Shown piece by piece: positions 1 through 64,000 of a stretch of DNA of 64,000 nucleotides. Numbering within the stretch: position 1 is the stretch's first letter; each line of letters opens with the position of its first letter. A program made the translations under genes and the position numbers. The notes below the pieces were generated by a model. The model did no database searches. It was not told where the DNA came from and was given only the letters and a program-made list of their open reading frames with translations. The stretch comes from Natrinema salsiterrestre (GTDB lineage Archaea; Halobacteriota; Halobacteria; Halobacteriales; Natrialbaceae). Where the stretch lies: positions 1 through 64,000 of the forward strand of contig NZ_JAMQOT010000011.1 of assembly GCF_029502005.1 (NCBI RefSeq). Reading direction: 5' to 3'.

Positions 1-104
1 GTCGATACGGATCCGCTGTCAGGCCACGCGCCTGGTACCGAGAATTCCGCGAGCTGGTGCTCACCGCCGCCGTCTACAACCTTGAACGCTCCATCAAACA
101 GTGA
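1..104 (+). CDS. IS5-type transposase, C-terminal fragment (runs in from the left edge)
   Basis: Reading from base 3, a frame encodes about 33 residues ending at TGA 102-104. It contains the stretch RPRAWYREFRELVLTAAVYN followed by LERSIKQ. This is the usual C-terminal end of haloarchaeal IS5-group DDE transposases, where an arginine-rich strand leads into a helix ending in a form of N-hydrophobic-E-x-hydrophobic-K. Only the tail is inside the window, so the catalytic residues cannot be checked. It lies directly beside another insertion sequence on the opposite strand, so the left edge is a nest of mobile DNA. The assignment rests on the short tail and is an inference. Confidence 0.5.
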   Translation, partial: RYGSAVRPRAWYREFRELVLTAAVYNLERSIKQ

Positions 105-234
105 TCGCAACCGGATTCAACAAGGCAATCCTTACCGATCGCATCTACTGGGCGGACGTGCGAAATTGCGTAGATTCTGCCGCTCCTGATTAGGGTTGTC
201 ACTCCCAAACGGCGGACTCAGGGGGATCAGCCGG

Positions 235-1821
235 TTAGTCGTGTGGAATCAACGACGAGGCAACGAGCTCAACACACTCACCCGCAGTAATCACAGGTGC
301 GTAGTCCATCTCACCTCCCACACTCGCTTTCAGCAGGAAGTCGGTGAGCCGCCAGATATTGTACAAGAGGACCGCGAAAACGAAGTAGAACAAACGAATG
401 CGGTAGTCTTTCGAGGAGGTCTTCGCGAGAAAATCACCTTTGATCGATTTGTACTCACTCTCGATCTGCCACCGGCGGCTGTAGCGCTGACAGAATGTCT
501 CGGCTTCCTCAGGACCGACTCGTAGATTCGTCGCGAAGACGGCCGTTCCCTCCCCACTCGTCGACGGCACGTACAGGAGCCGCATTGGATGCGATCCAGA
601 TTCTACATGGATAGAAGCCGACTCAACAGCCACCTCTTGGTCGTCTCCCTCCATTTGTTCGAGCACATCCCGTTCGGAGCTTGAGACTCGCTTCGGAATG
701 AGGTAGTTCACATCGAGGTTTGAGAGTGTCTGGAACACTTGTATCGAGTCAAACTCTCGATCACACAGCACCGTCTCGATCGGAACTTGTTCTTTCGCTC
801 GTCGAACGAGCCGTCGCACAGTACGATGGATCTGATTCGACGGGTTCTCATCCCACTCGGAACTCTCACGGACCGGCTCAACCGCCAGAACGAGCGGGAT
901 GTTCTGCCCGATGATCGAGAGGGTTGCGAATTTGAATGCTCGACCGTCTCTGTCCTTGGTCCCGCTGACCATCGGCATTCCTTCGACCTCTCCGTAATAG
1001 GGAATAGTCGTGATATCGATTGCAGCGGTGACCGGCCTTCGAAAGGATGCTTCCGAGGCGATCACGGAGAGCAAGCGATCCGTTGTCTCGTTGAATCCGT
1101 TCACGAGTTCTTCGGGATCGAACTGCTTGACGGCGCGGAGGTGGGTATCACCATGGGGGCTGTACTCTTCGCCATGGCGATATTGGAAGCGAGTCGCTCC
1201 CTGCGCAGTTCCACAGTGGACCATCCCCATGAACGTCTGTAGCTCAAAGAATTGTGTGTCCTCGTACGAGGCGTTCGACGCCCGACCAGAGTCGAAGTGA
1301 CCGAAGGCGTGATCACGCGCGAGGCGCGTTGTCTGGATGATCTCCTCCTGTGAGAAGGATTTGTCTTCTACTGGATCTGCGGCTTCTTGCTCATCGTCGA
1401 CGATCTCTGCCTTAGGCCGCACCTCCGGCGCTGAGATGTCGCGATCGTGGACTTCCTTGATGACGTAGTGGGCGGCTGTGGTGACGAACTCCCGGGTCGC
1501 CTCGTCGAACCGGTTACGCCAGGTCCGCGAGAGCACCGATTCGTCGGGGATTTTCTCCAAGTCGAAGACAACTGCGAGTTCGGGATACTGGGCGAGCGAA
1601 CGGTAGCTTTCGCCAGTGAGTTCGCGGTAGAGTAACAAGCGTACCATCCCCTCGAACGAGTGCGGTGCTGGATGCCACTCTGGGTAGCCGTCATTGAGCG
1701 AATCGAACGGCCCCTCCAGAGTTCGAAGAGCCGTGCAGAGGGACTGATCGGCTTTGAGTGCCTCTGTGAGTGTCAACCCGACAAGGTAGGCGTCGGTCAA
1801 TCGGTGCTCCTGAGAAGTCAT
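235..1821 (-). mobile_element. IS4/ISH3-type DDE transposase (528 aa)
   Basis: A full-length DDE transposase of the RNase H-like fold. Visible catalytic features are the first Asp in AAIDITTIPYYG, the second Asp in VLCDREFD, and the C-terminal signature YSRRWQIESEYKSIK. That last stretch fits the IS4-family Y-x2-R-x3-E-x6-K rule exactly. The N-terminal 150 residues carry a helical DNA-binding region, followed by an acidic linker. The frame is open throughout, so the element may be active. Terminal inverted repeats could not be fixed: the 9-base match GATTCAACA at 114-122 and its complement at 1889-1897 are the best candidates but are weak. At 528 residues it is longer than classic ISH3 transposases (about 390), so the exact family label is uncertain. 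Confidence 0.8.
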
Positions 1822-2225
1822 GTGAGCTATCCCATCAGCCAGTCACACAAGCGGCGCGATCCCATCCTCTTTGCGCAGGAACCGCTGCTGTTGAATCGGT
1901 CAGCACAAACAAGTACTCTGTAAGTCTCGCAGCTACGCTTCGTTCACTCATAGCTAACACCTTCATTGATGATGACTCAATCATCCTGCTCGACGTTGAG
2001 GGTGAGAAACTGGTCGGGAGATTCTGGAATCAACTATGCTGAGATAACTCGTGTGAGGACAACCAGCTTCTCAAGAAGAGGCGCGGCGTGAGTGGGAAAA
2101 CTGGCATCTATAGCCCGTTAAATCGGTTTACAGAGTGCCATCTATCCAAACTGCACCGATTTTCTGATTCCGAATACCAACCGTATGCAATCGAAAAACC
2201 CCTCCTAAAGCGATCAGGCAGAGTT
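1822..2225. other. Intergenic region with no recognisable gene
   Basis: About 400 bases between the transposase start and the stop of the CopB-like ATPase. It includes the upstream end of the insertion sequence (near 1890-1900). A short open stretch (about 1900-2042, plus strand) reads out a peptide containing IANTFIDDDSIILLDVEGEK, which I cannot assign to a family. No convincing promoter, RNA or repeat was seen. Confidence 0.4.
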
Positions 2226-4508
2226 TCAGTCTGCAGTTTGGGTGCTAGTGGATGGTGTCACTCCTGGAAGCTCGGGGATGGATAGATCCACCCGGCGGAG
2301 CAGTTGCGCGTTGATGGCGACGATTACTGTACTCAACGACATCAGAAGCGCACCCACAGCGGGAGACAGCAGAATCCCGATCGGTGCCAACACGCCTGCT
2401 GCGAGCGGAATCGCGAACACGTTGTAGCCGGCGGCCCAGACGATGTTCTCCTGCATCTTCCGGTAGCTCGCCTTACTGAGTTTCACGAGTCGCACTACAT
2501 CCATCGGGTTGTTCTGCACGAGAATGACATCCGCCGACTGGACGGCGACGTCGGTGCCGCTCCCGATGGCGATCCCGACGTCGGCTCGCGTCAGCGCCGG
2601 CGCATCGTTTACACCGTCACCAACCATCCCCACGAGCTTCCCCTGGTCTTGGAGTTCCTGGACTTTCTCGTCTTTGTCTTCGGGGAGGACCTCGGCGAAC
2701 ACCGTGTCGATGCCCAGTTCGTCAGCGACAGCGTTGGCGACGTCCTGGGAGTCGCCAGTCAGCATCGCCACTTCGATTCCCAGATCGTGGAGGGCGTCGA
2801 CGACGCGGAAACTCTCTTCACGGATTACGTCGGCCATCGCGAACGCGGCGATCAACTCACTGTCACGAACGAGATACACCACCGTTTGAGCGTTCTGTCC
2901 CGCCTCGTCAGCGAAGCGCTGGAGATGGGCGGGGATCTCGCTATCGAGCTGGGTCAACAGGTTCGGCCCACCGACGTACACCTCGTTTCCATCGACGTTT
3001 GCGCGAACCCCTCGCCCTTTGATCGCCTCGAAGGCGGTCGCGTCGGGAGTAGTTAGGTCTCGCTCGTCGGCGGCCTCGCGAATCGCTCGCGCGATCATGT
3101 GTTCGGAGTCACTCTCGACGGCTGCCGCCAGCCCGAGCGCGTCGTCCTCGTCGACGCCGTTGACGGTCGCCATATCCACGACGCCGTGTTCGCCCTCGGT
3201 AAGCGTCCCTGTCTTGTCGAAGATGATCGCGTCCAGATTCCGTGCGTCTTCCATCGCGATGCGGTCGCGAACGAGCATCCCGTTGCGAGCGGCGAGCGAC
3301 GTGTTGATCGCGACGACCAGCGGAATGGCGAGCCCGAGGGCGTGCGGGCAGGCGATGACGAGCACCGTCACGACTCGCTCGATGACGGTCGCGTCGAACG
3401 AGACCGCGACGGTCCACGCAATCGCCGTCACGACTGCCGCCCCGAGCGCGACGTAGAACAGCCAGCCTGCCGCCCGGTCGGCCAGTACCTGCGTCTTGGA
3501 CTTGCTCTGCTGGGCTTCCTCGACGAGACGCATGATGCCCGCCAGCGTCGTCTCCTCGCCCGTCGCGCCAACACGGACGCGGAGACTACCATCGCCGTTG
3601 ATGGTGCCGCCGATGACCTCGTCGCCAGGCTCCTTCGAGACGGGCTTGGACTCGCCAGTGATCATCGACTCGTTGACGTCCGAATCACCTTCCTCGACGG
3701 TGCCGTCAGCAGGGACACTTGCGCCCGGCCGGACGAGCACGAGATCGCCTTCCGAGAGCTCCCTGACGGGAACCTCCTCGGTTTCTCCGTCGTCGGTAAT
3801 ACGCTCGGCGGTGTCTGGCATCAGTTTCGCCAGTTCGTCGACCGCGCTGGAGGCCCGCCGGACCGACCGCATCTCGATCCAGTGGCCCAGCAGCATGATG
3901 TCGATCAGCGTGACGAGTTCCCAGAAAAACGCAGACTGCGTCGGGAAGACCACGCTCGCGAGACTGTAGACGAACGCGACGGTGATCGCCATCGAGATCA
4001 ACGTCATCATCCCCGGCGACCGGTCTTTCAGCTCCGGCACCGCCATCTGGAGGAACGGCATCCCACCGTACGCGAAGACGATGACCGCGAAGACGGGGTT
4101 GATCCACTCGCTGCCCGGGAACGCGGGGACGGAGAACCCGAGCCACTCCTGCAGCATTTCGCTGTATAGCAGGACTGGGATCGACAGGAGCGTCGAGACG
4201 AAGAAGCGCCGGCGGAACATCTGCTCGTGGCCCTCGTGCATCCCGCCATGCCCCTCACCGTGGCCCTCATGGGAACCGTGGTCGTGTCCTTCGCCCTCGT
4301 GTCCAGCGTGCTCGTGCTGCTCGTCGAGCACCGTCTCACTCTCCGCAGCAGGGTGTGCCTCTTCTTCCAGTAGCTCCTGTTCTACCCGCTGCTCGTCCGA
4401 CTCGGCGTCCGATTCATCCTGCTCGCCGTGTTCGTGCTGGTGACTGCTGTCGTCCTGCTGGTGTTCCCCTCCAGGGGGATTCTCATTTGTATCTTTGTGG
4501 TCGTCCAT
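2226..4508 (-). CDS. copB: CopB-type copper-exporting P1B ATPase (CPH motif)
   Basis: A 760-residue heavy-metal P-type ATPase that pumps copper out across the cytoplasmic membrane. The start is placed at ATG 4508; an upstream in-frame extension to 4604 looks like non-coding read-through. Residues 1-100 are acidic and very rich in His ([25 protein letters not shown] is split by this region's charge pattern). This replaces an HMA domain. The membrane metal site is CPH at 387-389, the phosphorylated Asp is D431 in DKTGT, and the hinge motif [12 protein letters not shown] is present. CPH plus a His-rich N-terminus is the hallmark of the CopB subgroup (P1B-3), classically linked to Cu(II)/Cu(I) export. 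It lies 132 bases downstream of an HMA chaperone on the same strand, probably in one operon. Confidence 0.88.
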
Positions 4509-4640
4509 AGCCCATATTCTCTGTAGAGGTGGATCCGCTGGCCCCCTGAATCTTCCCCACTGAAACTGTACAGCAGGACCAGCGTAGCGAAGCTTCAAAG
4601 ACAACGGTTGGCCGTTGTCTCGGAGTGGTCCGCGCGATTC

Positions 4641-4838
4641 TCAGGCGTAAGCGGTGTACCCGGCGTCTTCGACGGCCTCCACGAGAGCTGTGACATTTGC
4701 CTCACCATCGACGCTCGCCTGTTCGCTCTCCCTGTCGACGGTCACGTCAGTCACGCCGGATACCTCTTCGAGGGCCTCTTCGACCGTCTGCTCACAGTGA
4801 CCGCACGTCATGCCTTCCACGATGATCGTCGTCGTCAT
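4641..4838 (-). CDS. copZ: HMA-domain copper chaperone, CopZ-like
   Basis: A 65-residue single HMA domain with a ferredoxin-like fold. The metal site is GMTCGHC (Cys-x2-Cys). The start at ATG 4838 is preferred over ATG 4850 because it aligns with the paralogue at 11321-11518 (MTTTIIVEGMTC against MTQTITVEGMTC). It very likely carries Cu(I) in the cytoplasm and hands it to an ATPase. It sits upstream of the CopB-like gene on the same strand. CopB enzymes lack an HMA domain, so this chaperone may serve that pump or the CopA further along. Proteins of this kind are the smallest readable part of haloarchaeal copper systems. Confidence 0.88.
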   Translation of the reverse strand: MTTTIIVEGMTCGHCEQTVEEALEEVSGVTDVTVDRESEQASVDGEANVTALVEAVEDAGYTAYA

Positions 4839-4984
4839 ACAGGGATACACACGGCCTCCTCTCTTTAGCGGATTTCCCCTTCGATCATACTGATATCGTG
4901 GGGCTCAAACTTTAGATTCAAAGTGATACCTGCGGCCGTAACGAACTAGACATCGGATGCGCCAGGTGTCAATAGCGAGGTGGC

Positions 4985-5380
4985 TCAAGTATCGTTGTGA
5001 CGCTCTCTGTACGTCTTCGCCGCTAAAAAGACATAGAGTGCGCCGATAGCCCGAATGCCCAAGCGGAATCGCTCGTTCCATTCTATCGACTCTGGACGCT
5101 CGTACAGGAACGCGGTGGCAAATCTCTGATACAGGTCGGGAAATAAGAGGACTATCGCACCGAACACGCCGGTAAGATTCATCAGCAATGCGTATGCTCG
5201 CCCGTTAAAGAGTGAAAGCGCAGCTATCAGAACACCCTCCGACCGGACTGCTGGACGTATCCACCCTCTCACTGTTCCCTCGTCTGGATTCGAAATGGCG
5301 AGTTTCTCGAAGAGCTCGACGATTTCGTCCGGGAACAGCGCTGAGATAGCGCCGAGGACACCGACGAGTGTTCGAATCAT
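4985..5380 (-). CDS. Small membrane protein of unknown function
   Basis: A 131-residue protein, or 143 if translation begins at 5416. It has three or four hydrophobic helices: an N-terminal one (RTLVGVLGAISALFP), a central pair around GRAYALLMNLTGVFGAIVLLFP, and a C-terminal one (RAIGALYVFLAA). Two segments each begin with a Leu/Val-Gly start and end in LFPD, suggesting an internal duplication. I do not recognise the family. The ATG at 5380 is preferred because the twelve residues before it look untranslated. It lies alone between the copper chaperone and a regulator/membrane pair. Confidence 0.55.
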   Translation of the reverse strand: MIRTLVGVLGAISALFPDEIVELFEKLAISNPDEGTVRGWIRPAVRSEGVLIAALSLFNGRAYALLMNLTGVFGAIVLLFPDLYQRFATAFLYERPESIEWNERFRLGIRAIGALYVFLAAKTYRERHNDT

Positions 5381-5517
5381 ACGATATGGTACGACCGATA
5401 TGGATATAACTCCCACTGCGACGCTACACTATCGAGAACGAGGGGAGTCCGAACAGTAGCGGCTTCGAACCGGGCACGACGCGCAGAGGCCGCTTGTCGA
5501 ATGGGCGTCCTGAATCC

Positions 5518-5793
5518 TTATGGATTCGGGGCATACAGGGCGTAGAGGATAGACAGCATCCCGGCTGCGGTGACGAGTGCTGCGACGAATCCTGCTTCGA
5601 AGATCGACACCTGGAGGAGTTCGAAGAGGACGCCTTCAAGGAGGCCGCCAAGCCCGACCAATGCGAAGCCGGCGGCGACGTACAGGAGTAACTGCGTGTG
5701 ATGTCGTTGGTACCCGCGATAGGCCTGATATGCGATGACCAGTGCTAACGCGGTCGTGAACAGTTTGCCGATGACGAATAGCGTGTGGTCCAT
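5518..5793 (-). CDS. DUF7521-like small membrane protein
   Basis: A 91-residue protein with three predicted membrane helices: residues about 5-25, 35-58 and 68-86. It begins only 3 bases after the stop of the winged-helix regulator at 5797-6147, so the two are almost certainly co-transcribed and functionally linked. Haloarchaea carry many such pairs of an ArsR-like regulator and a short DUF7521-type membrane protein. Whether the membrane partner senses a signal for the regulator is not established. There are no metal-binding residues that would tie it to copper. Confidence 0.65.
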   Translation of the reverse strand: MDHTLFVIGKLFTTALALVIAYQAYRGYQRHHTQLLLYVAAGFALVGLGGLLEGVLFELLQVSIFEAGFVAALVTAAGMLSILYALYAPNP

Positions 5794-5796
5794 GAT

Positions 5797-6147
5797 TCAG
5801 TCTCCCCGCATTTCCTCGAAGATGGTCGTAATCCGGTCGGCGGGGTCAGGCTGGATGTCGATGTTGACGTCGAAGCCCTCCGCCTGCAGGAGGATTTCGA
5901 TGCGTTCGAGGCGCGCCTCATACTCGCTGTAGTGCCGTCCCCCGGGGTCGACGTGCGTATACTCCTCGAGGAGGCCCTGCTCGACGAGGCGGGTGACACG
6001 GCGCGAGACGGTCGGGCGTGACATGTCACATTCCTCGCTGAGCTCCTTCGCAGACAGGCGGTCGGTCTTCGTCGCCACGAGGATGTCGCGGGCGTACTCG
6101 TCGTCGAGTGTCGCGAAGATTTCCGACGGGTCGGCCTCCTCAGTCAC
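5797..6147 (-). CDS. Winged-helix (ArsR-like) transcriptional regulator
   Basis: A 116-residue regulator. An N-terminal winged helix-turn-helix occupies residues about 7-70 (DEYARDILVAT, then LSAKELSEECDMSRPTVSRR as recognition region, then the wing EYTHVDPGGRHYS). A short C-terminal extension follows, with a helix likely to dimerise. No Cys or His cluster for metal sensing is visible. It leads a two-gene operon with the small membrane protein. A TATA-like element (TAATATAG at about 6172-6180, reading CTATATTA on the minus strand) sits about 27 bases upstream of the start, fitting a leaderless or nearly leaderless haloarchaeal transcript. It diverges from the DoxX gene at 6262 and could control it. 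Confidence 0.8.
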   Translation of the reverse strand: MTEEADPSEIFATLDDEYARDILVATKTDRLSAKELSEECDMSRPTVSRRVTRLVEQGLLEEYTHVDPGGRHYSEYEARLERIEILLQAEGFDVNIDIQPDPADRITTIFEEMRGD

Positions 6148-6261
6148 ACGTCTCTACTCGCGACAGGAGCGTAATATAGCCCGCCGATTTTCTGACCCAG
6201 AACGCCGGCTCGCCGTTATATCGTCTCTGCCTCCGTACTGATAGTTGAAGGTGCAATAACT
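6148..6261. promoter_or_regulatory. Divergent promoter region between regulator and DoxX genes
   Basis: A 114-base spacer between two divergent starts. It holds TAATATAGC (6172-6180), suited to the leftward regulator, and GTTATATCG (around 6214-6222), suited to rightward transcription towards the DoxX gene. Both are AT-rich boxes of archaeal TATA type. Their spacing to the starts (about 25-45 bases) is plausible. The assignment is by eye only. Confidence 0.45.
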
Positions 6262-6822
6262 ATGTCCACACTCGACTCCGGCATGAATCAGCTCGAGAGC
6301 AGAGTCGGCGGTCTGACCGTCGGCGGGAAAGTTCACAGTCTCAGTGCGTGGTTCGTGCTCGCGCTCCGTCTCATGATGGGCTACGCGTTCGCGTACTCCG
6401 GGTTCACGAAGATCACCGGCGAGTTCGCCGCGGGCGGTTACCTCACGAACGTCGCGGCGACGAACGGCAACCCGCTCGCGGGGATGTTCGCGTGGATGGG
6501 GAGTACGCCGTGGTTCGTCGAGTTCGCGAACGTGGCCGTCCCGTGGGGCGAGCTGTTCATCGGCCTCGGCCTGCTCGTCGGCGCGTTCGTCCGCCTCGCG
6601 GCGTTCTTCGGCGCGCTCATGATGCTCATGTTCTACTTCGGGAACTGGGACATGAGCCACGGGTTCATCAACGGGGACTTCGCGTACATGCTCGTGTTCC
6701 TCGCGGTCGCCGCGTTCGCCGCGGGCCGCATCCTGGGCCTCGACCAGTACATCGAGAACTACGACGTCGGTGGCGAGACGCTCGTTGAGCGCTACCCCGC
6801 CCTCGAATACATCCTCGGCTAA
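6262..6822 (+). CDS. DoxX family membrane protein
   Basis: A 186-residue integral membrane protein of the DoxX/DoxD family with four helices. An N-terminal hydrophilic stretch (1-30) is followed by the family core: LALRLMMGYAFAYSGFTKI, then FVEFANVAVPWGELFIGLGL, and AAFFGALMMLMFYFGN. DoxX proteins accompany quinone and sulfur redox enzymes in some archaea, but the role in haloarchaea is unknown. Thirty bases downstream begins a SHOCT-domain membrane protein on the same strand. A second DoxX gene lies at 17713-18246. The ATG at 6262 follows the TATA-like box at about 6215. Confidence 0.85.
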   Translation: MSTLDSGMNQLESRVGGLTVGGKVHSLSAWFVLALRLMMGYAFAYSGFTKITGEFAAGGYLTNVAATNGNPLAGMFAWMGSTPWFVEFANVAVPWGELFIGLGLLVGAFVRLAAFFGALMMLMFYFGNWDMSHGFINGDFAYMLVFLAVAAFAAGRILGLDQYIENYDVGGETLVERYPALEYILG

Positions 6823-6852
6823 CCACGCCGAACTCTCTTCAGGAGTACAATA

Positions 6853-7251
6853 ATGCAAAATCCAATTCAAGCACGCGGGATTCGTTCTCTGGGACTCATC
6901 GTCATCGGAGCACTGACGCTAGCCGTCATCATTGGAATGACTCTGACGCACGCTGCTGTTCCAGATACAGTGATGTGGGACTGGCATGACGGGATGTGGA
7001 ATGATGGTCACATGGCCGGGTGGGGAATATGGAGCTGGGGGATGATGTTGATCGGTTTGCTGTGGATGGCACTTCTGATCGCCCTTCCCGTCTACATCGT
7101 CTACTGGCTGACAACGCGGTCGCCATCGGACGGCCCCACCGAGGATAGCGCACTCGCTGTCCTCCAGGAACGGTACGCTCGCGGCGAAATCGACGACGAG
7201 GAGTTCGAACGCCGGCGCGCCCGACTCACGCCTGACGGCGGCCGTTACTGA
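6853..7251 (+). CDS. SHOCT-domain membrane protein
   Basis: A 132-residue protein. Two membrane helices (about 12-32 and 55-82) flank a short external loop rich in Trp, Met, His and Gly (MWDWHDGMWNDGHMAGW). A cytoplasmic C-terminal SHOCT domain follows, with the typical helix LAVLQERYARGEIDDEEFER. SHOCT is a short helical module usually at protein ends that mediates oligomer contacts. The Met/His-rich loop could bind copper, and the same layout recurs at 27454, 28336 and 26471 in this window. It follows the DoxX gene by 30 bases and is likely co-transcribed with it. Confidence 0.75.
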   Translation: MQNPIQARGIRSLGLIVIGALTLAVIIGMTLTHAAVPDTVMWDWHDGMWNDGHMAGWGIWSWGMMLIGLLWMALLIALPVYIVYWLTTRSPSDGPTEDSALAVLQERYARGEIDDEEFERRRARLTPDGGRY

Positions 7252-7262
7252 CTGTTCTTCCC

Positions 7263-7712
7263 CTATTCGTCGACTTCCGTCTTCACGACGGTCGCTGGGC
7301 GGGTCGTCAATCGAAGGACGCGGTCGGTCACGCTTCCGAGCAAGGCCCGGTATTCTTCCGGCCGGTGTTTCGTTCCAAGTACAAGTAGATCCATATCTTC
7401 GGCATCAGCATACCGTACAATCGTCTCAGCCGGTCGGCCGTGCTCAATTGCTTTGACAACATTGACACCGACCTCCTTCGCTTTATATTGGATGTCTGCG
7501 ATTGTTTCCGTTCCAAGTTCTTCGAGGCCATGTTCTGGGCCTTCGGCTTCATCAACGTACTCGTCACCGCTGTATGCTGTTACGACGTCCTCATCGACTA
7601 CATACAGAACATGAAGATCGGCATTATGGGCCTCTGCTAGCGCGATAGCATGGGATTCAGCTTCCTCAGAAGCAACTGTCCCGTCAGTCGAGAGCAAAAC
7701 CGTATCGTACAT
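7263..7712 (-). CDS. UspA family universal stress protein
   Basis: A 149-residue single-domain Usp. It has the usual start MYDTVLLSTDGTVASEEA and a C-terminal half with DLLVLGTKHRPEEYRALLGS leading to the final strand ATVVKTE. In ATP-binding Usps the loop reads G-x2-G-x9-G-(S/T); here the second Gly is His, so nucleotide binding may be altered. A role in stress survival is the family expectation only. It is convergent with the SHOCT gene (11-base gap) and diverges from the CBS gene at 7897. Confidence 0.85.
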   Translation of the reverse strand: MYDTVLLSTDGTVASEEAESHAIALAEAHNADLHVLYVVDEDVVTAYSGDEYVDEAEGPEHGLEELGTETIADIQYKAKEVGVNVVKAIEHGRPAETIVRYADAEDMDLLVLGTKHRPEEYRALLGSVTDRVLRLTTRPATVVKTEVDE

Positions 7713-7896
7713 TTCTCTTTACTTATTGAGACTAGATTATAAAAGCCAGCGCTCTTGGATAGTGGCGTAGCTGGTAACACTTTTTGTAACTTCACAAAGT
7801 TTGGAGATTGTCGTCTCTCACGGTTGAAGAGTGGAGGATTTCTATGACGACCAGCTGATGCTAAGCTATTTCCTGTTATGAGTCGTACTGATTAGC

Positions 7897-8397
7897 ATGG
7901 GTACCAGACCAACTGACCTCCGGATGGATATTGGTCGTATTGCTGATGAGTCGGTCGCCCGTGTCACGCCTGACGCCACGGTTGCCGAGATCGCTCACAC
8001 GATGATCTCCCAATCGCGGTGTGCCAGGTACGTGGTCGTCGAAGAATCCGATCAGATCTCTGGTATCATCACCGATCGAGACCTGATTGCTAACCTGCTC
8101 ACCGAGGAAAGCGAGTTAAGTGTGCTCACAGCCGAGACGAGTGGAGACGACGTACGAGCTGCTGACGTGATGACGCGTGACCCACTTACTGTGCCAGCAG
8201 ATGCTGAGATTCCAAAAGTCCTGAGACAAATGAACGAAGCGGGTGCTCGACACGTCCCGGTTGTTGAAGACGGGAGCGTTATCGGGATGATCACTCTGGA
8301 CGATTTAATTACGCATGTTGCTGGTGAGAGCGCACACGTTTCAGCTCAGATGGATAACGTAGCGGGCATCATCCGAACAGAGTCTACGCACGATTGA
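7897..8397 (+). CDS. CBS-domain pair protein
   Basis: A 166-residue protein made almost wholly of two CBS motifs, which form one Bateman module. CBS1 covers about 14-70 (ending in SGIITDRDLI) and CBS2 about 88-146 (ADVMTRDPLTVPADAEIPKV to IGMITLDDLITHV). Bateman modules bind adenosine nucleotides and act as energy sensors, but no catalytic partner is fused here. An alternative start is ATG 7924. It faces the aconitase gene convergently, separated by 68 bases. Confidence 0.85.
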   Translation: MGTRPTDLRMDIGRIADESVARVTPDATVAEIAHTMISQSRCARYVVVEESDQISGIITDRDLIANLLTEESELSVLTAETSGDDVRAADVMTRDPLTVPADAEIPKVLRQMNEAGARHVPVVEDGSVIGMITLDDLITHVAGESAHVSAQMDNVAGIIRTESTHD

Positions 8398-8465
8398 AAC
8401 GCTAATTTGGACTCAAAGTTTTTCGTGTTGCTTGTGCTTCCAGAAATAGAGTCAGTTGAGAGAGA

Positions 8466-11249
8466 TTATCGCATGAGGAGCCGTCTAAGGACGTAGTGGA
8501 GGATGCCGCCGTGTTCGATATAGGTCACGGCGGCCGGCGTGCCGACCTGTGCTGTGACCGGGAACTCGACAGTCGACCCGTCCGCGCGCTCGGCGATAAC
8601 GGTCAGTTCGTCCATCACATCGAGCCCGTCATCGAGGCCGTGGATCGTGAAGATCTCAGACCCATCCAGACCGAGAGATTCCCACGAGTCGCCATCATCG
8701 AACTGCAGGGGGAGCACACCCATGCCGACGAGGTTGTCGCGGTAGATGCGCTCGTAACTCTCGGCGATGGTTGCGCGAACACCGAGTAGGTCCGTTCCTT
8801 TCGCCGCCCAGTCCCGGCTGGAGCCGGTACCGAACTCTTCGCCTGCCATCACGACGAGCGGGACTCCCTCCTCGCGGTAGCGCTGGCTGGCTTCGAACAC
8901 GGTCGTCTGCTCGTCGGTTGGGTGGTGGATCGTATAGCCACCCTCGACATCGTCGAGCATCTCGTTCTCGATGCGGACATTGGCGAACGTTCCCCGCATC
9001 ATCACCTCGTGGTTGCCCCGGCGCGCGCCGTAGGTGTTGAACTCGTGCGGCTCAACGCCGTTATCGAGCAGCCACTGGCCGGCAGGGAGGTCAGATCCGA
9101 AGGGGCCAGCAGGGCTGATGTGGTCGGTCGTAACGGTATCGCCGAGTGTCAGCAGGCAGCGTGCATCCTCAATATCGGCGACGCCGGGTTTTTCGAGGGG
9201 GAAGTCCTGGAAGAACGGCGGCTCTCGGATGTATGTCGAGTTGTCGTCCCACTCGTAGACGTCACCTGTGGGCGCGTCGAGAGCAGCCCACCGCTCGTCA
9301 CCCTCGAACACAGAGGCATACTTCTCCTCGAACATCTCAGGAGAGACGTTCTCGTGGATTGCTGCCTGCACGTCCGCTGCGTCGGGCCAGATGTCCGCCA
9401 GATACACCGATCCCCCCTCCTCGTCGGTGCCTAGCGGCTCGTTCTCGAGGTCGACGTCCATCCGCCCTGCGAGGCCGTAGGCGACGACGAGCGGCGGGCT
9501 CGCGAGGTAGTTCGCGCGGATCTTCGGGTGAATACGCGCCTCGAAGTTCCGATTTCCGGAGAGGACGCTCGTCGTCCAGAGGTCGTGGTCGTCGATCGCT
9601 TGCTCGATGGGATCGGGAAGTGGTCCGGCGTTCCCGATACAAGTGGTACAGCCGTAGCCGACGACCGCGTACCCGAGCTCTTCGAGATACGGAAGCAGGC
9701 CCGATTCCTCGAGGTACTGCGTGACGACGCGACTGCCGGGTGCGAGACTCGTCTTGACGTACGGCGGGACATCTAAACCTTTCTCGACGGCGTTCTGGGC
9801 AAGCAGACCAGCAGCGATCATCACCGACGGGTTCGAAGTGTTCGTACAGCTCGTGATGGCGCTGACGAGGACGTCTCCGTGTCCAATTTCCACTGTCTCA
9901 CCGTCGAGGTCGACCTCAACGCGTTTGGTTAACGGGTGCAGTTCCGATTCGGGTTCGACCTGAACACCGCCGTCGGTCTCCGCACCAGCTGCATCACCTT
10001 CGCCGAGCCACCGCTGTAGGGCGTCTTCGTCGACATCATCGAGGTCGTCTTCGAACTCCCCGTGGAGAAGTCCCCGGAAGCTCTGTTTCACGTCCCCCAT
10101 CGGAATCCGGTCCTGTGGCCGCTTATGTCCGGCGAGACTCGGCTCAACAGTCGAAAGATCGAACTCGACCACCTCGGTGTATTCCGGTTCCTGTTCTCCG
10201 AATAGCCCTTGCGCTTCGAGGTACTCGCGAACAAGGTCGATGTGGGCGGGGTCACGCCCGGTGAGTTCGAGATACTCGAGCGTCTGCTCGTCGACCGGGA
10301 ACATACTGATCGTCGAGCCCTGTTCGGGCGCCATATTGGCGATCGTGGCCCGGTCGGGGACTGTGAGATTCTCCACACCAGGACCGAAGAATTCGACGAA
10401 CCGGTCGACGACGCCGACCTCGCGGAGCCGTTCGGTGATGTGGAGCACGAGATCCGTCGCCGTCGCGCCCTCGGGTAATTCGCCTTCGAGGCGGACGCCG
10501 ACGACCTCGGGAAGTTTCATCGTGACCGGCTGACCGAGCATTGCCGCTTCCGCTTCAATGCCGCCGACGCCCCAGCCGACCACACCGATGCCACCGATCA
10601 TTGGGGTGTGGCTGTCCGTGCCGACGAGTGTGTCCGGCAGGAGCCATTTCTCACCGTCTCGCTCGCGGGCGTGGACGACCCGGCCCAGATGCTCGAGATT
10701 CACCTGGTGGACGATGCCGGTCCCCGGCGGGACGACGTTGAAGTTCTCGAAGGCGTTCTGCGCCCACTTGATCGCGCGATACCGTTCGGCGTTGCGCTCG
10801 TACTCCAGTTCGACGTTCTTCTCGTAGGCGTCCTCGGAGTCGAAGTAGTCGACTTGGACGCTGTGGTCGATTACGAGATCAATAGGGATCTCTGGTTCGA
10901 CCAGGGTCGGGTCCCGATCTTTGCGGTCGACTTCGGATCGAAGGGCCGCCAGGTCGACAACTGCGGGCACGCCAGTGAGATCCTGTAGGACGACTCGTGA
11001 TGGAGAGAACGGAACCTCTGCGTCCGGTACGTCTGGCTTCCAGCCAGCAGCATTCTTGACATCCGCTGCAGTAACAGTTTCGCCGTCGGCGTTCCGGAGC
11101 ACCGACTCAAGCAGAATACGGATGCTCACAGGGAGCGTGTCGAGGTCACAGAGCCCCTGCTCTTCGAGTGCTCGAAGATCGGCCATCTTGTACGTCGTCC
11201 CGTCGACGTCGAGCTCGCGGACGGCATCGAACGGAAGTGTATCAGTCAT
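8466..11249 (-). CDS. acnA: Aconitate hydratase (AcnA type)
   Basis: A 927-residue aconitase that interconverts citrate and isocitrate in the TCA cycle. The [4Fe-4S] ligands are visible in SAITSCTNTSNPS and in YGCTTCIGNAGPLP. The swivel domain carries the substrate-loop signature EEFGTGSSRDWAAKG and an upstream LTLGDTVTTDHISPAGP. ATG 11249 is chosen because the longer form from 11282 adds eleven residues of no family character. The gene lies between a Cu chaperone (11321) and a CBS protein, inside a copper-resistance region. Fe-S dehydratases are known targets of copper toxicity, so this may be an extra copy that replaces poisoned enzyme. That last point is inference. Confidence 0.93.
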   Translation of the reverse strand: MTDTLPFDAVRELDVDGTTYKMADLRALEEQGLCDLDTLPVSIRILLESVLRNADGETVTAADVKNAAGWKPDVPDAEVPFSPSRVVLQDLTGVPAVVDLAALRSEVDRKDRDPTLVEPEIPIDLVIDHSVQVDYFDSEDAYEKNVELEYERNAERYRAIKWAQNAFENFNVVPPGTGIVHQVNLEHLGRVVHARERDGEKWLLPDTLVGTDSHTPMIGGIGVVGWGVGGIEAEAAMLGQPVTMKLPEVVGVRLEGELPEGATATDLVLHITERLREVGVVDRFVEFFGPGVENLTVPDRATIANMAPEQGSTISMFPVDEQTLEYLELTGRDPAHIDLVREYLEAQGLFGEQEPEYTEVVEFDLSTVEPSLAGHKRPQDRIPMGDVKQSFRGLLHGEFEDDLDDVDEDALQRWLGEGDAAGAETDGGVQVEPESELHPLTKRVEVDLDGETVEIGHGDVLVSAITSCTNTSNPSVMIAAGLLAQNAVEKGLDVPPYVKTSLAPGSRVVTQYLEESGLLPYLEELGYAVVGYGCTTCIGNAGPLPDPIEQAIDDHDLWTTSVLSGNRNFEARIHPKIRANYLASPPLVVAYGLAGRMDVDLENEPLGTDEEGGSVYLADIWPDAADVQAAIHENVSPEMFEEKYASVFEGDERWAALDAPTGDVYEWDDNSTYIREPPFFQDFPLEKPGVADIEDARCLLTLGDTVTTDHISPAGPFGSDLPAGQWLLDNGVEPHEFNTYGARRGNHEVMMRGTFANVRIENEMLDDVEGGYTIHHPTDEQTTVFEASQRYREEGVPLVVMAGEEFGTGSSRDWAAKGTDLLGVRATIAESYERIYRDNLVGMGVLPLQFDDGDSWESLGLDGSEIFTIHGLDDGLDVMDELTVIAERADGSTVEFPVTAQVGTPAAVTYIEHGGILHYVLRRLLMR

Positions 11250-11320
11250 AGTATCTACACCTGGGATTGGCAGTCGTATCAATCCCTCTCCGAATCCGAT
11301 TCGACGAGAATCGGGATTTG

Positions 11321-11518
11321 TTACGCAGAGGCATCGTATCCAGCGTCTTCGACCACAGTCACAAGCTCATCCCGTTCAGCGGACCCCTCGACCGTCGCGG
11401 ATTCTGAGTCACGATCCGCAGTAGCAGACGTAACCCCCTCAACTTCTTCGAGTGCCTCTTCGACGGTCTGCTCGCAATGTTCACAGGTCATTCCTTCGAC
11501 GGTGATTGTCTGAGTCAT
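11321..11518 (-). CDS. copZ: HMA-domain copper chaperone, CopZ-like (second copy)
   Basis: A 65-residue HMA protein with the metal motif GMTCEHC. It is a close paralogue of the protein at 4641-4838: the two share CEQTVEEALEE and most core positions. ATG 11518 matches the paralogue's start; ATG 11524 would add two residues. It is encoded 71 bases upstream of aconitase on the same strand. It diverges from a TRASH-domain regulator at 11653, which is the commonest neighbour of copper chaperones and CopA in haloarchaea. It probably supplies Cu(I) to the CopA-like ATPase at 12338. Confidence 0.88.
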   Translation of the reverse strand: MTQTITVEGMTCEHCEQTVEEALEEVEGVTSATADRDSESATVEGSAERDELVTVVEDAGYDASA

Positions 11519-11652
11519 ATCCATTCGTAGATAGGGGCGAGTATTCTATGTGGTTTTCTGCTTAGAATCCAATGTTGTCGCAGCCCTGGATCACCGATTT
11601 CGAAGGTGTGTTGTGGGCAACAATAATGTATCCTGCGAGACGAAGCGGTCGT

Positions 11653-12243
11653 ATGCGCAATTTGGATGAAACCGACTTAGAAATCCTCTCGTTACTCGCT
11701 GATGACGCCCGCCGCCCGTTCAGCGATATTGGCGAGGAGGTCGACTTGTCGGGGCCAGCCGTGTCTGACCGGGTAAAGCGATTACAGGAAGCTGGCATCA
11801 TTAACAACTTCACGATTGACGTCAACCGGGCTCATCTCCGAGCTGGTGTACCGGTATTTATTCAGGCCGAAATCGGCTCAGCGTCGTTGGAGGCCGCCCG
11901 CGAGCGGGCTCGAGAGTCAGATGGCGTTGAACACGTCTTCACGACCTCCGAAGGAGATCTTTGGTTCTATGCCCGTGTTGAAGCCCAGAACGTACGTCAG
12001 TGGGTAGATGGACTCTTTAACGAGATCGATGTAGCAGATTACACCGTCACGCTAATTGACGAGCTTGAATGGACGCCGTCCGTTGATGGCGTCGAATTTG
12101 CACTCACCTGTGCTGAATGTAACAATACCGTTGATAATCAAGGTGAAACGACGAGAATCGACGGAGAGATCTATCACTTCTGTTGTCCGTCCTGTCTCAC
12201 ACGGTTCGACGATCGGTATCAGCGACTCGAAGAGGGAGCGTAA
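11653..12243 (+). CDS. Lrp/AsnC-type regulator with C-terminal TRASH metal domain
   Basis: A 196-residue transcriptional regulator. Residues 1-60 form an Lrp-type helix-turn-helix (LDETDLEILSLLADDARRPF, then SGPAVSDRVKRLQEAG). Residues 65-145 form the RAM-like ligand domain. The last 45 residues hold a treble-clef TRASH motif with CAECNN, then CCPSC before the final helix. TRASH domains bind metals, and this architecture is known in haloarchaeal copper regulators next to CopA. The ATG at 11653 begins the HTH; an upstream frame from 11572 looks non-coding. It lies 94 bases upstream of copA on the same strand, and probably controls copA and the divergent chaperone in response to copper. Confidence 0.87.
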   Translation: MRNLDETDLEILSLLADDARRPFSDIGEEVDLSGPAVSDRVKRLQEAGIINNFTIDVNRAHLRAGVPVFIQAEIGSASLEAARERARESDGVEHVFTTSEGDLWFYARVEAQNVRQWVDGLFNEIDVADYTVTLIDELEWTPSVDGVEFALTCAECNNTVDNQGETTRIDGEIYHFCCPSCLTRFDDRYQRLEEGA

Positions 12244-12337
12244 CGCTGTCTTTGGAATCCAAATTTTCCTGCAGTCGAAACCCCGCCTCTCGAAGCAGTA
12301 AATCGCCTAAACCTAGACCCCGTATAGTAGAACAAGC

Positions 12338-14944
12338 ATGACAAGCCAAACAATCCATCTTGATATCACGGGAATGTCCTGCGCCAACTGTTCGGCGACG
12401 ATCCAGGACACTCTCGAATCGCTCGACGGGGTATCGGAGGCGGATGCGAACTTCGCCACCGACGAGGGTTCCGTCACCTACGACCCTGAAGAGGTATCGC
12501 TCAAAGAAATCTACGACGCGATCGACGAGGCCGGGTACGGCGCAGTCTCTGAGACGGTAACGATTGCCATCTCCGATATGACCTGTGCCAACTGCGCCGA
12601 GACCAACCAAACCGCTCTTGAAAATATTCCGGGCGTCGTTAATGCGGAGGTCAATTACGCAACCGACGAAGCACAGGTCACCTACAATCCTGCGGAAGTA
12701 TCTATTGGTGCGCTGTACGATGCTATCGAGGAGGCTGGCTACTCGCCCGTCCGCGAAGATGGTGCCGACGAAGAGTCGGGCCAGGACGCACGAGATGCCG
12801 CCCGTCAAGCCGAAACTCGGAAGCAACTCAGGTTGACCCTCTTTGGGGCAGTGTTATCGGCACCGTTGCTCTTCTTCCTCATCGACAATTATCTGCTCGG
12901 TGGCGCGATCGTCCCTGAAGCCGTCTTCGGTGTGGAACTTGGCTGGGTTGAGTTCCTCCTCGCCACGCCGGTACAGGCGATCCTCGGCTGGCCGTTCTAT
13001 AAGAACTCGTACAAGGCGATCGTGAAGAACGGCCGCGCCAATATGGACGTGCTGATTGCGATCGGTTCAACAACGGCCTATCTATACTCTGTGGCAGTCC
13101 TTGCTGAACTCATTGCAGGTGGACTTTATTTCGACACGGCAGCCCTCATCCTCGTGTTCATCACGTTGGGTAACTATCTCGAAGCTCGGTCGAAGGGCCA
13201 AGCGGGTGAGGCCCTCCGAAAGCTCCTCGAAATGGAAGCCGAAACGGCGACCATTGTCCGCGAGGACGGCAGTGAAGAAGAAGTTCCGCTTGAAGAGGTC
13301 ACAACTGGTGACCGGATGAAAATTCGTCCAGGTGAGAAGATTCCCACAGACGGTGTCGTTGTCGACGGTCAGTCTGCCGTCGACGAGTCAATGGTCACTG
13401 GCGAATCTGTGCCTGTCGAGAAAGAGGAGGGCGATGAGGTCGTCGGCTCGACGATTAACGAGAACGGCGTCCTTGTCGTGGAGGCGACGAAGGTTGGAGA
13501 AGACACGGCCCTCCAACAGATCGTCCAGACAGTCAAGGAGGCCCAGTCGCGCCAGCCCGACATCCAGAATCTCGCCGACCGCATCTCCGCGTACTTCGTG
13601 CCTGCGGTCATCGCGAACGCCCTTCTCTGGGGTGTCGTCTGGTTCCTGTTCCCCGAGGCTCTCGCTGGCTTCGTCGACTGGCTCCCGCTGTGGGGTCAGG
13701 TTGCTGGCGGCCCGGCCCCGGTCGGTGGGACCGTTTCAGTCTTCGAGTTCGCGATAATTGTCTTCGCGTCCTCGATCCTCATCGCCTGTCCCTGTGCGCT
13801 GGGGCTGGCGACGCCCGCAGCGACGATGGTCGGGACGACGATTGGTGCCCAGAACGGCGTCCTGTTCAAGGGCGGTGACATCCTCGAACGAGCGAAAGAC
13901 GTCGATACAGTCGTCTTCGACAAGACGGGCACACTCACCGAAGGGGAAATGGAACTCACCGACGTGGTCGTCTTTGATAGCGATGGAAATGTGGTGACTG
14001 ACGGTGGCGAGCCGACCCCAGATGGTGGACAGCTCAGCACCCGTGAGCGCCTCTCAGAGGATGATGTGCTTCGACTGGCGGCGATAGCTGAAAGCGGCAG
14101 CGAACACCCGCTCGCCCGTGCAATCGTCGAAGGGGCCGAAGAACGCGGCCTGGACGTGACTGAGCCTGACGACTTCGAGAACGTTCCGGGCCACGGGATC
14201 AAAGCAGTCATTGGTGACAGCGAGGTGCTGGTCGGCAACCGCAAGCTGCTGCGGGACAACGGGATCGACCCCTCTCCCGCTGAGGAGACGATGGAACGCC
14301 TCGAGAACGAGGGGAAGACGGCGATGCTGGTCGCCTACGAGGGGGAGCTCGTGGGTGTGGTCGCCGACGCCGACACAGTGAAGGAAAGCTCCAAGCAGGC
14401 TGTCACAGCACTCCAGGAGCGGGGAGTTGACGTGATGATGATTACGGGCGACAACGAGCGAACTGCCCGTGCGGTCGCTAAACAGGTGGGTATCGACCCG
14501 AAGAACGTCCGCGCAGGAGTCCTTCCTGAGGACAAGTCCAACGCGGTCGACAGTATTCAAGACGAGGGCCGGCAGGCGATGATGGTCGGTGACGGCGTCA
14601 ACGACGCTCCGGCACTCGCGGTCGCACACGTCGGGACAGCAATCGGCTCCGGCACCGACGTCGCCATCGAAGCTGCAGACGTCACGCTGATGCGAGACGA
14701 CCCGCTCGACGTGGTAAAGGCGATCCGAATCTCAGACGCGACACTCCAGAAGATCAAACAGAACCTCGTGTGGGCGCTCGGTTACAACACGGCGATGATT
14801 CCGTTAGCGTCGCTCGGCCTCCTCCAGCCCGTGCTCGCTGCAGCAGCAATGGCGTTCTCGTCGGTGTCGGTGCTGACGAACAGTCTCCTGTTCCGGCGGT
14901 ACACCCCCGATCACGACTACAAGCTCTTCGGATTTCTTCGCTAA
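12338..14944 (+). CDS. copA: CopA-type copper-exporting P1B ATPase with two HMA domains
   Basis: An 868-residue Cu(I) export ATPase (P1B-1). Two N-terminal HMA domains carry GMSCANC (Cys 15 and 18) and DMTCANC (Cys 83 and 86). The membrane copper site is CPC at 484-486 in [11 protein letters not shown], and the phosphorylated Asp is D528 in [10 protein letters not shown]. The actuator motif TGES and hinge [13 protein letters not shown] are intact. An insertion ([20 protein letters not shown]) sits early in the nucleotide domain. The second HMA domain has ETNQ after its Cys pair, unlike the usual hydrophobic helix, but both Cys are kept. It lies between the TRASH regulator and a short DUF7123-like gene, and is clearly part of the copper cluster. 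Confidence 0.95.
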
Positions 14945-14961
14945 CCGTCACCTCTAGATCA

Positions 14962-15186
14962 ATGTCGAATATTTCCCGGCACACGGTTCGAAGGTACCTC
15001 GTCGAGACAGCCAGTAGCGAACCGACATACCTCCGGGCTCGCGAGATTGCCAGCGACCTCGACGGATCTCCCAAGGCAGTCGCGCAGTACCTCAGCCAGC
15101 TCCAGGACGAACTCACAATCGTTTCACTCGAACAGTGGGGGCGCTCGAAAAGCACGACGTGGCGATTGGAGGTGAACGGGTCGTGA
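14962..15186 (+). CDS. Small winged-helix-like protein (DUF7123-like)
   Basis: A 74-residue protein starting at ATG 14962, 17 bases after the CopA stop. Its pattern RYLVETASSEPTYLRAREIA followed by GSPKAVAQYLSQLQ and a final beta hairpin ending in TTWRLEV looks like a compact winged helix, resembling haloarchaeal DUF7123 proteins. It may bind DNA, though no test of this is visible. Its stop overlaps the GTG start of the DUF63-like gene (GTGA), so the two are translationally coupled. Confidence 0.65.
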   Translation: MSNISRHTVRRYLVETASSEPTYLRAREIASDLDGSPKAVAQYLSQLQDELTIVSLEQWGRSKSTTWRLEVNGS

Positions 15187-16184
15187 GTACTGTCACCCGC
15201 CGCGTCGAGACTGTCCTTCCGGAGACCGGCTCACGCGAGTGGTGGGCGCTGTACCTGCTGGCCCCGCTCGTCCTTCTCGGTGGGGGCATCCTCGTGTTTC
15301 CGACGTTGGTCTACGACCGGTTCATCTGGCAGTATCTCTGGGGACCAGTCGTCGCCGATGCGGCCGGTCAGCCAGTCACGCACGAGGGGATTCGTGCTGT
15401 CCAGGGCTACAACGCGGTGAACACGGTAATCTACCTCGCGGCAGTCGTATACAGCCTCCCCGGACTACGTGCGTATCTCGACCAACTCGACGTCACGTTC
15501 GACGCACGACTGGCCTACGGGTTCGCTCCGATCATCATCGCAGGTGGGGCGATGCGCGCCCTCGAGGATCTCGGGCTGCTCGGGGACTACGCGGTGTGGT
15601 TCATCACGCCATCGATTTACATCGTCGTCACCGCTGTCACCATCCTCGCGCTCGGTGTCGGTGCACTCTTGCGTGACCAAAATATCGGATCTATCCCGCT
15701 AACAGTCGGGCTCGTCGGGTCGGTGTGGGCTGTCGGGGCCGTCTGGTGGGCTGTTTGGCACGGCCTCTCGACATCGACCCCACTCCGCCTATGGGTTCCT
15801 GTCGCGACGACGGGGATAGCGCTCGGCGTAACCGCACTCTACTACTGGGGCACGAGTTTCGCCAATATCACCCACCTTCGACACCCGCTAATTCTGCTGG
15901 CCGTTTTCGGCCAGTTGTGGGACGCTGCGCAGAATCTCATCGGTGTGACGTTCCTCGGCTACTCCCCAAAGCTGGTCGTGACGAATCTCGTGTACCAGGC
16001 GACTGGATTCTCCGGATCGACGTTCGTGCTGAAACTCGTCGTGACTGTCGGCATCGTGTGGTATCTCGCCGATGCGAAAGAGGAGATGAATCACACGTGG
16101 TGGTGGCTTATGACGTTCTTCATCGGAGCGATCGGACTCCCGATGGGCGTTCGTGGGTCACTTCGGATGCTGTTGGGAGCTTAA
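15183..16184 (+). CDS. DUF63 family integral membrane protein
   Basis: A 333-residue protein with about eight membrane helices. The GTG at 15183 overlaps the previous stop and is chosen because the frame before it has no family character. The segment YDRFIWQYLWGPVVADA and the conserved acidic loops around GIRAVQGYNAVNT and AMRALEDLG match DUF63 proteins of archaea, whose function is unknown. It is coupled to the small gene upstream and followed 28 bases later by a flavoprotein gene, suggesting one operon. There is no direct link to copper. Confidence 0.82.
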   Translation: MSTVTRRVETVLPETGSREWWALYLLAPLVLLGGGILVFPTLVYDRFIWQYLWGPVVADAAGQPVTHEGIRAVQGYNAVNTVIYLAAVVYSLPGLRAYLDQLDVTFDARLAYGFAPIIIAGGAMRALEDLGLLGDYAVWFITPSIYIVVTAVTILALGVGALLRDQNIGSIPLTVGLVGSVWAVGAVWWAVWHGLSTSTPLRLWVPVATTGIALGVTALYYWGTSFANITHLRHPLILLAVFGQLWDAAQNLIGVTFLGYSPKLVVTNLVYQATGFSGSTFVLKLVVTVGIVWYLADAKEEMNHTWWWLMTFFIGAIGLPMGVRGSLRMLLGA

Positions 16185-16212
16185 CGATGGCCTCAAAGAT
16201 TGGCAAAAACCG

Positions 16213-17388
16213 ATGACTCGAACGTCCAAAATTGCGGTAATAGGTGGAGGGATGGCCGGGCTTGCAGCAGCTGCTGGATTCGACGACGCTGGATTCGTCG
16301 TCGAACTATATGAGCGGCAGTCCTACGATAGCAAAGGCGTTAATTGCGGAGAAGCGATGACAGCGGTATCGAAGATCCCACTCGAACCGACTGTAGAGAA
16401 CGGCTTTCTCAACCCGCTGCCAGCGATGGAAGTGGAGGTGTATGACGGAATCGACGCCGATCGCCACCGCACTGGAGCCGGCACCTTTCCTGCTGCGGAT
16501 ACATATATAACGGACCGAAATGTCGTTGAGCAGTCCTGGGCAGAACAACTCTCAGAGAAGGGTGTTGACATCCACGAAAACCAGTCTATCACACGGACAG
16601 ATTTCCACGAGTTCACCGATGAGTATGATCTCGTCGTTGATGCAACCGGTCAGCCATCACTCTCTAGTAAAGCGCTCGGAACAACCAACGAGTATTCAGG
16701 ATATATGGTAGCGCTTAACAGTGATGTCGAAGGGGACTTCACCGAGTTGTACCCGAACAGCCGGATAATTCTGGAGAACTATACAGGGTACTCGTGGGCA
16801 TTCCCGAAGACATCGCAACGAGCCAACGTTGGTATCGGCTGGACGGTCAGTGACCGGCCTAATGATTATATGAAGGCATTGAGGGAAGCCTGTGAGCGGA
16901 ATGGGTGGCCAGTCCCGTCGCAGGAACGGACGAACGTCGCAATCATTCCCGAGGGACCAAGCCTTGATCCCGACAGAACCCATCTACCGGAGCATTCAGT
17001 CGTACGAGTGGGTGATGCTGCAGGTATAGCAAACCGACTCACCGGAAAGGGGATCTCACAGGCCGTTGAATCGGGATTCTTGGCCGCAGAGCTGGCTAAC
17101 AGAAGCCAATTACACAATTATCCTGATAGATTATATCAGAGGATGAAAACGGAGTACATTTTCGCCACAGTTGTGAGATACTTTCTTGAAACTCGTAATC
17201 CCAAGGTTCTGGGAGCAGCAATTCGTGCCGCTGCCGGGATCGATATTGAAGACGTTGACCGGTCTCCGAGTGCAGTTCTACTGCGTCTCCTCCGCCACCC
17301 TGTTTTATTTGCCCGTATTTTCTCGAGACGACGAGTTTTAAACCGTGTCTATGGAGGAATGACTAACCAGTGGGAGTTAATTGATTGA
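16213..17388 (+). CDS. FAD-dependent oxidoreductase, geranylgeranyl reductase family
   Basis: A 391-residue flavoprotein starting at ATG 16213. The N-terminal Rossmann fingerprint GGGMAGLAAAAGFDDAGF is followed by the acidic residue pairing with ribose (ELYERQ). The second FAD motif is RVGDAAGIANRLTGKGISQA, typical of the geranylgeranyl reductase/digeranylgeranylglycerophospholipid reductase group that saturates isoprenoid chains of archaeal lipids or quinones. The substrate cannot be fixed from sequence. It runs in line with the DUF63 gene. Base composition falls towards AT at its 3' end (17090-17390), unlike its neighbours. Confidence 0.75.
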   Translation: MTRTSKIAVIGGGMAGLAAAAGFDDAGFVVELYERQSYDSKGVNCGEAMTAVSKIPLEPTVENGFLNPLPAMEVEVYDGIDADRHRTGAGTFPAADTYITDRNVVEQSWAEQLSEKGVDIHENQSITRTDFHEFTDEYDLVVDATGQPSLSSKALGTTNEYSGYMVALNSDVEGDFTELYPNSRIILENYTGYSWAFPKTSQRANVGIGWTVSDRPNDYMKALREACERNGWPVPSQERTNVAIIPEGPSLDPDRTHLPEHSVVRVGDAAGIANRLTGKGISQAVESGFLAAELANRSQLHNYPDRLYQRMKTEYIFATVVRYFLETRNPKVLGAAIRAAAGIDIEDVDRSPSAVLLRLLRHPVLFARIFSRRRVLNRVYGGMTNQWELID

Positions 17389-17712
17389 TATCCACTCGAG
17401 TTAAATTCTCAGAATCTGTTAGCTACTGAGAGGATCGGTAAGTACAAAGGATTAGATCAGTAGATGAATTCAGTCCCTCAAACAGAATTTTCCGAAATCC
17501 AGAAATCGGTGGGCTCAGCTTCATCGGTGCTCCTGCTTACATGCCCCAGCACACAATCAGTGCGTTGAGGGTGACCGAATTCCTTCTTGAGGATCATCCA
17601 ACTCACCTCTGACACCCGCGTTCCTGCAATGAGCCCCGACTCTTAGAGATCACGAACCACCACCAATCTTTTTACCACTTCTGATAAACTCAGTCGTGAG
17701 GTGAAGTATGCC
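17389..17712. other. Intergenic region, possibly a decayed sequence
   Basis: Roughly 320 bases, AT-richer than its neighbours, with no frame longer than about 35 codons. On the minus strand short broken frames read RNSVTLNALIVCWGM and SPPISGFRKILFEGL, which may be scraps of a former gene; I cannot name it. The bases just upstream of the DoxX start include CTTTTTACCACTTCTGATAAA, a possible promoter. Confidence 0.3.
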
Positions 17713-18246
17713 ATGTCAACACAATCCATTCGAACGAGATTTCTCGGAACTGAGACGTCGTTCTCGGTCTCAGGAGCCTGGTTGTCGTATTGGATCCTGC
17801 TGCTTCGGCTGACCGCCGGGTGGTGGATGCTCCACGCCGGCCTTGACAAGATCTGGGCGTGGCCCTTCGACGCCAGCTGGTTCGTCGGCGGAGCCGCTCA
17901 GGGCACGATTCTCGCCCCCTTCGTCACGCCGTTCAGCGACGGCATCCTGTTGGCGTTCGTCAACGTGGCGGTACCGCTTGGGCAAACCGCCATCGGTTTC
18001 GGGCTGATACTCGGTGTCCTCACGAGGACCGCCGCCTTCTTTGGTGCCTTCATGATGCTGTTCTTCTACTTCATCAACGGCTACGGTGGCGGCTGGGCCA
18101 ACGGTATGGTCACGGGTGAACTACTTGGGATCATGGTCTTCGGAACCATTGTGGCACTCGGAGCGGGCGGCGTCCTGGCAGTCGATAACCGCCTGCGTGA
18201 GATGGAACTGTTCGAGAACACGCGATTACGGAAACTCCTCGGGTGA
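17713..18246 (+). CDS. DoxX family membrane protein (second copy)
   Basis: A 177-residue four-helix membrane protein. It has the core stretches LLLRLTAGWWMLHAGLDKI, FVNVAVPLGQTAIGFGLIL and TAAFFGAFMMLFFYFINGYG, aligning closely with the DoxX protein at 6262. A start at GTG 17701 is possible but ATG 17713 gives the usual length. A small two-helix membrane protein follows after 6 bases and is likely co-transcribed. The repeated DoxX plus small membrane partner layout in this metal-rich region suggests a redox role at the membrane, but no substrate can be read from the sequence. Confidence 0.83.
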   Translation: MSTQSIRTRFLGTETSFSVSGAWLSYWILLLRLTAGWWMLHAGLDKIWAWPFDASWFVGGAAQGTILAPFVTPFSDGILLAFVNVAVPLGQTAIGFGLILGVLTRTAAFFGAFMMLFFYFINGYGGGWANGMVTGELLGIMVFGTIVALGAGGVLAVDNRLREMELFENTRLRKLLG

Positions 18247-18252
18247 CTACCA

Positions 18253-18540
18253 ATGAGTGACTTATCAACGGCAGACCAAATCGCCATGTACGTCGGCGGT
18301 GGCTTGGTTGTCTTGGGCGTCGTCGTGATCGGCCTGCTCGACATGCTACTGGGAGCCGGGCACCCAGTCGATAGCGAGGGAGCAATCGAACACGCTGCAG
18401 TGGTCCCCATCGACATTAGGGCGGGCATCATCCTGCTCGGCTTGGTGATTTGGGGACTCGTCGCCGTTTACAAGTTTGCCGCAGGGTCGGCACCGTCGGG
18501 ATCGACTACGGGCCAAACCCCATCCGGCATGGACGACTAG
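18253..18540 (+). CDS. Small membrane protein with two helices
   Basis: A 95-residue protein with helices at about 11-32 and 57-77 joined by a loop that includes GAGHPVDSEGAIEHAAVVP. The C-terminal 20 residues are Ser/Thr/Gly-rich. It starts 6 bases after the DoxX stop and is surely in the same transcript. The family is similar to uncharacterised haloarchaeal DUF proteins found next to DoxX. I cannot give a function. It is convergent with the Usp gene at 18805, with an AT-rich hairpin between them. Confidence 0.7.
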   Translation: MSDLSTADQIAMYVGGGLVVLGVVVIGLLDMLLGAGHPVDSEGAIEHAAVVPIDIRAGIILLGLVIWGLVAVYKFAAGSAPSGSTTGQTPSGMDD

Positions 18541-18804
18541 TTCAACAACTCAGTCCGTGGAGCCATTTGCCAGTTAACTTTTCGCGTTGCTCGCACTAAC
18601 GTCCATCTGATGCACCTAAACGTGAAGACAAACACGATTTTCAGGAGTAGCCTTATCGTTTCTTGGTTTTCCTTCTGGTCAGTACGCGCGCTTTATTCAG
18701 CAGAACGAACTTAACACTCTTTGGTTTGGTAGAAGAAACTGAAATCAATACGCAATAGAAATTTCTGGATTTAAGACTGAAATTAGTATATTGAAAATAA
18801 TATT
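18541..18804. other. AT-rich intergenic region between convergent genes
   Basis: 264 bases of markedly lower GC than the surroundings. No open frame of note. It ends in a 10-base perfect hairpin at 18787-18812 (listed separately), which fits a terminator for the two converging transcripts. Confidence 0.5.
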
Positions 18805-18812
18805 TCAATATA
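18787..18812. terminator. AT-rich hairpin at convergent gene ends
   Basis: Perfect 10-base inverted repeat TATATTGAAA (18787-18796) and TTTCAATATA (18803-18812) around a 6-base loop. It covers the TGA of the Usp gene on the minus strand (18805-18807) and follows the end of the DoxX operon. Archaeal termination mostly uses T-runs, so a hairpin role is a suggestion; it could also be a protein-binding palindrome. Confidence 0.5.
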
Positions 18813-19803
18813 GCCCTGACTTCCGATTCTGGTTTGTCTTTCGAAGAAAGGTGTACGGGTGTTTTTTCAATTCAGCTGTCCTTCGGTTAACCGTTAGAAC
18901 GGGGTAATCTGCTTCCTCGATCACTTGAGCTGCGACGCTTCCCTGTAATAGCCGACGAATGCCAGTCAATCCTCGTGTCCCCATTGTAACAAGGTCGATG
19001 TCAGTCACCTCAGTGTATTTGAGAATCTCCTGCTGAGGTTGACCAAAGCTCAACGTAGTTCGGACAGGAACGTCCAAGGTCGCTGCCTTCTCCGTAATGT
19101 CCTCCAAGAGCCGAGTTCCCCGCTGTTCCCAAGAGTCAGTGACCTCTTCCCACGTGAATCCAGGCCGACTCGAATAGGACTGTTCGGAAATGACAAAAAG
19201 TCCATGTAGGGTTGCATCATACCGTTTAGCAATTTGTAGCCCATGTTTGAAGGCCACAGATGCCTCGTCGTATCCATCCGTAGGCACGAGAATATCTGTG
19301 AACTGACTAGTAGATAACTCTCCTACCGGATCAGAGGGATCCATATCAGGTATCGTCAAGACAGGAAGAGAGATATTTTGAATGATGTGGCTGGAGACGT
19401 CTCTCCGGAGAATTCGTGCTAATCTAGTCTGTGTAGGTTTCTGGTGGACAAGCAAATCGATATCATTCTCCTCAGCGTATTCCCGAATAACACCTGAAGA
19501 GTGCCCACTATCCACTGCTGGTATCACATTGAGTCCGAGCGAGTGGGCCTGATCCACCACGGGTTCAATTACCGCTGCTGCGTCCCATTCCTCTTGTTTA
19601 GTGACTTGGTCGGATTCCACCTCCGTGCGTTCCTCATCTTGAATAGATAATACGTGGAGAGCCGCATCATACGTTTCTGCAAGTGATAGACCATATTGGA
19701 CCACTGAGTCCCTTATATCAGCTCCGTAGAGTGGAATGAGAATCTGGTTGTACAGGTTGATGTCCGCACCTTCTCGAACTTCTAGATGGCTGGGGGAGTT
19801 CAT
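18805..19803 (-). CDS. Tandem UspA-domain protein
   Basis: A 332-residue protein with two Usp domains, about 17-155 and 170-312. The first begins NLYNQILIPLYGADIRDSVV and lacks the ATP-binding glycines. The second begins FTDILVPTDGYDEASVAFKH and has an intact G-x2-G-x9-GS loop in MGTRGLTGIRRLLQGSVA. So one domain likely binds ATP and the other is structural. Its role in stress response is the family expectation. Its GC content is lower than its neighbours, hinting at separate origin. It is followed by a hairpin terminator and preceded by a 450-base gap. Confidence 0.85.
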   Translation of the reverse strand: MNSPSHLEVREGADINLYNQILIPLYGADIRDSVVQYGLSLAETYDAALHVLSIQDEERTEVESDQVTKQEEWDAAAVIEPVVDQAHSLGLNVIPAVDSGHSSGVIREYAEENDIDLLVHQKPTQTRLARILRRDVSSHIIQNISLPVLTIPDMDPSDPVGELSTSQFTDILVPTDGYDEASVAFKHGLQIAKRYDATLHGLFVISEQSYSSRPGFTWEEVTDSWEQRGTRLLEDITEKAATLDVPVRTTLSFGQPQQEILKYTEVTDIDLVTMGTRGLTGIRRLLQGSVAAQVIEEADYPVLTVNRRTAELKKHPYTFLRKTNQNRKSGLY

Positions 19804-20259
19804 ACATATCTATACGTAACGACGATTTACCGTGCTTTCTGTTAAGAATCGAAACCGGGAGAACAGTCTCTGGGGTGGTGACTTGAGGCTTTTATCGCAA
19901 GTAACTCGCTATAGCACGCCTATTTCGAAAAGAGTGGAGACGTCGTTTGGAGTCGCATCAGTTCGACGAGAGCGTATTTCCCACAGTTTCGAGGAGTGAA
20001 GTGTCGAAGTCGGTGCGACGAGTCATGCTCTGGGTCATGTTGGGCGCAATTTAAGGCCGATATGCTCGTTGACGGAAAACCGTCACGGCAGCACCCTCGA
20101 CCGATGAGGGTCGCCACATGGAGACGAATACGGGACTCTGACCTTTGGGGTTTCCTACTCAGAACTGAAAGTCGCCTTCCCCGTCGTGCTTGAATCCGTT
20201 CTCAATACACAGGAAAGGTCGACGTACAATTGAATACCCCCGAACCAAGTGACGAACAT
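19804..20259. other. Gap with possible gene remnant and two hairpins
   Basis: A plus-strand frame near 19947-20054 ends in TAA and reads FDESVFPTVSRSEVSKSVRR and VMLWVMLGAI. That looks like protein coding sequence with no start and no partner, so it may be a relic of a mobile element or larger gene. Just beyond it lie two perfect hairpins: TGACGG/CCGTCA with loop AAAA (20070-20085) and ACCCTC/GAGGGT with a 7-base loop (20093-20111). Consecutive hairpins beside a coding relic resemble ends of IS200/IS605-type elements, but no transposase motif was found. Confidence 0.35.
20070..20111. repeat. Two adjacent hairpins
   Basis: TGACGG-AAAA-CCGTCA at 20070-20085 and ACCCTC-7-GAGGGT at 20093-20111, both with perfect 6-base stems. 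They lie 150 bases upstream of the DUF411 gene and after the coding relic. They could be a terminator, a leader structure or element ends; nothing in the sequence decides this. Confidence 0.4.
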
Positions 20260-20754
20260 ATGGAACGGACCGTAACTCGTCGCGGACTACTACGGGTCGG
20301 TGCGACGACAGTCACACTCGGAATTGCCGGCTGTTTAGGATCATCGAGTGAGGACGAGTGGGACATCGAGGGGACGCTGGCAGTGACGAACGCTCAGCAA
20401 TACAGTTCACCTGGCTGTAGCTGTTGTGGACGATATGCGTCGTATCTTCGGGACCATCTCGACACGACGCTCGGGGAAACCGAAACCGAGGACGTGGCGG
20501 ATCTCAAGCGCCAACACGGTATCCCATCGGATTTACAGAGCTGTCACACACTCGTCCTCGACGAGTACGTCGTCGAAGGACACGTCCCTGTCGAGATTAT
20601 CGCGACGATGCTCGATGAAGAGCCGGCAATCGACGGCATCGCGTTGCCCGGGATGCCGGCCGGTTCACCGGGGATGGGCGGGACGAAGTCCGACACATTC
20701 ACCGTCTACAAACTCGGCGGCGGAAAGACAGGTAACGTGTACACCGAGATCTGA
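20260..20754 (+). CDS. DUF411 metal-binding lipoprotein with Tat-type signal
   Basis: A 164-residue exported protein. The N-terminus TVTRRGLLRVGATTVTLGIA has a twin-arginine motif and leads to the lipobox AGCLGS, so it is probably lipid-anchored on the outer face of the membrane. The DUF411 domain starts at the conserved metal site SPGCSCCGRYASYLRDH (Cys-x-Cys-Cys). It includes PSDLQSCHTLVLDEYVVEGHVP and the terminal GMPAGSPGM Met motif. DUF411 proteins sit in copper operons and bind copper in the envelope. ATG 20260 is preferred over TTG 20230. It is followed 52 bases later by a Cys-containing unknown protein and a methyltransferase, all on the same strand. Confidence 0.88.
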   Translation: MERTVTRRGLLRVGATTVTLGIAGCLGSSSEDEWDIEGTLAVTNAQQYSSPGCSCCGRYASYLRDHLDTTLGETETEDVADLKRQHGIPSDLQSCHTLVLDEYVVEGHVPVEIIATMLDEEPAIDGIALPGMPAGSPGMGGTKSDTFTVYKLGGGKTGNVYTEI

Positions 20755-20806
20755 ACAGAGAACACCTGGTCAAGATACTTTGGGACGGCAGTCGACAGCC
20801 TGAACG

Positions 20807-21178
20807 ATGATTCGACGACTCCTCCATGGCCTCGGGTATGTGCTCGCGTACGTACTTTTCCTTGGCGCGAATACGCCGGACTCGGTCGTCACCCGTCTTC
20901 GCATCGCGTATCGTCTTGTCGGTGTCCGGATCGTCGAGACGCCACAGATCGATTCGGTCGAACGGACGATCTTCCTGTGTCCGTACCGAAATCTGGGCGC
21001 CACTTGGTTCGGGGAGAAGTGGATCTGTCACGACATCCTAGACCGCGTGGACGACGGCTACGTGACGTATCTCCGGCGGCACAAGGGAATCGACTACCAG
21101 CGTCCTCGCGGGTGTGCCGACCTCGCGTACTGCGACGAATCCGAGTACTGCTATTCGGAGGTTTCCGAACTCGAGTAG
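20807..21178 (+). CDS. Unknown protein with cysteine-rich C-terminus
   Basis: A 123-residue protein of no family I recognise. An N-terminal hydrophobic helix (RLLHGLGYVLAYVLFLGANT) is followed by a soluble domain with five cysteines. These are CPYRNLGATWFGEKWIC in the middle and GCADLAYCDESEYCYSEV at the end. The spacing could build a metal or disulfide site. It begins 52 bases after the DUF411 gene and ends 7 bases before the methyltransferase, so all three are probably one operon. Given its neighbours, a role in metal handling at the membrane is possible, but this is inference. Confidence 0.6.
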   Translation: MIRRLLHGLGYVLAYVLFLGANTPDSVVTRLRIAYRLVGVRIVETPQIDSVERTIFLCPYRNLGATWFGEKWICHDILDRVDDGYVTYLRRHKGIDYQRPRGCADLAYCDESEYCYSEVSELE

Positions 21179-21185
21179 GTGACCG

Positions 21186-22067
21186 ATGGATCAAAGTACT
21201 CTACGCAACCGGATCACCGACCAGTTCTCCTACCGCGGCGAGCGAGCCGATATCTGGCGGGCGTTCGACCTCCTGTTCGATACTGACGAGTTCCTCAATC
21301 TCGGCTACTCGGAGTGGTACCAGCCACATATAGCCGGTTCGAGTCAACGTCGCCTCGTCACGGAAGTCGGCTCGAGGGTCGCGTCGCATCTACCCACAAC
21401 CGACGGAGTGCGCCTCCTCGATGTCGGCTGCGGTCGGGGGGGTCCAGCCCTCCACCTCGCCTATCAGTTCGGCTTCAACGTCACTGGTGTCGACCTCGTT
21501 CCGTACAACATCCAGATGGCAACCGAGAACGCACGGGGTAAGCACCTCGATTCCGAGTTCATCATCGGTGACGCGACACAACTCCCGTTTACCAGGGACT
21601 CGTTTACCGCGTGTACAGCCATCGACGCGCTCGTATACCTCCCCGAGCGGAATCGCGTTTTCGCTACAGTCGCAGATACCCTCGAACCCGAGGCGGTTCT
21701 CGTAGTCTCCGATCTCGTGATGCAGTCAGACGTGACTGAAACGGAACGGAGATTGGTCGATTCATTTGCGGATGCGTGGGATATGCCGTCCTTGGGTACT
21801 GTTGAAGGATACAAAGCTGCTCTCGACGAGACAAGCTTTGAGCTCAAAGCGGTCGAAGATATCACGAAACACAGCGTCGGACGCTTCCGAAAGTGGACGA
21901 CGCTGTACCTCCAGCTACTCACGAGCCCGCTCCGGGCTCTCATTGAACGACTGTTAGGAGCGTATGATCTCGATCCCCTAGCGATTACTGAGCAGGTACG
22001 GAAGGCTCACCACGCGCTGCCGTTCCTGCGACACGTTATCTTCGTTGCGGAACTAGAGACTACTTGA
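21186..22067 (+). CDS. Class I SAM-dependent methyltransferase
   Basis: A 293-residue methyltransferase. Motif I is VRLLDVGCGRGGPALHLAYQ, motif II the acidic residue in VTGVDLVPYN, and motif III the stretch FIIGDATQLPFTRDSFTACTAID. This pattern fits the small-molecule group (sarcosine/glycine, tocopherol or arsenite-type methyltransferases). There is no conserved Cys triad of the ArsM arsenite enzyme, so arsenic methylation is unlikely. The substrate is unknown. It ends the operon begun by the DUF411 protein. Confidence 0.8.
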   Translation: MDQSTLRNRITDQFSYRGERADIWRAFDLLFDTDEFLNLGYSEWYQPHIAGSSQRRLVTEVGSRVASHLPTTDGVRLLDVGCGRGGPALHLAYQFGFNVTGVDLVPYNIQMATENARGKHLDSEFIIGDATQLPFTRDSFTACTAIDALVYLPERNRVFATVADTLEPEAVLVVSDLVMQSDVTETERRLVDSFADAWDMPSLGTVEGYKAALDETSFELKAVEDITKHSVGRFRKWTTLYLQLLTSPLRALIERLLGAYDLDPLAITEQVRKAHHALPFLRHVIFVAELETT

Positions 22068-22416
22068 CTGCTACTTGCACGGCGCAAGAAAGAATCGGAT
22101 CGTCACGTCGACGCTTGAGCATCCACGAATTTGGATGGACCTGTGGGGTCTTCACTCCTCGTGATTGTCGTGTGGTGGATCGTGACCCATAGGTTTAGAA
22201 TTGGTTCAGACTCCAGTATTTATATAGGACACAGATAGGAATCCGTTGGTATACTCGAACGATAGTTCGGGATTGTGAGGTACTAACCGTTGATTGTGGA
22301 GTCAGAAAAGCCAAACCGTGCAGCACGGCTCAAATCGCTATGTATCCCGACTTTGGATTGCTAAGAACAAATTGCTTGGTTCAGGCCCTCGTACCATTGA
22401 TGTGGGGTGAAACCGA
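22068..22416. promoter_or_regulatory. Regulatory gap with TATA box and palindrome upstream of the YHS gene
   Basis: 349 bases. The AT-rich box TATTTATATA (22217-22226) is the best TATA element here. Thirty bases beyond it lies CGAAC-GATA-GTTCG (22256-22269), a perfect inverted repeat. It could be an operator for the Lrp-type regulator encoded just downstream. The transcribed leader to the YHS start would be about 165 bases, unusually long for haloarchaea, so a small RNA or structured leader is possible. Confidence 0.4.
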
Positions 22417-22557
22417 ATGGCAACTGATCCAGTCTGTGGAATGGACGTCGATGAAAGTGATCCGGCGGCCACAACTGAGTACGACGGTCAGACGTACTAC
22501 TTCTGTGCCGAGGGCTGCAAGGAGACGTTCACCTCGACACCGGAGGATTACGTCTAA
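22417..22557 (+). CDS. 46-residue YHS-domain protein
   Basis: A tiny complete gene with ATG at 22417 and TAA at 22555-22557. The product consists of one YHS domain: the entry DPVCGMDVDE, the aromatic core GQTYYFCAEGCKETF, and the terminal TPEDYV. Two Cys (in VCGM and FC) plus the third in GC form the likely metal site. YHS domains bind copper or other soft metals and act as chaperones or sensors. It lies 82 bases upstream of a TRASH-type Lrp regulator and two genes from another YHS protein, so it is likely a small copper-binding partner of that operon. Confidence 0.82.
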   Translation: MATDPVCGMDVDESDPAATTEYDGQTYYFCAEGCKETFTSTPEDYV

Positions 22558-22639
22558 CCGTCACACCCCACACCTGCGTCGTAGCTCCCCCACACCCACC
22601 CCCATTCACCCGATCCCCTCACCCCCATTCCGCCTTTCG

Positions 22640-23233
22640 ATGACCCAACCAGAACTTGACGACACGGATCGCGAAATCCTCCGTCTTTTAGCGGAGAACG
22701 CGAGACGACCCTACAGCACTATTGCTGAGGCTGTAAATCTTTCACCCCCGTCCGTTTCAGCACGCGTCCGTCAGTTGGAGCAAGATGATGTCATTCGTCG
22801 ATTCACCGTTGATCTCGACCTCACACAGTACGAAAACCGGATACACGTCATGGTACGCCTCCAGCCTGAGCTCGGAAAGACAGATTCACTTCGAGAATCG
22901 ATCCTCAAGGCCCCATACGTAGAACACGTATTCACAACTGCTGAGGGCGAGATCGTGGTTGTTGCGACACCGCCGCGGACTACGGTCGGAAACTGGGTGC
23001 AGCACAGTCTACCACTGAGTGACGTGCGACGATACGACGTGCAACTGCTGTCAAGCGCCACCCGTTCAGCCTATGCCAACGGTACTGAATCCGTACTTAC
23101 GTGCGCACACTGTGGAACCACTATCAGCGAAGACGGAATAGCTACCCGCGTTGGTGGATCACTCCAGCAGTTCTGTTGCAAAGACTGCGAGACCGCGTTC
23201 AAAGGAGAGCACGAGAATCCTCAAGAAAAGTAG
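22640..23233 (+). CDS. Lrp/AsnC-type regulator with C-terminal TRASH-like domain (second copy)
   Basis: A 197-residue regulator from ATG 22640. An Lrp helix-turn-helix (LDDTDREILRLLAENARRPY, then SPPSVSARVRQLEQDD) is followed by a ligand-binding middle. The C-terminal metal module has CAHCGT and then FCCKDCETAF. It aligns over its full length with the regulator at 11653, including EHVFTTAEGE against EHVFTTSEGD, so the two are paralogues. The first 100 residues of the longer frame from 22340 overlap the YHS gene and are not coding. It probably senses copper or another metal and controls the YHS genes here. Confidence 0.86.
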   Translation: MTQPELDDTDREILRLLAENARRPYSTIAEAVNLSPPSVSARVRQLEQDDVIRRFTVDLDLTQYENRIHVMVRLQPELGKTDSLRESILKAPYVEHVFTTAEGEIVVVATPPRTTVGNWVQHSLPLSDVRRYDVQLLSSATRSAYANGTESVLTCAHCGTTISEDGIATRVGGSLQQFCCKDCETAFKGEHENPQEK

Positions 23234-23245
23234 AACTACAGATCA

Positions 23246-23884
23246 ATGCCTGTTGACCCCGTCTGTGGGATGGAAGTCTCACAAGAAACTGCCGACCCGA
23301 CTATCGAACACGACGACAAAGTGTATCACTTCTGCTCGGAAGACTGTCGAGCAGTGTTCGAGGAAGTACCTGAGAAGTATACCGAAACGCCACATCCGCA
23401 TCTCGTTGAATCGGGAGGAATGACGCTCCCCCGAGTGCCATACGGTCGAGCCACTGGAGAGTTCGATCTCTCGATAACCGACCCATCTTCACTTAGCACG
23501 GGAGATAGTGTTCGCTTCTCGAAGACGATCACAGACGAGGATGTTAGGAAATTTGCAGAGGCGACCGGAGATACAAACGCGGTCCATCTCAACGAGGCAT
23601 TCGCTGAAAAGACCCGGTTTGGCCACCGCATCGCTCATGGAACGCTCGTCTCGGGAATGATAAGTGCTGCACTCGCGTGCTTTCCCGGAGTCACGATCTA
23701 TATTTCCCAGAATTTGGAATTCCGCCGACCAGTCAGCATTGATGACACCCTGACGGCCCGATGTGAGATCACCGACGTTCTCGATAACGACCGATACGAA
23801 CTCACAACACAGATCGAAGATGATAGTGGAAGCCTCGTTCTCGATGGGGCAGCCACCGTTCTGATCGATCCCCTACCGGACTGA
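23246..23884 (+). CDS. YHS domain fused to MaoC-like hydratase
   Basis: A 212-residue fusion. Residues 1-45 are a YHS domain (DPVCGMEVSQETADP, then YHFCSEDCRAVFEE). Residues 70-210 are a MaoC/hot-dog domain of the (R)-specific enoyl-CoA hydratase type: FAEATGDTNAVHLNEAFAE and RFGHRIAHGTLVSGMISAAL contain the Asp/His catalytic pair (D at TGDTN, H in HLN). A joined metal module and acyl-CoA hydratase is unusual. It follows the TRASH regulator after 12 bases, so metal control of an acyl-CoA enzyme is implied. Whether the hydratase is active is not shown. Confidence 0.82.
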   Translation: MPVDPVCGMEVSQETADPTIEHDDKVYHFCSEDCRAVFEEVPEKYTETPHPHLVESGGMTLPRVPYGRATGEFDLSITDPSSLSTGDSVRFSKTITDEDVRKFAEATGDTNAVHLNEAFAEKTRFGHRIAHGTLVSGMISAALACFPGVTIYISQNLEFRRPVSIDDTLTARCEITDVLDNDRYELTTQIEDDSGSLVLDGAATVLIDPLPD

Positions 23885-24124
23885 ATCCGGCAGGGCTGTC
23901 GTGTTGACCACGACGAGATTCCCGAGACCGTCGTATGACATCTGTTGTAGACCAACTCGGAGGCCCATCTAATCAGAAGGGGTATTCGATTCGATAAGTC
24001 CGAAAACTCGGCCATCACAGAATAGTGCGGAGGAAATACTACTATTCAGGGTCGCGTTGACAGTGTCGTTTTGGATTTGAAAGAGTAATCGGAGTGAATT
24101 AGGAGCGTGTACATGTAGCTGACA
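23885..24124. other. Intergenic region before the ABC transporter operon
   Basis: 240 bases without a plausible gene. It contains AT-rich stretches such as AGGAAATACTACTATTCAGG (about 24031-24050) that could serve as promoter elements for the ABC operon starting at 24125. No repeat or RNA seen. Confidence 0.35.
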
Positions 24125-24856
24125 ATGGGATCATCCACAACTACTACGCCAGAAGGGAACAGTAGTGAGGTACTCGTTCGTGCTGAGGGAGTCGAAAAAA
24201 CGTACGGGTCAAGACTCCCATTCACACGATCTGTGACCGTCTTGACCGGTGCCGATCTCGAAATTCGGACGGGGGAAATCGTCGGGATCGTCGGCGCGAA
24301 CGGGTCGGGCAAATCCACGCTCATGAACATCCTCGTCGGTGTCCTCGAACAGGATTCCGGAACAGTCGAACGGACGGGAACCGTTGGCTGGTGTCCACAG
24401 GAACCACTGCTTTACGACCGCTTGACGGTCGGAGAGACGTTCCGACTGTTCGGTTCCGGATACGGAATGACCGCCGAAGAAATCGACGAGGCCAAACACC
24501 GCTTGGCGTCGAAACTCGATTTCGAGCAGTACCTTGACTACCGAATCGACCAACTCAGTGGTGGAAACCGGCAGAAAATCAATCTCAGTATCGCCCTGAT
24601 GCACGATCCGGACGTCCTCATGCTGGACGAGCCCTACACTGGATTCGACTGGGAAACGTATCTCACGTTCTGGGATCTCGCTGAGGAACTCGCTGCCGAC
24701 GGAACAGCTGTCACGATGATTTCACACCTGATCGAAGAGCAAAGTCGTCTCGACCGCATCTATGAGGTTCGTGACGGACAGGTCTACGACGTGACTGACC
24801 AGGAAGGCGAGACTGATGCAACGGCCAGTGAACGGGGGGAAGAGACCGATGAATAG
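24125..24856 (+). CDS. ABC transporter ATP-binding protein
   Basis: A 243-residue ABC ATPase. Walker A is IVGANGSGKSTL, the signature is LSGGNRQK, Walker B is DVLMLDEPYTGFD, and the switch His is in TMISHLIEE. The Q-loop is in GWCPQEPLLYD. With the two membrane proteins that follow it forms an ABC-2 type exporter. Its stop overlaps the next start by 8 bases. The cargo is not visible; genes of this form in haloarchaeal metal regions have been linked to NosFY-like or daunorubicin-type exporters. Confidence 0.9.
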   Translation: MGSSTTTTPEGNSSEVLVRAEGVEKTYGSRLPFTRSVTVLTGADLEIRTGEIVGIVGANGSGKSTLMNILVGVLEQDSGTVERTGTVGWCPQEPLLYDRLTVGETFRLFGSGYGMTAEEIDEAKHRLASKLDFEQYLDYRIDQLSGGNRQKINLSIALMHDPDVLMLDEPYTGFDWETYLTFWDLAEELAADGTAVTMISHLIEEQSRLDRIYEVRDGQVYDVTDQEGETDATASERGEETDE

Positions 24857-25586
24857 GGTTTGGACGGGGATTCGGGCGAACGTCTCCACCTTCCTCAGAA
24901 CCCCCCTGAATGTTGTCCTAGCACTTCTCCTTCCGATTGTCGTTATCGAAGGCTGGGGACAAGCAATGGCTGGGTTACCAAGTATGCCGACGGTCGAGGC
25001 GATTCCGATCGAGCTAGGTCGCCTTCTCGGAGCGATATTCGGGGTCGCCATCATTGCCGGCCTGATGGGACTCGCGCAGATGATTAGTGCGCGTGCAGCC
25101 GATCGGCGACTCGTTCAGACAGGCTATCCACCCCGAACACTGCTTGCGACTCGATTAGCGGCGCTCGGAGGAGTGACCGTTGTCGTGGCTGCCGTGAACT
25201 ACGGCGTTCTCTGGCTGACGATTTCACCGGAAGCCCCTGTCCTGACGTTCGTATTCCTCGTCCTCGCCGGCCTCGTCTATGCGTTTCTTGGCGCACTCGT
25301 CGGGGCGCTCCTTCCGCGACTGTTCGAAGGCTCGCTCGTCGTGGTGTTCCTCGCGATGATGGACGCGTTCCTCAGTGGCGACAGCCCGCTGGCTGCTGAC
25401 ATTCCTGAGTTCGTGGAATACTTCCCGCTCTATCATCCGAAGGAACTCCTTCAGGAGGCGATGTTCCAAGGTACATATACGACGGGCGACCTCGGCTTCG
25501 TTGCCGGATACCTGCTCGTCTTGCTCGTGCTCGTCACCGTAGTGTTCGGAGTGACGATGCGCACCAGTGGTGGGTGGTCCGCATGA
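24849..25586 (+). CDS. ABC-2 type transporter permease (first subunit)
   Basis: A 245-residue membrane protein with six predicted helices. It starts at ATG 24849, inside the end of the ATPase gene. An amphipathic N-terminal segment (TGIRANVSTFLRTPLNVVLA) precedes the helices. Large periplasmic loops are absent, as usual for half-size ABC-2 permeases that pair with a second copy. It overlaps the next permease by 4 bases (ATGA), so the three proteins are made in step. Confidence 0.82.
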   Translation: MNRVWTGIRANVSTFLRTPLNVVLALLLPIVVIEGWGQAMAGLPSMPTVEAIPIELGRLLGAIFGVAIIAGLMGLAQMISARAADRRLVQTGYPPRTLLATRLAALGGVTVVVAAVNYGVLWLTISPEAPVLTFVFLVLAGLVYAFLGALVGALLPRLFEGSLVVVFLAMMDAFLSGDSPLAADIPEFVEYFPLYHPKELLQEAMFQGTYTTGDLGFVAGYLLVLLVLVTVVFGVTMRTSGGWSA

Positions 25587-26335
25587 ACCGTACGACAACG
25601 GCGTTCTCGATCGGCATCAAAGAACAGGCGCGTAACTACGTCCTCGTCGCTCTACTGGTCGTCCTACCGGTCTCGTTCATCACGTTGGCGTTCGCAGTCA
25701 CCCAGGACGTCGAGATGCCGGTTCGGACGCTCGTCGACGGTGAGACGGCGACGGTCATGCGGGGGATGCCTGAGGTCCACGGCGTGATCATGACGCCGAT
25801 TACGAGTGCTCTCATCGCCGGACTCGCCGGGTTGTTCCTGATGCGAGAAGCCAAAGACACGGACGGTCGTCTGGCAGTCGCTGGCTATCGTGCATGGCAG
25901 GTAATCGCTGCCCGGTTTGGGGTTCTCGCAGCAATTACTCTCATCGTCACCGGTGTCTCAGTTGGTGTGATGCTCGTCGATTTCCAGCCCGAGTATCTCT
26001 GGTGGTTCGTCGCAGCGATGCTCGTCGTCTCGGTCACGTATGGTCTCATCGGGATGCTCGTCGGGGCCGTCTTCAACCGCCTAGCCGGGATGTGGCTGAT
26101 GCTGATTCTCCCGATGCTCGATATCGGACTGTTTCAGGATCCGCTGTTTATTCAATCTGAACCTGATTGGTGGATGAAACTCTTTCCGGGCTATTGGCCA
26201 GTCCGTGTAATGGTCGATACCGGACTCACAACCGACGTAGATACGGCTCTCTCGTTGGTGTGGGCTACTGGATATCTTCTCCTCGTAGCCGTGCTCGCAA
26301 TTGGTGTTTACTACCGAGCCACACAGGCGAGTTGA
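25583..26335 (+). CDS. ABC-2 type transporter permease (second subunit)
   Basis: A 250-residue membrane protein with six helices, structurally equivalent to the preceding permease (both have SIGIKEQ or TGIRANV at the N-terminus and a long second helix around LMGLA or LAGLFLM). The two would form a heterodimer. The ATG at 25583 overlaps the previous stop. It ends the operon; the following 135 bases contain no gene. Confidence 0.82.
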   Translation: MNRTTTAFSIGIKEQARNYVLVALLVVLPVSFITLAFAVTQDVEMPVRTLVDGETATVMRGMPEVHGVIMTPITSALIAGLAGLFLMREAKDTDGRLAVAGYRAWQVIAARFGVLAAITLIVTGVSVGVMLVDFQPEYLWWFVAAMLVVSVTYGLIGMLVGAVFNRLAGMWLMLILPMLDIGLFQDPLFIQSEPDWWMKLFPGYWPVRVMVDTGLTTDVDTALSLVWATGYLLLVAVLAIGVYYRATQAS

Positions 26336-26470
26336 TCACAAGAGAAATCAGTCATAAATGGAACAAAACAAGTCACGGGATCGTTCTGAAATCAAAGGTA
26401 TCGGTGAGGGCGGTATTCTCTAATCCCCGAATCACTTGACCCCGGTGAGTTCACCCTCTCACGGTGGCAA

Positions 26471-27226
26471 TCAGTTGGAGATGTCCTCATCAGTAGCATC
26501 TAATCGCTCACGGCGACGTCTATACTCCTCCTCGTCAATTTCGCCCCTGGCATAGCGGTTCTGGAGCGTTTTTCTGGCTGAGTCGTCGGTAGTCGATTGA
26601 GGAGATTTTTGGTTTCCAAGCCAGTAGAGCCCGCCACCGAGAACGCCCAGCATTCCGAGTACGCCACCAACAGCTGGTAGCCCTCCAACTCCACCTCCGT
26701 TGCGGCCACTCATCATTCCAGAACCACCTCGTCCCATCATTCCACCACCAGTATTCCCGCTTCCATCGCTGCTTGAGCCGTAGGCGACTGTACCCTGGTC
26801 AACAATCGCCTCACTCGATGGGACCTCTCCATCCGGGATTGAATCCTCCTCTGCCGGTCCGCCAGGACTGCCAACTACGATCCGTCCGACCATCCCAATC
26901 GACTTGTGCGGGATGCAGTAGTAATCATACGTCCCTGGCGTTTCGAACGTATATTCGAAGCTCCCGTCTGAGATCGTCCCACTATCGAAGGCGGAAGCGC
27001 CCTCCGGAATACGATCTGCGTACGCCGTAGCGGAATGTGCCCCCGCTGCGAGTTCAAATTGAACGGTTGTCCCGGGATCAACACGTAGGCCGATTGGGTC
27101 GAAGTAATTGTTTCCCATCTCCACGATGGGCGTCTCCTGTGCGTTCGCTGACTGAGCAAAGCCGGTGCTGGCGACTGCGCTGGCACCGACAATGCCTAAG
27201 AATTGACGTCGGCTGTGATGTGTCAT
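26471..27226 (-). CDS. Tat-exported halocyanin-like cupredoxin with SHOCT tail
   Basis: A 251-residue protein beginning at ATG 27226. A Tat signal (SRRQFLGIVGASAVASTGFA) is followed by a plastocyanin-like domain. Its type I copper ligands are the His in AGAHSATAYADR and Cys-x2-His-x4-Met in YDYYCIPHKSIGM. A Gly/Met-rich linker (GGGMMGRGGSGMMSGR) and a membrane helix lead to a SHOCT module (LQNRYARGEIDEEEYRRRR). So an exported blue copper domain is tied to a membrane anchor with a cytoplasmic SHOCT end, an unusual order. It probably carries electrons or copper outside the cell. It lies among SHOCT proteins and the YHS permease, all on the same strand. Confidence 0.85.
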   Translation of the reverse strand: MTHHSRRQFLGIVGASAVASTGFAQSANAQETPIVEMGNNYFDPIGLRVDPGTTVQFELAAGAHSATAYADRIPEGASAFDSGTISDGSFEYTFETPGTYDYYCIPHKSIGMVGRIVVGSPGGPAEEDSIPDGEVPSSEAIVDQGTVAYGSSSDGSGNTGGGMMGRGGSGMMSGRNGGGVGGLPAVGGVLGMLGVLGGGLYWLGNQKSPQSTTDDSARKTLQNRYARGEIDEEEYRRRRERLDATDEDISN

Positions 27227-27453
27227 GTTGTCTGGATCATTCTTCGGTGGGTAGCTACGCGCGATACTGGTGCGAAGACTTCGGACGTGACTCACTCCGA
27301 ACTTGTCGTTTGTTCCCATTACTACTCATAACCATATGCTGAATCGAGCACACCATTTCGATGTAACGGAACGATGCTGCCGAACGGTTGGTTTCGATAC
27401 CCTCGAGTCGATCCGCAGGTGTTCAAACGGGTGAAACGCGGTTTGGGTAGTGG

Positions 27454-27807
27454 TCACTCTGATTGTTCGAGCTTTTCTCGTCGGGCTTCGAACTCTTCGT
27501 CCGTGAGATCGCCACGAGCGTACGCCAGACGTAACTCTTCCATCGCGGGATTATGAGACGTCTGTGTCTCGCTCATCCGCCGGAAGATGAGATATCCACC
27601 GCCCAGAAGCGCAAGGAGGAAGATGACCGGGACGAGCATCCCGATGAGGGGCCACCAACCACCTGTGGTACCGTACTGGCCCATCATTCCTCCGTATCCC
27701 ATCATCCCACCGAACCCCATACCCATTGTGAGCAAGGGAAGGAGGATGAACGCTCCGAGGACGATGAGCAGTATCGTCGTCGTATCCAGTTGATCCGATG
27801 ATGCCAT
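27454..27807 (-). CDS. Met/Gly-rich SHOCT membrane protein
   Basis: A 117-residue protein. A first membrane helix (TTTILLIVLGAFILLPLL) leads to a Met/Gly-rich loop with GFGGMMGYGGMMGQYG, then a second helix (LIGMLVPVIFLLALLGGGYL), then a C-terminal SHOCT helix (LRLAYARGDLTDEEFEARR). The Met-rich loop lies on the outside and could bind Cu(I). It is 6 bases from the interrupted DUF302 gene at 27814, probably in one transcript, and belongs to a run of related proteins at 6853, 26471 and 28336. Confidence 0.75.
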   Translation of the reverse strand: MASSDQLDTTTILLIVLGAFILLPLLTMGMGFGGMMGYGGMMGQYGTTGGWWPLIGMLVPVIFLLALLGGGYLIFRRMSETQTSHNPAMEELRLAYARGDLTDEEFEARREKLEQSE

Positions 27808-27813
27808 CAGAGA

Positions 27814-28230
27814 TCAGGCCTCCGATGCGGATCCGAACTCGTCAGTTACGGCTGCCAGTACGCGGTCGAATCGTTCGCTGACCTCGGTCGCGACGGAGTC
27901 AAGCGCGTCGTTATCAGCGATCCCGACTAACTGTTCCGGGTCGACCGCACTCACCACGATGACGCCGTCATCGTTCTCGTAGACGATGACGTTACAGGGC
28001 AAGAGCGCACCGAGTTCAGTTTCTACACTCAACCCTTCGTATGCCAGCGGAGGATTGCACGCACCGAGGATGCGATACTGGCGGAACTCCTCACCGAGTT
28101 TCTCCTTGAGCGTCGCCTGAATGTCGATGTCACAGAGAACACCGAATCCCTCGTCTTTGAGCGCGGCATTCGTTGCGTCGACGACATCGTCGAACTCTCC
28201 ATCAATCTTGGTTTATATTGTGTAAATCAT
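27814..28230 (-). pseudogene. DUF302 family protein gene interrupted by an early stop codon
   Basis: The frame from ATG 28230 to the stop at 27814 has 138 codons. It reads MIYTI, then TAA at codon 6 (28215-28213), then TKIDGEFDDVVDATNAALK and the rest of a complete DUF302 domain. That domain includes EEFRQYRILGACNPPLAYEG and LGALLPCNVIVYE. A single nonsense change (for example from AAA or CAA) explains the break. No other in-frame ATG or GTG follows until far inside the domain (the first TTG is at 28032), so the full protein cannot be made without readthrough. The rest is intact, so the loss is recent or a read error. DUF302 proteins commonly accompany DoxX and SHOCT proteins. Confidence 0.75.
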
Positions 28231-28335
28231 GTAATACTGTATCCTGTTTACGCACTTAAGCGTTCGGTCCCGTCGCCCCAACTGGCAGACGAGAATTTTT
28301 TCTCGACGATGCTCCTTCTATTTCGGTCATGGGCA

Positions 28336-28683
28336 CTACTCGAGTTGCTTTCGTCGACGTTCGAACTCTTCATCGGAGAGTTCACCGCGAGCGTAACGCT
28401 CACGAAGAACCGAAAGCGGCCGACTATCACTCCTCTCAGAATCTCTGTTGAGGAGTGAGTAGACGAGATAGAGCGGGACGACGATTAGGAGCCCCATCCA
28501 AAGGAAGCTCCAGAGGCCCATTCCACCGCTGAAGACCCCCCAACCGCCGCTACCCATCATACCGCCGCCGTAGCCTCCACCACCGTGAGCCGCTGCGGTG
28601 CCCGTTGCTACAATCAACAGCGGAACCGCTAGTATTGCGATTCGACGAGTCGTCCGCCCGAGAGTGTTGGTGTAGTGTGTCAT
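28336..28683 (-). CDS. SHOCT-domain membrane protein with Gly/Met-rich loop
   Basis: A 115-residue protein. It has an N-terminal signal-like helix (RIAILAVPLLIVATGTAAAH), a Gly/Met-rich segment (GYGGGMMGSGGWGVFSGG), a second membrane helix (LWSFLWMGLLIVVPLYLVYS) and a C-terminal SHOCT helix (LRERYARGELSDEEFERRR). It resembles the proteins at 6853 and 27454. The Gly/Met-rich loop would face outward and is a candidate copper site. Directly downstream (minus strand) is the interrupted DUF302 gene. Confidence 0.75.
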   Translation of the reverse strand: MTHYTNTLGRTTRRIAILAVPLLIVATGTAAAHGGGGYGGGMMGSGGWGVFSGGMGLWSFLWMGLLIVVPLYLVYSLLNRDSERSDSRPLSVLRERYARGELSDEEFERRRKQLE

Positions 28684-28746
28684 TGTGATCGTTGAGTCAG
28701 TAAGTCGAATATCTATCGTGTCAGACGAGGATCCGAACAGGGATCG

Positions 28747-29064
28747 TTAGCAGCCGTACCCCTGTCCGTTCATCCCCGTCGCGGTGTGATTGTCGTCCGC
28801 CATATCTTGGGCCATCTCGTCGACGGTCACGCCCATGTGCGCTTCCATCTCGTCAACGGCATTCGGGCCCATGTAGTCGGTCATGTGACCTTCCATCCAG
28901 GCCGCCCAGTCTGCTGCACTACCATCGGCTGGCGTCCCTTCAGCTGCCGTCTCGTTCCCCTGGATCGGTTCGTCACCGTGTGCGCTAACTACCGGGGCGG
29001 CAAACGCGAGTCCGACAATCGCGAGCACCACGAGCAGCCATCGTCCGAGGTTTCGGTTGGTCAT
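28747..29064 (-). CDS. Small exported protein with His/Met-rich C-terminus
   Basis: A 105-residue protein from ATG 29064. An N-terminal signal (RWLLVVLAIVGLAFAAPVVSA) releases a short acidic domain. The mature part contains HGDEPIQGNE, then repeated Met/His pairs in WMEGHMTDYMGPNAVDEMEA and HMGVTVDEMAQDMADDNH, ending in a single Cys. The Met and His clusters suggest extracellular metal binding. I do not recognise the family. A longer frame from 29142 is open, but its first 26 residues do not look like a signal. It lies 63 bases upstream of the SHOCT gene on the same strand. Confidence 0.6.
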   Translation of the reverse strand: MTNRNLGRWLLVVLAIVGLAFAAPVVSAHGDEPIQGNETAAEGTPADGSAADWAAWMEGHMTDYMGPNAVDEMEAHMGVTVDEMAQDMADDNHTATGMNGQGYGC

Positions 29065-29336
29065 TGTTTTTCGCCTCAAGTAGTCATACGGTGGGTTCGG
29101 AGTTATCTTCGTGGGAGTGAACTCAAACAGGAGAGCGTTCAAGAACGTCTATAACGCCATCTAAACGTTTTCTACTGACGGGATCGTTCATACCTGCCGA
29201 ATTCGAAAGGATCAGAGGAATGGTGAGAGCAAAGGGGATCCGTCGAGACTGTTCACCTCATTGCGGCGATCCAGACAATAACCACGGTTCAGGCGGCGAG
29301 GGAGGCTCGGGTATTGCTGACCACGAACGAGATGGA

Positions 29337-30041
29337 TCAGTTCCCTCGGAACTGGTGATACTGCCTCGTGAGTGCCTGACGATGGTAGAGGATTCCAATT
29401 GTCATGAGGAACAGAACGGTCGCAATTTCGTAGCCATACGCACCAAGCAATAACATCGTTGAAGAACCACTCAGTCCGCCTGCAAGTAGTACGGCAAACA
29501 ACGGGCTAACGCAGGCAGGGCACGCCACAATCCCGACTATTCCTCCGACTGCCGACTGCGAGAAATCAAGCAATGCATCATAGACGAGATACGCCAGCGC
29601 GAACAGGCCAACCGCTTGGTAAGGAATGAGCGAGACCGTGATCAGGTCACCTGTATAGACGAAGACCGGACTCCATCCCAAAGATCGACCCCACGTTATT
29701 CCGAAGCCGCTTGGTCCAGTGAGCTGCCCGAAATGAGAGGTGCTCGGTCCAAGTAATCCTGAAAAATAAAACATCACGATGAGATATAGAGCAACGACAA
29801 GTGCGGCACCAATACGATACACTCGACGTTTCGTTACAGGTCGAGTGTGCCAGATCACCCAGACTGAGGCGGTGAACCAAATAAATGGAAGGACGAAATG
29901 GGTCCACCGGCTCCCCATATCTCCTGTGAAATATGCGTACACCAACCCGGCGATCAACTGTGCGGCGAGGAGGAGATTGAGCCACGTGCTTGACTTGAGA
30001 ACCCGGCTAATGCGATCAGTTTCGAGTGTTGCTTGTGACAT
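29337..30041 (-). CDS. DUF7546-like membrane protein
   Basis: A 234-residue protein with six or seven helices. Near the C-terminus is GIVGIVACPACVSPLFAVLL: a Cys-x2-Cys pair in a membrane helix, typical of proteins of this group and able to bind a metal. The N-terminus SQATLETDRISRVLKSS is cytoplasmic. It begins 33 bases after the stop of the regulator at 30075 on the same strand, so the two may be in one operon. A role in metal movement across the membrane is possible given the Cys pair and neighbours. Confidence 0.65.
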   Translation of the reverse strand: MSQATLETDRISRVLKSSTWLNLLLAAQLIAGLVYAYFTGDMGSRWTHFVLPFIWFTASVWVIWHTRPVTKRRVYRIGAALVVALYLIVMFYFSGLLGPSTSHFGQLTGPSGFGITWGRSLGWSPVFVYTGDLITVSLIPYQAVGLFALAYLVYDALLDFSQSAVGGIVGIVACPACVSPLFAVLLAGGLSGSSTMLLLGAYGYEIATVLFLMTIGILYHRQALTRQYHQFRGN

Positions 30042-30074
30042 GATGGGTAGTGTTAGTATGAATTTCTACGTCTG

Positions 30075-30656
30075 TTAGTTCTGCAGGTCATCACTCGGAT
30101 ACACGCGGTAGGTTCGACCCTGTCGTTCCCGATACAGCAGCCCGCGCTCCTCGAGTGAACTCACGGTCTGGCTCACTTTACTCTTTGAGAACTCAGATCG
30201 ATCCCGAAGTTCGATCTGCGTGATTCCAGGCGAGTTCAGGACGGGTTCAAGGACGCGTCGTTCATCATCCGGTAAGAGATCGAGAACGCGCGCTTGCGGA
30301 TCCGATTCAGGATTGATAGGCGTCGCCGGCGAGGCGTCATCGTCTATCGATGTAGGCGTTGCCTCCGATACCTGATCGGGGTCGATGTGATCCGCTGAGT
30401 CGGTTGTCGAATCGATGAGATTCCCTCGAACCACGTAATAGATGCCACCGATACTGCCTGCGACCAGAAGGGTTCCAACCACGTACCAGAGAGGATCTGG
30501 ACCGTGAATCGCCCCCATAGACGAGTCCATCATCGGCCCCATCGACTGCTCGATAGCGCGACGCTGTTGATAGGCCCGCCAACTGAGTAGTCCGCCAGCC
30601 AAGAGGACGAACCCAAGGAGCACACCAACGACGGTATCCGCTGGACGTTGGTTCAT
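30075..30656 (-). CDS. Membrane-anchored winged-helix regulator
   Basis: A 193-residue protein from ATG 30656. Two N-terminal membrane helices (VVGVLLGFVLLAGGLLSW and LWYVVGTLLVAGSIGGIYYV) are followed by an acidic linker and a C-terminal winged helix: ERRVLEPVLNSPGITQIELR, FSKSKVSQTVSSLEERG and the wing YRERQGRTYRV. It would bind DNA while fixed to the membrane, a form common in haloarchaea. The GC-neutral start at 30695 adds only residues without family character. Together with the DUF7546-like protein downstream it may sense a membrane or metal signal. Confidence 0.78.
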   Translation of the reverse strand: MNQRPADTVVGVLLGFVLLAGGLLSWRAYQQRRAIEQSMGPMMDSSMGAIHGPDPLWYVVGTLLVAGSIGGIYYVVRGNLIDSTTDSADHIDPDQVSEATPTSIDDDASPATPINPESDPQARVLDLLPDDERRVLEPVLNSPGITQIELRDRSEFSKSKVSQTVSSLEERGLLYRERQGRTYRVYPSDDLQN

Positions 30657-30781
30657 ATGACATCCCCTTGTTTCGATATCTGACTGCTCATACAATCAAT
30701 TTTGGCGCGACAGGTGTGACAATTGCGGATTGAAGGTGCGATGATGAAGTGCTTCACAGCGGATGAACCACAGTACATCTA

Positions 30782-32170
30782 TCAGTGATCGTGATCGTGG
30801 TTTGTTATCTGCGGGCTTTGATCAGCAAATTCCGTGGGCTCTTCCTCGAATGCCCGCTTACAGGTCTTCGAGCAAAAATAGTACGTCATCCCATCATTGG
30901 ACGCACTCGGCCCCTCATCGTCGGTCCGCATGCCACACACCGGATCACGATACTGACCTGGTGCGCCGATTCCACGTCGGTAGACATACAGGAGGAACCC
31001 GGAGAGCGCGAAGGCGATAATATTGAGGTAGAACGTGTAGTTGAGCTCGAAGTACGTCTGTTCGGTCGCCGTCTCGCCACCGGCCAGATCTGGTACGATG
31101 CCGAGGGCGTCGAACAGCAACTCCATGAGGAAGCCAGTGAACGCCATCGTCACGAAGAAGACGCCAAGGATGTACAGCATGATCTTCCAGCCGTAGTACT
31201 TCCGGTAGACGTTCAGCACGGGCACGGTGATGAGGTCGGCGTAGACGAACGCGATGATCCCGGCGAAGCTGACGCCACCGCCCCACAGCGCGACGGCGAA
31301 CGGGACGTTGCCCATACTGCCGACGAAACTGAGGACGGCGATGATGACGCCCATGACGGCGTTCTCGGCAGTCACGAGCAGGCCGTCGCCCTGAATGAAC
31401 AGCGTGTTCCACACCCACTGCGGGACGAAGACGATGACGAACCCAGAAATAAGGAAGCCGGCGACGATGTCTTTCCAGATCATCGACCACTCCTTGCGGT
31501 ACTGATTCCCGACCTTGTACCAGCCACCCCACGACAGCAACTCGTCACGCCACCCGCCGCTACTCGACGTCTCCTGGCGATAGGTCTCCATACAGCCCTC
31601 CGAGCAGAATTTGAGCGTCTCACCGCCGTCGGTCGTGAGCGTGTACTCGTCTTTCCCCTCCATCCCGCAGGTGGGATCTTCCGTGACGCCCGCCTGGCGG
31701 TCGCGCTCGTTGAGCTTCTCGCGGACTTCGTTAAACAGGTTTTCGGGAAGCGTAAGGTGGACGATGGCGGCCATGACGGCGATGAGAATCAGGCCGCCGA
31801 GCAGTTCCGCGACGAGGAACTCCCAGCCAAGCAGGATGAGAATCATCAGCCCTAGTTCGACGATGAGGTTCGTCGACGCGAACATGAACGCGAGGAAGTT
31901 CACCGCGTGCGCCCCCTTCTTGAACAGGCCCTTCCCGATGGCGACGGCGCCGAAACTACAGCCACTGCTTGCTGCTCCGAACACAGTCGCCTTGGTAAGT
32001 CCAGTTAGATCGCCCTCACCCAGCACCTGTGCCATCCGCTCCTTCGAGACGTAGACCTGGACCAGACTCGTAATCGTGAGGCCCATGATGATCGCCCACG
32101 CCGCCGTCCAGAGAAATCCGACACCGATACGAAGGGATTCAAGAACTCCGTCGATTATCGTCGCCTGCAT
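30782..32170 (-). CDS. ArsP/DUF318 permease with two YHS domains
   Basis: A 462-residue membrane protein. The first half has the DUF318 (ArsP_1 permease) core: TVFGAASSGCSFGAVAIGKG and LAFMFASTNLIVELGL. The second half repeats this pattern with FVGSMGNVPFAVALWGGGVS. Between them is a YHS domain (DPTCGMEGKDEYTLT to KFCSEGCMETY). The C-terminus carries a second one (DPVCGMRTDDEGPSA to YYFCSKTCKRAFEEEP) and ends in HDHDH. Both metal modules face the cytoplasm. The family exports metalloid compounds such as methylarsenicals; here the YHS modules suggest a soft-metal cargo. It is preceded by an AT-rich promoter region. Confidence 0.85.
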   Translation of the reverse strand: MQATIIDGVLESLRIGVGFLWTAAWAIIMGLTITSLVQVYVSKERMAQVLGEGDLTGLTKATVFGAASSGCSFGAVAIGKGLFKKGAHAVNFLAFMFASTNLIVELGLMILILLGWEFLVAELLGGLILIAVMAAIVHLTLPENLFNEVREKLNERDRQAGVTEDPTCGMEGKDEYTLTTDGGETLKFCSEGCMETYRQETSSSGGWRDELLSWGGWYKVGNQYRKEWSMIWKDIVAGFLISGFVIVFVPQWVWNTLFIQGDGLLVTAENAVMGVIIAVLSFVGSMGNVPFAVALWGGGVSFAGIIAFVYADLITVPVLNVYRKYYGWKIMLYILGVFFVTMAFTGFLMELLFDALGIVPDLAGGETATEQTYFELNYTFYLNIIAFALSGFLLYVYRRGIGAPGQYRDPVCGMRTDDEGPSASNDGMTYYFCSKTCKRAFEEEPTEFADQSPQITNHDHDH

Positions 32171-32498
32171 AGGTGTATCATTGTAGGGATCATCTATTGC
32201 GGTTTTGATTAGAATATACTGCCTATGAGGGTATCAGTACTATGGCATCGTAACCGTCGGCCATAGATGATCTATCGTGAAGAGGGGAAAACATTGCAAA
32301 CCTCCACAAGCTCCACGGAATCCGACTTCAGATTCAAAAGGGGAATCTGATTAAATCACGCCGACGTATTAGAGGCTAATGGGACCAGTAGAGACCGATG
32401 ATATCCCAAATGAGGGGAACACCACCTGGAAGAACAGCCTTCGCCGGCCTGCTCGGTTGTCCAGTACGGTAACTGTCACATCCACTTCCTAATTTACG
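32171..32498. other. Intergenic region between divergent genes
   Basis: 328 bases between the start of the YHS permease (leftwards) and the amidohydrolase (rightwards). It contains GATTAGAATATACTG (about 32208-32222), suited as a TATA-like box for the leftward gene. No ORF of note. A palindromic AGATTC-related stretch around 32329 (CAGATTCAAAAGGGGAATCTG) has arms CAGATTC and GAATCTG around a 7-base loop and may be an operator. Confidence 0.45.
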
Positions 32499-33965
32499 AT
32501 GGCTGTCGATCTGGCAATCCATGATGCACTCGTTCTCACAGCCGACGAGCGGAACCGCCTGTACGAGCGCGGCACAGTATGCATCACCGATGGCTGTATC
32601 GAAGAAGTCCGACCATCACGTGCAGGAGACGGAGAATTAGAAGCGTCCACCGTTATCGACGGGAACGGGAAACTGGTGATGCCGGGGTTGGTGAACGCCC
32701 ACACGCACTTGGAGATGACACCGCTCATCGGTGCGTTTAGCGAACTCGAGCTGACGGAGATGCTTGGGAGTGGGACGGCCTTGTTTAACAGATTAGGGAA
32801 CGGCGAATTCGAGTACCTCGTCGAGGCAGGCGTCGAGCTCGCAGCGCTCAATTTCCTCTTGGGCGGTGTCACGACCGTGAACTCGATGGACGCACGGCCT
32901 GCCGCAGGTGCAGAGGCGTTCGGGGAAGCAGGGCTCCGCGGATTTTTCGGCCCGGCGATCTCGGACCTCTTCTGGGACCAACCAGTCGATCAGCAGTTCT
33001 CCCGTGCTCGCGAGTTCGTCGAAACGTACCACGACACGTACGAGGGCCGAATCAGGGCGACGATCTGCCCGCACGACGACTGGTCGTGTACCAGGCAGCT
33101 GTGGGAACGGACCGCGTCCCTCGCCGCAGAGTACCCGGACCTGCTCGTCCACACGCACTTGCTCGAACTCGAGGAGAGTAACACGATGGCACGAGCGAAC
33201 GGTGGCGAGGACTCGGTGGGATTGCTCGACGACGTTGGACTCCTGGACGACCGACTGGTCGCTGCTCACTTCCGCCTCGCCGACGAAGAGGACATCCAGC
33301 GAACCGCCGAGGCGGACGCGGCTGTTGCGCACTGCCCGTCCGTCTTCTGTTACTGGAATCCGGACGGGGAGACGCAGTGGACGCCCGTTCCCGAGCTTCG
33401 AGCCGCCGGCGTCGACGTCGGAGTAGGGATTGACGACCACTACTGGCACGACTCGTACAGCATGTTCGGTGAAGCGCGGCAAGCTCGGCTGGCGGCAAAT
33501 CTCAAGCGTTCAGCCGGGCAGTTCGACTCGATGGAACTGATACGAATGCTCACTATTGAAGGCGCACGCGCGCTGGGGATGGGCGACGAGATCGGCAGTA
33601 TTGAAGCGGGAAAGCGCGCGGATATTATCCTCCTCGACGTCGACAAACCGAAGTTCACGCCACGGACCAATATTCCTGCACAGGTCGTGAACAACGCGGT
33701 GCCGGCCGACGTCGAGACAGTGATCGTTGACGGCGACGTCGTCCTCCGGAATGGTGTGCCCGAGACAATGGACTCGGACGACGTGCGACAGCGAGTAAAT
33801 CAGGCTGTCGAACGCTTCATGGACGAGACAGGCTGGGAGTTAGACATTGGTGGTAGTGAACCGCCGACCAGCATCGAGACTGTACGGGACCTCCCAAAGC
33901 GTGGCCCTGCGCGACTCCTGACTCGCCTCGCGATGCAATCCGCGCGTGATCGGTTCTCCTTCTAA
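32499..33965 (+). CDS. Amidohydrolase family metal-dependent deaminase
   Basis: A 488-residue TIM-barrel amidohydrolase of the 5'-deoxyadenosine/SAH/guanine deaminase group. Metal ligands are His-x-His in LVNAHTHLEM, His in LLVHTHLLELEE, His in LVAAHFRLAD and Asp in VGIDDHYWHD. The C-terminal small beta domain closes the barrel (VIVDGDVVLRNGVPE). The substrate is not readable; MtaD-like or cytosine deaminase-like activity are options. It stands apart from the metal genes in function and lies between the permease and the P-type ATPase cluster, convergent with the regulator at 33995. Confidence 0.83.
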   Translation: MAVDLAIHDALVLTADERNRLYERGTVCITDGCIEEVRPSRAGDGELEASTVIDGNGKLVMPGLVNAHTHLEMTPLIGAFSELELTEMLGSGTALFNRLGNGEFEYLVEAGVELAALNFLLGGVTTVNSMDARPAAGAEAFGEAGLRGFFGPAISDLFWDQPVDQQFSRAREFVETYHDTYEGRIRATICPHDDWSCTRQLWERTASLAAEYPDLLVHTHLLELEESNTMARANGGEDSVGLLDDVGLLDDRLVAAHFRLADEEDIQRTAEADAAVAHCPSVFCYWNPDGETQWTPVPELRAAGVDVGVGIDDHYWHDSYSMFGEARQARLAANLKRSAGQFDSMELIRMLTIEGARALGMGDEIGSIEAGKRADIILLDVDKPKFTPRTNIPAQVVNNAVPADVETVIVDGDVVLRNGVPETMDSDDVRQRVNQAVERFMDETGWELDIGGSEPPTSIETVRDLPKRGPARLLTRLAMQSARDRFSF

Positions 33966-33994
33966 GACCCTGCCAGCGTAGGGGTGGTTCCCCC

Positions 33995-34519
33995 TCAGGA
34001 ATTTCTGTGGGCGCGAACGAACGCACGTCGCAGGACGGTCAGAAGAACGTACGTCTCGTACTTCTGGGTCTGGCAGTGCTCGCAGGGCTGCATATCCTCG
34101 ACGATCTCCTCAATAGCGTCGTCGTACTCGTCGGTGAGCGTAGTGAGCGCGTCCGTGATCTGGGGCTGGGCAGCGTCGATCATCTCCTCGACGGCGGCGT
34201 CGGCCGAATCTGGTAGTGAGTACGAGAGGACGATCGTGTTCGCGTGGTAGTACTTCGTCGTCCCACCACGCCCCTCCTCGAAGCGAACGACGTCGACGAG
34301 GCCCGCATCCCGGAGCTCGTTGATGTGATGGCGGACCGTGTTCTCCGTCCGGTCGATGCCGCGATCGTCGAGGCGTTCGTGGACCTCGGTCGCAGTTAGG
34401 GCTTCCTCGGACAGAATGTCGAGGACCATCGCCCGCATCGGCTCGTCGATGGCGTCCGAAATCCGAGTGTCTCGCACCGCGATGTCGTCGAGACGGTGGT
34501 CGGTATCGGAATCACTCAT
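33995..34519 (-). CDS. Winged-helix regulator of the CPG ATPase operon
   Basis: A 174-residue regulator starting at ATG 34519. An ArsR/IclR-like HTH spans residues about 22-80 (PMRAMVLDILSEEALTATEV, then TVRHHINELRDAG). A C-terminal helical domain ends in a cysteine pair CEHCQTQKYETYVLL, able to bind a metal. It is divergent from the HMA/ATPase/FmdE operon at 34721 and is the obvious controller of that set. The Cys-x2-Cys pair near the end is a likely metal-sensing site, by analogy with ArsR-family sensors; this is inference. Confidence 0.8.
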   Translation of the reverse strand: MSDSDTDHRLDDIAVRDTRISDAIDEPMRAMVLDILSEEALTATEVHERLDDRGIDRTENTVRHHINELRDAGLVDVVRFEEGRGGTTKYYHANTIVLSYSLPDSADAAVEEMIDAAQPQITDALTTLTDEYDDAIEEIVEDMQPCEHCQTQKYETYVLLTVLRRAFVRAHRNS

Positions 34520-34675
34520 ACGAGAACTGAGCGCGAGCACGCGGGAAAAGGTAGCGGGGCAGGAGTCGGGTAGGTGTCTGTCGAGGTATCCAGTACAGGA
34601 TGGACCCGCGATAGCGAAAGCCCTAGACGACCCGTTTGACTGTTCCAACGACCCGTATCCGAATTCAAACATATC

Positions 34676-34697
34676 ATCTAAAAAATACTTATTGAGG
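34676..34697 (+). promoter_or_regulatory. Probable TATA element of the HMA/ATPase operon
   Basis: The stretch TCTAAAAAATACTTATTGAG ends about 25-30 bases before the ATG at 34721. It is the most AT-rich spot between the divergent genes and matches the position of an archaeal TATA box for a nearly leaderless message. Confidence 0.55.
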
Positions 34698-34720
34698 TAC
34701 GGGCACTATCTCAAACTGTA

Positions 34721-34936
34721 ATGAGCGACACAACCCAATTCCGCGTCCTCGACTTCGACTGCCCGACCTGCGCGAGTACCGTCGAACGCGCCCTGTCGAA
34801 CGTCGACGGCGTCCAGCACGTCGAAGTCCACTACGCGACCGGCCGCGTCGAGATCGAGTACGACGACAGCGTCACTGACCCCGACGCCTTCGCAGAGACC
34901 ATCGAAAACCAGGGGTACACTCCCCAGCCCGCCTAA
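34721..34936 (+). CDS. HMA-domain metallochaperone
   Basis: A 71-residue single HMA domain with the metal motif DFDCPTC. It lacks the usual GMTCxxC glycine and methionine, so its metal choice may differ from copper. It is followed after 4 bases by a P-type ATPase that has no HMA domain of its own. The pair looks like a split form of the usual fused pump, with the chaperone acting in trans. Its start follows a good TATA-like element. Confidence 0.87.
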   Translation: MSDTTQFRVLDFDCPTCASTVERALSNVDGVQHVEVHYATGRVEIEYDDSVTDPDAFAETIENQGYTPQPA

Positions 34937-34940
34937 CACT

Positions 34941-36860
34941 ATGAACAAACAATCGATCACGCAGTACTACCGGAACCACCGGAAGGCCATCGTCACGGCG
35001 ACGAGCGGCCTGCTGTACGGCGGTGGCTGGAGTCTCGGCTACCTCACGAGTTTCGAGATGGCAAGCGCCGCCATCCTCGTCCTCGCGACGGTCGTGGGTG
35101 GCTACGACATCGCCAAGACCGCTTACCACGAGGTCACCAACCGGACGCTCGGCATCAAGACGCTGGTGACGCTGGCCGCCATCGGTGCTATCGTCATCGG
35201 GGAGTACTGGGAAGCCGCCGCCGTCGTCTTCCTGTTCAGCCTTGGCAGCTACCTCGAAGGCCGGACGATGCGGAAGACCCGGACGGCACTTCAGGAGCTA
35301 CTGGAGATGACGCCCGACACGGCGACCGTCCGTCGCGACGGGACACTCCAAGAGGTCTCCGCCCGCGATGTCGAAGAGGGCGAAGTCGTCGTCGTAAAGC
35401 CGGGCGGGAAGATCCCGGTCGACGGAACCGTCGTCGACGGCGAGAGCGCAGTCAACCAGGCGCCGGTCACCGGCGAGAGCGCGCCCGTCCACAAGGCCGA
35501 CAGCGACGAGGTGTACGCCGGGACGGTCAACCAGGAGGGCGCGCTAGAAATCCGGACGACGGGAGCGGGATCGGATACGACTCTCGAACGGATCATCCGT
35601 CGCGTCGAGGAGGCCCAGGAGGCTCAGTCGCCCACGGAGAGTCTCATCGACCGGTTCGCGAAGTACTACACGCCGGCCGTCATTGCCCTGGCTATCGGCG
35701 CGTACGCGGTCACGCAGAACGCGATCCTGTCGCTGACGCTGCTGGTCATCGGCTGTCCGGGCGCGCTGGTCATCGGGCCACCGGTCAGCATCGTCTCGGC
35801 CATCGGTAACGCCGCCCGGTCGGGCGTGCTGATGAAGGGCGGCGAACACCTCGAACGCGCCGGCAAGATCGATCTCGTCGCCTTCGACAAGACGGGGACG
35901 CTCACGAAGGGCGAGACCACCGTCTCCGACATCGAGGGGTTCGGCGTCGCCGCCGCCGACGTCCTCTCGCTCGCAGCGACCGCCGAGAAGAAGAGCGAAC
36001 ACCACCTCGCGGACGCCATCGTCGACATGGCCCGCGAACGCCAGACGGCTGCGACGGACGGTGGAGCGACGGTCGCCCAAGCGGACGATACGGACGTGGG
36101 GCGCAGGTCGGTCCCCGATCCCGACGACTTCGACGTGGTCGCCGGCAAGGGCGTCATCGCCCATGCCGATGGCCAGGAAGTCGTCGTCGGCAACCGCGCG
36201 CTGCTGGACGACCGCGACGTCGATGTCCCCGATCGGGTCGCCGACTACGTCCGCGAGCGTGAGGGGCGCGGCGAGACAGTCGTCCACGTCGTTCGGGACG
36301 GGGACATCATCGGCGCGATTGCGATGCGGGACGAGCTCCGGGAGGCCGCTCCTGGGGTCGTCGCGGCGCTCCAAGACGCTGGCATCGAGACGGTGATGCT
36401 CACCGGCGACAACGATCGGACGGCCGCTGCCGTTGCCGAGGAGGTCGGTATCGACGAGTACCGTGCCGAACTCCTCCCCGAGGACAAGCAGTCCGTCATC
36501 GAGGGCTACCAGGCCGACGGCCACGTCGTCGCGATGGTCGGCGACGGCATCAACGACGCGCCATCGCTGGCCACTGCCGATGTCGGCATCGCGATGGGTG
36601 CTGCGGGAACGGACACCGCTATCGAAACGGCTGACATGGCGTTGATGGCCGACGACCTCGAACGCATCCCGTACGCGGTCAAACTCAGCAAGGCGACGCG
36701 CTGGAACGTCCTCGAGAACGTCGGGATCGCGGTGCTGACCGTGACCGTCCTCCTCGCGGGCGTGCTCACCAGCTACGTCACCCTCGCGTCGGGAATGCTG
36801 GTCCACGAGGCCAGCGTCCTCCTCGTCATCCTCAACGGGATGCGACTGCTCCGCTACTGA
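34941..36860 (+). CDS. P1B-type metal ATPase with CPG motif
   Basis: A 639-residue heavy-metal ATPase. The membrane metal motif is CPG at 272-274 (VIGCPGALVIGPPVS), where most P1B pumps have CPC, CPH or SPC. The phosphorylated Asp is D316 in DKTGTLTKGE. The actuator motif TGES and hinge MVGDGINDAPSLA are intact. There is no N-terminal HMA domain; a stand-alone HMA protein precedes it. CPG forms exist in bacteria and methanogens near the ZntA/CadA group, but their metal is not settled. It belongs to an operon with the HMA protein and FmdE-like protein under a Cys-containing regulator. Confidence 0.9.
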   Translation: MNKQSITQYYRNHRKAIVTATSGLLYGGGWSLGYLTSFEMASAAILVLATVVGGYDIAKTAYHEVTNRTLGIKTLVTLAAIGAIVIGEYWEAAAVVFLFSLGSYLEGRTMRKTRTALQELLEMTPDTATVRRDGTLQEVSARDVEEGEVVVVKPGGKIPVDGTVVDGESAVNQAPVTGESAPVHKADSDEVYAGTVNQEGALEIRTTGAGSDTTLERIIRRVEEAQEAQSPTESLIDRFAKYYTPAVIALAIGAYAVTQNAILSLTLLVIGCPGALVIGPPVSIVSAIGNAARSGVLMKGGEHLERAGKIDLVAFDKTGTLTKGETTVSDIEGFGVAAADVLSLAATAEKKSEHHLADAIVDMARERQTAATDGGATVAQADDTDVGRRSVPDPDDFDVVAGKGVIAHADGQEVVVGNRALLDDRDVDVPDRVADYVREREGRGETVVHVVRDGDIIGAIAMRDELREAAPGVVAALQDAGIETVMLTGDNDRTAAAVAEEVGIDEYRAELLPEDKQSVIEGYQADGHVVAMVGDGINDAPSLATADVGIAMGAAGTDTAIETADMALMADDLERIPYAVKLSKATRWNVLENVGIAVLTVTVLLAGVLTSYVTLASGMLVHEASVLLVILNGMRLLRY

Positions 36861-36888
36861 CCACGAGACACGATCACAACCACAACTC

Positions 36889-37542
36889 ATGACATCGAAT
36901 TCGACTGCGACTGACACGACCCAGACGAGAACCAATTGGCAGGTCGACTACGACGTCGAGCCGATCGAAATCCGCGACCCCGTCGCGGAGGCCCTCGACG
37001 TCCTCGAACCGGGCGAGCCGTTCGTCATCGCTTATAGAGACGCGGTGAAAGAGGCAGGACACTCCTGTCCGACTGCCTCGGGCGCCTACCGGATCGTCCA
37101 GCTCGGGCTCGACGCCCTGTATCCCGACGACTATCCAGTCCGGAGCGAAATCGAGGTCCAGACGGCCGGCCCGCAGGAGGATGCTGCGTACGGCGTGATG
37201 AGCCGTATCATCTCGTACGTGACTGGCGCGACCGGCGATGACGGATTCAGCGGGCTCGCCGGCGGCTATGGCGGCCGCCGCGACCTCCTGTGCTTCGACG
37301 GGTTCGACCCGGACACGGCGGACCCGACGTTCCGGTTCCGGCGAACCGACACGGACGAGACCGTCGAAGTGGCCTACCACGTCAGCGACGTTCCTAGCGG
37401 TGGACCCGCAATCGGGAACCTCCAGAGGATTCTCGACGGATCGGCAAGCGACCAGCAACGGGAGGCCTTCGCTGACGCTTGGCACCGCCGCGTGCAGGCT
37501 GTTCTCAGAGACGCCACCCTATTCTCCGTCGAAGGGGTATGA
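36889..37542 (+). CDS. FmdE family metal-binding protein
   Basis: A 217-residue protein with the FmdE signature EAGHSCPTASGAYRI (Gly-His-x-Cys-Pro). A Gly-rich loop (GLAGGYGGRRDLLCFDGF) and a C-terminal helical part follow. FmdE was first seen beside formylmethanofuran dehydrogenase; related domains bind metals through the His/Cys pair. It starts 28 bases after the ATPase stop and is likely in the same transcript. I infer a role as soluble partner of the pump, perhaps in metal delivery or sensing. Confidence 0.82.
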   Translation: MTSNSTATDTTQTRTNWQVDYDVEPIEIRDPVAEALDVLEPGEPFVIAYRDAVKEAGHSCPTASGAYRIVQLGLDALYPDDYPVRSEIEVQTAGPQEDAAYGVMSRIISYVTGATGDDGFSGLAGGYGGRRDLLCFDGFDPDTADPTFRFRRTDTDETVEVAYHVSDVPSGGPAIGNLQRILDGSASDQQREAFADAWHRRVQAVLRDATLFSVEGV

Positions 37543-37577
37543 ACGCGGCGGTGTACCCCTCACACTCGTAATGAGAG

Positions 37578-37777
37578 TTACCGCGATATACTGTTGGGCT
37601 CCTTGGGTACCTTGGTAGCGCCATCACCTAACTCGCCGACATCGATATGAGAGTACCCCACGCAAACCATCCCCTCAGAGTTGTCCAAGTATCGAGCTAC
37701 AACCGCCAACCCAAATACTCAAACAAGAATCTCGCCCATCCCGCGTCAACTGCCATATGGAGCAAGGTAATCGTGTT
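37578..37777 (-). pseudogene. Possible tyrosine recombinase remnant (C-terminal part, frameshifted)
   Basis: Two overlapping minus-strand frames read TITLLHMAVDAGWARFLFEY and LGW in one frame. Then, after a shift near 37690, the other reads VVARYLDNSEGMVCVGYSHI, ending at TAA 37578-37580. The order T-x2-LL-x-AG, LGW and Y-x-H resembles box II of tyrosine recombinases, with degenerate His/Arg positions. It lies between the metal operon and the ParA locus, where an old integration event would fit. The match is short and may be chance. Confidence 0.3.
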
Positions 37778-38025
37778 TCCAATGGTCGATATCGATCTCC
37801 ACAGCCTCTGAAGTCGTTGGAGAACCGACCGTGACCCATCAGTCATAATCTGCGGCAACGTCTACGGACACATCTATGCCGTTGTATGAGTCGTCGGAGC
37901 GCCCTGTCGGTGCCGTCGATATTGACGGGGTACAAGAGGTCAACTATGATTTATTTCCAGTTCATTTCGAGCTGATTCGAAGGCACGCATCAAATCTATC
38001 CTCCGAGGTTGTGTTCTGCGCGAGG
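37778..38025. other. Gap with no gene recognised
   Basis: About 250 bases between the recombinase-like remnant and the ParA partner gene. No complete gene, RNA or repeat is visible. A plus-strand frame from 37876 overlaps the partner gene antisense and has no family character. Confidence 0.35.
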
Positions 38026-38433
38026 TCATTCGTCGCCGAGTTCCGAAAGCCGAGCCTGGATTTCTTCGGCATCCGCCTCAGAGAGCGCCTCAATACCGAA
38101 CTGGACGAGTAGCGGGTAGAAGTGGCGGTTCTTCTTGAACTCGTCCTGGCCCGCCTTGCGGAGCTTCAGCTGAGACTCGAGGTAAGTGTCCTCCATCTCG
38201 TCGAGGACATCGTCGGGAATGTAGATCGTCCGCCCATTCCACTCGTCCTTGATGTTCGTTTTCGTTTTGCTCGTTTCGTTCGTTTCACTCGTTGAAGTCG
38301 ATTCGGTCGTTTCGGTCGATGAACTGGTTTCCACCGTTTCACTCACCTCGCTCGTTTCGCTGGAATCAGCCTCGTCGTCCTCCTCTTCGTAGTTGCCCTC
38401 GATGCCGGAAGCATCACCCCAGCCGTCGGTCAT
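38026..38433 (-). CDS. ParA partner protein with low-complexity linker, RHH-like
   Basis: A 135-residue protein whose start overlaps the ParA stop by 4 bases (ATGA). Residues 1-22 are acidic. Residues 23-58 are a Ser/Thr/Glu-rich linker with repeats of the type SETSEVSETVETSSSTETTE. Residues 60-135 read GRTIYIPDDVLDEMEDTYL, then NRHFYPLLVQFGIEALSE, a strand-helix-helix order like ribbon-helix-helix partition proteins. It would bind the centromere site and bridge it to ParA. The linker's DNA carries the same TTCG-type repeats as the region upstream of parA, suggesting a second centromere copy inside the gene. Confidence 0.72.
   Translation of the reverse strand: MTDGWGDASGIEGNYEEEDDEADSSETSEVSETVETSSSTETTESTSTSETNETSKTKTNIKDEWNGRTIYIPDDVLDEMEDTYLESQLKLRKAGQDEFKKNRHFYPLLVQFGIEALSEADAEEIQARLSELGDE
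38252..38360. repeat. TTCG-type repeats inside the ParA partner gene
   Basis: The DNA coding the Ser/Thr/Glu linker carries GTTCGTTTTCGTTTTGCTCG and, at 38271-38284, TCGTTTCGTTCGTT. That 14-base core is identical to the copies upstream of parA. GTTTCACTCGTTG and CGTTTCACTCACC add further near-copies. These encode NET, SET and ETS triplets in the partner, so the repeat may work both as protein linker and as binding site. Confidence 0.6.
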
Positions 38434-39248
38434 GCTTCCACCTCCTCAGGTGCGGTCTTCTCAAACGTTTCGTCGAACAGGTCGGCGATTTCGTTGAACA
38501 GGTCGCGTGCATCCTCAACGCGCTGGTTCTCCTTGCCGAAGCCGAAGACGGACACCCCTTCGCCAATCGACTGAGAGAGGTCGGTCCGCTTCGGGATCTC
38601 GAACACCGGGAGAGAGTACGCCGACTTGATCTCCTCGATGGTGTCGCGGTGTTCGGCGTTCTGCTCGACGCGGTTACAGACGATTGCGAGCCGATTGATG
38701 TCTCCGTACGCCTGTTCGAGGGAGCTCAGCTGCTTGGCGAAAATCTGGAGGCTGTTGGCGTTGAGCTTCTCGGGAATGACGGGGATGACGACGTTGCCAG
38801 TCGCGACGAGCGCGTTGTCGGTGAGGACGTTCAGAGATGGCGGCGTGTCGACGATAATGTAGTCGTAGTCCTTGTCGAGTTCGTCCAGAGTCATCTCCAA
38901 CCGCTCGCGACTCTTCGGCGCCTCAAGCAGCGTCTGGATGTTCTTGTTGTTCGCGAGCTTCTCGCTGGCGGGAAGAATGTCGAATTCCTCGTGCTCGACG
39001 ATGATGTCGTTCACCGACTCCATCTGATCGAAGTCGAGGACGTCGAACAGCGTCGTACGGTCGGTATCATAGTACAAATCGTTGTAGCCAAGCGAGCAGG
39101 TGAGCCCGCCGTGATAGTCGATGTCGACCAGGAGGACGTCGTGGCCCCGGGCGGCGAGTGCGCCGCCAGTATGAATGACGTCGGTTGTCTTCCCCGCGCC
39201 GCCCTTCTGATTCGCCACCGTGATTCGTGCGGTGTTGGTGTCGGTCAT
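38430..39248 (-). CDS. parA: ParA family partition ATPase
   Basis: A 272-residue ATPase of the ParA/MinD superfamily. The deviant Walker A is NQKGGAGKTTD (the first Lys is the signature Lys). Walker B lies in DYDYIIVDTPPSLNV, and the C-terminal region includes VCNRVEQNAEHRDTIEEI. With its partner it segregates a low-copy replicon by ATP-driven patterning. It is preceded by a 390-base repeat region that probably holds the centromere and promoter. Its presence argues that this DNA is, or was, part of a plasmid. Confidence 0.92.
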   Translation of the reverse strand: MTDTNTARITVANQKGGAGKTTDVIHTGGALAARGHDVLLVDIDYHGGLTCSLGYNDLYYDTDRTTLFDVLDFDQMESVNDIIVEHEEFDILPASEKLANNKNIQTLLEAPKSRERLEMTLDELDKDYDYIIVDTPPSLNVLTDNALVATGNVVIPVIPEKLNANSLQIFAKQLSSLEQAYGDINRLAIVCNRVEQNAEHRDTIEEIKSAYSLPVFEIPKRTDLSQSIGEGVSVFGFGKENQRVEDARDLFNEIADLFDETFEKTAPEEVEA

Positions 39249-39545
39249 TATCTTCGTTTCTCTCGTTGTGTTCGTTTCGTTCGTTTTTCTCGTTTAGTTC
39301 GGTGCGTTCGGTGAGGGTGTTTCACTCGGTGAGAGGATTACTACGATGTTAAAACCAACTGTTCGTTTCGCTCGTTGAACTAATTGCGTTCATTTCTATC
39401 ACTCAATTCGTTCCGTTCGTTTCGTTCGTTTTTGCGAAAGGCCAACCAGAGTCAAACCAGTTCGTTTGGAGAATTCAATTCATCAACCTCGTTTACTTCA
39501 TTCCCTTCATTCTATTCGTTTCGTTCGTTCCTTTCGTTTCGGTAA
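39249..39545. repeat. TTCG-rich repeat cluster upstream of parA (candidate centromere)
   Basis: The 15-base unit TTCGTTTCGTTCGTT occurs at 39271-39285, 39416-39430 and 39515-39529. Shorter forms (TTCGTTTCGCTCGTTG at 39362-39377, CTCGTTT, TTCGTTCC) fill the gaps. The first two long copies share a 19-base match (39270-39288, 39415-39433). No protein is encoded. Directly repeated sites beside ParA are the usual form of plasmid centromeres; they may also hold the parA promoter. Confidence 0.7.
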
Positions 39546-39642
39546 AGGAGGTCGTACCTTCTGTGGGGATGGCGAAGCTGGATAGGATAGTCAGCTGAGA
39601 AGGCTTCGACAGGTACTCGCAAAACCGACTTCTCAGAGGGGG

Positions 39643-42084
39643 TTAAAGCGATCGGACGGACAGACGTTTCTCAAACTCTTGGTCCGTCTTCTCTCGAATT
39701 TCGTGGCGTACCTCATCTTGGTCGGATTCAATCCCGAACTCGTCCTCAAACGAATCGAACCCAAGCGTCGACAGAATATCCAAGAGGAGCTCGATTCGTC
39801 GATCCTGCAGAGTCTCGTAGGTCCAGAAGGAGTTGAAATACGCCACTACATCGGCGTCCACATTCGAAACGTCACCGCCATCGTGCTGCTCACGGAGTTT
39901 GTCGAGGGAGTCGCGATCGACGTTGCCGTATTCGGCCGTGAAATACCGATTGGGGTAGATACTGGCGAAACCGTCGATCTCGGAGTAGTACTGCGTCATC
40001 TTCTCGGCGAGTGGCCGATTACTAGCCCCGATATTATCGGTGTCACGGAGCAGGAGGAAGTTCCCGATATCGTCGATGAACCCCTGCGTGATGAACTCCG
40101 AGATATTGTCTTTCAGTCGCTCCTCCTCTTCGTCGAGATCAGAGCGCTGCACCAGCTCGATATAGCGTTCGATCTCTGACGCGATCTCGATGTCCGGCTC
40201 CGAGTCGAGTTTGAAAAACTCCCGAAGCCACGTCGGGTCTTCCGGGTCGCTGACGGGTGTCTGCGGGAGGACGTGTTCGAGATGGATGTTCCCCATGTTC
40301 AGGTCTCGCTCGACGGCACGACTACTGTCGTCGAAGTGATCCTGGGCGATCTTCCCGAAGAGCAGTCGCGCCGTTCCGGTACTCCAGGACTGCGTCTGGA
40401 CGACCGTATCGACGAACCGGTCGCCGAACAGCGTCGGCGTAGAGGAACGCATCTCGGTGATGAGGTACTCTCGAGAAGCCTCGTATACACTATCTGGAGT
40501 GGCGTCGGCAGTTGGTGCGAGATTGAACTCCTCGACGGCCTCGATGAAGACCTCGCGGAAAATACTCGGTCGTTCAGAGATGAGGAGGCGTCGCAGGTTG
40601 AGTTTCTCGATGGTCTCTAGTACGCGGTGGAACTGTGCTGCATCCCGTTCCGATTCAGGATTGGTGTGATAGTAGAGCGCCAGGACGAATGGCCGCCACT
40701 GGTCCATCTGTTGGTTATTGAGGCGTACAAGGATTTCCCGACACTGCTCTCGGTGACTGGCTAACTCAAGATCGTCAGCGGCGAGCTCCGTGGTCGTGAT
40801 ATCTTGATAGTAGTCGACGAGGTCGTGCGCGTAGTCGAGGAAAGCCTTCGCTTCATCGAGATTCCGAAGCCGCGGGACGACATCCGAGTCGATGTTCCGC
40901 GTGTCGAAGGCGTTGGTCAGTTCGGCGCTCGCGTCACCAATCCTGTCGATGCCATCGTCGACGATACTCAGATAGATCGAGAGGTAGTCGTCGATGGCAT
41001 CACCATCGGTTGCGAACGCCACCACGATATCCTCCCACTTGTCGACGTACTCGTCTTTCACGTCGGTATCGAAGAACGCGTTCACGACCGCTGCCCTGAT
41101 ACGGTCGATCTTCGTCAGATCGACGCCGCGGTCGTTCAAAATCTCGAAGATCTGCATCCGGAAGTCCGACTCCGCCTCTCGAATCAGGTACTCCCCGACG
41201 TGGTAGGAGTTGTAGACGTAGTTAAGGATATTCACGAGCGCTCGCACAGTCTCGTCCGGCGTCTCGGCGTCGGCGACGACGCCGCTAATCTTCTCGTCGT
41301 AGAACTCGTAAGCGTTCAACAACCGCCGGTGTGAGCGGTACAGTTTGAAGAACGCCCCTGAGGACAGCGAGTCAGTATCCAAGTCCGCGAGTTCATCGTC
41401 CGTGGTACCGAACCGGTCCAGACATTCCGAGACTTGTACTGCATCGCTGTTGTTCCCGTGAATGCTGAAGTCGGCCTCGTTCTTGAGGTAGTCCACCTGG
41501 GCGGAGGGCCCCATCATGAGGGCTTTGAAAAATTCAGCGTCGTGTTTGTTCAGCGTGAGCCGGGGCTCACGTTTGCCGAACATCTCCTCCACATAGAGGA
41601 TATCGGTGATTCGTCCGATCCCGTAGTCCCGAAACTCCGCCAGGGTATCGTCCTCGATAGAAGCTGGGTCGACGTCCTCGAGGTGCTCCATAAGGACGCG
41701 CAACAGCAGGTGTGTCGTCGTCAGGCGCTGTTGGCCGTCGATGACCTCGTACACCTGTTTGTCGTCGTTGACCGCGAAGTACATCGAGCTGAAGAACACG
41801 TCCGACACTTCGCGTCGGTCAGCGACCAGGTCGGCATTCACGAACTGCTCGATGTCCGACCAATACTGTTCGTGGTGGATGTTCTTCCACGAGTACAGTC
41901 GCTGGTACTCTGGTACGTTGAACTTCTGATCGGTGAGGACCTCCCCCAGAGTCCGTTTCTCCATCTCGAAATTCTCGGCCGTAATCGGCCGAACTACCTT
42001 CCCATCACCGACATTCCGGGTATCGAGATCTCTGCCATCGTAGTCGATGTACTTATCATACAAATCGTCAGCCTCGTCCGACAT
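39643..42084 (-). CDS. DUF262/DUF1524 protein (GmrSD-type restriction)
   Basis: An 813-residue single-chain GmrSD-like protein. The N-terminal DUF262 domain shows FNVPEYQRLYSWKNIHHEQY and the nucleotide-handling motif YEVIDGQQRLTTTHLLLRVL. The C-terminal DUF1524 domain has the His-Asn-His type site GNIHLEHVLPQTPVSDPEDP. GmrSD enzymes (type IV restriction) cut phage DNA whose cytosines carry sugars, powered by NTP. Fused GmrS-GmrD proteins of this size are known. It is the last gene of the leftward defence operon, 63 bases after the CoiA-like gene. It could be an accessory restriction factor or part of the system. Confidence 0.88.
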   Translation of the reverse strand: MSDEADDLYDKYIDYDGRDLDTRNVGDGKVVRPITAENFEMEKRTLGEVLTDQKFNVPEYQRLYSWKNIHHEQYWSDIEQFVNADLVADRREVSDVFFSSMYFAVNDDKQVYEVIDGQQRLTTTHLLLRVLMEHLEDVDPASIEDDTLAEFRDYGIGRITDILYVEEMFGKREPRLTLNKHDAEFFKALMMGPSAQVDYLKNEADFSIHGNNSDAVQVSECLDRFGTTDDELADLDTDSLSSGAFFKLYRSHRRLLNAYEFYDEKISGVVADAETPDETVRALVNILNYVYNSYHVGEYLIREAESDFRMQIFEILNDRGVDLTKIDRIRAAVVNAFFDTDVKDEYVDKWEDIVVAFATDGDAIDDYLSIYLSIVDDGIDRIGDASAELTNAFDTRNIDSDVVPRLRNLDEAKAFLDYAHDLVDYYQDITTTELAADDLELASHREQCREILVRLNNQQMDQWRPFVLALYYHTNPESERDAAQFHRVLETIEKLNLRRLLISERPSIFREVFIEAVEEFNLAPTADATPDSVYEASREYLITEMRSSTPTLFGDRFVDTVVQTQSWSTGTARLLFGKIAQDHFDDSSRAVERDLNMGNIHLEHVLPQTPVSDPEDPTWLREFFKLDSEPDIEIASEIERYIELVQRSDLDEEEERLKDNISEFITQGFIDDIGNFLLLRDTDNIGASNRPLAEKMTQYYSEIDGFASIYPNRYFTAEYGNVDRDSLDKLREQHDGGDVSNVDADVVAYFNSFWTYETLQDRRIELLLDILSTLGFDSFEDEFGIESDQDEVRHEIREKTDQEFEKRLSVRSL

Positions 42085-42147
42085 TATTGACTGCTGTTTG
42101 TAGTCCGTCCATTTACCGTTGTGGGCGGGTTTCCGGGCCGAGTCAGA

Positions 42148-43254
42148 TCACCCCAGAAGGTTAGCCAGTTCATGGAGACTCTCTTTGAGATTACGCTTGA
42201 ACTCGGTAGAGACGGTAATGAACTCGTCATCGTCGCTGTGTTCCTTGTACTTTCCCAGCGAAAGAGCGAGCTCTCCGCCCGGAGTTGCAACGAGCTTGAA
42301 GATAACCGAAGTGCTCTGTAAGCCGGTTTCCAGCCACGCCTTTTCGATATCTGCCCATTCGCCAGCGGAGGTATCTGCTGAATCAACCTCGTAAGCCAAG
42401 CTGTGAACCTTCCCCCGATTCCGAGAGTGTTCAGTCTGAACTGGAGCGAGCACGTGTTCAGTACCGCGGACCTGCTTCCCGAGCTGAAGCATCGTCCGCC
42501 CGTCAGGCGTCTCGGTGAGTTTGAACCACTTCTGGTACGGGTCATACGAGGCACTCAACCACCAGAATCCGAGATCGTTCCAGTCCGATTGCCCTCCCTG
42601 ATCGAACTTCCCGTACTCCCATGCTCGACGAAGACCCTCGCTGTGTTCAGCTAGATATTCTCGCGGCAGGACGACGTCCATCGAGGGATTGGCTGGCTTT
42701 GATTGTCGGAGCCAGTGGATGACGCCGTGATACCCGTCGCTGAAGTCGTGTTGGACCGCGTGAGGCCAGGTCGGGAGAATGCCAGAGAGATCGACGTTGA
42801 GTCCGGAGAAGTCCTCTTCTCCCAACCAGAGGGCGCTGTACCCTGCAGCGAGATACTCAGCGGTTACTGCGTCGACATCCTTGTCCTCGTGTTTGTGCTG
42901 TACTTCGACGCCGATGCCACGGCCCTCAGGGAACCGAGGCTGTGGAAACTCAACGAGAATATCGGCACGCCGGTCACCCAGCTGCTGTTCTAGTCCTATT
43001 GTAGCGTCGGGATACTCGGTCGTGAGCTTCGAATACGCGATCGACTTCATCCGCAAATGAGGTGGAGATTCACCGCCACAGTCAGTCTTCTCTTCAGCAG
43101 CGTGGTAGAAATGCCGTGCGACGAACGATCCCTTACGGCGATGAGAATCGCGAATTTTCAATTGATCGCCGCACTTCGGGCACTCGAGGAGACTCCCTTT
43201 CTGTACCTGATTCGGAATGACCTCGGTGCCGTCGTGGAGGGCCAAGAACGGCAT
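42148..43254 (-). CDS. CoiA-like zinc-ribbon nuclease
   Basis: A 368-residue protein. A zinc-ribbon-like start (LLECPKCGDQLKIRDSH, RHFYHAAEEKTDCGG) is followed by a PD-(D/E)XK nuclease fold of the CoiA group. The catalytic run is GDRRADILVEF, later GIGVEVQHKHEDKDVD with Glu-x-Gln. CoiA was named for competence but its relatives occur in defence loci as DNA nucleases. The C-terminal 170 residues are unassigned. It lies 22 bases after the FtsK-like gene and within the same operon. Confidence 0.8.
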   Translation of the reverse strand: MPFLALHDGTEVIPNQVQKGSLLECPKCGDQLKIRDSHRRKGSFVARHFYHAAEEKTDCGGESPPHLRMKSIAYSKLTTEYPDATIGLEQQLGDRRADILVEFPQPRFPEGRGIGVEVQHKHEDKDVDAVTAEYLAAGYSALWLGEEDFSGLNVDLSGILPTWPHAVQHDFSDGYHGVIHWLRQSKPANPSMDVVLPREYLAEHSEGLRRAWEYGKFDQGGQSDWNDLGFWWLSASYDPYQKWFKLTETPDGRTMLQLGKQVRGTEHVLAPVQTEHSRNRGKVHSLAYEVDSADTSAGEWADIEKAWLETGLQSTSVIFKLVATPGGELALSLGKYKEHSDDDEFITVSTEFKRNLKESLHELANLLG

Positions 43255-43276
43255 TCGAATTCTACATTCCTAGTGG

Positions 43277-46200
43277 TCACCGATATTGATTGATGAGGTT
43301 ACGGATGTCATCAGAATCTACATAGAGACCTTGTAGCCGAGTGGTTCTGTCCGCTTCTTTCAGTAGCATGTCTCCGTCTCCGCCAAGTTCCTCTGCTCCA
43401 CCTTCGTCGATTAGAATTCGAGAGTCAGACTGCTTTGGAAGCCGGAAAGCCACCCGAGTATCCAGATTAGCACGGAGGTCCGTGTCGATAGCTTCGTGTG
43501 AAGGTCGCTGGGTAGAGATGACGAGATGGATACCCTGTGCCCGTGCGATTTGGGCGATTCGGCGCACGTTGTCCTCGGTGTCGTCAGCGTCTTCTCCAAG
43601 TTGCTGGAGTAGGTCGCTGTATTCGTCGATGATGACGACGATCGGCTTCATCTGGTCATCAGGGTTCTGCTCGTTGTACTCTCCGATGTCACGGCATACG
43701 CTTTCCCGCAGCAGCTGTTTTCTACGTGGGATTTCGTCCTCGACGAGCCACTCGAACAGGTTGGCAGCATCTTCGGCGTCAGTGATCACTTCGCCGTTAG
43801 AAAGGTTTGGCAGAGCATCGAAGAAGATGAAGTCGGTCTCCTTCGGATCAACTAAGGCGAACTCGACGTTGTCTTCGCCTTTCTGCTCCATGAAGTTCAT
43901 AATCAAGGAGTACAGGAACACGGTCTTCCCGCTGCCTGTTGCTCCGCCGACCAACATGTGTGGTGCTTCAGAGAGATCAGAACGGTAGACATCACCGTCT
44001 GGTGTAACGCCTGCTAGGAAGGGTAGTGAGGATGTCTCAATCTCGTCGGACGGCTTGTACCGGCCTCTGTAGTCGCGTTGAGGTACCACAACGTTGTTTT
44101 CCCGGGGGACGTCCAGAGCTACGTACTCTGTTCCAGGCAGTCGCTGGACGATCGGTTCTTTCTCGAACGCCATTTCCCGGGCGATGTCCTCTGTCCGTTG
44201 CTCCAGGGAACTCTGTTTCTCGCCTGGTGCCAGACGGATCTTGAAGCGTACCACGTTTGGTCCGACATCGATATCGTCGGGATCGATGTTCCGGATGTTG
44301 ATCTTGAACTCGTTGAGAACCCGTTTCAGGGTTTCTACCAAGTCAGTGTATTCTTCGGGATCGCCGAACCGGTCAGCAGATTCAGTATTGACGTCTGTCT
44401 TTTCGTCGTCGCCGACGGTGTCTTCCTCTTCCCCACCGGTTTCCTCTCTGTCGACTTCCGTCTCGCTTTCGTCGATTTCGTCCGTTTCCTCTTCTGCGAC
44501 AGCTTCCTCTTCGGCATCCTCTTCCGGCCGTTGGTCTTCCCGGTCCTCGATGCCGCTGACAATCAGCCGCTTGATTGATTGTCGGGGAAGCTTGTCAACC
44601 CTGATGGACTGGGCGTTCGGAGTTACGCCGTCAATCCGTTCGTCCGAAGTGGCTTCGCTGGTGACTTCGACCGATACGATCCTCGGGTTGATCTCGATTT
44701 GGGCATCCCCGTTGAATACGTCGTTAATCCGGTCTGCCCACTCCTGCTTACCCTCCATCCCTTCTGCGGAGGTCAATTCGTAGTACAGTTGTTCGCGGAG
44801 AGCCTCTTTCCGGGGCGACGTGGTGAGGTTTTTGTCGCCTGTGAACAGGCCACGGATTGTGTCTGTCGTCTCGAAGACTTGGTCGACAGCGTTTCCTTCC
44901 ACGACCTTGGTGCCATCTTCGTCTTTGACGGTGTAGGCGCCGCTAGTTTCTTCCAGAGTCTTGATTTCGATGATGTCGAGGATAAGGCCACCATCATCGT
45001 CGAACTGGACAGTAAGGATGTCGGCCCGGCTTTCGCTGTCCCCCAGATTCAGCCATTCCCGGGTACGCGGGTTGTCGATGGAGAAGATCAGCTTGGGATC
45101 TGCCAGCGTCTGCTGGAGCCACTGGACGGCGATAATGGAGCCAAGCAGGCCCTTCGTATTTCTGGATTTCCCGCTGCCGAGGGTTTCCCGGGTGATGAGG
45201 CGGAGAAGGCCGCTTTGTTGTAGGTCAGCGATTCTCTCCGCGATATCCTCCAAGTCGGTGTCGTCAGGCGCGAGACGGTATTCGGTAATAATGCGGCGGA
45301 GAACCCGTCGGAAGTAGTCGATATCCTCTGAGTACGTGGCGAAGTCGCGTTCGCCGCGTCGTTCTCTGGAAATCAGGTTGTCCTTCCAGAATGGGTTGCC
45401 GTTCATCGGCGGTGAGGATATGGAGACCCAGATCGCGGAGTCGAGGAGGTCGTCGATAGTCTCCTTTTCGACGTTGAGTTCGTTGACCTCAGCATTGTGG
45501 ATGGCCTGCCGCTGATTATACAGCTGGTTGATCAGGTCCTGGTATTCGGAGAAGAGGACTCCTTCCTTCGACGGCGAGATATTGATTTTGTCCTCAAGCA
45601 GGTCGTAGTCGAACTCTTTCGGGACGTACAGCGGGTGGATTGTGGTCTCAGCATCACGCTCAAAGGTCTGGATGCTGAAGTTGCTCTGGTCGTTAATCAG
45701 GATGAAGTGCTGTGGGTCGCCTTTCAGGCTCTCGGCGTATGAGTCATAGCTGGGATGTTCGGTTGTAACGATCTCGAACTCCCCAGAGTCGTTGTCTGGG
45801 CCGAACAGATTAGTGATATCCTCGGAGACGCTTGGTGAGGCAGTGCCGTTGAGGACAGGTTTCTCTTCGTCCTCGATGAAGGCGAACTCCACTGTTGCGC
45901 CTTGGATTTCTTCTTTCTCCGCTAAGTCAGCGATGTCAGAGAGAAGGTCCACAGGATCTAGAGGATCGATGACGCTGATCTTGAGGTGGCGTTGAGACGG
46001 TGGGTATGCTGACGTGAACTTGTCGAGGACGTAGTCGTAGAACTTGGAGTTCGTTCCTTCTGCAGCATTCTCGATTCGGGTATAGACAGGCAGCCTGTCG
46101 AGCTCCGCGGATTGTACGAGATAGGTCTCATCCGCCAGTCTGTAGTTCCCGCCGACGTGGATGCTACGGAGGACGTGTGGCTGTTCTTCGACGCTGTTGA

Positions 46201-47884
46201 TGAGGAAGTTGCGTTCTTCCTCGGTCAGCGACTCTTTTTCGTCCTTCATCTCCCGCGCCAGTTCGGAGTACTTCCAGAGGTGGAGCGGGTGGAGTGGGGA
46301 GAGGACGAGTTCTCTATCGTCTTCGTATTCGAGAATGACGGTGTCGAATAGGAGGAAGTCGGAGAGAAGCTTGGAGGAGCCTTCAGAGCTAACGTCCTGA
46401 ATCTCCCGGTACTTCTTGTCCAGTTTGTCCTGGACCTCACGGTAGGCCTCTATGTAGTTTTCTGCGGATTCGAGCAGGTCATCGTCTCCGAGAAGCCGGA
46501 TAAGCGGTGCGGATAATAGTCCTGGTAGGGCGTCGACGAGTTCGCTACGGGCTGTTACGTATCGGTCGATGGATGCAACTAAGTCCTCGAACTTTCCGCT
46601 GTTCTCAGCCACTCTACGGAGTTTTTCGAAGCTGCTGTCTTCGCCTCGTGGCTGGAACTTCTCGGTTCTCAGAGCCTGGAAGTTCTTGATCGCGCTTTGC
46701 CTGTCCTCTGGGTTGTGGATGATACCACCGAAGGAGTCCTCGGTGACGAAGTGCTCAATAAAGTAGTAGAGGTCGTCGTTGACGTCAAAGGCCAACTGTT
46801 CATCTCCGGTGAACTCCATGTCGACCCGGTTTTCTTCTTCCTCGACGGCTTCTCGGTATTGGTCATCGAACTCTTCTGAAAGCCGTTCCAGTTCCTCGTT
46901 GTTGTCGTCGAAGACTGCCTCCACGCTAGCGGATTCGACGTCTCTCCGAGTGCTGGTGGTTGAACGTCGCTGGCTGGACTGGCCGGAGGTGGAGAATATC
47001 TCGTTGACCTCATTGTACGTCAGGTCGGCGAGGATCTCCGAGTCACCTGTTCGTTCGAACCGTCGAAGCTTGGCTACAGATTGTTCCCGTTCTTCCCTTT
47101 CGCTGTCATCGACTTTGGTGACACTGTTAGTGAGCCGGCGTCGATCCCTATTCGACATATGGGAGACCCGCAGCACGAGATCCAGGTTATCGGAAAGCCT
47201 GTCAGGGATTTCATCGGGGTTGTTAAGCCCCGGATCATTGAACAGCCGCAGTCTGTAGAGTTCGGTTCCGAGGGCGTCGAGTGAACCTTGTTCTGATTCT
47301 TTGAGCGTCGACGTTGCGTAGTCAGCAACTGCAGGGATTTCGAACCTGTCGTAGAGGTCGGAGCCAAGGGTTTCCCAGATAGCTTGGGCTGGGGGACTGT
47401 CGGTGAACTGTTTCTGGGCCTGCATCTGGTCGGTGATTTCTCGCGTGATTTCTGCCAGAGGCAAGTCGACCATACCCTCGAAATCTTTCATCGAATTCAG
47501 GCGGGCGTGGTCTCCCCGAACCAGAATCACCAGTTTCTCTGGTTCGATGCGTCCGTCCCATTCGAATCCGGTGTCGGTCCCATTCCGCCAGTTGACGGCG
47601 ACACTAACTTTGTCTGTGAGTCTGACGGAGGAGTCCTCTGTCCGTGACTGGAGATCGTCGATGTCTGCTTCATCGATGCTGACCATAGCAAGGCCGACAT
47701 CGTACCGTGCGTTACTGCAGAGAATATCGACGAACTCCTCAGCGTCGAATCGGGGTGGCGATTCGATTATAACTCCGATGTTTTCCTCGGTCAGCTGGTC
47801 GACTGTCTCGTTAGCGATTGCTTTGCCGATCAGATCCTCGTTGCTCTCGAATGAGCTGTCTTGTGTCTGTGTGGTTTCGCTCAT
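43277..47884 (-). CDS. FtsK/HerA-type translocase with internal PD-(D/E)XK-like motif (DptH-like)
   Basis: A 1535-residue protein. The N-terminal 650 residues are unassigned but include LVLSPLHPLHLWKYSELAR, seen in DptH-type proteins. Around residues 950-976 RADILTVQF and LDIIEIKTLEE give Asp955 and Glu973-x-Lys975, the spacing of a PD-(D/E)XK nuclease. An acidic linker (1114-1175) leads to an FtsK motor: Walker A GGATGSGKT at 1313-1321, Walker B IVVIIDE near 1415-1421, then LVISTQRPS. A motor plus nuclease in one chain could move on and cut DNA. Its start overlaps the preceding stop by 4 bases. Size and gene order resemble DptH of phosphorothioate-linked restriction, but no dnd genes are nearby. 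Confidence 0.8.
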   Translation of the reverse strand: MSETTQTQDSSFESNEDLIGKAIANETVDQLTEENIGVIIESPPRFDAEEFVDILCSNARYDVGLAMVSIDEADIDDLQSRTEDSSVRLTDKVSVAVNWRNGTDTGFEWDGRIEPEKLVILVRGDHARLNSMKDFEGMVDLPLAEITREITDQMQAQKQFTDSPPAQAIWETLGSDLYDRFEIPAVADYATSTLKESEQGSLDALGTELYRLRLFNDPGLNNPDEIPDRLSDNLDLVLRVSHMSNRDRRRLTNSVTKVDDSEREEREQSVAKLRRFERTGDSEILADLTYNEVNEIFSTSGQSSQRRSTTSTRRDVESASVEAVFDDNNEELERLSEEFDDQYREAVEEEENRVDMEFTGDEQLAFDVNDDLYYFIEHFVTEDSFGGIIHNPEDRQSAIKNFQALRTEKFQPRGEDSSFEKLRRVAENSGKFEDLVASIDRYVTARSELVDALPGLLSAPLIRLLGDDDLLESAENYIEAYREVQDKLDKKYREIQDVSSEGSSKLLSDFLLFDTVILEYEDDRELVLSPLHPLHLWKYSELAREMKDEKESLTEEERNFLINSVEEQPHVLRSIHVGGNYRLADETYLVQSAELDRLPVYTRIENAAEGTNSKFYDYVLDKFTSAYPPSQRHLKISVIDPLDPVDLLSDIADLAEKEEIQGATVEFAFIEDEEKPVLNGTASPSVSEDITNLFGPDNDSGEFEIVTTEHPSYDSYAESLKGDPQHFILINDQSNFSIQTFERDAETTIHPLYVPKEFDYDLLEDKINISPSKEGVLFSEYQDLINQLYNQRQAIHNAEVNELNVEKETIDDLLDSAIWVSISSPPMNGNPFWKDNLISRERRGERDFATYSEDIDYFRRVLRRIITEYRLAPDDTDLEDIAERIADLQQSGLLRLITRETLGSGKSRNTKGLLGSIIAVQWLQQTLADPKLIFSIDNPRTREWLNLGDSESRADILTVQFDDDGGLILDIIEIKTLEETSGAYTVKDEDGTKVVEGNAVDQVFETTDTIRGLFTGDKNLTTSPRKEALREQLYYELTSAEGMEGKQEWADRINDVFNGDAQIEINPRIVSVEVTSEATSDERIDGVTPNAQSIRVDKLPRQSIKRLIVSGIEDREDQRPEEDAEEEAVAEEETDEIDESETEVDREETGGEEEDTVGDDEKTDVNTESADRFGDPEEYTDLVETLKRVLNEFKINIRNIDPDDIDVGPNVVRFKIRLAPGEKQSSLEQRTEDIAREMAFEKEPIVQRLPGTEYVALDVPRENNVVVPQRDYRGRYKPSDEIETSSLPFLAGVTPDGDVYRSDLSEAPHMLVGGATGSGKTVFLYSLIMNFMEQKGEDNVEFALVDPKETDFIFFDALPNLSNGEVITDAEDAANLFEWLVEDEIPRRKQLLRESVCRDIGEYNEQNPDDQMKPIVVIIDEYSDLLQQLGEDADDTEDNVRRIAQIARAQGIHLVISTQRPSHEAIDTDLRANLDTRVAFRLPKQSDSRILIDEGGAEELGGDGDMLLKEADRTTRLQGLYVDSDDIRNLINQYR

Positions 47885-49383
47885 ATTTCCTCCTCGGGGA
47901 CAGAGACGATGGTAACGCCGTCCGCGTATTCCTCAGCATATCCAAGGCTTGATACTGCTTCTTTGAAGCCCTCGTAGTTCTGGTTGTTCAGCGGATCACT
48001 TTCGGATGCGCTGGCACCGAGGCGGATGTCCCACTCCGCCAGGTGGCTACGGTCCTGTTCGGTTCCGCCCACGATGATCCCGTACCGTTCCCGGAGTTCT
48101 TCTGAGAGATCTTGGAGAGACATGCTCGTGCCTGGTTCGATTACGGAGAGTAGGACGGGTTCCAGCATCTCGGGGTCGGGCCGATACCTACGTTTGTTCG
48201 CCCGGTTTCCTCGTGGTTTGAGGATCCCGGCACGCCAGGCGAAGGTCTGGGCTGTGGATTGCGGTGTGTATGTGTCGAATCGGTTCGAGAAGTCGTGGAT
48301 GACGTTGCTTACAGCATCCACCAGCCTGTGGAAGGTGGTATCCTTCTCGGGGTCTCGCGAGGCTCGGAATACCTGCTCGAATTTTTCGTAGTCCTGCTCG
48401 ATCTTGTCCTCCTTATTCCGGTTCAGTTCTAGGAAATTGTGGTTCTCGAGCTCTCGGAGGACGTCTTCCTCGCTGTAGTCTTTGAAGCCCTGCAGGTCAA
48501 GGACGTGCTTGACACCAAGCCTAGTGGCTAACTGGATTTCCGACCCGACGACGCGGAATGATTCAAGGCTGGCGTCGGCTACCGGGTTGTTCCTGTTTCC
48601 GGTGTAGTTCAGCACGATTGGGACAGGTTCGTCTTTGCCCTCGTCATCCCGGATCTCATTATGCCGGTTGGCCATATAGACGTAGAGCAGGAACCCGCCG
48701 AATTTGATGGTGCGGCGAAGGTCACGGGCGTAGTTCAGGTCGTAGTCGCCGTTGGAGTCCTTCAGGTGCTTCGACAGGGTTTCGAAGCCTTCGACGAATT
48801 CATCCGCAATCTTCCCGTCCCCGAATGCGTCTCCCAGGACAGGTTCTTCCCAGGGTGAGACCGTGACGTTGCCTTTCCCTCCGTCTTTGGCCAGTGGCCG
48901 GAACAGGAGAGAGATAGCGTCGTGGTGATCCTGAAGCTGGTCGGTCAGCTTCTGATTGATGTCACTGTCAGATTCGTCCAGTACGGTGTAGATGAACTGT
49001 GACGGTGTTACACCGATTCGGCGGTAGGCGACGAACCAGTCGCTCATAGAGGTCATTGCAGAGTGTCGTGGACTACTTGCGTAGAGGGCGTTGTCGTTGT
49101 CCAAGACCTTCCGCATCCTGTACCGAAGATTGTCCATTTGTTCGTCACTGAGATCGCGGGAGGACTCGAACAGGCCGTGGTATTTCTCGTCCAAGTCGCT
49201 GGAGGGGGTTTTCCCAGGTTTCTCGACGAATTTGAACAGGTCCTCCGACTGGTGAGTAGATCCCAGAACGTTACTGAAGACGACCTGGGAGAGATGCACC
49301 GGTTTTAGAGAGGCAGAGGTTGCTTTGAATCCGAATGCGGCTTCCGATGCGTCGGAGTTTACGTCGTTAAGTCTCATTGGCAT
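47881..49383 (-). CDS. Unknown defence-operon protein (500 aa)
   Basis: A 500-residue protein I do not recognise. ATG 49377 is an alternative start two codons in. The middle has a Gly-rich stretch (RPLAKDGGKGNVTVSPWEEP) and helical segments; the C-terminal 90 residues (SLQDLSEELRERYGIIVGGT to SLGYAEEYADGVTIV) look like a winged helix. In position and size it matches DptG, which sits between the ATPase DptF and the FtsK-like DptH, but no sequence motif proves this. It is fixed between a P-loop ATPase (6-base gap) and the translocase (4-base overlap), so it is surely an essential part of that module. Confidence 0.6.
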   Translation of the reverse strand: MPMRLNDVNSDASEAAFGFKATSASLKPVHLSQVVFSNVLGSTHQSEDLFKFVEKPGKTPSSDLDEKYHGLFESSRDLSDEQMDNLRYRMRKVLDNDNALYASSPRHSAMTSMSDWFVAYRRIGVTPSQFIYTVLDESDSDINQKLTDQLQDHHDAISLLFRPLAKDGGKGNVTVSPWEEPVLGDAFGDGKIADEFVEGFETLSKHLKDSNGDYDLNYARDLRRTIKFGGFLLYVYMANRHNEIRDDEGKDEPVPIVLNYTGNRNNPVADASLESFRVVGSEIQLATRLGVKHVLDLQGFKDYSEEDVLRELENHNFLELNRNKEDKIEQDYEKFEQVFRASRDPEKDTTFHRLVDAVSNVIHDFSNRFDTYTPQSTAQTFAWRAGILKPRGNRANKRRYRPDPEMLEPVLLSVIEPGTSMSLQDLSEELRERYGIIVGGTEQDRSHLAEWDIRLGASASESDPLNNQNYEGFKEAVSSLGYAEEYADGVTIVSVPEEEI

Positions 49384-49389
49384 TGGTGT

Positions 49390-50949
49390 TCACCTCCGCT
49401 CCATCTGGTACCGGTCATCGTTGACTGTCAGAATCTCGAGTTCGCCAGTTTCCGTGTCCATGATATGGACGGTGCCGTAATCTTCATCGTGGCTTTCCCT
49501 GTACTCGATTTCTTCCATAAATTCGAGCAACTGCTGTTCTTCTTCCCTTCCACGTAGGATGTAAGGGATGTTGCCGTTCAGGGCACCGAGTGTCTCTGAT
49601 AGGTCTGGATCAATCCGAAGCCTGACTGTTGAGTCACGTCCTTCGTATTCGAGAACGTGGTGGTCGTGGTTGTAGTCCATTGCATCGCTGATTTCGGGAT
49701 GGAGCTGCGGGACTCGGCGGTTCAACTCGCGCTTGGGAATTTCTGTCCGGGAGATAAGGGATAGGGAGCTTTTAGATCGATAGTTGTGGGAGAGCCAGAC
49801 GCGGAGGTCGGAGCCCTTGGAAGAATCCGGCATGAAATAGCTGTTAATCATCTCTATGACGTCCTCTTTCACGCTTTCAGCCGAACGGTCCCTGTTCCGC
49901 TGGTTATGGAAGGAGTAGTTGGTCTCGTGATAGAGGTCGCGAGCGTCGTAGTCTTTGATGGCTACGTCCTCAAAGTAGAACTGGCGTTTCTTCTCGATGA
50001 ATCGTTGGTCGACTTCTTCCTCTGAGTCTTCTTCGTCTCTCCGTGAAACCTCTTCTTCAGCGTCAGCCCAAAGTTTGCTGTCGATAAATGGATGAGTGAG
50101 GTCACGGGGATGGAAGTATTCGTTCAGGAGGGTGAAGATCTTCCCGCTGCCACTGAAGGCGAGGTTGTAGTATTTCAGATCTTCGTCAAACTCGGTGATG
50201 CTCTCTTCTTTGGCTCCAGTAATGCAGTAGGCGAGAAAGTTCAGGAGGTCACGAACGGTGACGTGGGCGTCCAGATGGCCCACGGACTGTAGGAGCCGGA
50301 TTATATTTTCTCGGACACGATCATTCCTCATCTTATCCATATTGTAGGCGATGTGTCCGTCGATGTCGTCGCCGTTGTTCTCTTTGAGGAACTTATTCGA
50401 AGTCAGATTCTCGATGGCTTGGCCGATGACCTTTCGGGTGAGAATGTTTCTGTTGTTGAGATCGATGACGACGATAGAGTCGAAATCAGCGTTGTCAGCT
50501 TGATCTTCGTCGTAGATTATCTGGTTTTGGAACTGGCTCCGAACTTTTTCCAGGAAGGGATAGTCGTCGGCGTGTTGGGTAGTCATCTCGTAAAGAGGGC
50601 CGTCATTAATAGCGAGAATACCAGGTCGGTCGTCGTCGAGGGCGTCTTTCCATTTGTCAAGTAGGACAGTATAGTCGTCGTACTCGGAGGCGTCAGAGAG
50701 ATAGAAATAGTCCGGTTCCGGGTACTCAGGCTTCATCTGCAGGATGTACTGTGTTTTACCGTCTCCAGGGTTCCCAGTGAGAATGACCTGCTTCCCATCT
50801 TCTAGTGCGTCCTGTAGGTATTCCTCACCATCTAGACGGGTTGTAATGTGTATTTCTCTGCGTTGCTCGTCAGTGAGCTGTTCAGCGAAGCCTCCCTGTG
50901 CCAGCTGTGAAAGGAATCGTAGATTCAGTGTCGATGCTTCAATTCCCAT
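49390..50949 (-). CDS. P-loop ATPase (DptF-like)
   Basis: A 519-residue ATPase. Walker A is LTGNPGDGKTQYILQ (Gly59-Thr66). A Walker B-like strand is SIVVIDLNNRN. The C-terminal half carries NYRSKSSLSLISR and a final beta region (VHIMDTETGELEILTVNDD). GNPGDGKT-type P-loops are found in STAND/AAA ATPases of defence systems, including DptF. It is the second gene of the leftward operon, 39 bases after the DruA-like gene. It may act as a switch that loads the translocase. The family call rests on the P-loop and gene order. Confidence 0.75.
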   Translation of the reverse strand: MGIEASTLNLRFLSQLAQGGFAEQLTDEQRREIHITTRLDGEEYLQDALEDGKQVILTGNPGDGKTQYILQMKPEYPEPDYFYLSDASEYDDYTVLLDKWKDALDDDRPGILAINDGPLYEMTTQHADDYPFLEKVRSQFQNQIIYDEDQADNADFDSIVVIDLNNRNILTRKVIGQAIENLTSNKFLKENNGDDIDGHIAYNMDKMRNDRVRENIIRLLQSVGHLDAHVTVRDLLNFLAYCITGAKEESITEFDEDLKYYNLAFSGSGKIFTLLNEYFHPRDLTHPFIDSKLWADAEEEVSRRDEEDSEEEVDQRFIEKKRQFYFEDVAIKDYDARDLYHETNYSFHNQRNRDRSAESVKEDVIEMINSYFMPDSSKGSDLRVWLSHNYRSKSSLSLISRTEIPKRELNRRVPQLHPEISDAMDYNHDHHVLEYEGRDSTVRLRIDPDLSETLGALNGNIPYILRGREEEQQLLEFMEEIEYRESHDEDYGTVHIMDTETGELEILTVNDDRYQMERR

Positions 50950-50988
50950 ATTTATCGTTGATGTTGGTGACCGAATGTTCCCGTCATG

Positions 50989-53106
50989 TTAACTGTTGCT
51001 TATAATGAACTCACTGAGACTGGCTTGCCGTTTGTCGAAATCGATCTCGCTGCTCAATTTGAATTCTTGCTTGTCAAATTCCCTAATATTCTCCAAGACG
51101 TCTTGTTTCTGAGCTCTCATGCTTGCCCACCTATCAATCCAATACTGATAGATTGACTCCTGCTCCTTCTGTGGGTCATCGAACTTCCAGTAGTATTCTG
51201 GGTTGTCGTCGATTCCCAGTAGATAGTCTTGGGAGTTCTCCGCCAGATCGATTCCGTACACAATCCGTCTAGACTCGTGTTTCAAGAGATCCGTCTCTAA
51301 ACCGCAGTTCTTCAGGCCACGGCGGATTTTCCGGATGCGAGGAGAGACACCTTCTCCGAACCGACCTCGGACCACCTTGCGACCTTCCTCTAACTGTGTG
51401 ACCTGACTAATCCGTTTTCGTGTTTCGGGACCGAACTGGATTGAACCGTATCCTTCAGTGTACCCGATCTGGTCGTATTCGATCTCGCCGTTTTCGGTTG
51501 GAACCCGGATACGGTCGTACTGGGCACTTCCAATCTCAAACAGGCCAGTGGTGTCGAGGAAAACCAGTTCATTCCGTTTACTCACTGCTTCGCCTTTCAT
51601 CGAGCTGGCGATTTCGCTCTGGTAGTCGCCGTATTTGTCCTGGTACATGTCGATGACCTTGGGACCCGTCAAGGCCATCGCCACAAGCTTCCCTCCGAGA
51701 ATACGGTTATAGGGAGGGATAGCGCCACAGACCATGATGTTCATCATCCCGGCACCGACCCGCTCCTTTTTGATCTCCTTCAGAGCTGTTTTGATAGCTC
51801 GCCGTCCGGAGTCGTTATTCAACCCAGTTCTGATGAACTCGACATCGTCCTCTTCGCTGTGTTCTTGGAAGTATTTTCGGTCGCGGAGAAGCTTTTGAAG
51901 TGCTCGAGCACGTTTTTTCCGGAACAGGGCTGTTTCACTTCTTTCCTCCCAAGACTCCATCTTCTCCGGGTTCTCGTCCTCACCATTTTCAATGGTCTGC
52001 TCGGCTTCCTCTTCTATCTGCTCAAGAATCTCGATAACCCGTTCGTCGGGATTGACGAAGCTTTCCTCAGAGAGTTCAGGGTGCTCCTCGGCAAAGTCGT
52101 CGTGTCGGATGTTGGATATTGCGTCCTTAATGGCGTCCTCTAGGGCTTCTCGTATATCGGAGCAGAACTCGCTGACCCTCTCTTCGTATTCTTCCTCGGT
52201 CTCTAGCCATTCTGTATTGGTGACTGTCCGAGTTTTCTTGTCCGGCGTCCGCTTCTCTTCTGGCAGCTGCTCCTCGTATTCGTGAACCCGTTTCTTCCGC
52301 TGGAGTTTATCTTCGACCGCGTCAATAGTCCAGCCGATATAGTCATCTCTGACTGACAGGTTCATCATCGGGCTTGCCAGTGTCGCAATCCCCATCACCG
52401 GGTCTTTCGGCTTCGCTGCATTTCTAATAAGGAAGTTGATGTTTCTTCCAGGGACCGTGTTATATGGTGTTAACCAAGTGTAGCGGAAATACCGCCAGAT
52501 ATCCATCAGGTCCAACTCGGTGTGATCACATTTCTCCCCAGTCTCTACTTTCTGTATGTAGGGTTGGACAACGTCTTCTAGATCTTCGGCGATTTCCTCT
52601 TGGTCCTGGTCCTGAAGCGGTGCTAAGTCTTGGTAGAGTTCTTCCCCATCGGTTATTAGTTCAAGAACACTTCGCCCGCCATTCGTATTTACGCGGGTGT
52701 CTCGCTCCATTTTCCGGACGAACTCGCGGACGCTTTCCTCTCGGAACTGCGCCCGTCGTTCTTTCTGAAGGACAGCGCGTTCCTGTTTCTTGAACTCTTC
52801 TGGGTCGTCTTTGTAGCGATCAGGATCCGGCCGAACTACGTGTAGTTCGGAGTTTTTGCGAATGTCATAGTTGATCTCAATGAGATCTAGGAGAACCTCT
52901 AACGCTGCGAGATATCGAATCTGGCCTTCAGTTACTTCATCCTCGATTTCGTTCTCGATATAGCGAATCTCGTCCTTGATGGCAACTTCCCTGTCGAGGT
53001 CCTCCTGAAATTCGATCAGTTCATCGGTCAGAGCCTCAAATCGGCGTTGGTACTGGTCCGGGAGATTAGGCGAAAAATCCACTTCTCGTTCAGAATTCGC
53101 ACCCAT
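50989..53106 (-). CDS. DruA-like DUF4338 protein with large insert
   Basis: A 705-residue protein from ATG 53106. The DUF4338 core, best known from DruA of Druantia systems, is visible in two parts. The first is PGRNINFLIRNA to MGIATLASP and LSVRDDYIGWT (219-260). The second is MNIMVCGAIPPYNRILGGKL to DMYQDKYG (455-492) and LVFLDTTGLFEIGSAQYDRI (514-533). Between them is a charged insert of about 190 residues absent from the usual 400-residue DruA. The N-terminal 200 residues are helical, perhaps coiled coil. It is the first gene of the leftward operon and faces the rightward operon across a shared promoter region. The family call is by motif pattern. Confidence 0.65.
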   Translation of the reverse strand: MGANSEREVDFSPNLPDQYQRRFEALTDELIEFQEDLDREVAIKDEIRYIENEIEDEVTEGQIRYLAALEVLLDLIEINYDIRKNSELHVVRPDPDRYKDDPEEFKKQERAVLQKERRAQFREESVREFVRKMERDTRVNTNGGRSVLELITDGEELYQDLAPLQDQDQEEIAEDLEDVVQPYIQKVETGEKCDHTELDLMDIWRYFRYTWLTPYNTVPGRNINFLIRNAAKPKDPVMGIATLASPMMNLSVRDDYIGWTIDAVEDKLQRKKRVHEYEEQLPEEKRTPDKKTRTVTNTEWLETEEEYEERVSEFCSDIREALEDAIKDAISNIRHDDFAEEHPELSEESFVNPDERVIEILEQIEEEAEQTIENGEDENPEKMESWEERSETALFRKKRARALQKLLRDRKYFQEHSEEDDVEFIRTGLNNDSGRRAIKTALKEIKKERVGAGMMNIMVCGAIPPYNRILGGKLVAMALTGPKVIDMYQDKYGDYQSEIASSMKGEAVSKRNELVFLDTTGLFEIGSAQYDRIRVPTENGEIEYDQIGYTEGYGSIQFGPETRKRISQVTQLEEGRKVVRGRFGEGVSPRIRKIRRGLKNCGLETDLLKHESRRIVYGIDLAENSQDYLLGIDDNPEYYWKFDDPQKEQESIYQYWIDRWASMRAQKQDVLENIREFDKQEFKLSSEIDFDKRQASLSEFIISNS

Positions 53107-53328
53107 AGTAATCTGGTTGATGTGGCAAATCGTTCTCTGCTGAAATCCAAAAGAGTATCGACTCAGATCAGTCCACACCCCTAAACGACCCAAGGGGTCC
53201 TGCCACAATTGTTTGGAGGATTATATGTTTGTGTTTCTTCAATAGATTTATTCTATCTGTCCCTCAGGTTTGATAACACATGCGTAAGGGAACTATCAGG
53301 ACTTACACCGGAGGGCTCCGATCCATTC
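53107..53328. promoter_or_regulatory. Divergent promoter region of the defence island
   Basis: A 222-base spacer between the DruA-like gene and the rightward operon. AT-rich boxes include GATTATATGTTTG near 53220 and AATAGATTTATTC near 53240-53252, fitting rightward transcription. The leftward side has AATCCAAAAGAGTATCG near 53145-53161. A single control region for both operons supports their working as one unit. Confidence 0.45.
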
Positions 53329-54783
53329 GTGAGTAAACTTTCTATCCCCTTCGGACTCGACCCGGAGGGAACGAAAACTCCAATAGAAGAGGCCCAACGT
53401 AAGTCAGACTACTACCGGTGCCCAGAATGTGGTGAATTTCTAACCCCTCGTATTGGGACTCAGCGCCAGTACTTCGCTCATAAGCAAGGCGTTCTGGAGG
53501 ACATTTCCTGTTCACTGTCCAGCGACGAGGGTGTTGAAAAGATGATCGAGGATCTCCGTACCTCGGACATCGAAGAGGGTGAGCGTGAGCGGTCGATTCG
53601 AACCTATCTAGGGCAACGCCATGACGGTGGCATCGAATTATTTGGCATCGTTCCATCACTCGATTGGGATCAAATCCAAGAAGATGAGGACGTGGACACA
53701 CTCTTAGAAAACGTCGAAATCGAGGCAACAGGAATCACACATCCCCCCGTACCGAGTAACTTCCACCCATCGGAGGCAGAGGTCACGCTTGATCTTGACC
53801 CAACAGCGGATAGTTACGAACTTCAAATCTCAGGTCCAGATGCCCTCGGAAGTATCACCGGCACTTGGACTACTTCGGGGCTCCAACATGGTGATCTCTT
53901 TGTTGGTGACGAAACTCGGGCGCAGCGATATAACTCGGATCACCAAGTGCGCAAGGATATGTGGGTATATCTGGTCTCAAAGAATCCCCCGAAATCCGAA
54001 GTGTCGTTCGTGGACGTCTACGACTTCGCAGATGTATCCTTAGTCGGGTTCCGGGCGTCCGAAAAGACGGAACCATTTCTCGACCGCTATGGGGGAGGCC
54101 TTAGTACAGAAAACTACGGCTTCGATGCTGACGTTGTATTACCCGCACACACAAACCCAACCGTTGAGGCACCCCTATACGCACCACCAGAGGAACCAGT
54201 TCTCGTTGGAGTTACTCCCTCCGAGGAGGTCGATCCAATATTCGAGGTCGTTTCCATCCCCAAAGATGCAAACGAGACAGTCGAAATCGATCGGACTGGA
54301 GCGGGAAATCCTCGTTACTACACAACTGAGATACCCTCTGATGGATCGCGTCGTGTGAGTATCCACCAGCGGAACTCCGATCGGCATCGTCTGATTCACC
54401 TCCACCCATCCGAAGAATCGACGTTCATAGACGCAACCGAGCCAGAATCACGACGAATTGGTATTGAAATCCAAGATGAGGAACATCGTGACTTTCTCTC
54501 ACCTATCGAAGGTCCGTCCTCAAAGCGTATGCCCGTTGGTTTCAATCCTCATTTATTACATACCAACCTCGAATATGTCGGGCCAGAAGACCTTGAACTG
54601 GAAGTGATCGCTACATTTGCTGAAGGCGCATCGCTCGGTCCGACAATCAGCCGAGACGTAACAGCAATCAGTGATATTATCTCGGAGGTCATCCACTGGG
54701 TAGAGAGCGGCTGTAATGAACTCGAGATCCGGTTCAATGGTATTGGGGCTGTATCGATCTGCTTTCCGCAGGGGGAACAATGA
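53329..54783 (+). CDS. CoiA-type zinc-ribbon protein of unknown function
   Basis: A 484-residue protein using GTG at 53329; the open frame runs back to a TTG at 53209 but that part looks untranslated. The N-terminal zinc ribbon is YYRCPECGEFLTPRIGTQRQYFAHK, the same type as in the CoiA-like protein at 42148. A matching nuclease run (D...ExQ) is not seen. The rest is beta-rich, with repeated short strands (around HPPVPSNFHPSEAEVTLDLD and LYAPPEEPVLVGVTPSEEVD). It overlaps the next gene by 4 bases. It may be a recognition subunit; no name can be given. Confidence 0.62.
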   Translation: MSKLSIPFGLDPEGTKTPIEEAQRKSDYYRCPECGEFLTPRIGTQRQYFAHKQGVLEDISCSLSSDEGVEKMIEDLRTSDIEEGERERSIRTYLGQRHDGGIELFGIVPSLDWDQIQEDEDVDTLLENVEIEATGITHPPVPSNFHPSEAEVTLDLDPTADSYELQISGPDALGSITGTWTTSGLQHGDLFVGDETRAQRYNSDHQVRKDMWVYLVSKNPPKSEVSFVDVYDFADVSLVGFRASEKTEPFLDRYGGGLSTENYGFDADVVLPAHTNPTVEAPLYAPPEEPVLVGVTPSEEVDPIFEVVSIPKDANETVEIDRTGAGNPRYYTTEIPSDGSRRVSIHQRNSDRHRLIHLHPSEESTFIDATEPESRRIGIEIQDEEHRDFLSPIEGPSSKRMPVGFNPHLLHTNLEYVGPEDLELEVIATFAEGASLGPTISRDVTAISDIISEVIHWVESGCNELEIRFNGIGAVSICFPQGEQ

Positions 54784-56615
54784 ATCTGGAACCCGGTGAC
54801 GAGTTTACAGCGGAAGTAGACAAGATTACGAAACGGAGAAAACGGAGAACTTGTACTGTCAAATACGAAGGAGAAGGAATTAATATCGGCCCGGTGACGT
54901 GCCAACCCGGTCGTTCGGTTCGATTGCGGTACCTTGGGGCAGATTCAGTAGCTGGAACATCGATTCATTTCGCACTTTGCCTGACCGAGGAAGTCCTCGC
55001 GGACGATTACAAAGACCACATTCGACGCCATGTAAGCGGCCTTCTTCCTGACCAACCTCCACAAGAGGGCGAACAAACCTATATTGAGGTGGATAAGATC
55101 GATGAGTATGGCCTCGGACTCGCCGTTGCCGGTGGTGAAGTCGTCGAACTCGGACCAGTACAAGCAGATGAAGGCGACTTAGTGCACGTTGTAGGACGCG
55201 AACCTGGATATGCAGAGATCCTGAACGCAAGAGCACGTGGGAAACGCTACAGGATCCGCTTCAATATTCTTCGTGAACGCTGGGACAAACTCCCTATCAA
55301 AAAGGGCGAGTCATTCACGGCAACGATAGATGACACCGACGGCAGTAGTCTCATCGCGTATGTGGACGGGTTGCCTGTCTACTTTTCTGGAGAGAAAGCC
55401 CGAATCGGACAAAAAATCGAAGGGGAACTCATTAGATTTCACCGAGACCGCGGAGTTGGCAAAGTGACAAAAGTATATGATTCGGTGGGTGATATCGAAG
55501 ATCCAGGGCACGATACTCGGATGCAGCAACTTCAGCAAGCGGGGTTCGGCCAAGAACCATTTCGTGCGTTTGCTATGCGGTTTACTGGCGTGAGTGGCGA
55601 CCAACTACCATCAACTGAGATCGGTATCCGAGACGCCATAGCTGGTGAGGCAATCCGACTCGGTCTTGCGGAGAAAGCTGAATCGGGTGGCCAACAGTAT
55701 CCACAAGCACACATCACCGCAATCCGCCACTGGGTTGTTCATAAGCTGGCAGCTGTTCTCGGACAGCCGGTCGCTGGTGCCGATGAAGTATCCGATGATG
55801 TCGGGTGGTTTCGGGCAGCATTAACAGAGCGTACCGGCCCCACAATCACGTTCCTCGGTGATGTGATACAACTCTCACAGGGGTACTATGCTCCAGCACC
55901 GACGCGAGCTGTAATGATCTCCGAATCTGAGGCCGTGCTCGTTTCAGGAGATCCAAGTCGTCTATTCATAGAGTCCGGTTTTGATATCGAATTCCGAGGG
56001 TTGACGCGGATTCTTACTGACACCAGTGAAGAAGAATTGCGTTCGAGAGAAATCCCTGTTCAATCTAAAGACGAATACATCGGTCTGGACGAGGCGCCGA
56101 TTACGACGCCAGCCACACTACGTGAGTACATCGAACAGCGACCGCAGGAGTCGTGGGAACCGGAGGAGGATTGGGCACCATACACTGGACAGTACTATGG
56201 ATTTACCGTAGACGGTGAGCCGCTCGTCATTGAAGAGGCAGACGGAACTGCGATCAGCTTGTGGCGAGTTCCAGTCGAATACGGTGCCGATACCTACCAG
56301 TTGAAGGTTCAATCGGGCGACGGCAAAACCAAGGCCGTCACTGTTTCGCCGAAATACCGCAAGCATGCGTGCCTAATCCTTGACTCAATGGCTGAGGACC
56401 CACAGACTGTTGAACTCACCGGGTATGAGGAGGAGGTCTTATTGAGTTGTGACTTTGCACCGCCGCGGGCACAGATGCGTTGGCTGTACGCAGTCGGAGC
56501 AGAGTGGCTTGAAACATCGTCGTATCAGCTTCAATGGCGAATTTCGGACACCGATGCTAATTCAGTGCGAGAGGTCTTTGACGAACTGCCCGTGACCATC
56601 ATCGACAACACATAA
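54780..56615 (+). CDS. Protein with three TRAM/OB-like repeats
   Basis: A 611-residue protein. Three related beta-barrel repeats lie at about 5-53 (LEPGDEFTAEVDKITKRRKR), 96-148 (EGEQTYIEVDKIDEYGLGLA) and 175-231 (KGESFTATIDDTDGSSLIAY). Each has the Gly-Asp/Glu-x-Phe/Tyr entry and the barrel rhythm of TRAM domains, which bind RNA or DNA. The C-terminal half includes LSQGYYAPAPTRAVMISESE and a module that recurs in some defence proteins. It ends 1 base before the helicase gene, so the two are coupled. It likely presents nucleic acid to the helicase; this is inference. Confidence 0.65.
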   Translation: MNLEPGDEFTAEVDKITKRRKRRTCTVKYEGEGINIGPVTCQPGRSVRLRYLGADSVAGTSIHFALCLTEEVLADDYKDHIRRHVSGLLPDQPPQEGEQTYIEVDKIDEYGLGLAVAGGEVVELGPVQADEGDLVHVVGREPGYAEILNARARGKRYRIRFNILRERWDKLPIKKGESFTATIDDTDGSSLIAYVDGLPVYFSGEKARIGQKIEGELIRFHRDRGVGKVTKVYDSVGDIEDPGHDTRMQQLQQAGFGQEPFRAFAMRFTGVSGDQLPSTEIGIRDAIAGEAIRLGLAEKAESGGQQYPQAHITAIRHWVVHKLAAVLGQPVAGADEVSDDVGWFRAALTERTGPTITFLGDVIQLSQGYYAPAPTRAVMISESEAVLVSGDPSRLFIESGFDIEFRGLTRILTDTSEEELRSREIPVQSKDEYIGLDEAPITTPATLREYIEQRPQESWEPEEDWAPYTGQYYGFTVDGEPLVIEEADGTAISLWRVPVEYGADTYQLKVQSGDGKTKAVTVSPKYRKHACLILDSMAEDPQTVELTGYEEEVLLSCDFAPPRAQMRWLYAVGAEWLETSSYQLQWRISDTDANSVREVFDELPVTIIDNT

Positions 56616-56616
56616 C

Positions 56617-59600
56617 ATGAAATCAATCAAAGAAGTCTCGGAAGAACTCGAGAACGACCTTCAACAGTACATCGAATCACGTTACCACCTCCACCATCCG
56701 CGGCTTCTCAAGGAACGTCGTGCCCTGATGGACGAGGGAGAGACGGCCACCGAACCGTGGGTCGAGGCTACACCGACCTATGTTTCGGGGGATTCCCTCA
56801 GAGAGTTGGGCTTGCCGAGCGAAGTCGTCGATTTGCTGAAAGATCTCGAAAGCGACGATCTCGATATCTTCGATCCGCCGTATAAACACCAGGCCGACGC
56901 TCTCCAATCGTTCTTTAACGACGAGGACGACCTTATCGTATCCACTGGAACAGGATCCGGGAAAACCGAGATTTTCCTCTACTCAATTCTGGGTCAACTC
57001 GCACAAGAAGCAGCGCGAGGCGAAACAGCCGACAAACGTGGGATACGGACATTAGTTCTCTATCCAATGAACGCTCTCGTCGCGGATCAACTCTCGCGGA
57101 TGCGCCTACTCTTCGGTGATGAGAACGGAGCAGATACGCTTGAGGACTATATGGGTCGGCGGGTTCAGTTTGGGATGTATACGAGTCGTACACCCTATCA
57201 CGGGGAGTATGACACCAGCAAAAACGATAATTTGGTCAGGCCGGTCATCAAAAGGTACGTTGAGTTAGAGGAAGAGCAGCCAGACCTCTACAAACAACTC
57301 GCAGAGAAAGGCCGTATTCCGGCCAAGAATCTGGAAGGATTCTTGAATAATAATAACAGACCAAAAGAAACAAACTTTCGTACCCAACCCGGCGACACGG
57401 AACTCTTCACGCGTCAAGAGATGCACACTCGCGATGGAAGCAATCCCCATGGCGGGACGCCTGATCTCCTGATTACGAACTACTCGATGCTGGAGTACAT
57501 GCTACTCCGGCCAATCGAACAACCCCTCTTTGAGGATACCCGTGAATGGCTGGCCGAGGACGAAGAGAACGAGCTGAATATCGTCCTCGACGAAGCTCAC
57601 CTCTACCGAGGCGCCCAAGGAGCAGAGGTCGCACTCTTGTTGAGCCGCTTGCTCCAGAAACTCGGGATATCTCGCGAACGTGTGCGCTTCATCCTCACGA
57701 GTGCGACGATGGGCGAAAACGTAGAGGAAGCAGCCCCAGAATTTGCGGCCCAGCTCACAACCGGAGATCCGGACGATTTCTCAGTAATCACCGGTGAGCA
57801 GGTGGAGTACGAAGGTGGAGAACCGAGCGAGAAACGCACGGCACAACTCCTAGAGCGGGTTGGCTACCAACTCGATGATCCATCGAAGATTCGCAACGTT
57901 GCGAGCGAACGAGGCTGGGATCCTCTTGAAAGTGATGACGTAGAATCGGTCCGTTCGTACCTCGCTGACCAGTTAGTCGATGACCCACTCTTCAGATTAG
58001 CACACGAATATCTTCGTGAAGAGCCGCTGCGCCTATCGGCCCTTGCCGAAGAGTTGTTCGAGGACATCGATCAGGAACTGGCTCGTGAGGCGACGGGTAA
58101 TCTTCTGTATCTTTGTACCGAGGCCCGCCAGGGGGAGGATCAGGCGTTGCTTCCGACACGCCTGCATATGTTCCTCAAAGGGCTCCCCGCCCAGTATGCG
58201 TGTGTCAATCCTGAATGCAGCGGCCGCCGGGTAACAGAGGGGGAGAACCTCCTCGGGCGCATCTACAGTAATCCGCACACGACCTGTGAGTCCTGTGGCA
58301 GTCGAGTCTTCGAACTGATTAGCCACCGCACCTGTGGAGCAGCATATCTGCGTGCCTATCGACGCTCTGACGACGACCGCGGGCCGACGTTCCTGTGGTC
58401 AGATCCTGAGAGCAGCGAGGACTTGGACGAGCTTCATCTCTTAGTTGAGGAACCTCGGGATGACCCGAATCCAGACCACGAACACGGACGCTCGCTCGCC
58501 GAGACGACGACCTCACGAAACCTCTCGATTGCCTCCGGCCATCTTGTTGATGATCGGCATGTGGACGACGAAGGACCGACCACTCATATCGAGGTTCAGG
58601 TCCCGACTGAAGAGCCGCCGGACGAGGGCGGTGCATGGAGTTGGACCCAATGTCCGGCGTGCGGGATCAAAGAGCGACGTCGTCCGAATGGCGACACGAA
58701 GGTCGAAGATCTGGTCACCAAAGGTGAGGAACCATTCGCGCACAGCGTCCGCTCGATGTTCGGTATCCAGCCGACCGACCCACTCAAAGAGGAGTTCCCC
58801 AACGAGGGGCGCAAGGTATTGTGCTTCTCTGACGGTCGACAGAAGGCGGCCCGCTTAGCTCGCGACCTCCAATCGAACGTTGAATCCGACTCGTTCCGCG
58901 AGGTCTTAACCGACATTATTGGATCCGCGGAAGATGAAATCACGATGGGTCGGTTGTTCGCCGAGTTCGCAGTCTACTGTGCGAAAAACAACATCGTATT
59001 CTTCGACGACAGCGACCAATACACGAACCAGTCGGGTGTCGTGTATAAGGGTTCACGCTCCCACTTTGAGGATATTCGTGGGAACCTGTCCGATATTGTC
59101 GATGAGTACTATCTTGAGTCCATCGACGATATTCCGGAGGTGCCAGCCGCACGCAATGCGTTGTCGGAGCGTCCCCGCCAATATGAGGAACTTCTCCTCC
59201 GATCGTTGGGCGATGAGCAGTACTCCATCACCGGCGCTCTCGTCGGGTACATTGCGCCGTCCGAGGAAGTGTTTGAGAAAATCGATGAAGCGGTCCCTGA
59301 AATTGAGACAGACCAACTCAAGAGCATCCTCATCGAGGCGCTTCGTCATGCCTGCGAGGAACGGGCATTTGATTCAAGCATTGAAGCTAGACGACGTTCG
59401 AACTCCTATCCCTACCAAAATTGGATTGACCCGGACGATACGGGGCTCCCCCACAGCGAGATAATCCCTGAATATATTGTAGAATCACTCGACGACGAAG
59501 TGCCGGAAGAGGCGTGGAATAGTCTGAGACGGGCGTTGATGACGACAGAGCCTGTGTTGTTTGGGGCCTCCCACGGAAATTACTTCGTCAATCCAAAAGC

Positions 59601-62043
59601 AACGACAATCGATCTCCGACTCGACGACGATTGGTACCGGTGTGAAGGATGTCGCCGGTTCTCGGTAGTGTCTCTCAATGATTCGTGTCCCTACGATGGG
59701 TGTCGCGGAACTCTGAGTCCGGTTAGTGACGATGACATCCATCTCCAGGCACGGAAGAACTTCCTTCGGAACCCGCCACGCGAAGTGCTCCATGGCGAAC
59801 GGGACCCGCTCACGCTGCGTTCAGAAGAGCACTCCGCACAACTGAGTGCAAAGGACAACTCCGAGGCATTCGCACGCTCCGAAGAGTACGAACTGCTCTT
59901 CCAGGACATCCTTGTCGGGGACTCCGAGGCCGATCAGCCAATCGACGTGTTAAGCTGTACGACTACTATGGAAGTCGGGATTGACATCGGGAGTCTCACC
60001 GGCGTGGCCATGCGGACGGTCCCGCCAGGACCAGAGAATTATGAGCAACGTGCTGGTCGGGCAGGACGTCGCGGAGCTGGGCTCTCGACGATCGTCACCT
60101 TCGCGGACAACTCCCCTCACGAGTCACACTACTTCGAGAATCCTGAGGAGATGATAACGAGCGAGGGGAACGCACCGGTCATCTACGCCGGCAACGAAAA
60201 GATCGCCCGGCGGCACATCAACGCCTCGCTGCTTGCTCGGTTCTTCGATCCATCGGCCGTCGAGACGGAAGCTGCCGTATTCCGCTCGCTCAAAGGTACA
60301 GCCGAGTTCTTTGAAGGAGAAGGGGACCAAACCCTCGCCGCGTTCGAAGACTGGCTGGACGAAGAGATCTTCGCCGATTCATCGTCGACGCTCGAGCAAT
60401 TGGGGGCCCTCCTTCCGGATGCACTAGGAGAGGGACGTCCATCCGACTGGGAGGTCGCATTAGTCCGCGACGCCGCTACAGAGTTCCTAAGCGAACTCCA
60501 GGAGCTACAAGCCAAGACAGAATGGGAAGAGCAATCCACGGAAGACGACGATTTACTTTCCGTCCTTCTCGATGCAGCCCTCCTTCCGACGTTCTCGTTC
60601 CCGACTGATGTGGCCGACTTCGTCGTGCGCGAAAATGAGCCCGGGTCGTCACAGCCGAAGAACAAGTACCAGATGTCTCGGGATCTGAAACAGGCTCTCT
60701 CAACGTACGTACCAGGCCGAGAGATCGTCGTTGACAAGAAGACCTACGAGTCCTACGGTGTCTATGTCAAATTCCCAGACAACCCGAAGAACCGAGTAGC
60801 TGGCGAAGACTGGGGAGACCTCGATTGGTTGAACTGGTGTGACGTCTGCAAGACGGTCTTTGACGAGCATAATGAGAGTCTGGCAGCCAGGGATATGGAA
60901 TGTCCAGTCTGTGAGGGAGCGACCGTCAGTTCCCTTCAAATGTACACCCCGGAGGCATTTGCACCGAAAGTCGATGAGACAGGTGCAGCTGAGAAAGGAT
61001 CGGACTACAACGAGAACCGCGCCTACGCGACACAGCCTAAATACCCGCTGACGTCGACTTCTCACGAGAGTGAGAACGCTAGCGAGATGGCAGAGGAGAA
61101 ATCCATTGGCCATTCGATAGTGGGGAAGATGAATGACGAACAGCTTCTTGTCGCTAACTTTGGGGCTGATGAGGATGGATTCGAGGTCTGCACCGATTGT
61201 GGGGCCGTTAGCCGCGAAGGTCCGCTCTCGAACCCACACGCCCGTCCATACCCCAAGGATCTCCGATTTGTTGGGGAATATGACTGGGATGATCAGTGTA
61301 CCGGCTCAACAGTCACGACGAGTTTCAGCCACCGCTTCCCCAGTGATTTGACCGTCCTCCAAATCCCGTTAGGTGATGAGATGGAGTTTGTTCCATCCGA
61401 AGCATGGTTCGAGACACCAGGACAGTCGTTAGCTGAAGCATTAGTCATGGGTGCATCTCGTGCGCTAGGTATCGAAGATGACGAACTCGAAGGTGGATTC
61501 CGTACTCGTTCGGCAGAGCACGCCGACATCGACGCACGGGGCGTTATCGAGGTCTTCCTCTTCGACACAACCGCTGGCGGTGCTGGCTTCTCATCGCGCG
61601 TCTGGGAGGAATTCGACGCCGTGTGTGCAGAAGCCCGTTCAATCCTCGAGAGTTGCTCATGCGATACGGCGTGTCACAACTGTCTGCGCCGGTATCAGAA
61701 CCGCCATCTCCACGACTCGTTGAATCGCCACGAAGGCCTGGCCTTGCTCGATTACGCACAGACGGGGACTCCACCAACGCTTCGTCCTGATAAGACACAG
61801 AGCCTGATAAAGCAGCTCGAACGTGCCTTGGAGTTGAAGGAAGAAGATGTTGCACTCAGGGCGATTGACGACGATAAATGGGAAATCGAGATTGACGGGA
61901 CGACGATGACATTTGGTATTCGTTCGAGTCTGCGGCGTTCACGTGCCCCGACGTCGACGACGTACGACGAGGACTACTCAGACTACGAGCTGTCCCAACG
62001 GTTGCCAGAGGTGGCTCACTCAATCGTCGATCAACTCCAATAG
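56617..62043 (+). CDS. DruE-like DEAH helicase with DUF1998-type C-terminus
   Basis: An 1808-residue superfamily 2 helicase. Motif I is STGTGSGKTE (109-118), motif II DEAH (325-328), motif III TSATM (361-365). Motif V is TTTMEVGIDIGSL (about 1114) and motif VI QRAGRAGRRG (about 1143). Between them and beyond are zinc-binding pairs (CVNPEC, CESC, CPAC, CEGC, CDVC, CPVC, CTDC). The tail reads CSCDTACHNCLRRYQNRHLH (near 1680), the DUF1998 pattern. Size and layout match DruE, the common element of Druantia systems, and DISARM DrmA/B as a second option. It is in the rightward operon, followed 4 bases later by a nuclease. Confidence 0.85.
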   Translation: MKSIKEVSEELENDLQQYIESRYHLHHPRLLKERRALMDEGETATEPWVEATPTYVSGDSLRELGLPSEVVDLLKDLESDDLDIFDPPYKHQADALQSFFNDEDDLIVSTGTGSGKTEIFLYSILGQLAQEAARGETADKRGIRTLVLYPMNALVADQLSRMRLLFGDENGADTLEDYMGRRVQFGMYTSRTPYHGEYDTSKNDNLVRPVIKRYVELEEEQPDLYKQLAEKGRIPAKNLEGFLNNNNRPKETNFRTQPGDTELFTRQEMHTRDGSNPHGGTPDLLITNYSMLEYMLLRPIEQPLFEDTREWLAEDEENELNIVLDEAHLYRGAQGAEVALLLSRLLQKLGISRERVRFILTSATMGENVEEAAPEFAAQLTTGDPDDFSVITGEQVEYEGGEPSEKRTAQLLERVGYQLDDPSKIRNVASERGWDPLESDDVESVRSYLADQLVDDPLFRLAHEYLREEPLRLSALAEELFEDIDQELAREATGNLLYLCTEARQGEDQALLPTRLHMFLKGLPAQYACVNPECSGRRVTEGENLLGRIYSNPHTTCESCGSRVFELISHRTCGAAYLRAYRRSDDDRGPTFLWSDPESSEDLDELHLLVEEPRDDPNPDHEHGRSLAETTTSRNLSIASGHLVDDRHVDDEGPTTHIEVQVPTEEPPDEGGAWSWTQCPACGIKERRRPNGDTKVEDLVTKGEEPFAHSVRSMFGIQPTDPLKEEFPNEGRKVLCFSDGRQKAARLARDLQSNVESDSFREVLTDIIGSAEDEITMGRLFAEFAVYCAKNNIVFFDDSDQYTNQSGVVYKGSRSHFEDIRGNLSDIVDEYYLESIDDIPEVPAARNALSERPRQYEELLLRSLGDEQYSITGALVGYIAPSEEVFEKIDEAVPEIETDQLKSILIEALRHACEERAFDSSIEARRRSNSYPYQNWIDPDDTGLPHSEIIPEYIVESLDDEVPEEAWNSLRRALMTTEPVLFGASHGNYFVNPKATTIDLRLDDDWYRCEGCRRFSVVSLNDSCPYDGCRGTLSPVSDDDIHLQARKNFLRNPPREVLHGERDPLTLRSEEHSAQLSAKDNSEAFARSEEYELLFQDILVGDSEADQPIDVLSCTTTMEVGIDIGSLTGVAMRTVPPGPENYEQRAGRAGRRGAGLSTIVTFADNSPHESHYFENPEEMITSEGNAPVIYAGNEKIARRHINASLLARFFDPSAVETEAAVFRSLKGTAEFFEGEGDQTLAAFEDWLDEEIFADSSSTLEQLGALLPDALGEGRPSDWEVALVRDAATEFLSELQELQAKTEWEEQSTEDDDLLSVLLDAALLPTFSFPTDVADFVVRENEPGSSQPKNKYQMSRDLKQALSTYVPGREIVVDKKTYESYGVYVKFPDNPKNRVAGEDWGDLDWLNWCDVCKTVFDEHNESLAARDMECPVCEGATVSSLQMYTPEAFAPKVDETGAAEKGSDYNENRAYATQPKYPLTSTSHESENASEMAEEKSIGHSIVGKMNDEQLLVANFGADEDGFEVCTDCGAVSREGPLSNPHARPYPKDLRFVGEYDWDDQCTGSTVTTSFSHRFPSDLTVLQIPLGDEMEFVPSEAWFETPGQSLAEALVMGASRALGIEDDELEGGFRTRSAEHADIDARGVIEVFLFDTTAGGAGFSSRVWEEFDAVCAEARSILESCSCDTACHNCLRRYQNRHLHDSLNRHEGLALLDYAQTGTPPTLRPDKTQSLIKQLERALELKEEDVALRAIDDDKWEIEIDGTTMTFGIRSSLRRSRAPTSTTYDEDYSDYELSQRLPEVAHSIVDQLQ

Positions 62044-62047
62044 CGGA

Positions 62048-62911
62048 ATGGATGGGTCAGAACAGTTTGCACACGTAAACTGGTCGGCGTCGGCAGCACA
62101 GCTGTTCGAAGAGTGCCCCCGGCGGTTCTTTTATCGATACCAACAGATCGAGTCTACCGAGGACTATAGTGAGTATACACCGTCGCCAGGGGCCTATCTG
62201 GGAACTATCGTACACGAATCTCTCGCGGGGCAGGTTGCACGATGGGCTCGGGGTGAGAACATCCATCTTCAGACTGCAACTGAATATGCGAAAGACGAAC
62301 TTGAGAGGTATGTCGAAGCGAATTCTGAGACGATTGCTGATCGGATTGACATTACGGATGGGGAATCCTTCGATAGTGATTCCTTCACGCGGTCATTAGT
62401 TCGTACAGCCCGTAATCACATCAGGCAGTTCTTCCGGGTGATTTGGCCCCACCTTGAGGACCACCAGTATATCGCCCACGAAACGCGCCAAACGTTCGAA
62501 GTCTCCGAAGAACCCGTCACCGTCCAGCCAGATCTCTGTACGCGAAACCCAGAGGGAGACTTTGTCGTTACTGACTGGAAGACAGGCGCGTATGACCGGT
62601 TTAGTAACCCTACAATACAGATGCAAGCATATGCACTCTATGCTCACGAAGCGTATGAACCCGAACTCAGTCGGATTCGGGTCCAATTAGCCCATACTGG
62701 AAGTGGGGAGTTCGACCGAATGGTGCCGACCACGGAAGACATGAGACAGATCCGAGAACGGATTACGAATGATAGGGCCTTCTGGACGAGTATGGGGGAC
62801 ATCGAATCTTACAAGACAAATCCAACAGTCCAGAAATGTAGCCAATGTTCGTACCTTCACCGGTGTACAGACGGACAAACCGTCACGGGTGAAGAGCCAG
62901 AACCAAACTAA
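62048..62911 (+). CDS. Cas4/RecB-like PD-(D/E)XK nuclease with Fe-S cysteines
   Basis: A 287-residue nuclease beginning at ATG 62048. The N-terminal ASAAQLFEECPRRFFYRYQQ carries Cys23. The catalytic run is VQPDLCTRNPEGDFVVTDWK, that is Asp then Asp-x-Lys. The C-terminus has KCSQCSYLHRC (Cys264, 267, 273). One Cys before and three after the fold make the [4Fe-4S] staple of Cas4, AddB and Dna2-type enzymes. Such nucleases process DNA ends. It lies 4 bases after the DruE-like helicase, so the two form a helicase-nuclease pair like AddAB or Dna2. Nucleases of this type are not a standard Druantia part. Confidence 0.85.
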   Translation: MDGSEQFAHVNWSASAAQLFEECPRRFFYRYQQIESTEDYSEYTPSPGAYLGTIVHESLAGQVARWARGENIHLQTATEYAKDELERYVEANSETIADRIDITDGESFDSDSFTRSLVRTARNHIRQFFRVIWPHLEDHQYIAHETRQTFEVSEEPVTVQPDLCTRNPEGDFVVTDWKTGAYDRFSNPTIQMQAYALYAHEAYEPELSRIRVQLAHTGSGEFDRMVPTTEDMRQIRERITNDRAFWTSMGDIESYKTNPTVQKCSQCSYLHRCTDGQTVTGEEPEPN

Positions 62912-62983
62912 GTAGTAAAGTGCGAATTAGGTCGTCTTATACCTCATCTACTGCATACAAAGCAAATCGGATTATATCACAAT

Positions 62984-63484
62984 TCAATCACGCAATCGAT
63001 AAATCCACTTGCGACGAACAAAATCATCAACTGAGGACCGGCCTTCGCGCGACTGCCAACTATCTCCTTGAGCTTTCTCTTCCCGAACTAGTTTGAAACC
63101 TGCCGCAGAATAAATCGTCCCCTTGTTACCTGCTACTCCAGCGTGAGCAGAAATCCGTTGATAGCCCTCTAAGAACGCCCACTTTCGGGCGCGAGCGATT
63201 AGCCAAGAACCAGTGTTTGATGGCCTTTCGGGTCGCGATCCGTACCGTGTAATTGAGATTTCTTTGTCTTCGTCGACCATTCGGGCTACTGGACGACCGA
63301 GAACACAGACTGCAATTAGATTAGATTTATGACGAGCTCCGAACGCAGCCTTCCATCCAGGGATACCTCCCAATTTGTGGTCTACCATATCCGACTCGAG
63401 GAAATCGTTGATCTCGTTTCGGCTTCGCTCCCGGGTTAGTTTGAGATCCGATACAGAGTCTGGTACTGATATTGGACCTTTCAT
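62984..63484 (-). CDS. XF1762/GNAT-like protein
   Basis: A 166-residue protein. The pattern GARHKSNLIAVCVLGRPVAR, EISITRYGSRPERPSNTGSW and AGNKGTIYSAAGFKLVREEK follows the XF1762 family, which has a GNAT acetyltransferase-like fold and is common in phages and plasmids. Its reaction is unknown; some relatives neighbour DNA-modifying genes. It is convergent with the nuclease end (72-base gap). A palindrome TGAGGC-7-GCCTCA lies just upstream of its start and may be its operator. It may be cargo of the plasmid and not part of the defence unit. Confidence 0.72.
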   Translation of the reverse strand: MKGPISVPDSVSDLKLTRERSRNEINDFLESDMVDHKLGGIPGWKAAFGARHKSNLIAVCVLGRPVARMVDEDKEISITRYGSRPERPSNTGSWLIARARKWAFLEGYQRISAHAGVAGNKGTIYSAAGFKLVREEKAQGDSWQSREGRSSVDDFVRRKWIYRLRD

Positions 63485-63811
63485 CGTTTGCCTGAGGCAA
63501 CTTGCGCCTCACCCAATCAGGCGCATGAAAAACAGAACGAGATCACCAGAATGGACTCATATTTCTGCGTTAGTACGTTCGAACCAAAGATTATCGAGGA
63601 ACCTCACAACCCGTAGATCAGACGAGTTGTGAACGCTGATTATCTAGGAATGCCTCTTTCCGAGAACATCCCTATGGAGAGACCTGTTAATGAGCCTAAG
63701 CGCTCTTAGAAACTATCAAAACAGCGATCAAGCAGGGATAATGTAGGCCTTTCCGGAAACAACCCGGTCACGCTTTTATGACTAGACGGGAAACAGGTCG
63801 GACAGTAACAG
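63485..63811. other. Intergenic region: palindrome, possible ORB-like motif and orc1 promoter
   Basis: 327 bases. TGAGGC (63493-63498) and GCCTCA (63506-63511) form an inverted repeat next to the XF1762-like start. TTTCCGGAAAC (63750-63760) recalls the core of haloarchaeal origin recognition boxes, and the region lies just upstream of an orc1 gene, where origins commonly sit. GCTTTTATGAC (about 63772-63782) is a candidate TATA box for orc1. Only one ORB-like unit is visible, so an origin is possible but not shown. Confidence 0.4.
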
Positions 63812-64000
63812 ATGATCCGCGATGCTCGCGTTCTCCGCGCCGGGTTCGTCCCTCGAGAAGTTGAGCATCGCGACGCCGAAGTCAACCACCTCTCTAGCGT
63901 TCTTGAGCCCATCACGAACGGGGAACCCGCCGACACGGCCATCGTCACTGGACCCAGCGGCGCCGGCAAGACCTGCATCTCTCAGTTCGTCACCGAACGA
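63812..64000 (+). CDS. Orc1/Cdc6 family replication initiator (5' part, runs off the right edge)
   Basis: The first 63 codons of an ATPase. The start MIRDARVLRAGFVPREVEHR leads to a helix (DAEVNHLSSVLEPITNGEPA) and Walker A TGPSGAGKTC. The phrase VPREVEHRDAEV is the classic opening of archaeal Orc1/Cdc6 proteins, which bind replication origins and load the helicase. The C-terminal part is outside the window. With ParA it indicates that this region belongs to a self-replicating unit. Confidence 0.85.
   Translation, partial: MIRDARVLRAGFVPREVEHRDAEVNHLSSVLEPITNGEPADTAIVTGPSGAGKTCISQFVTER

Follow-up and report, generated by a model that had tools for sequence, protein, structure and literature searches.

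The gene at positions 54780-56615 on the + strand of the window, by which we mean the whole 64,000-nucleotide stretch of Natrinema salsiterrestre DNA analyzed here, encodes the DruD protein of a Druantia-type locus, extended at its N-terminus by an array of three predicted barrels. What is new about it is the fusion of this array to DruD together with the recurrence of the array on nuclease-type proteins, and not an unknown Druantia subunit. With moderate confidence we interpret the N-terminal OB-type barrels of this haloarchaeal, Druantia-I-related DruD, one of them TRAM-like and the other two sister S1/TRAM repeats, as a nucleic-acid-binding recognition or loading arm.

The open reading frame was confirmed as a 611-aa protein with an ATG start that overlaps the stop of the preceding DruB-like gene (ATGA), and its TAA lies, as an earlier note on this DNA had claimed, one base ahead of the ATG at 56617 of the 1808-aa helicase; translational coupling is likely in view of this overlap and the one-base gap. 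The Druantia setting assumed in the same note was borne out as well, with the helicase (56617..62043, +) matching the PADLOC model DruE1 over residues 2-1807 (E = 0) and a gene at 50989..53106 (-) matching DruA1 (E 4.3e-148). Its further statement that the 611-aa protein has no match in described Druantia systems had to be abandoned, because the C-terminal 366 residues are DruD in DruD's usual place, which also rules out that the protein is unrelated to described Druantia. A similarity to a HipA N-terminal domain (NCBIfam, 0.067) was dismissed as a chance match, a phmmer search of the protein against PDB sequences returned 0 matches, and the number of relatives in viral contigs was 0.

The assignment of residues ~246-611 (55515..56615, +, including the stop codon) to DruD, in its usual slot ahead of DruE, is based on sequence comparison. 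PADLOC DruD1 matched this part with an E-value of 1.4e-6 over 78 residues, its identity to short stand-alone DruDs was 33-37%, and its profile matched that of the DruD pair from Pseudomonas putida and Nitrosococcus watsonii (4e-7, 272 columns) as well as the single bacterial DruDs (P. putida 1.3e-5, Nitrosococcus 0.0033). The order DruB-like gene, DruD, DruE agreed with that in the euryarchaeal loci L020 and L021. Nothing in the four matched PADLOC DruD1 models (316-359 positions) corresponded to residues 1-245, which form the N-terminal module (54780..55514, +).

The locus comprises eight genes, with those for the DruB-like protein, DruD, DruE and a PD-(D/E)XK nuclease on the + strand and those for DruA and the SspF-, SspG- and SspH-like proteins on the - strand. 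All eight were present in 7/7 haloarchaeal loci read with their flanks (the window, L010, L011, L016, L019, L024 and L025), the SspH-like gene being cut at the end of the stretch in L010, L011 and L024. L020 contained DruA, DruB-like, DruD and DruE genes only, as did L021, where DruE was cut by the contig end. The DruB-like gene (53329..54783, +; start according to the Haloplanus copy, longest reading frame from 53209) encodes a CoiA_N zinc motif that scored below the Pfam cut-off (2.2e-5) and is also found in P. putida DruB; it matched the P. putida DruB profile at 0.0004 over 32 columns and had no PADLOC match. The PD-(D/E)XK nuclease (61913..62911, +; 332 aa as read, Pfam PDDEXK_1 1.7e-23) probably starts further in, with relatives aligning from about residue 53, and such relatives were found in 6/6 other haloarchaeal loci read. 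The Haloplanus plasmid record, whose gene table is incomplete, lists no gene at this place. On the - strand (43277-53106), DruA (start likewise according to the Haloplanus copy, longest reading frame from 53208) stands at the head of a row consisting of an SspF-like ATPase (49390..50949, PADLOC SspF 1.7e-16), an SspG-like protein (47881..49383, PADLOC SspG 1.9e-12) and a 1535-aa SspH-like FtsK-type translocase (43277..47884, PADLOC SspH 6.1e-68, Pfam FtsK_SpoIIIE 6.2e-34), the three PADLOC matches each spanning part of the model only, and this arrangement was kept in 7/7 haloarchaeal loci. The locus is a Druantia/SspFGH-like hybrid.

Beyond the nuclease, a 166-aa protein weakly similar to Mom (PF25680, 3.1e-4, below cut-off) is encoded at 62987-63484 (-) and was kept beside the locus in L010, L011, L016 and L019; judged by this similarity it could be a DNA-modification gene. 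A separate unit at 39646-43254 (-) consists of the genes for GmrSD (813 aa) and for a 368-aa protein with a zinc motif. Both were rejected as members of the system, since a 3.65-kb stretch containing them is present on several other haloarchaeal plasmids whose records show no further match to the locus, and since the similarity to the Halalkaliarchaeum locus starts only past these two genes.

Druantia type I consists of druABCDE. The present locus resembles it in its recognized DruA1, DruE1 and DruD1 and in having DruD directly ahead of DruE, whereas it differs in that its DruD is long and bears three barrels, DruB is known by a short zinc motif alone, DruA lies on the opposite strand, and an extra nuclease and SspFGH-like genes are present. 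The PADLOC scan, which covered 11 window proteins, gave no DruC match, for which reason the locus was not filed as canonical type I; no gene occupies the slot between those for the DruB-like protein and DruD, and the archaeal DruB-like profile gave no match to P. putida DruC (0.59). The row of SspF-, SspG- and SspH-like genes recalls SspFGH of Ssp phosphorothioation defense. Unlike in the Ssp system, the row is read here behind DruA, and the PADLOC scan of 11 window proteins detected no phosphorothioation genes.

With an alignment of 10 sequences (the window protein and 9 relatives) as input, AlphaFold2 predicted three five-stranded barrels in the full protein at residues 8-67 (54801..54980, +), 99-147 (55074..55220, +) and 178-233 (55311..55478, +), separated by linking helices at 77-88 and 157-170. 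The full model had a mean pLDDT of 68.7 and a pTM of 0.42, with residues 239-258 and 287-373 unreliable, and residues 1-168 modelled alone reached a mean pLDDT of 83.3. The three TRAM-like repeats of the earlier note, against which non-barrel domains in a fold prediction were to have counted, were thus recovered as predicted TRAM/OB-like barrels; the limits given there fitted for repeats 2 and 3, while repeat 1 extends to ~67 and not to 53.

Closer comparison of the predicted folds indicates that barrel 3 is TRAM-like. Its best matches were TRAM domains, namely those of RlmCD (Z 10.0, 1.6 A over 61 residues), MMP0076 (Z 9.8) and MiaB (Z 9.3), in a ranking where rows within 1 Z count as tied and include other OB folds. 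For barrel 1, S1 and TRAM domains were about tied with a best Z of 7.6, under the clear-match level of the tool. The majority of the structures listed among the TRAM/S1 folds matched were RNA- or DNA-binding proteins. Pfam TRAM (PF01938) scored 13.6 bits at repeat 3 of the window protein and 16.7 bits in the best relative, both under the gathering cut-off of 21 bits.

Barrels 1 and 2 belong to one repeat family, which is of the S1/TRAM kind. In profile comparisons, whose E-values refer to single comparisons, barrel 1 matched barrel 2 at 1e-6, and the two matched the repeat of other haloarchaeal proteins at 2.4e-18 and 9.5e-10, respectively. The TRAMs of the own genome were matched by barrels 2 and 3 (7.7e-6 and 1.6e-5) and weakly by barrel 1 (0.0025), barrel 3 compared poorly with barrels 1 and 2 (0.0026 and 0.068), and four slices of the DruD part used as control gave 0.037 or worse. 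A repeat HMM built from 10 repeats of non-DruD proteins detected repeat 1 (24.9 bits) and repeat 2 (16.4 bits) in the window protein, with a top score of 6.5 bits among 3000 shuffled proteins as control, and did not find repeat 3 (1.6 bits). In 5/5 module-bearing DruDs tested, barrel 1 scored 23.4-42.7 bits and barrel 2 14.1-21.9 bits. The repeat alignment (A5) holds 9/10 repeat units, one with an insertion being left out. The five-stranded barrel, most clearly that of barrel 3, is a feature in common with TRAM proteins such as RlmCD, MiaB and archaeal TRAM proteins; a haloarchaeal repeat with a G-P-V motif is a closer match to barrels 1 and 2 than classical TRAM is, and unlike TRAM proteins, the DruD module scores below the Pfam cut-off and has no RNA-modifying enzyme attached.

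The net charge per residue was slightly positive in barrels 1 (+0.029) and 3 (+0.015) and strongly acidic in barrel 2 (-0.186), the reference being a median of -0.063 for window reading frames of at least 200 aa (n = 34, spurious frames included). Given the acidity of barrel 2, contact with nucleic acid is likely for two of the barrels at most. Protein contacts are a further use of OB-type barrels, and this acidity, as well as the presence of extra subunits missing in four- or five-gene Druantia loci, would suit a module that ties DruD to the SspF/G/H-like proteins, the nuclease or DruE and touches no nucleic acid at all. We consider such a purely protein-binding module unlikely, given that Natribaculum longum has the same extra subunits without the module and that the repeat occurs on HNH and calcineurin-like proteins in differing neighborhoods, in which no common protein partner is apparent.

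These other repeat proteins were recovered by profile searches. A module-only profile matched 8 DruDs and gave 4 weaker matches in 392 genomes of the order, and a repeat profile matched 21/292 genomes, 7 of these via DruD; among the 14 non-DruD genomes with the repeat, all but two with short or weak matches were read. A Pfam scan of 10 other repeat proteins, which left out L075, L076 and L080 (L075 and L076 resemble L074 and L073 by sequence), identified an HNH domain in 7/10 (L022, L036, L037, L074, L077, L079 and L081), a calcineurin-like phosphoesterase in 1/10 and neither in 2/10. The HNH proteins carry one to six recognized repeat copies, located N-terminally or towards the N-terminus, and belong to a common repeat family with the array of DruD, in which the C-terminal DruD part replaces the HNH nuclease domain. 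One of the HNH domains matched type IV restriction models of PADLOC (3.7e-18) and another HNH models (6.2e-12), and the HNH repeat protein of L022 adjoins type I restriction genes. The first HNH proteins were found via a profile of the DruD module, so that selection accounts for part of their likeness to barrels 1 and 2; the shuffle control addresses chance alone. The repeat-bearing calcineurin-like phosphoesterase, which we take to be SbcD-like by its motif, is found at 2713-4119 of L073 and 3751-5157 of L076 beside a UvrD-helicase/PD-(D/E)XK protein, an arrangement that looks like an undescribed helicase-nuclease pair. L078 (2811-10367) encodes an 810-aa multi-barrel protein with one repeat (36 bits) and further weak matches to barrel 3, flanked by two DISARM DrmE C-terminal-like proteins (2e-10; 6.5e-4, below cut-off); this locus is possibly DISARM-related. 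PADLOC gave no match for the calcineurin-like and multi-barrel proteins of L073 and L078.

The barrels are therefore a recurrent part of haloarchaeal proteins of defensive look, and their presence on unrelated DNA-cutting proteins suggests that they may be a common part for recognizing invaders. A tentative and on balance doubtful extension would be a single exchangeable barrel-array recognition module across HNH restriction enzymes, a calcineurin-like phosphoesterase and, via DruD, Druantia, in which a mark on viral nucleic acid, either chemical or structural, is read by the array rather than by the effector; array swaps would then retarget these systems. The repeats fused to nuclease-type domains also bear on a different role, in which the module, rather than picking targets, would block or decoy a viral anti-defense protein or guard DruD regulation via RNA, for instance in the manner of an RNA chaperone. 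The stand-alone archaeal TRAM protein TRAM0076 is described in the accessible text of its report as an RNA chaperone (PMC6705878), which together with the likeness of barrel 3 to the MMP0076 fold speaks for this role; we nevertheless regard it as improbable, because the fusions suit target recognition better than housekeeping RNA work.

The distribution of the module was followed in genomes and plasmids. Full-length relatives were present in 9/391 genomes of the class, the own genome counted, and all 9/9 carried the module in one frame without internal stop, down to 42% identity. Among the plasmid records, 3/4 matches were full-length and the fourth, from N. longum, spanned residues 246-611 only. 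In the phylum sample, 7/392 genomes matched, comprising 3 full-length proteins, 2 module-less DruDs and 2 other proteins matched by the module alone. Module-less DruDs were found in N. longum, two other euryarchaea and bacteria, the short DruDs read being those of L016 (N. longum), L020 and L021. A tree built from 10 DruE sequences contained a branch (82/100, 81% of bootstrap trees) that set the six module-bearing loci apart, with N. longum outside this group. The simplest reading is that the module was gained in one haloarchaeal lineage; its loss in N. longum is a possible alternative. The eight genes are all retained in N. longum, where DruD has no module, so the system can exist without it. 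A 24.3-kb stretch shared 99.5% identity with a plasmid of Haloplanus sp. GDY1, whose genome (G270) represents another family in the class sample, and this identity implies that the locus moves between lineages. Synonymous divergence between L011 (10001-10735) and the window was 1.20 in the module and 0.51 in the DruD part (~2x), and against L010 it was 0.97 and 0.51; this roughly twofold difference suggests that the module may recombine on its own.

The absence of the module from N. longum and the other short DruDs read might be taken to mean that it is a neutral, functionless fusion carried along with DruD. This is very improbable, as all 9 relatives keep a single open frame and dN/dS values of 0.07-0.12 in the module versus 0.11-0.14 in the DruD part (three pairs) show purifying selection in both that is as strong in the module as in DruD. 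Together with the TRAM/S1 folds, the repeat on nuclease-type proteins and the charge of barrels 1 and 3, this selection argues for the recognition or loading arm, while the acidic barrel 2, the module-free system of N. longum, the Pfam TRAM score below the cut-off, the weak TRAM profile match of barrel 1 and the use of OB-type barrels for protein contacts argue against it.

The array would most likely act as an additional arm that binds nucleic acid and supplies DruE with substrate or gates it, and its fold and its company with nucleases make it possible that it selects the target. The Vsr (nuclease-like) domain of type I DruE is predicted to be inactivated, according to the accessible text of one study (PMC12458937), in the main text of which the terms TRAM and DruD are absent, and DruE is regarded in the accessible text of another as a common motor whose core activation is set by the subtype partners (PMC13192584). 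It is on the basis of this predicted inactive domain and of partner-set activation that the array is read as a recognition or loading arm. Nucleic acid would be bound by the array, probably via barrels 1 and 3, while DruD would keep the array on the Druantia complex. In this way the array could catch viral RNA or DNA, be it single-stranded, structured (in the case of RNA) or modified, and the capture would direct or license DruE. With the nuclease-like domain of DruE predicted inactive, cutting would be left to the neighboring PD-(D/E)XK protein, to the SspFGH-like proteins or to both, which is the least certain step.

A literature search, outside of which most subscription papers fell, revealed no published account of Druantia in haloarchaea, no work joining the TRAM domain with an antiphage role or with HNH and, for the TRAM domain with defense systems, nothing on a barrel-DruD fusion by title. 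Because DruD occurs both with a detachable array that may bind nucleic acid and in a form lacking it, the question of how Druantia type I chooses its target becomes testable by deleting a single domain. Were the array to read nucleic acid of viruses, the presence of its repeat on HNH proteins of haloarchaea would suggest a recognition part of general use in archaeal immunity.
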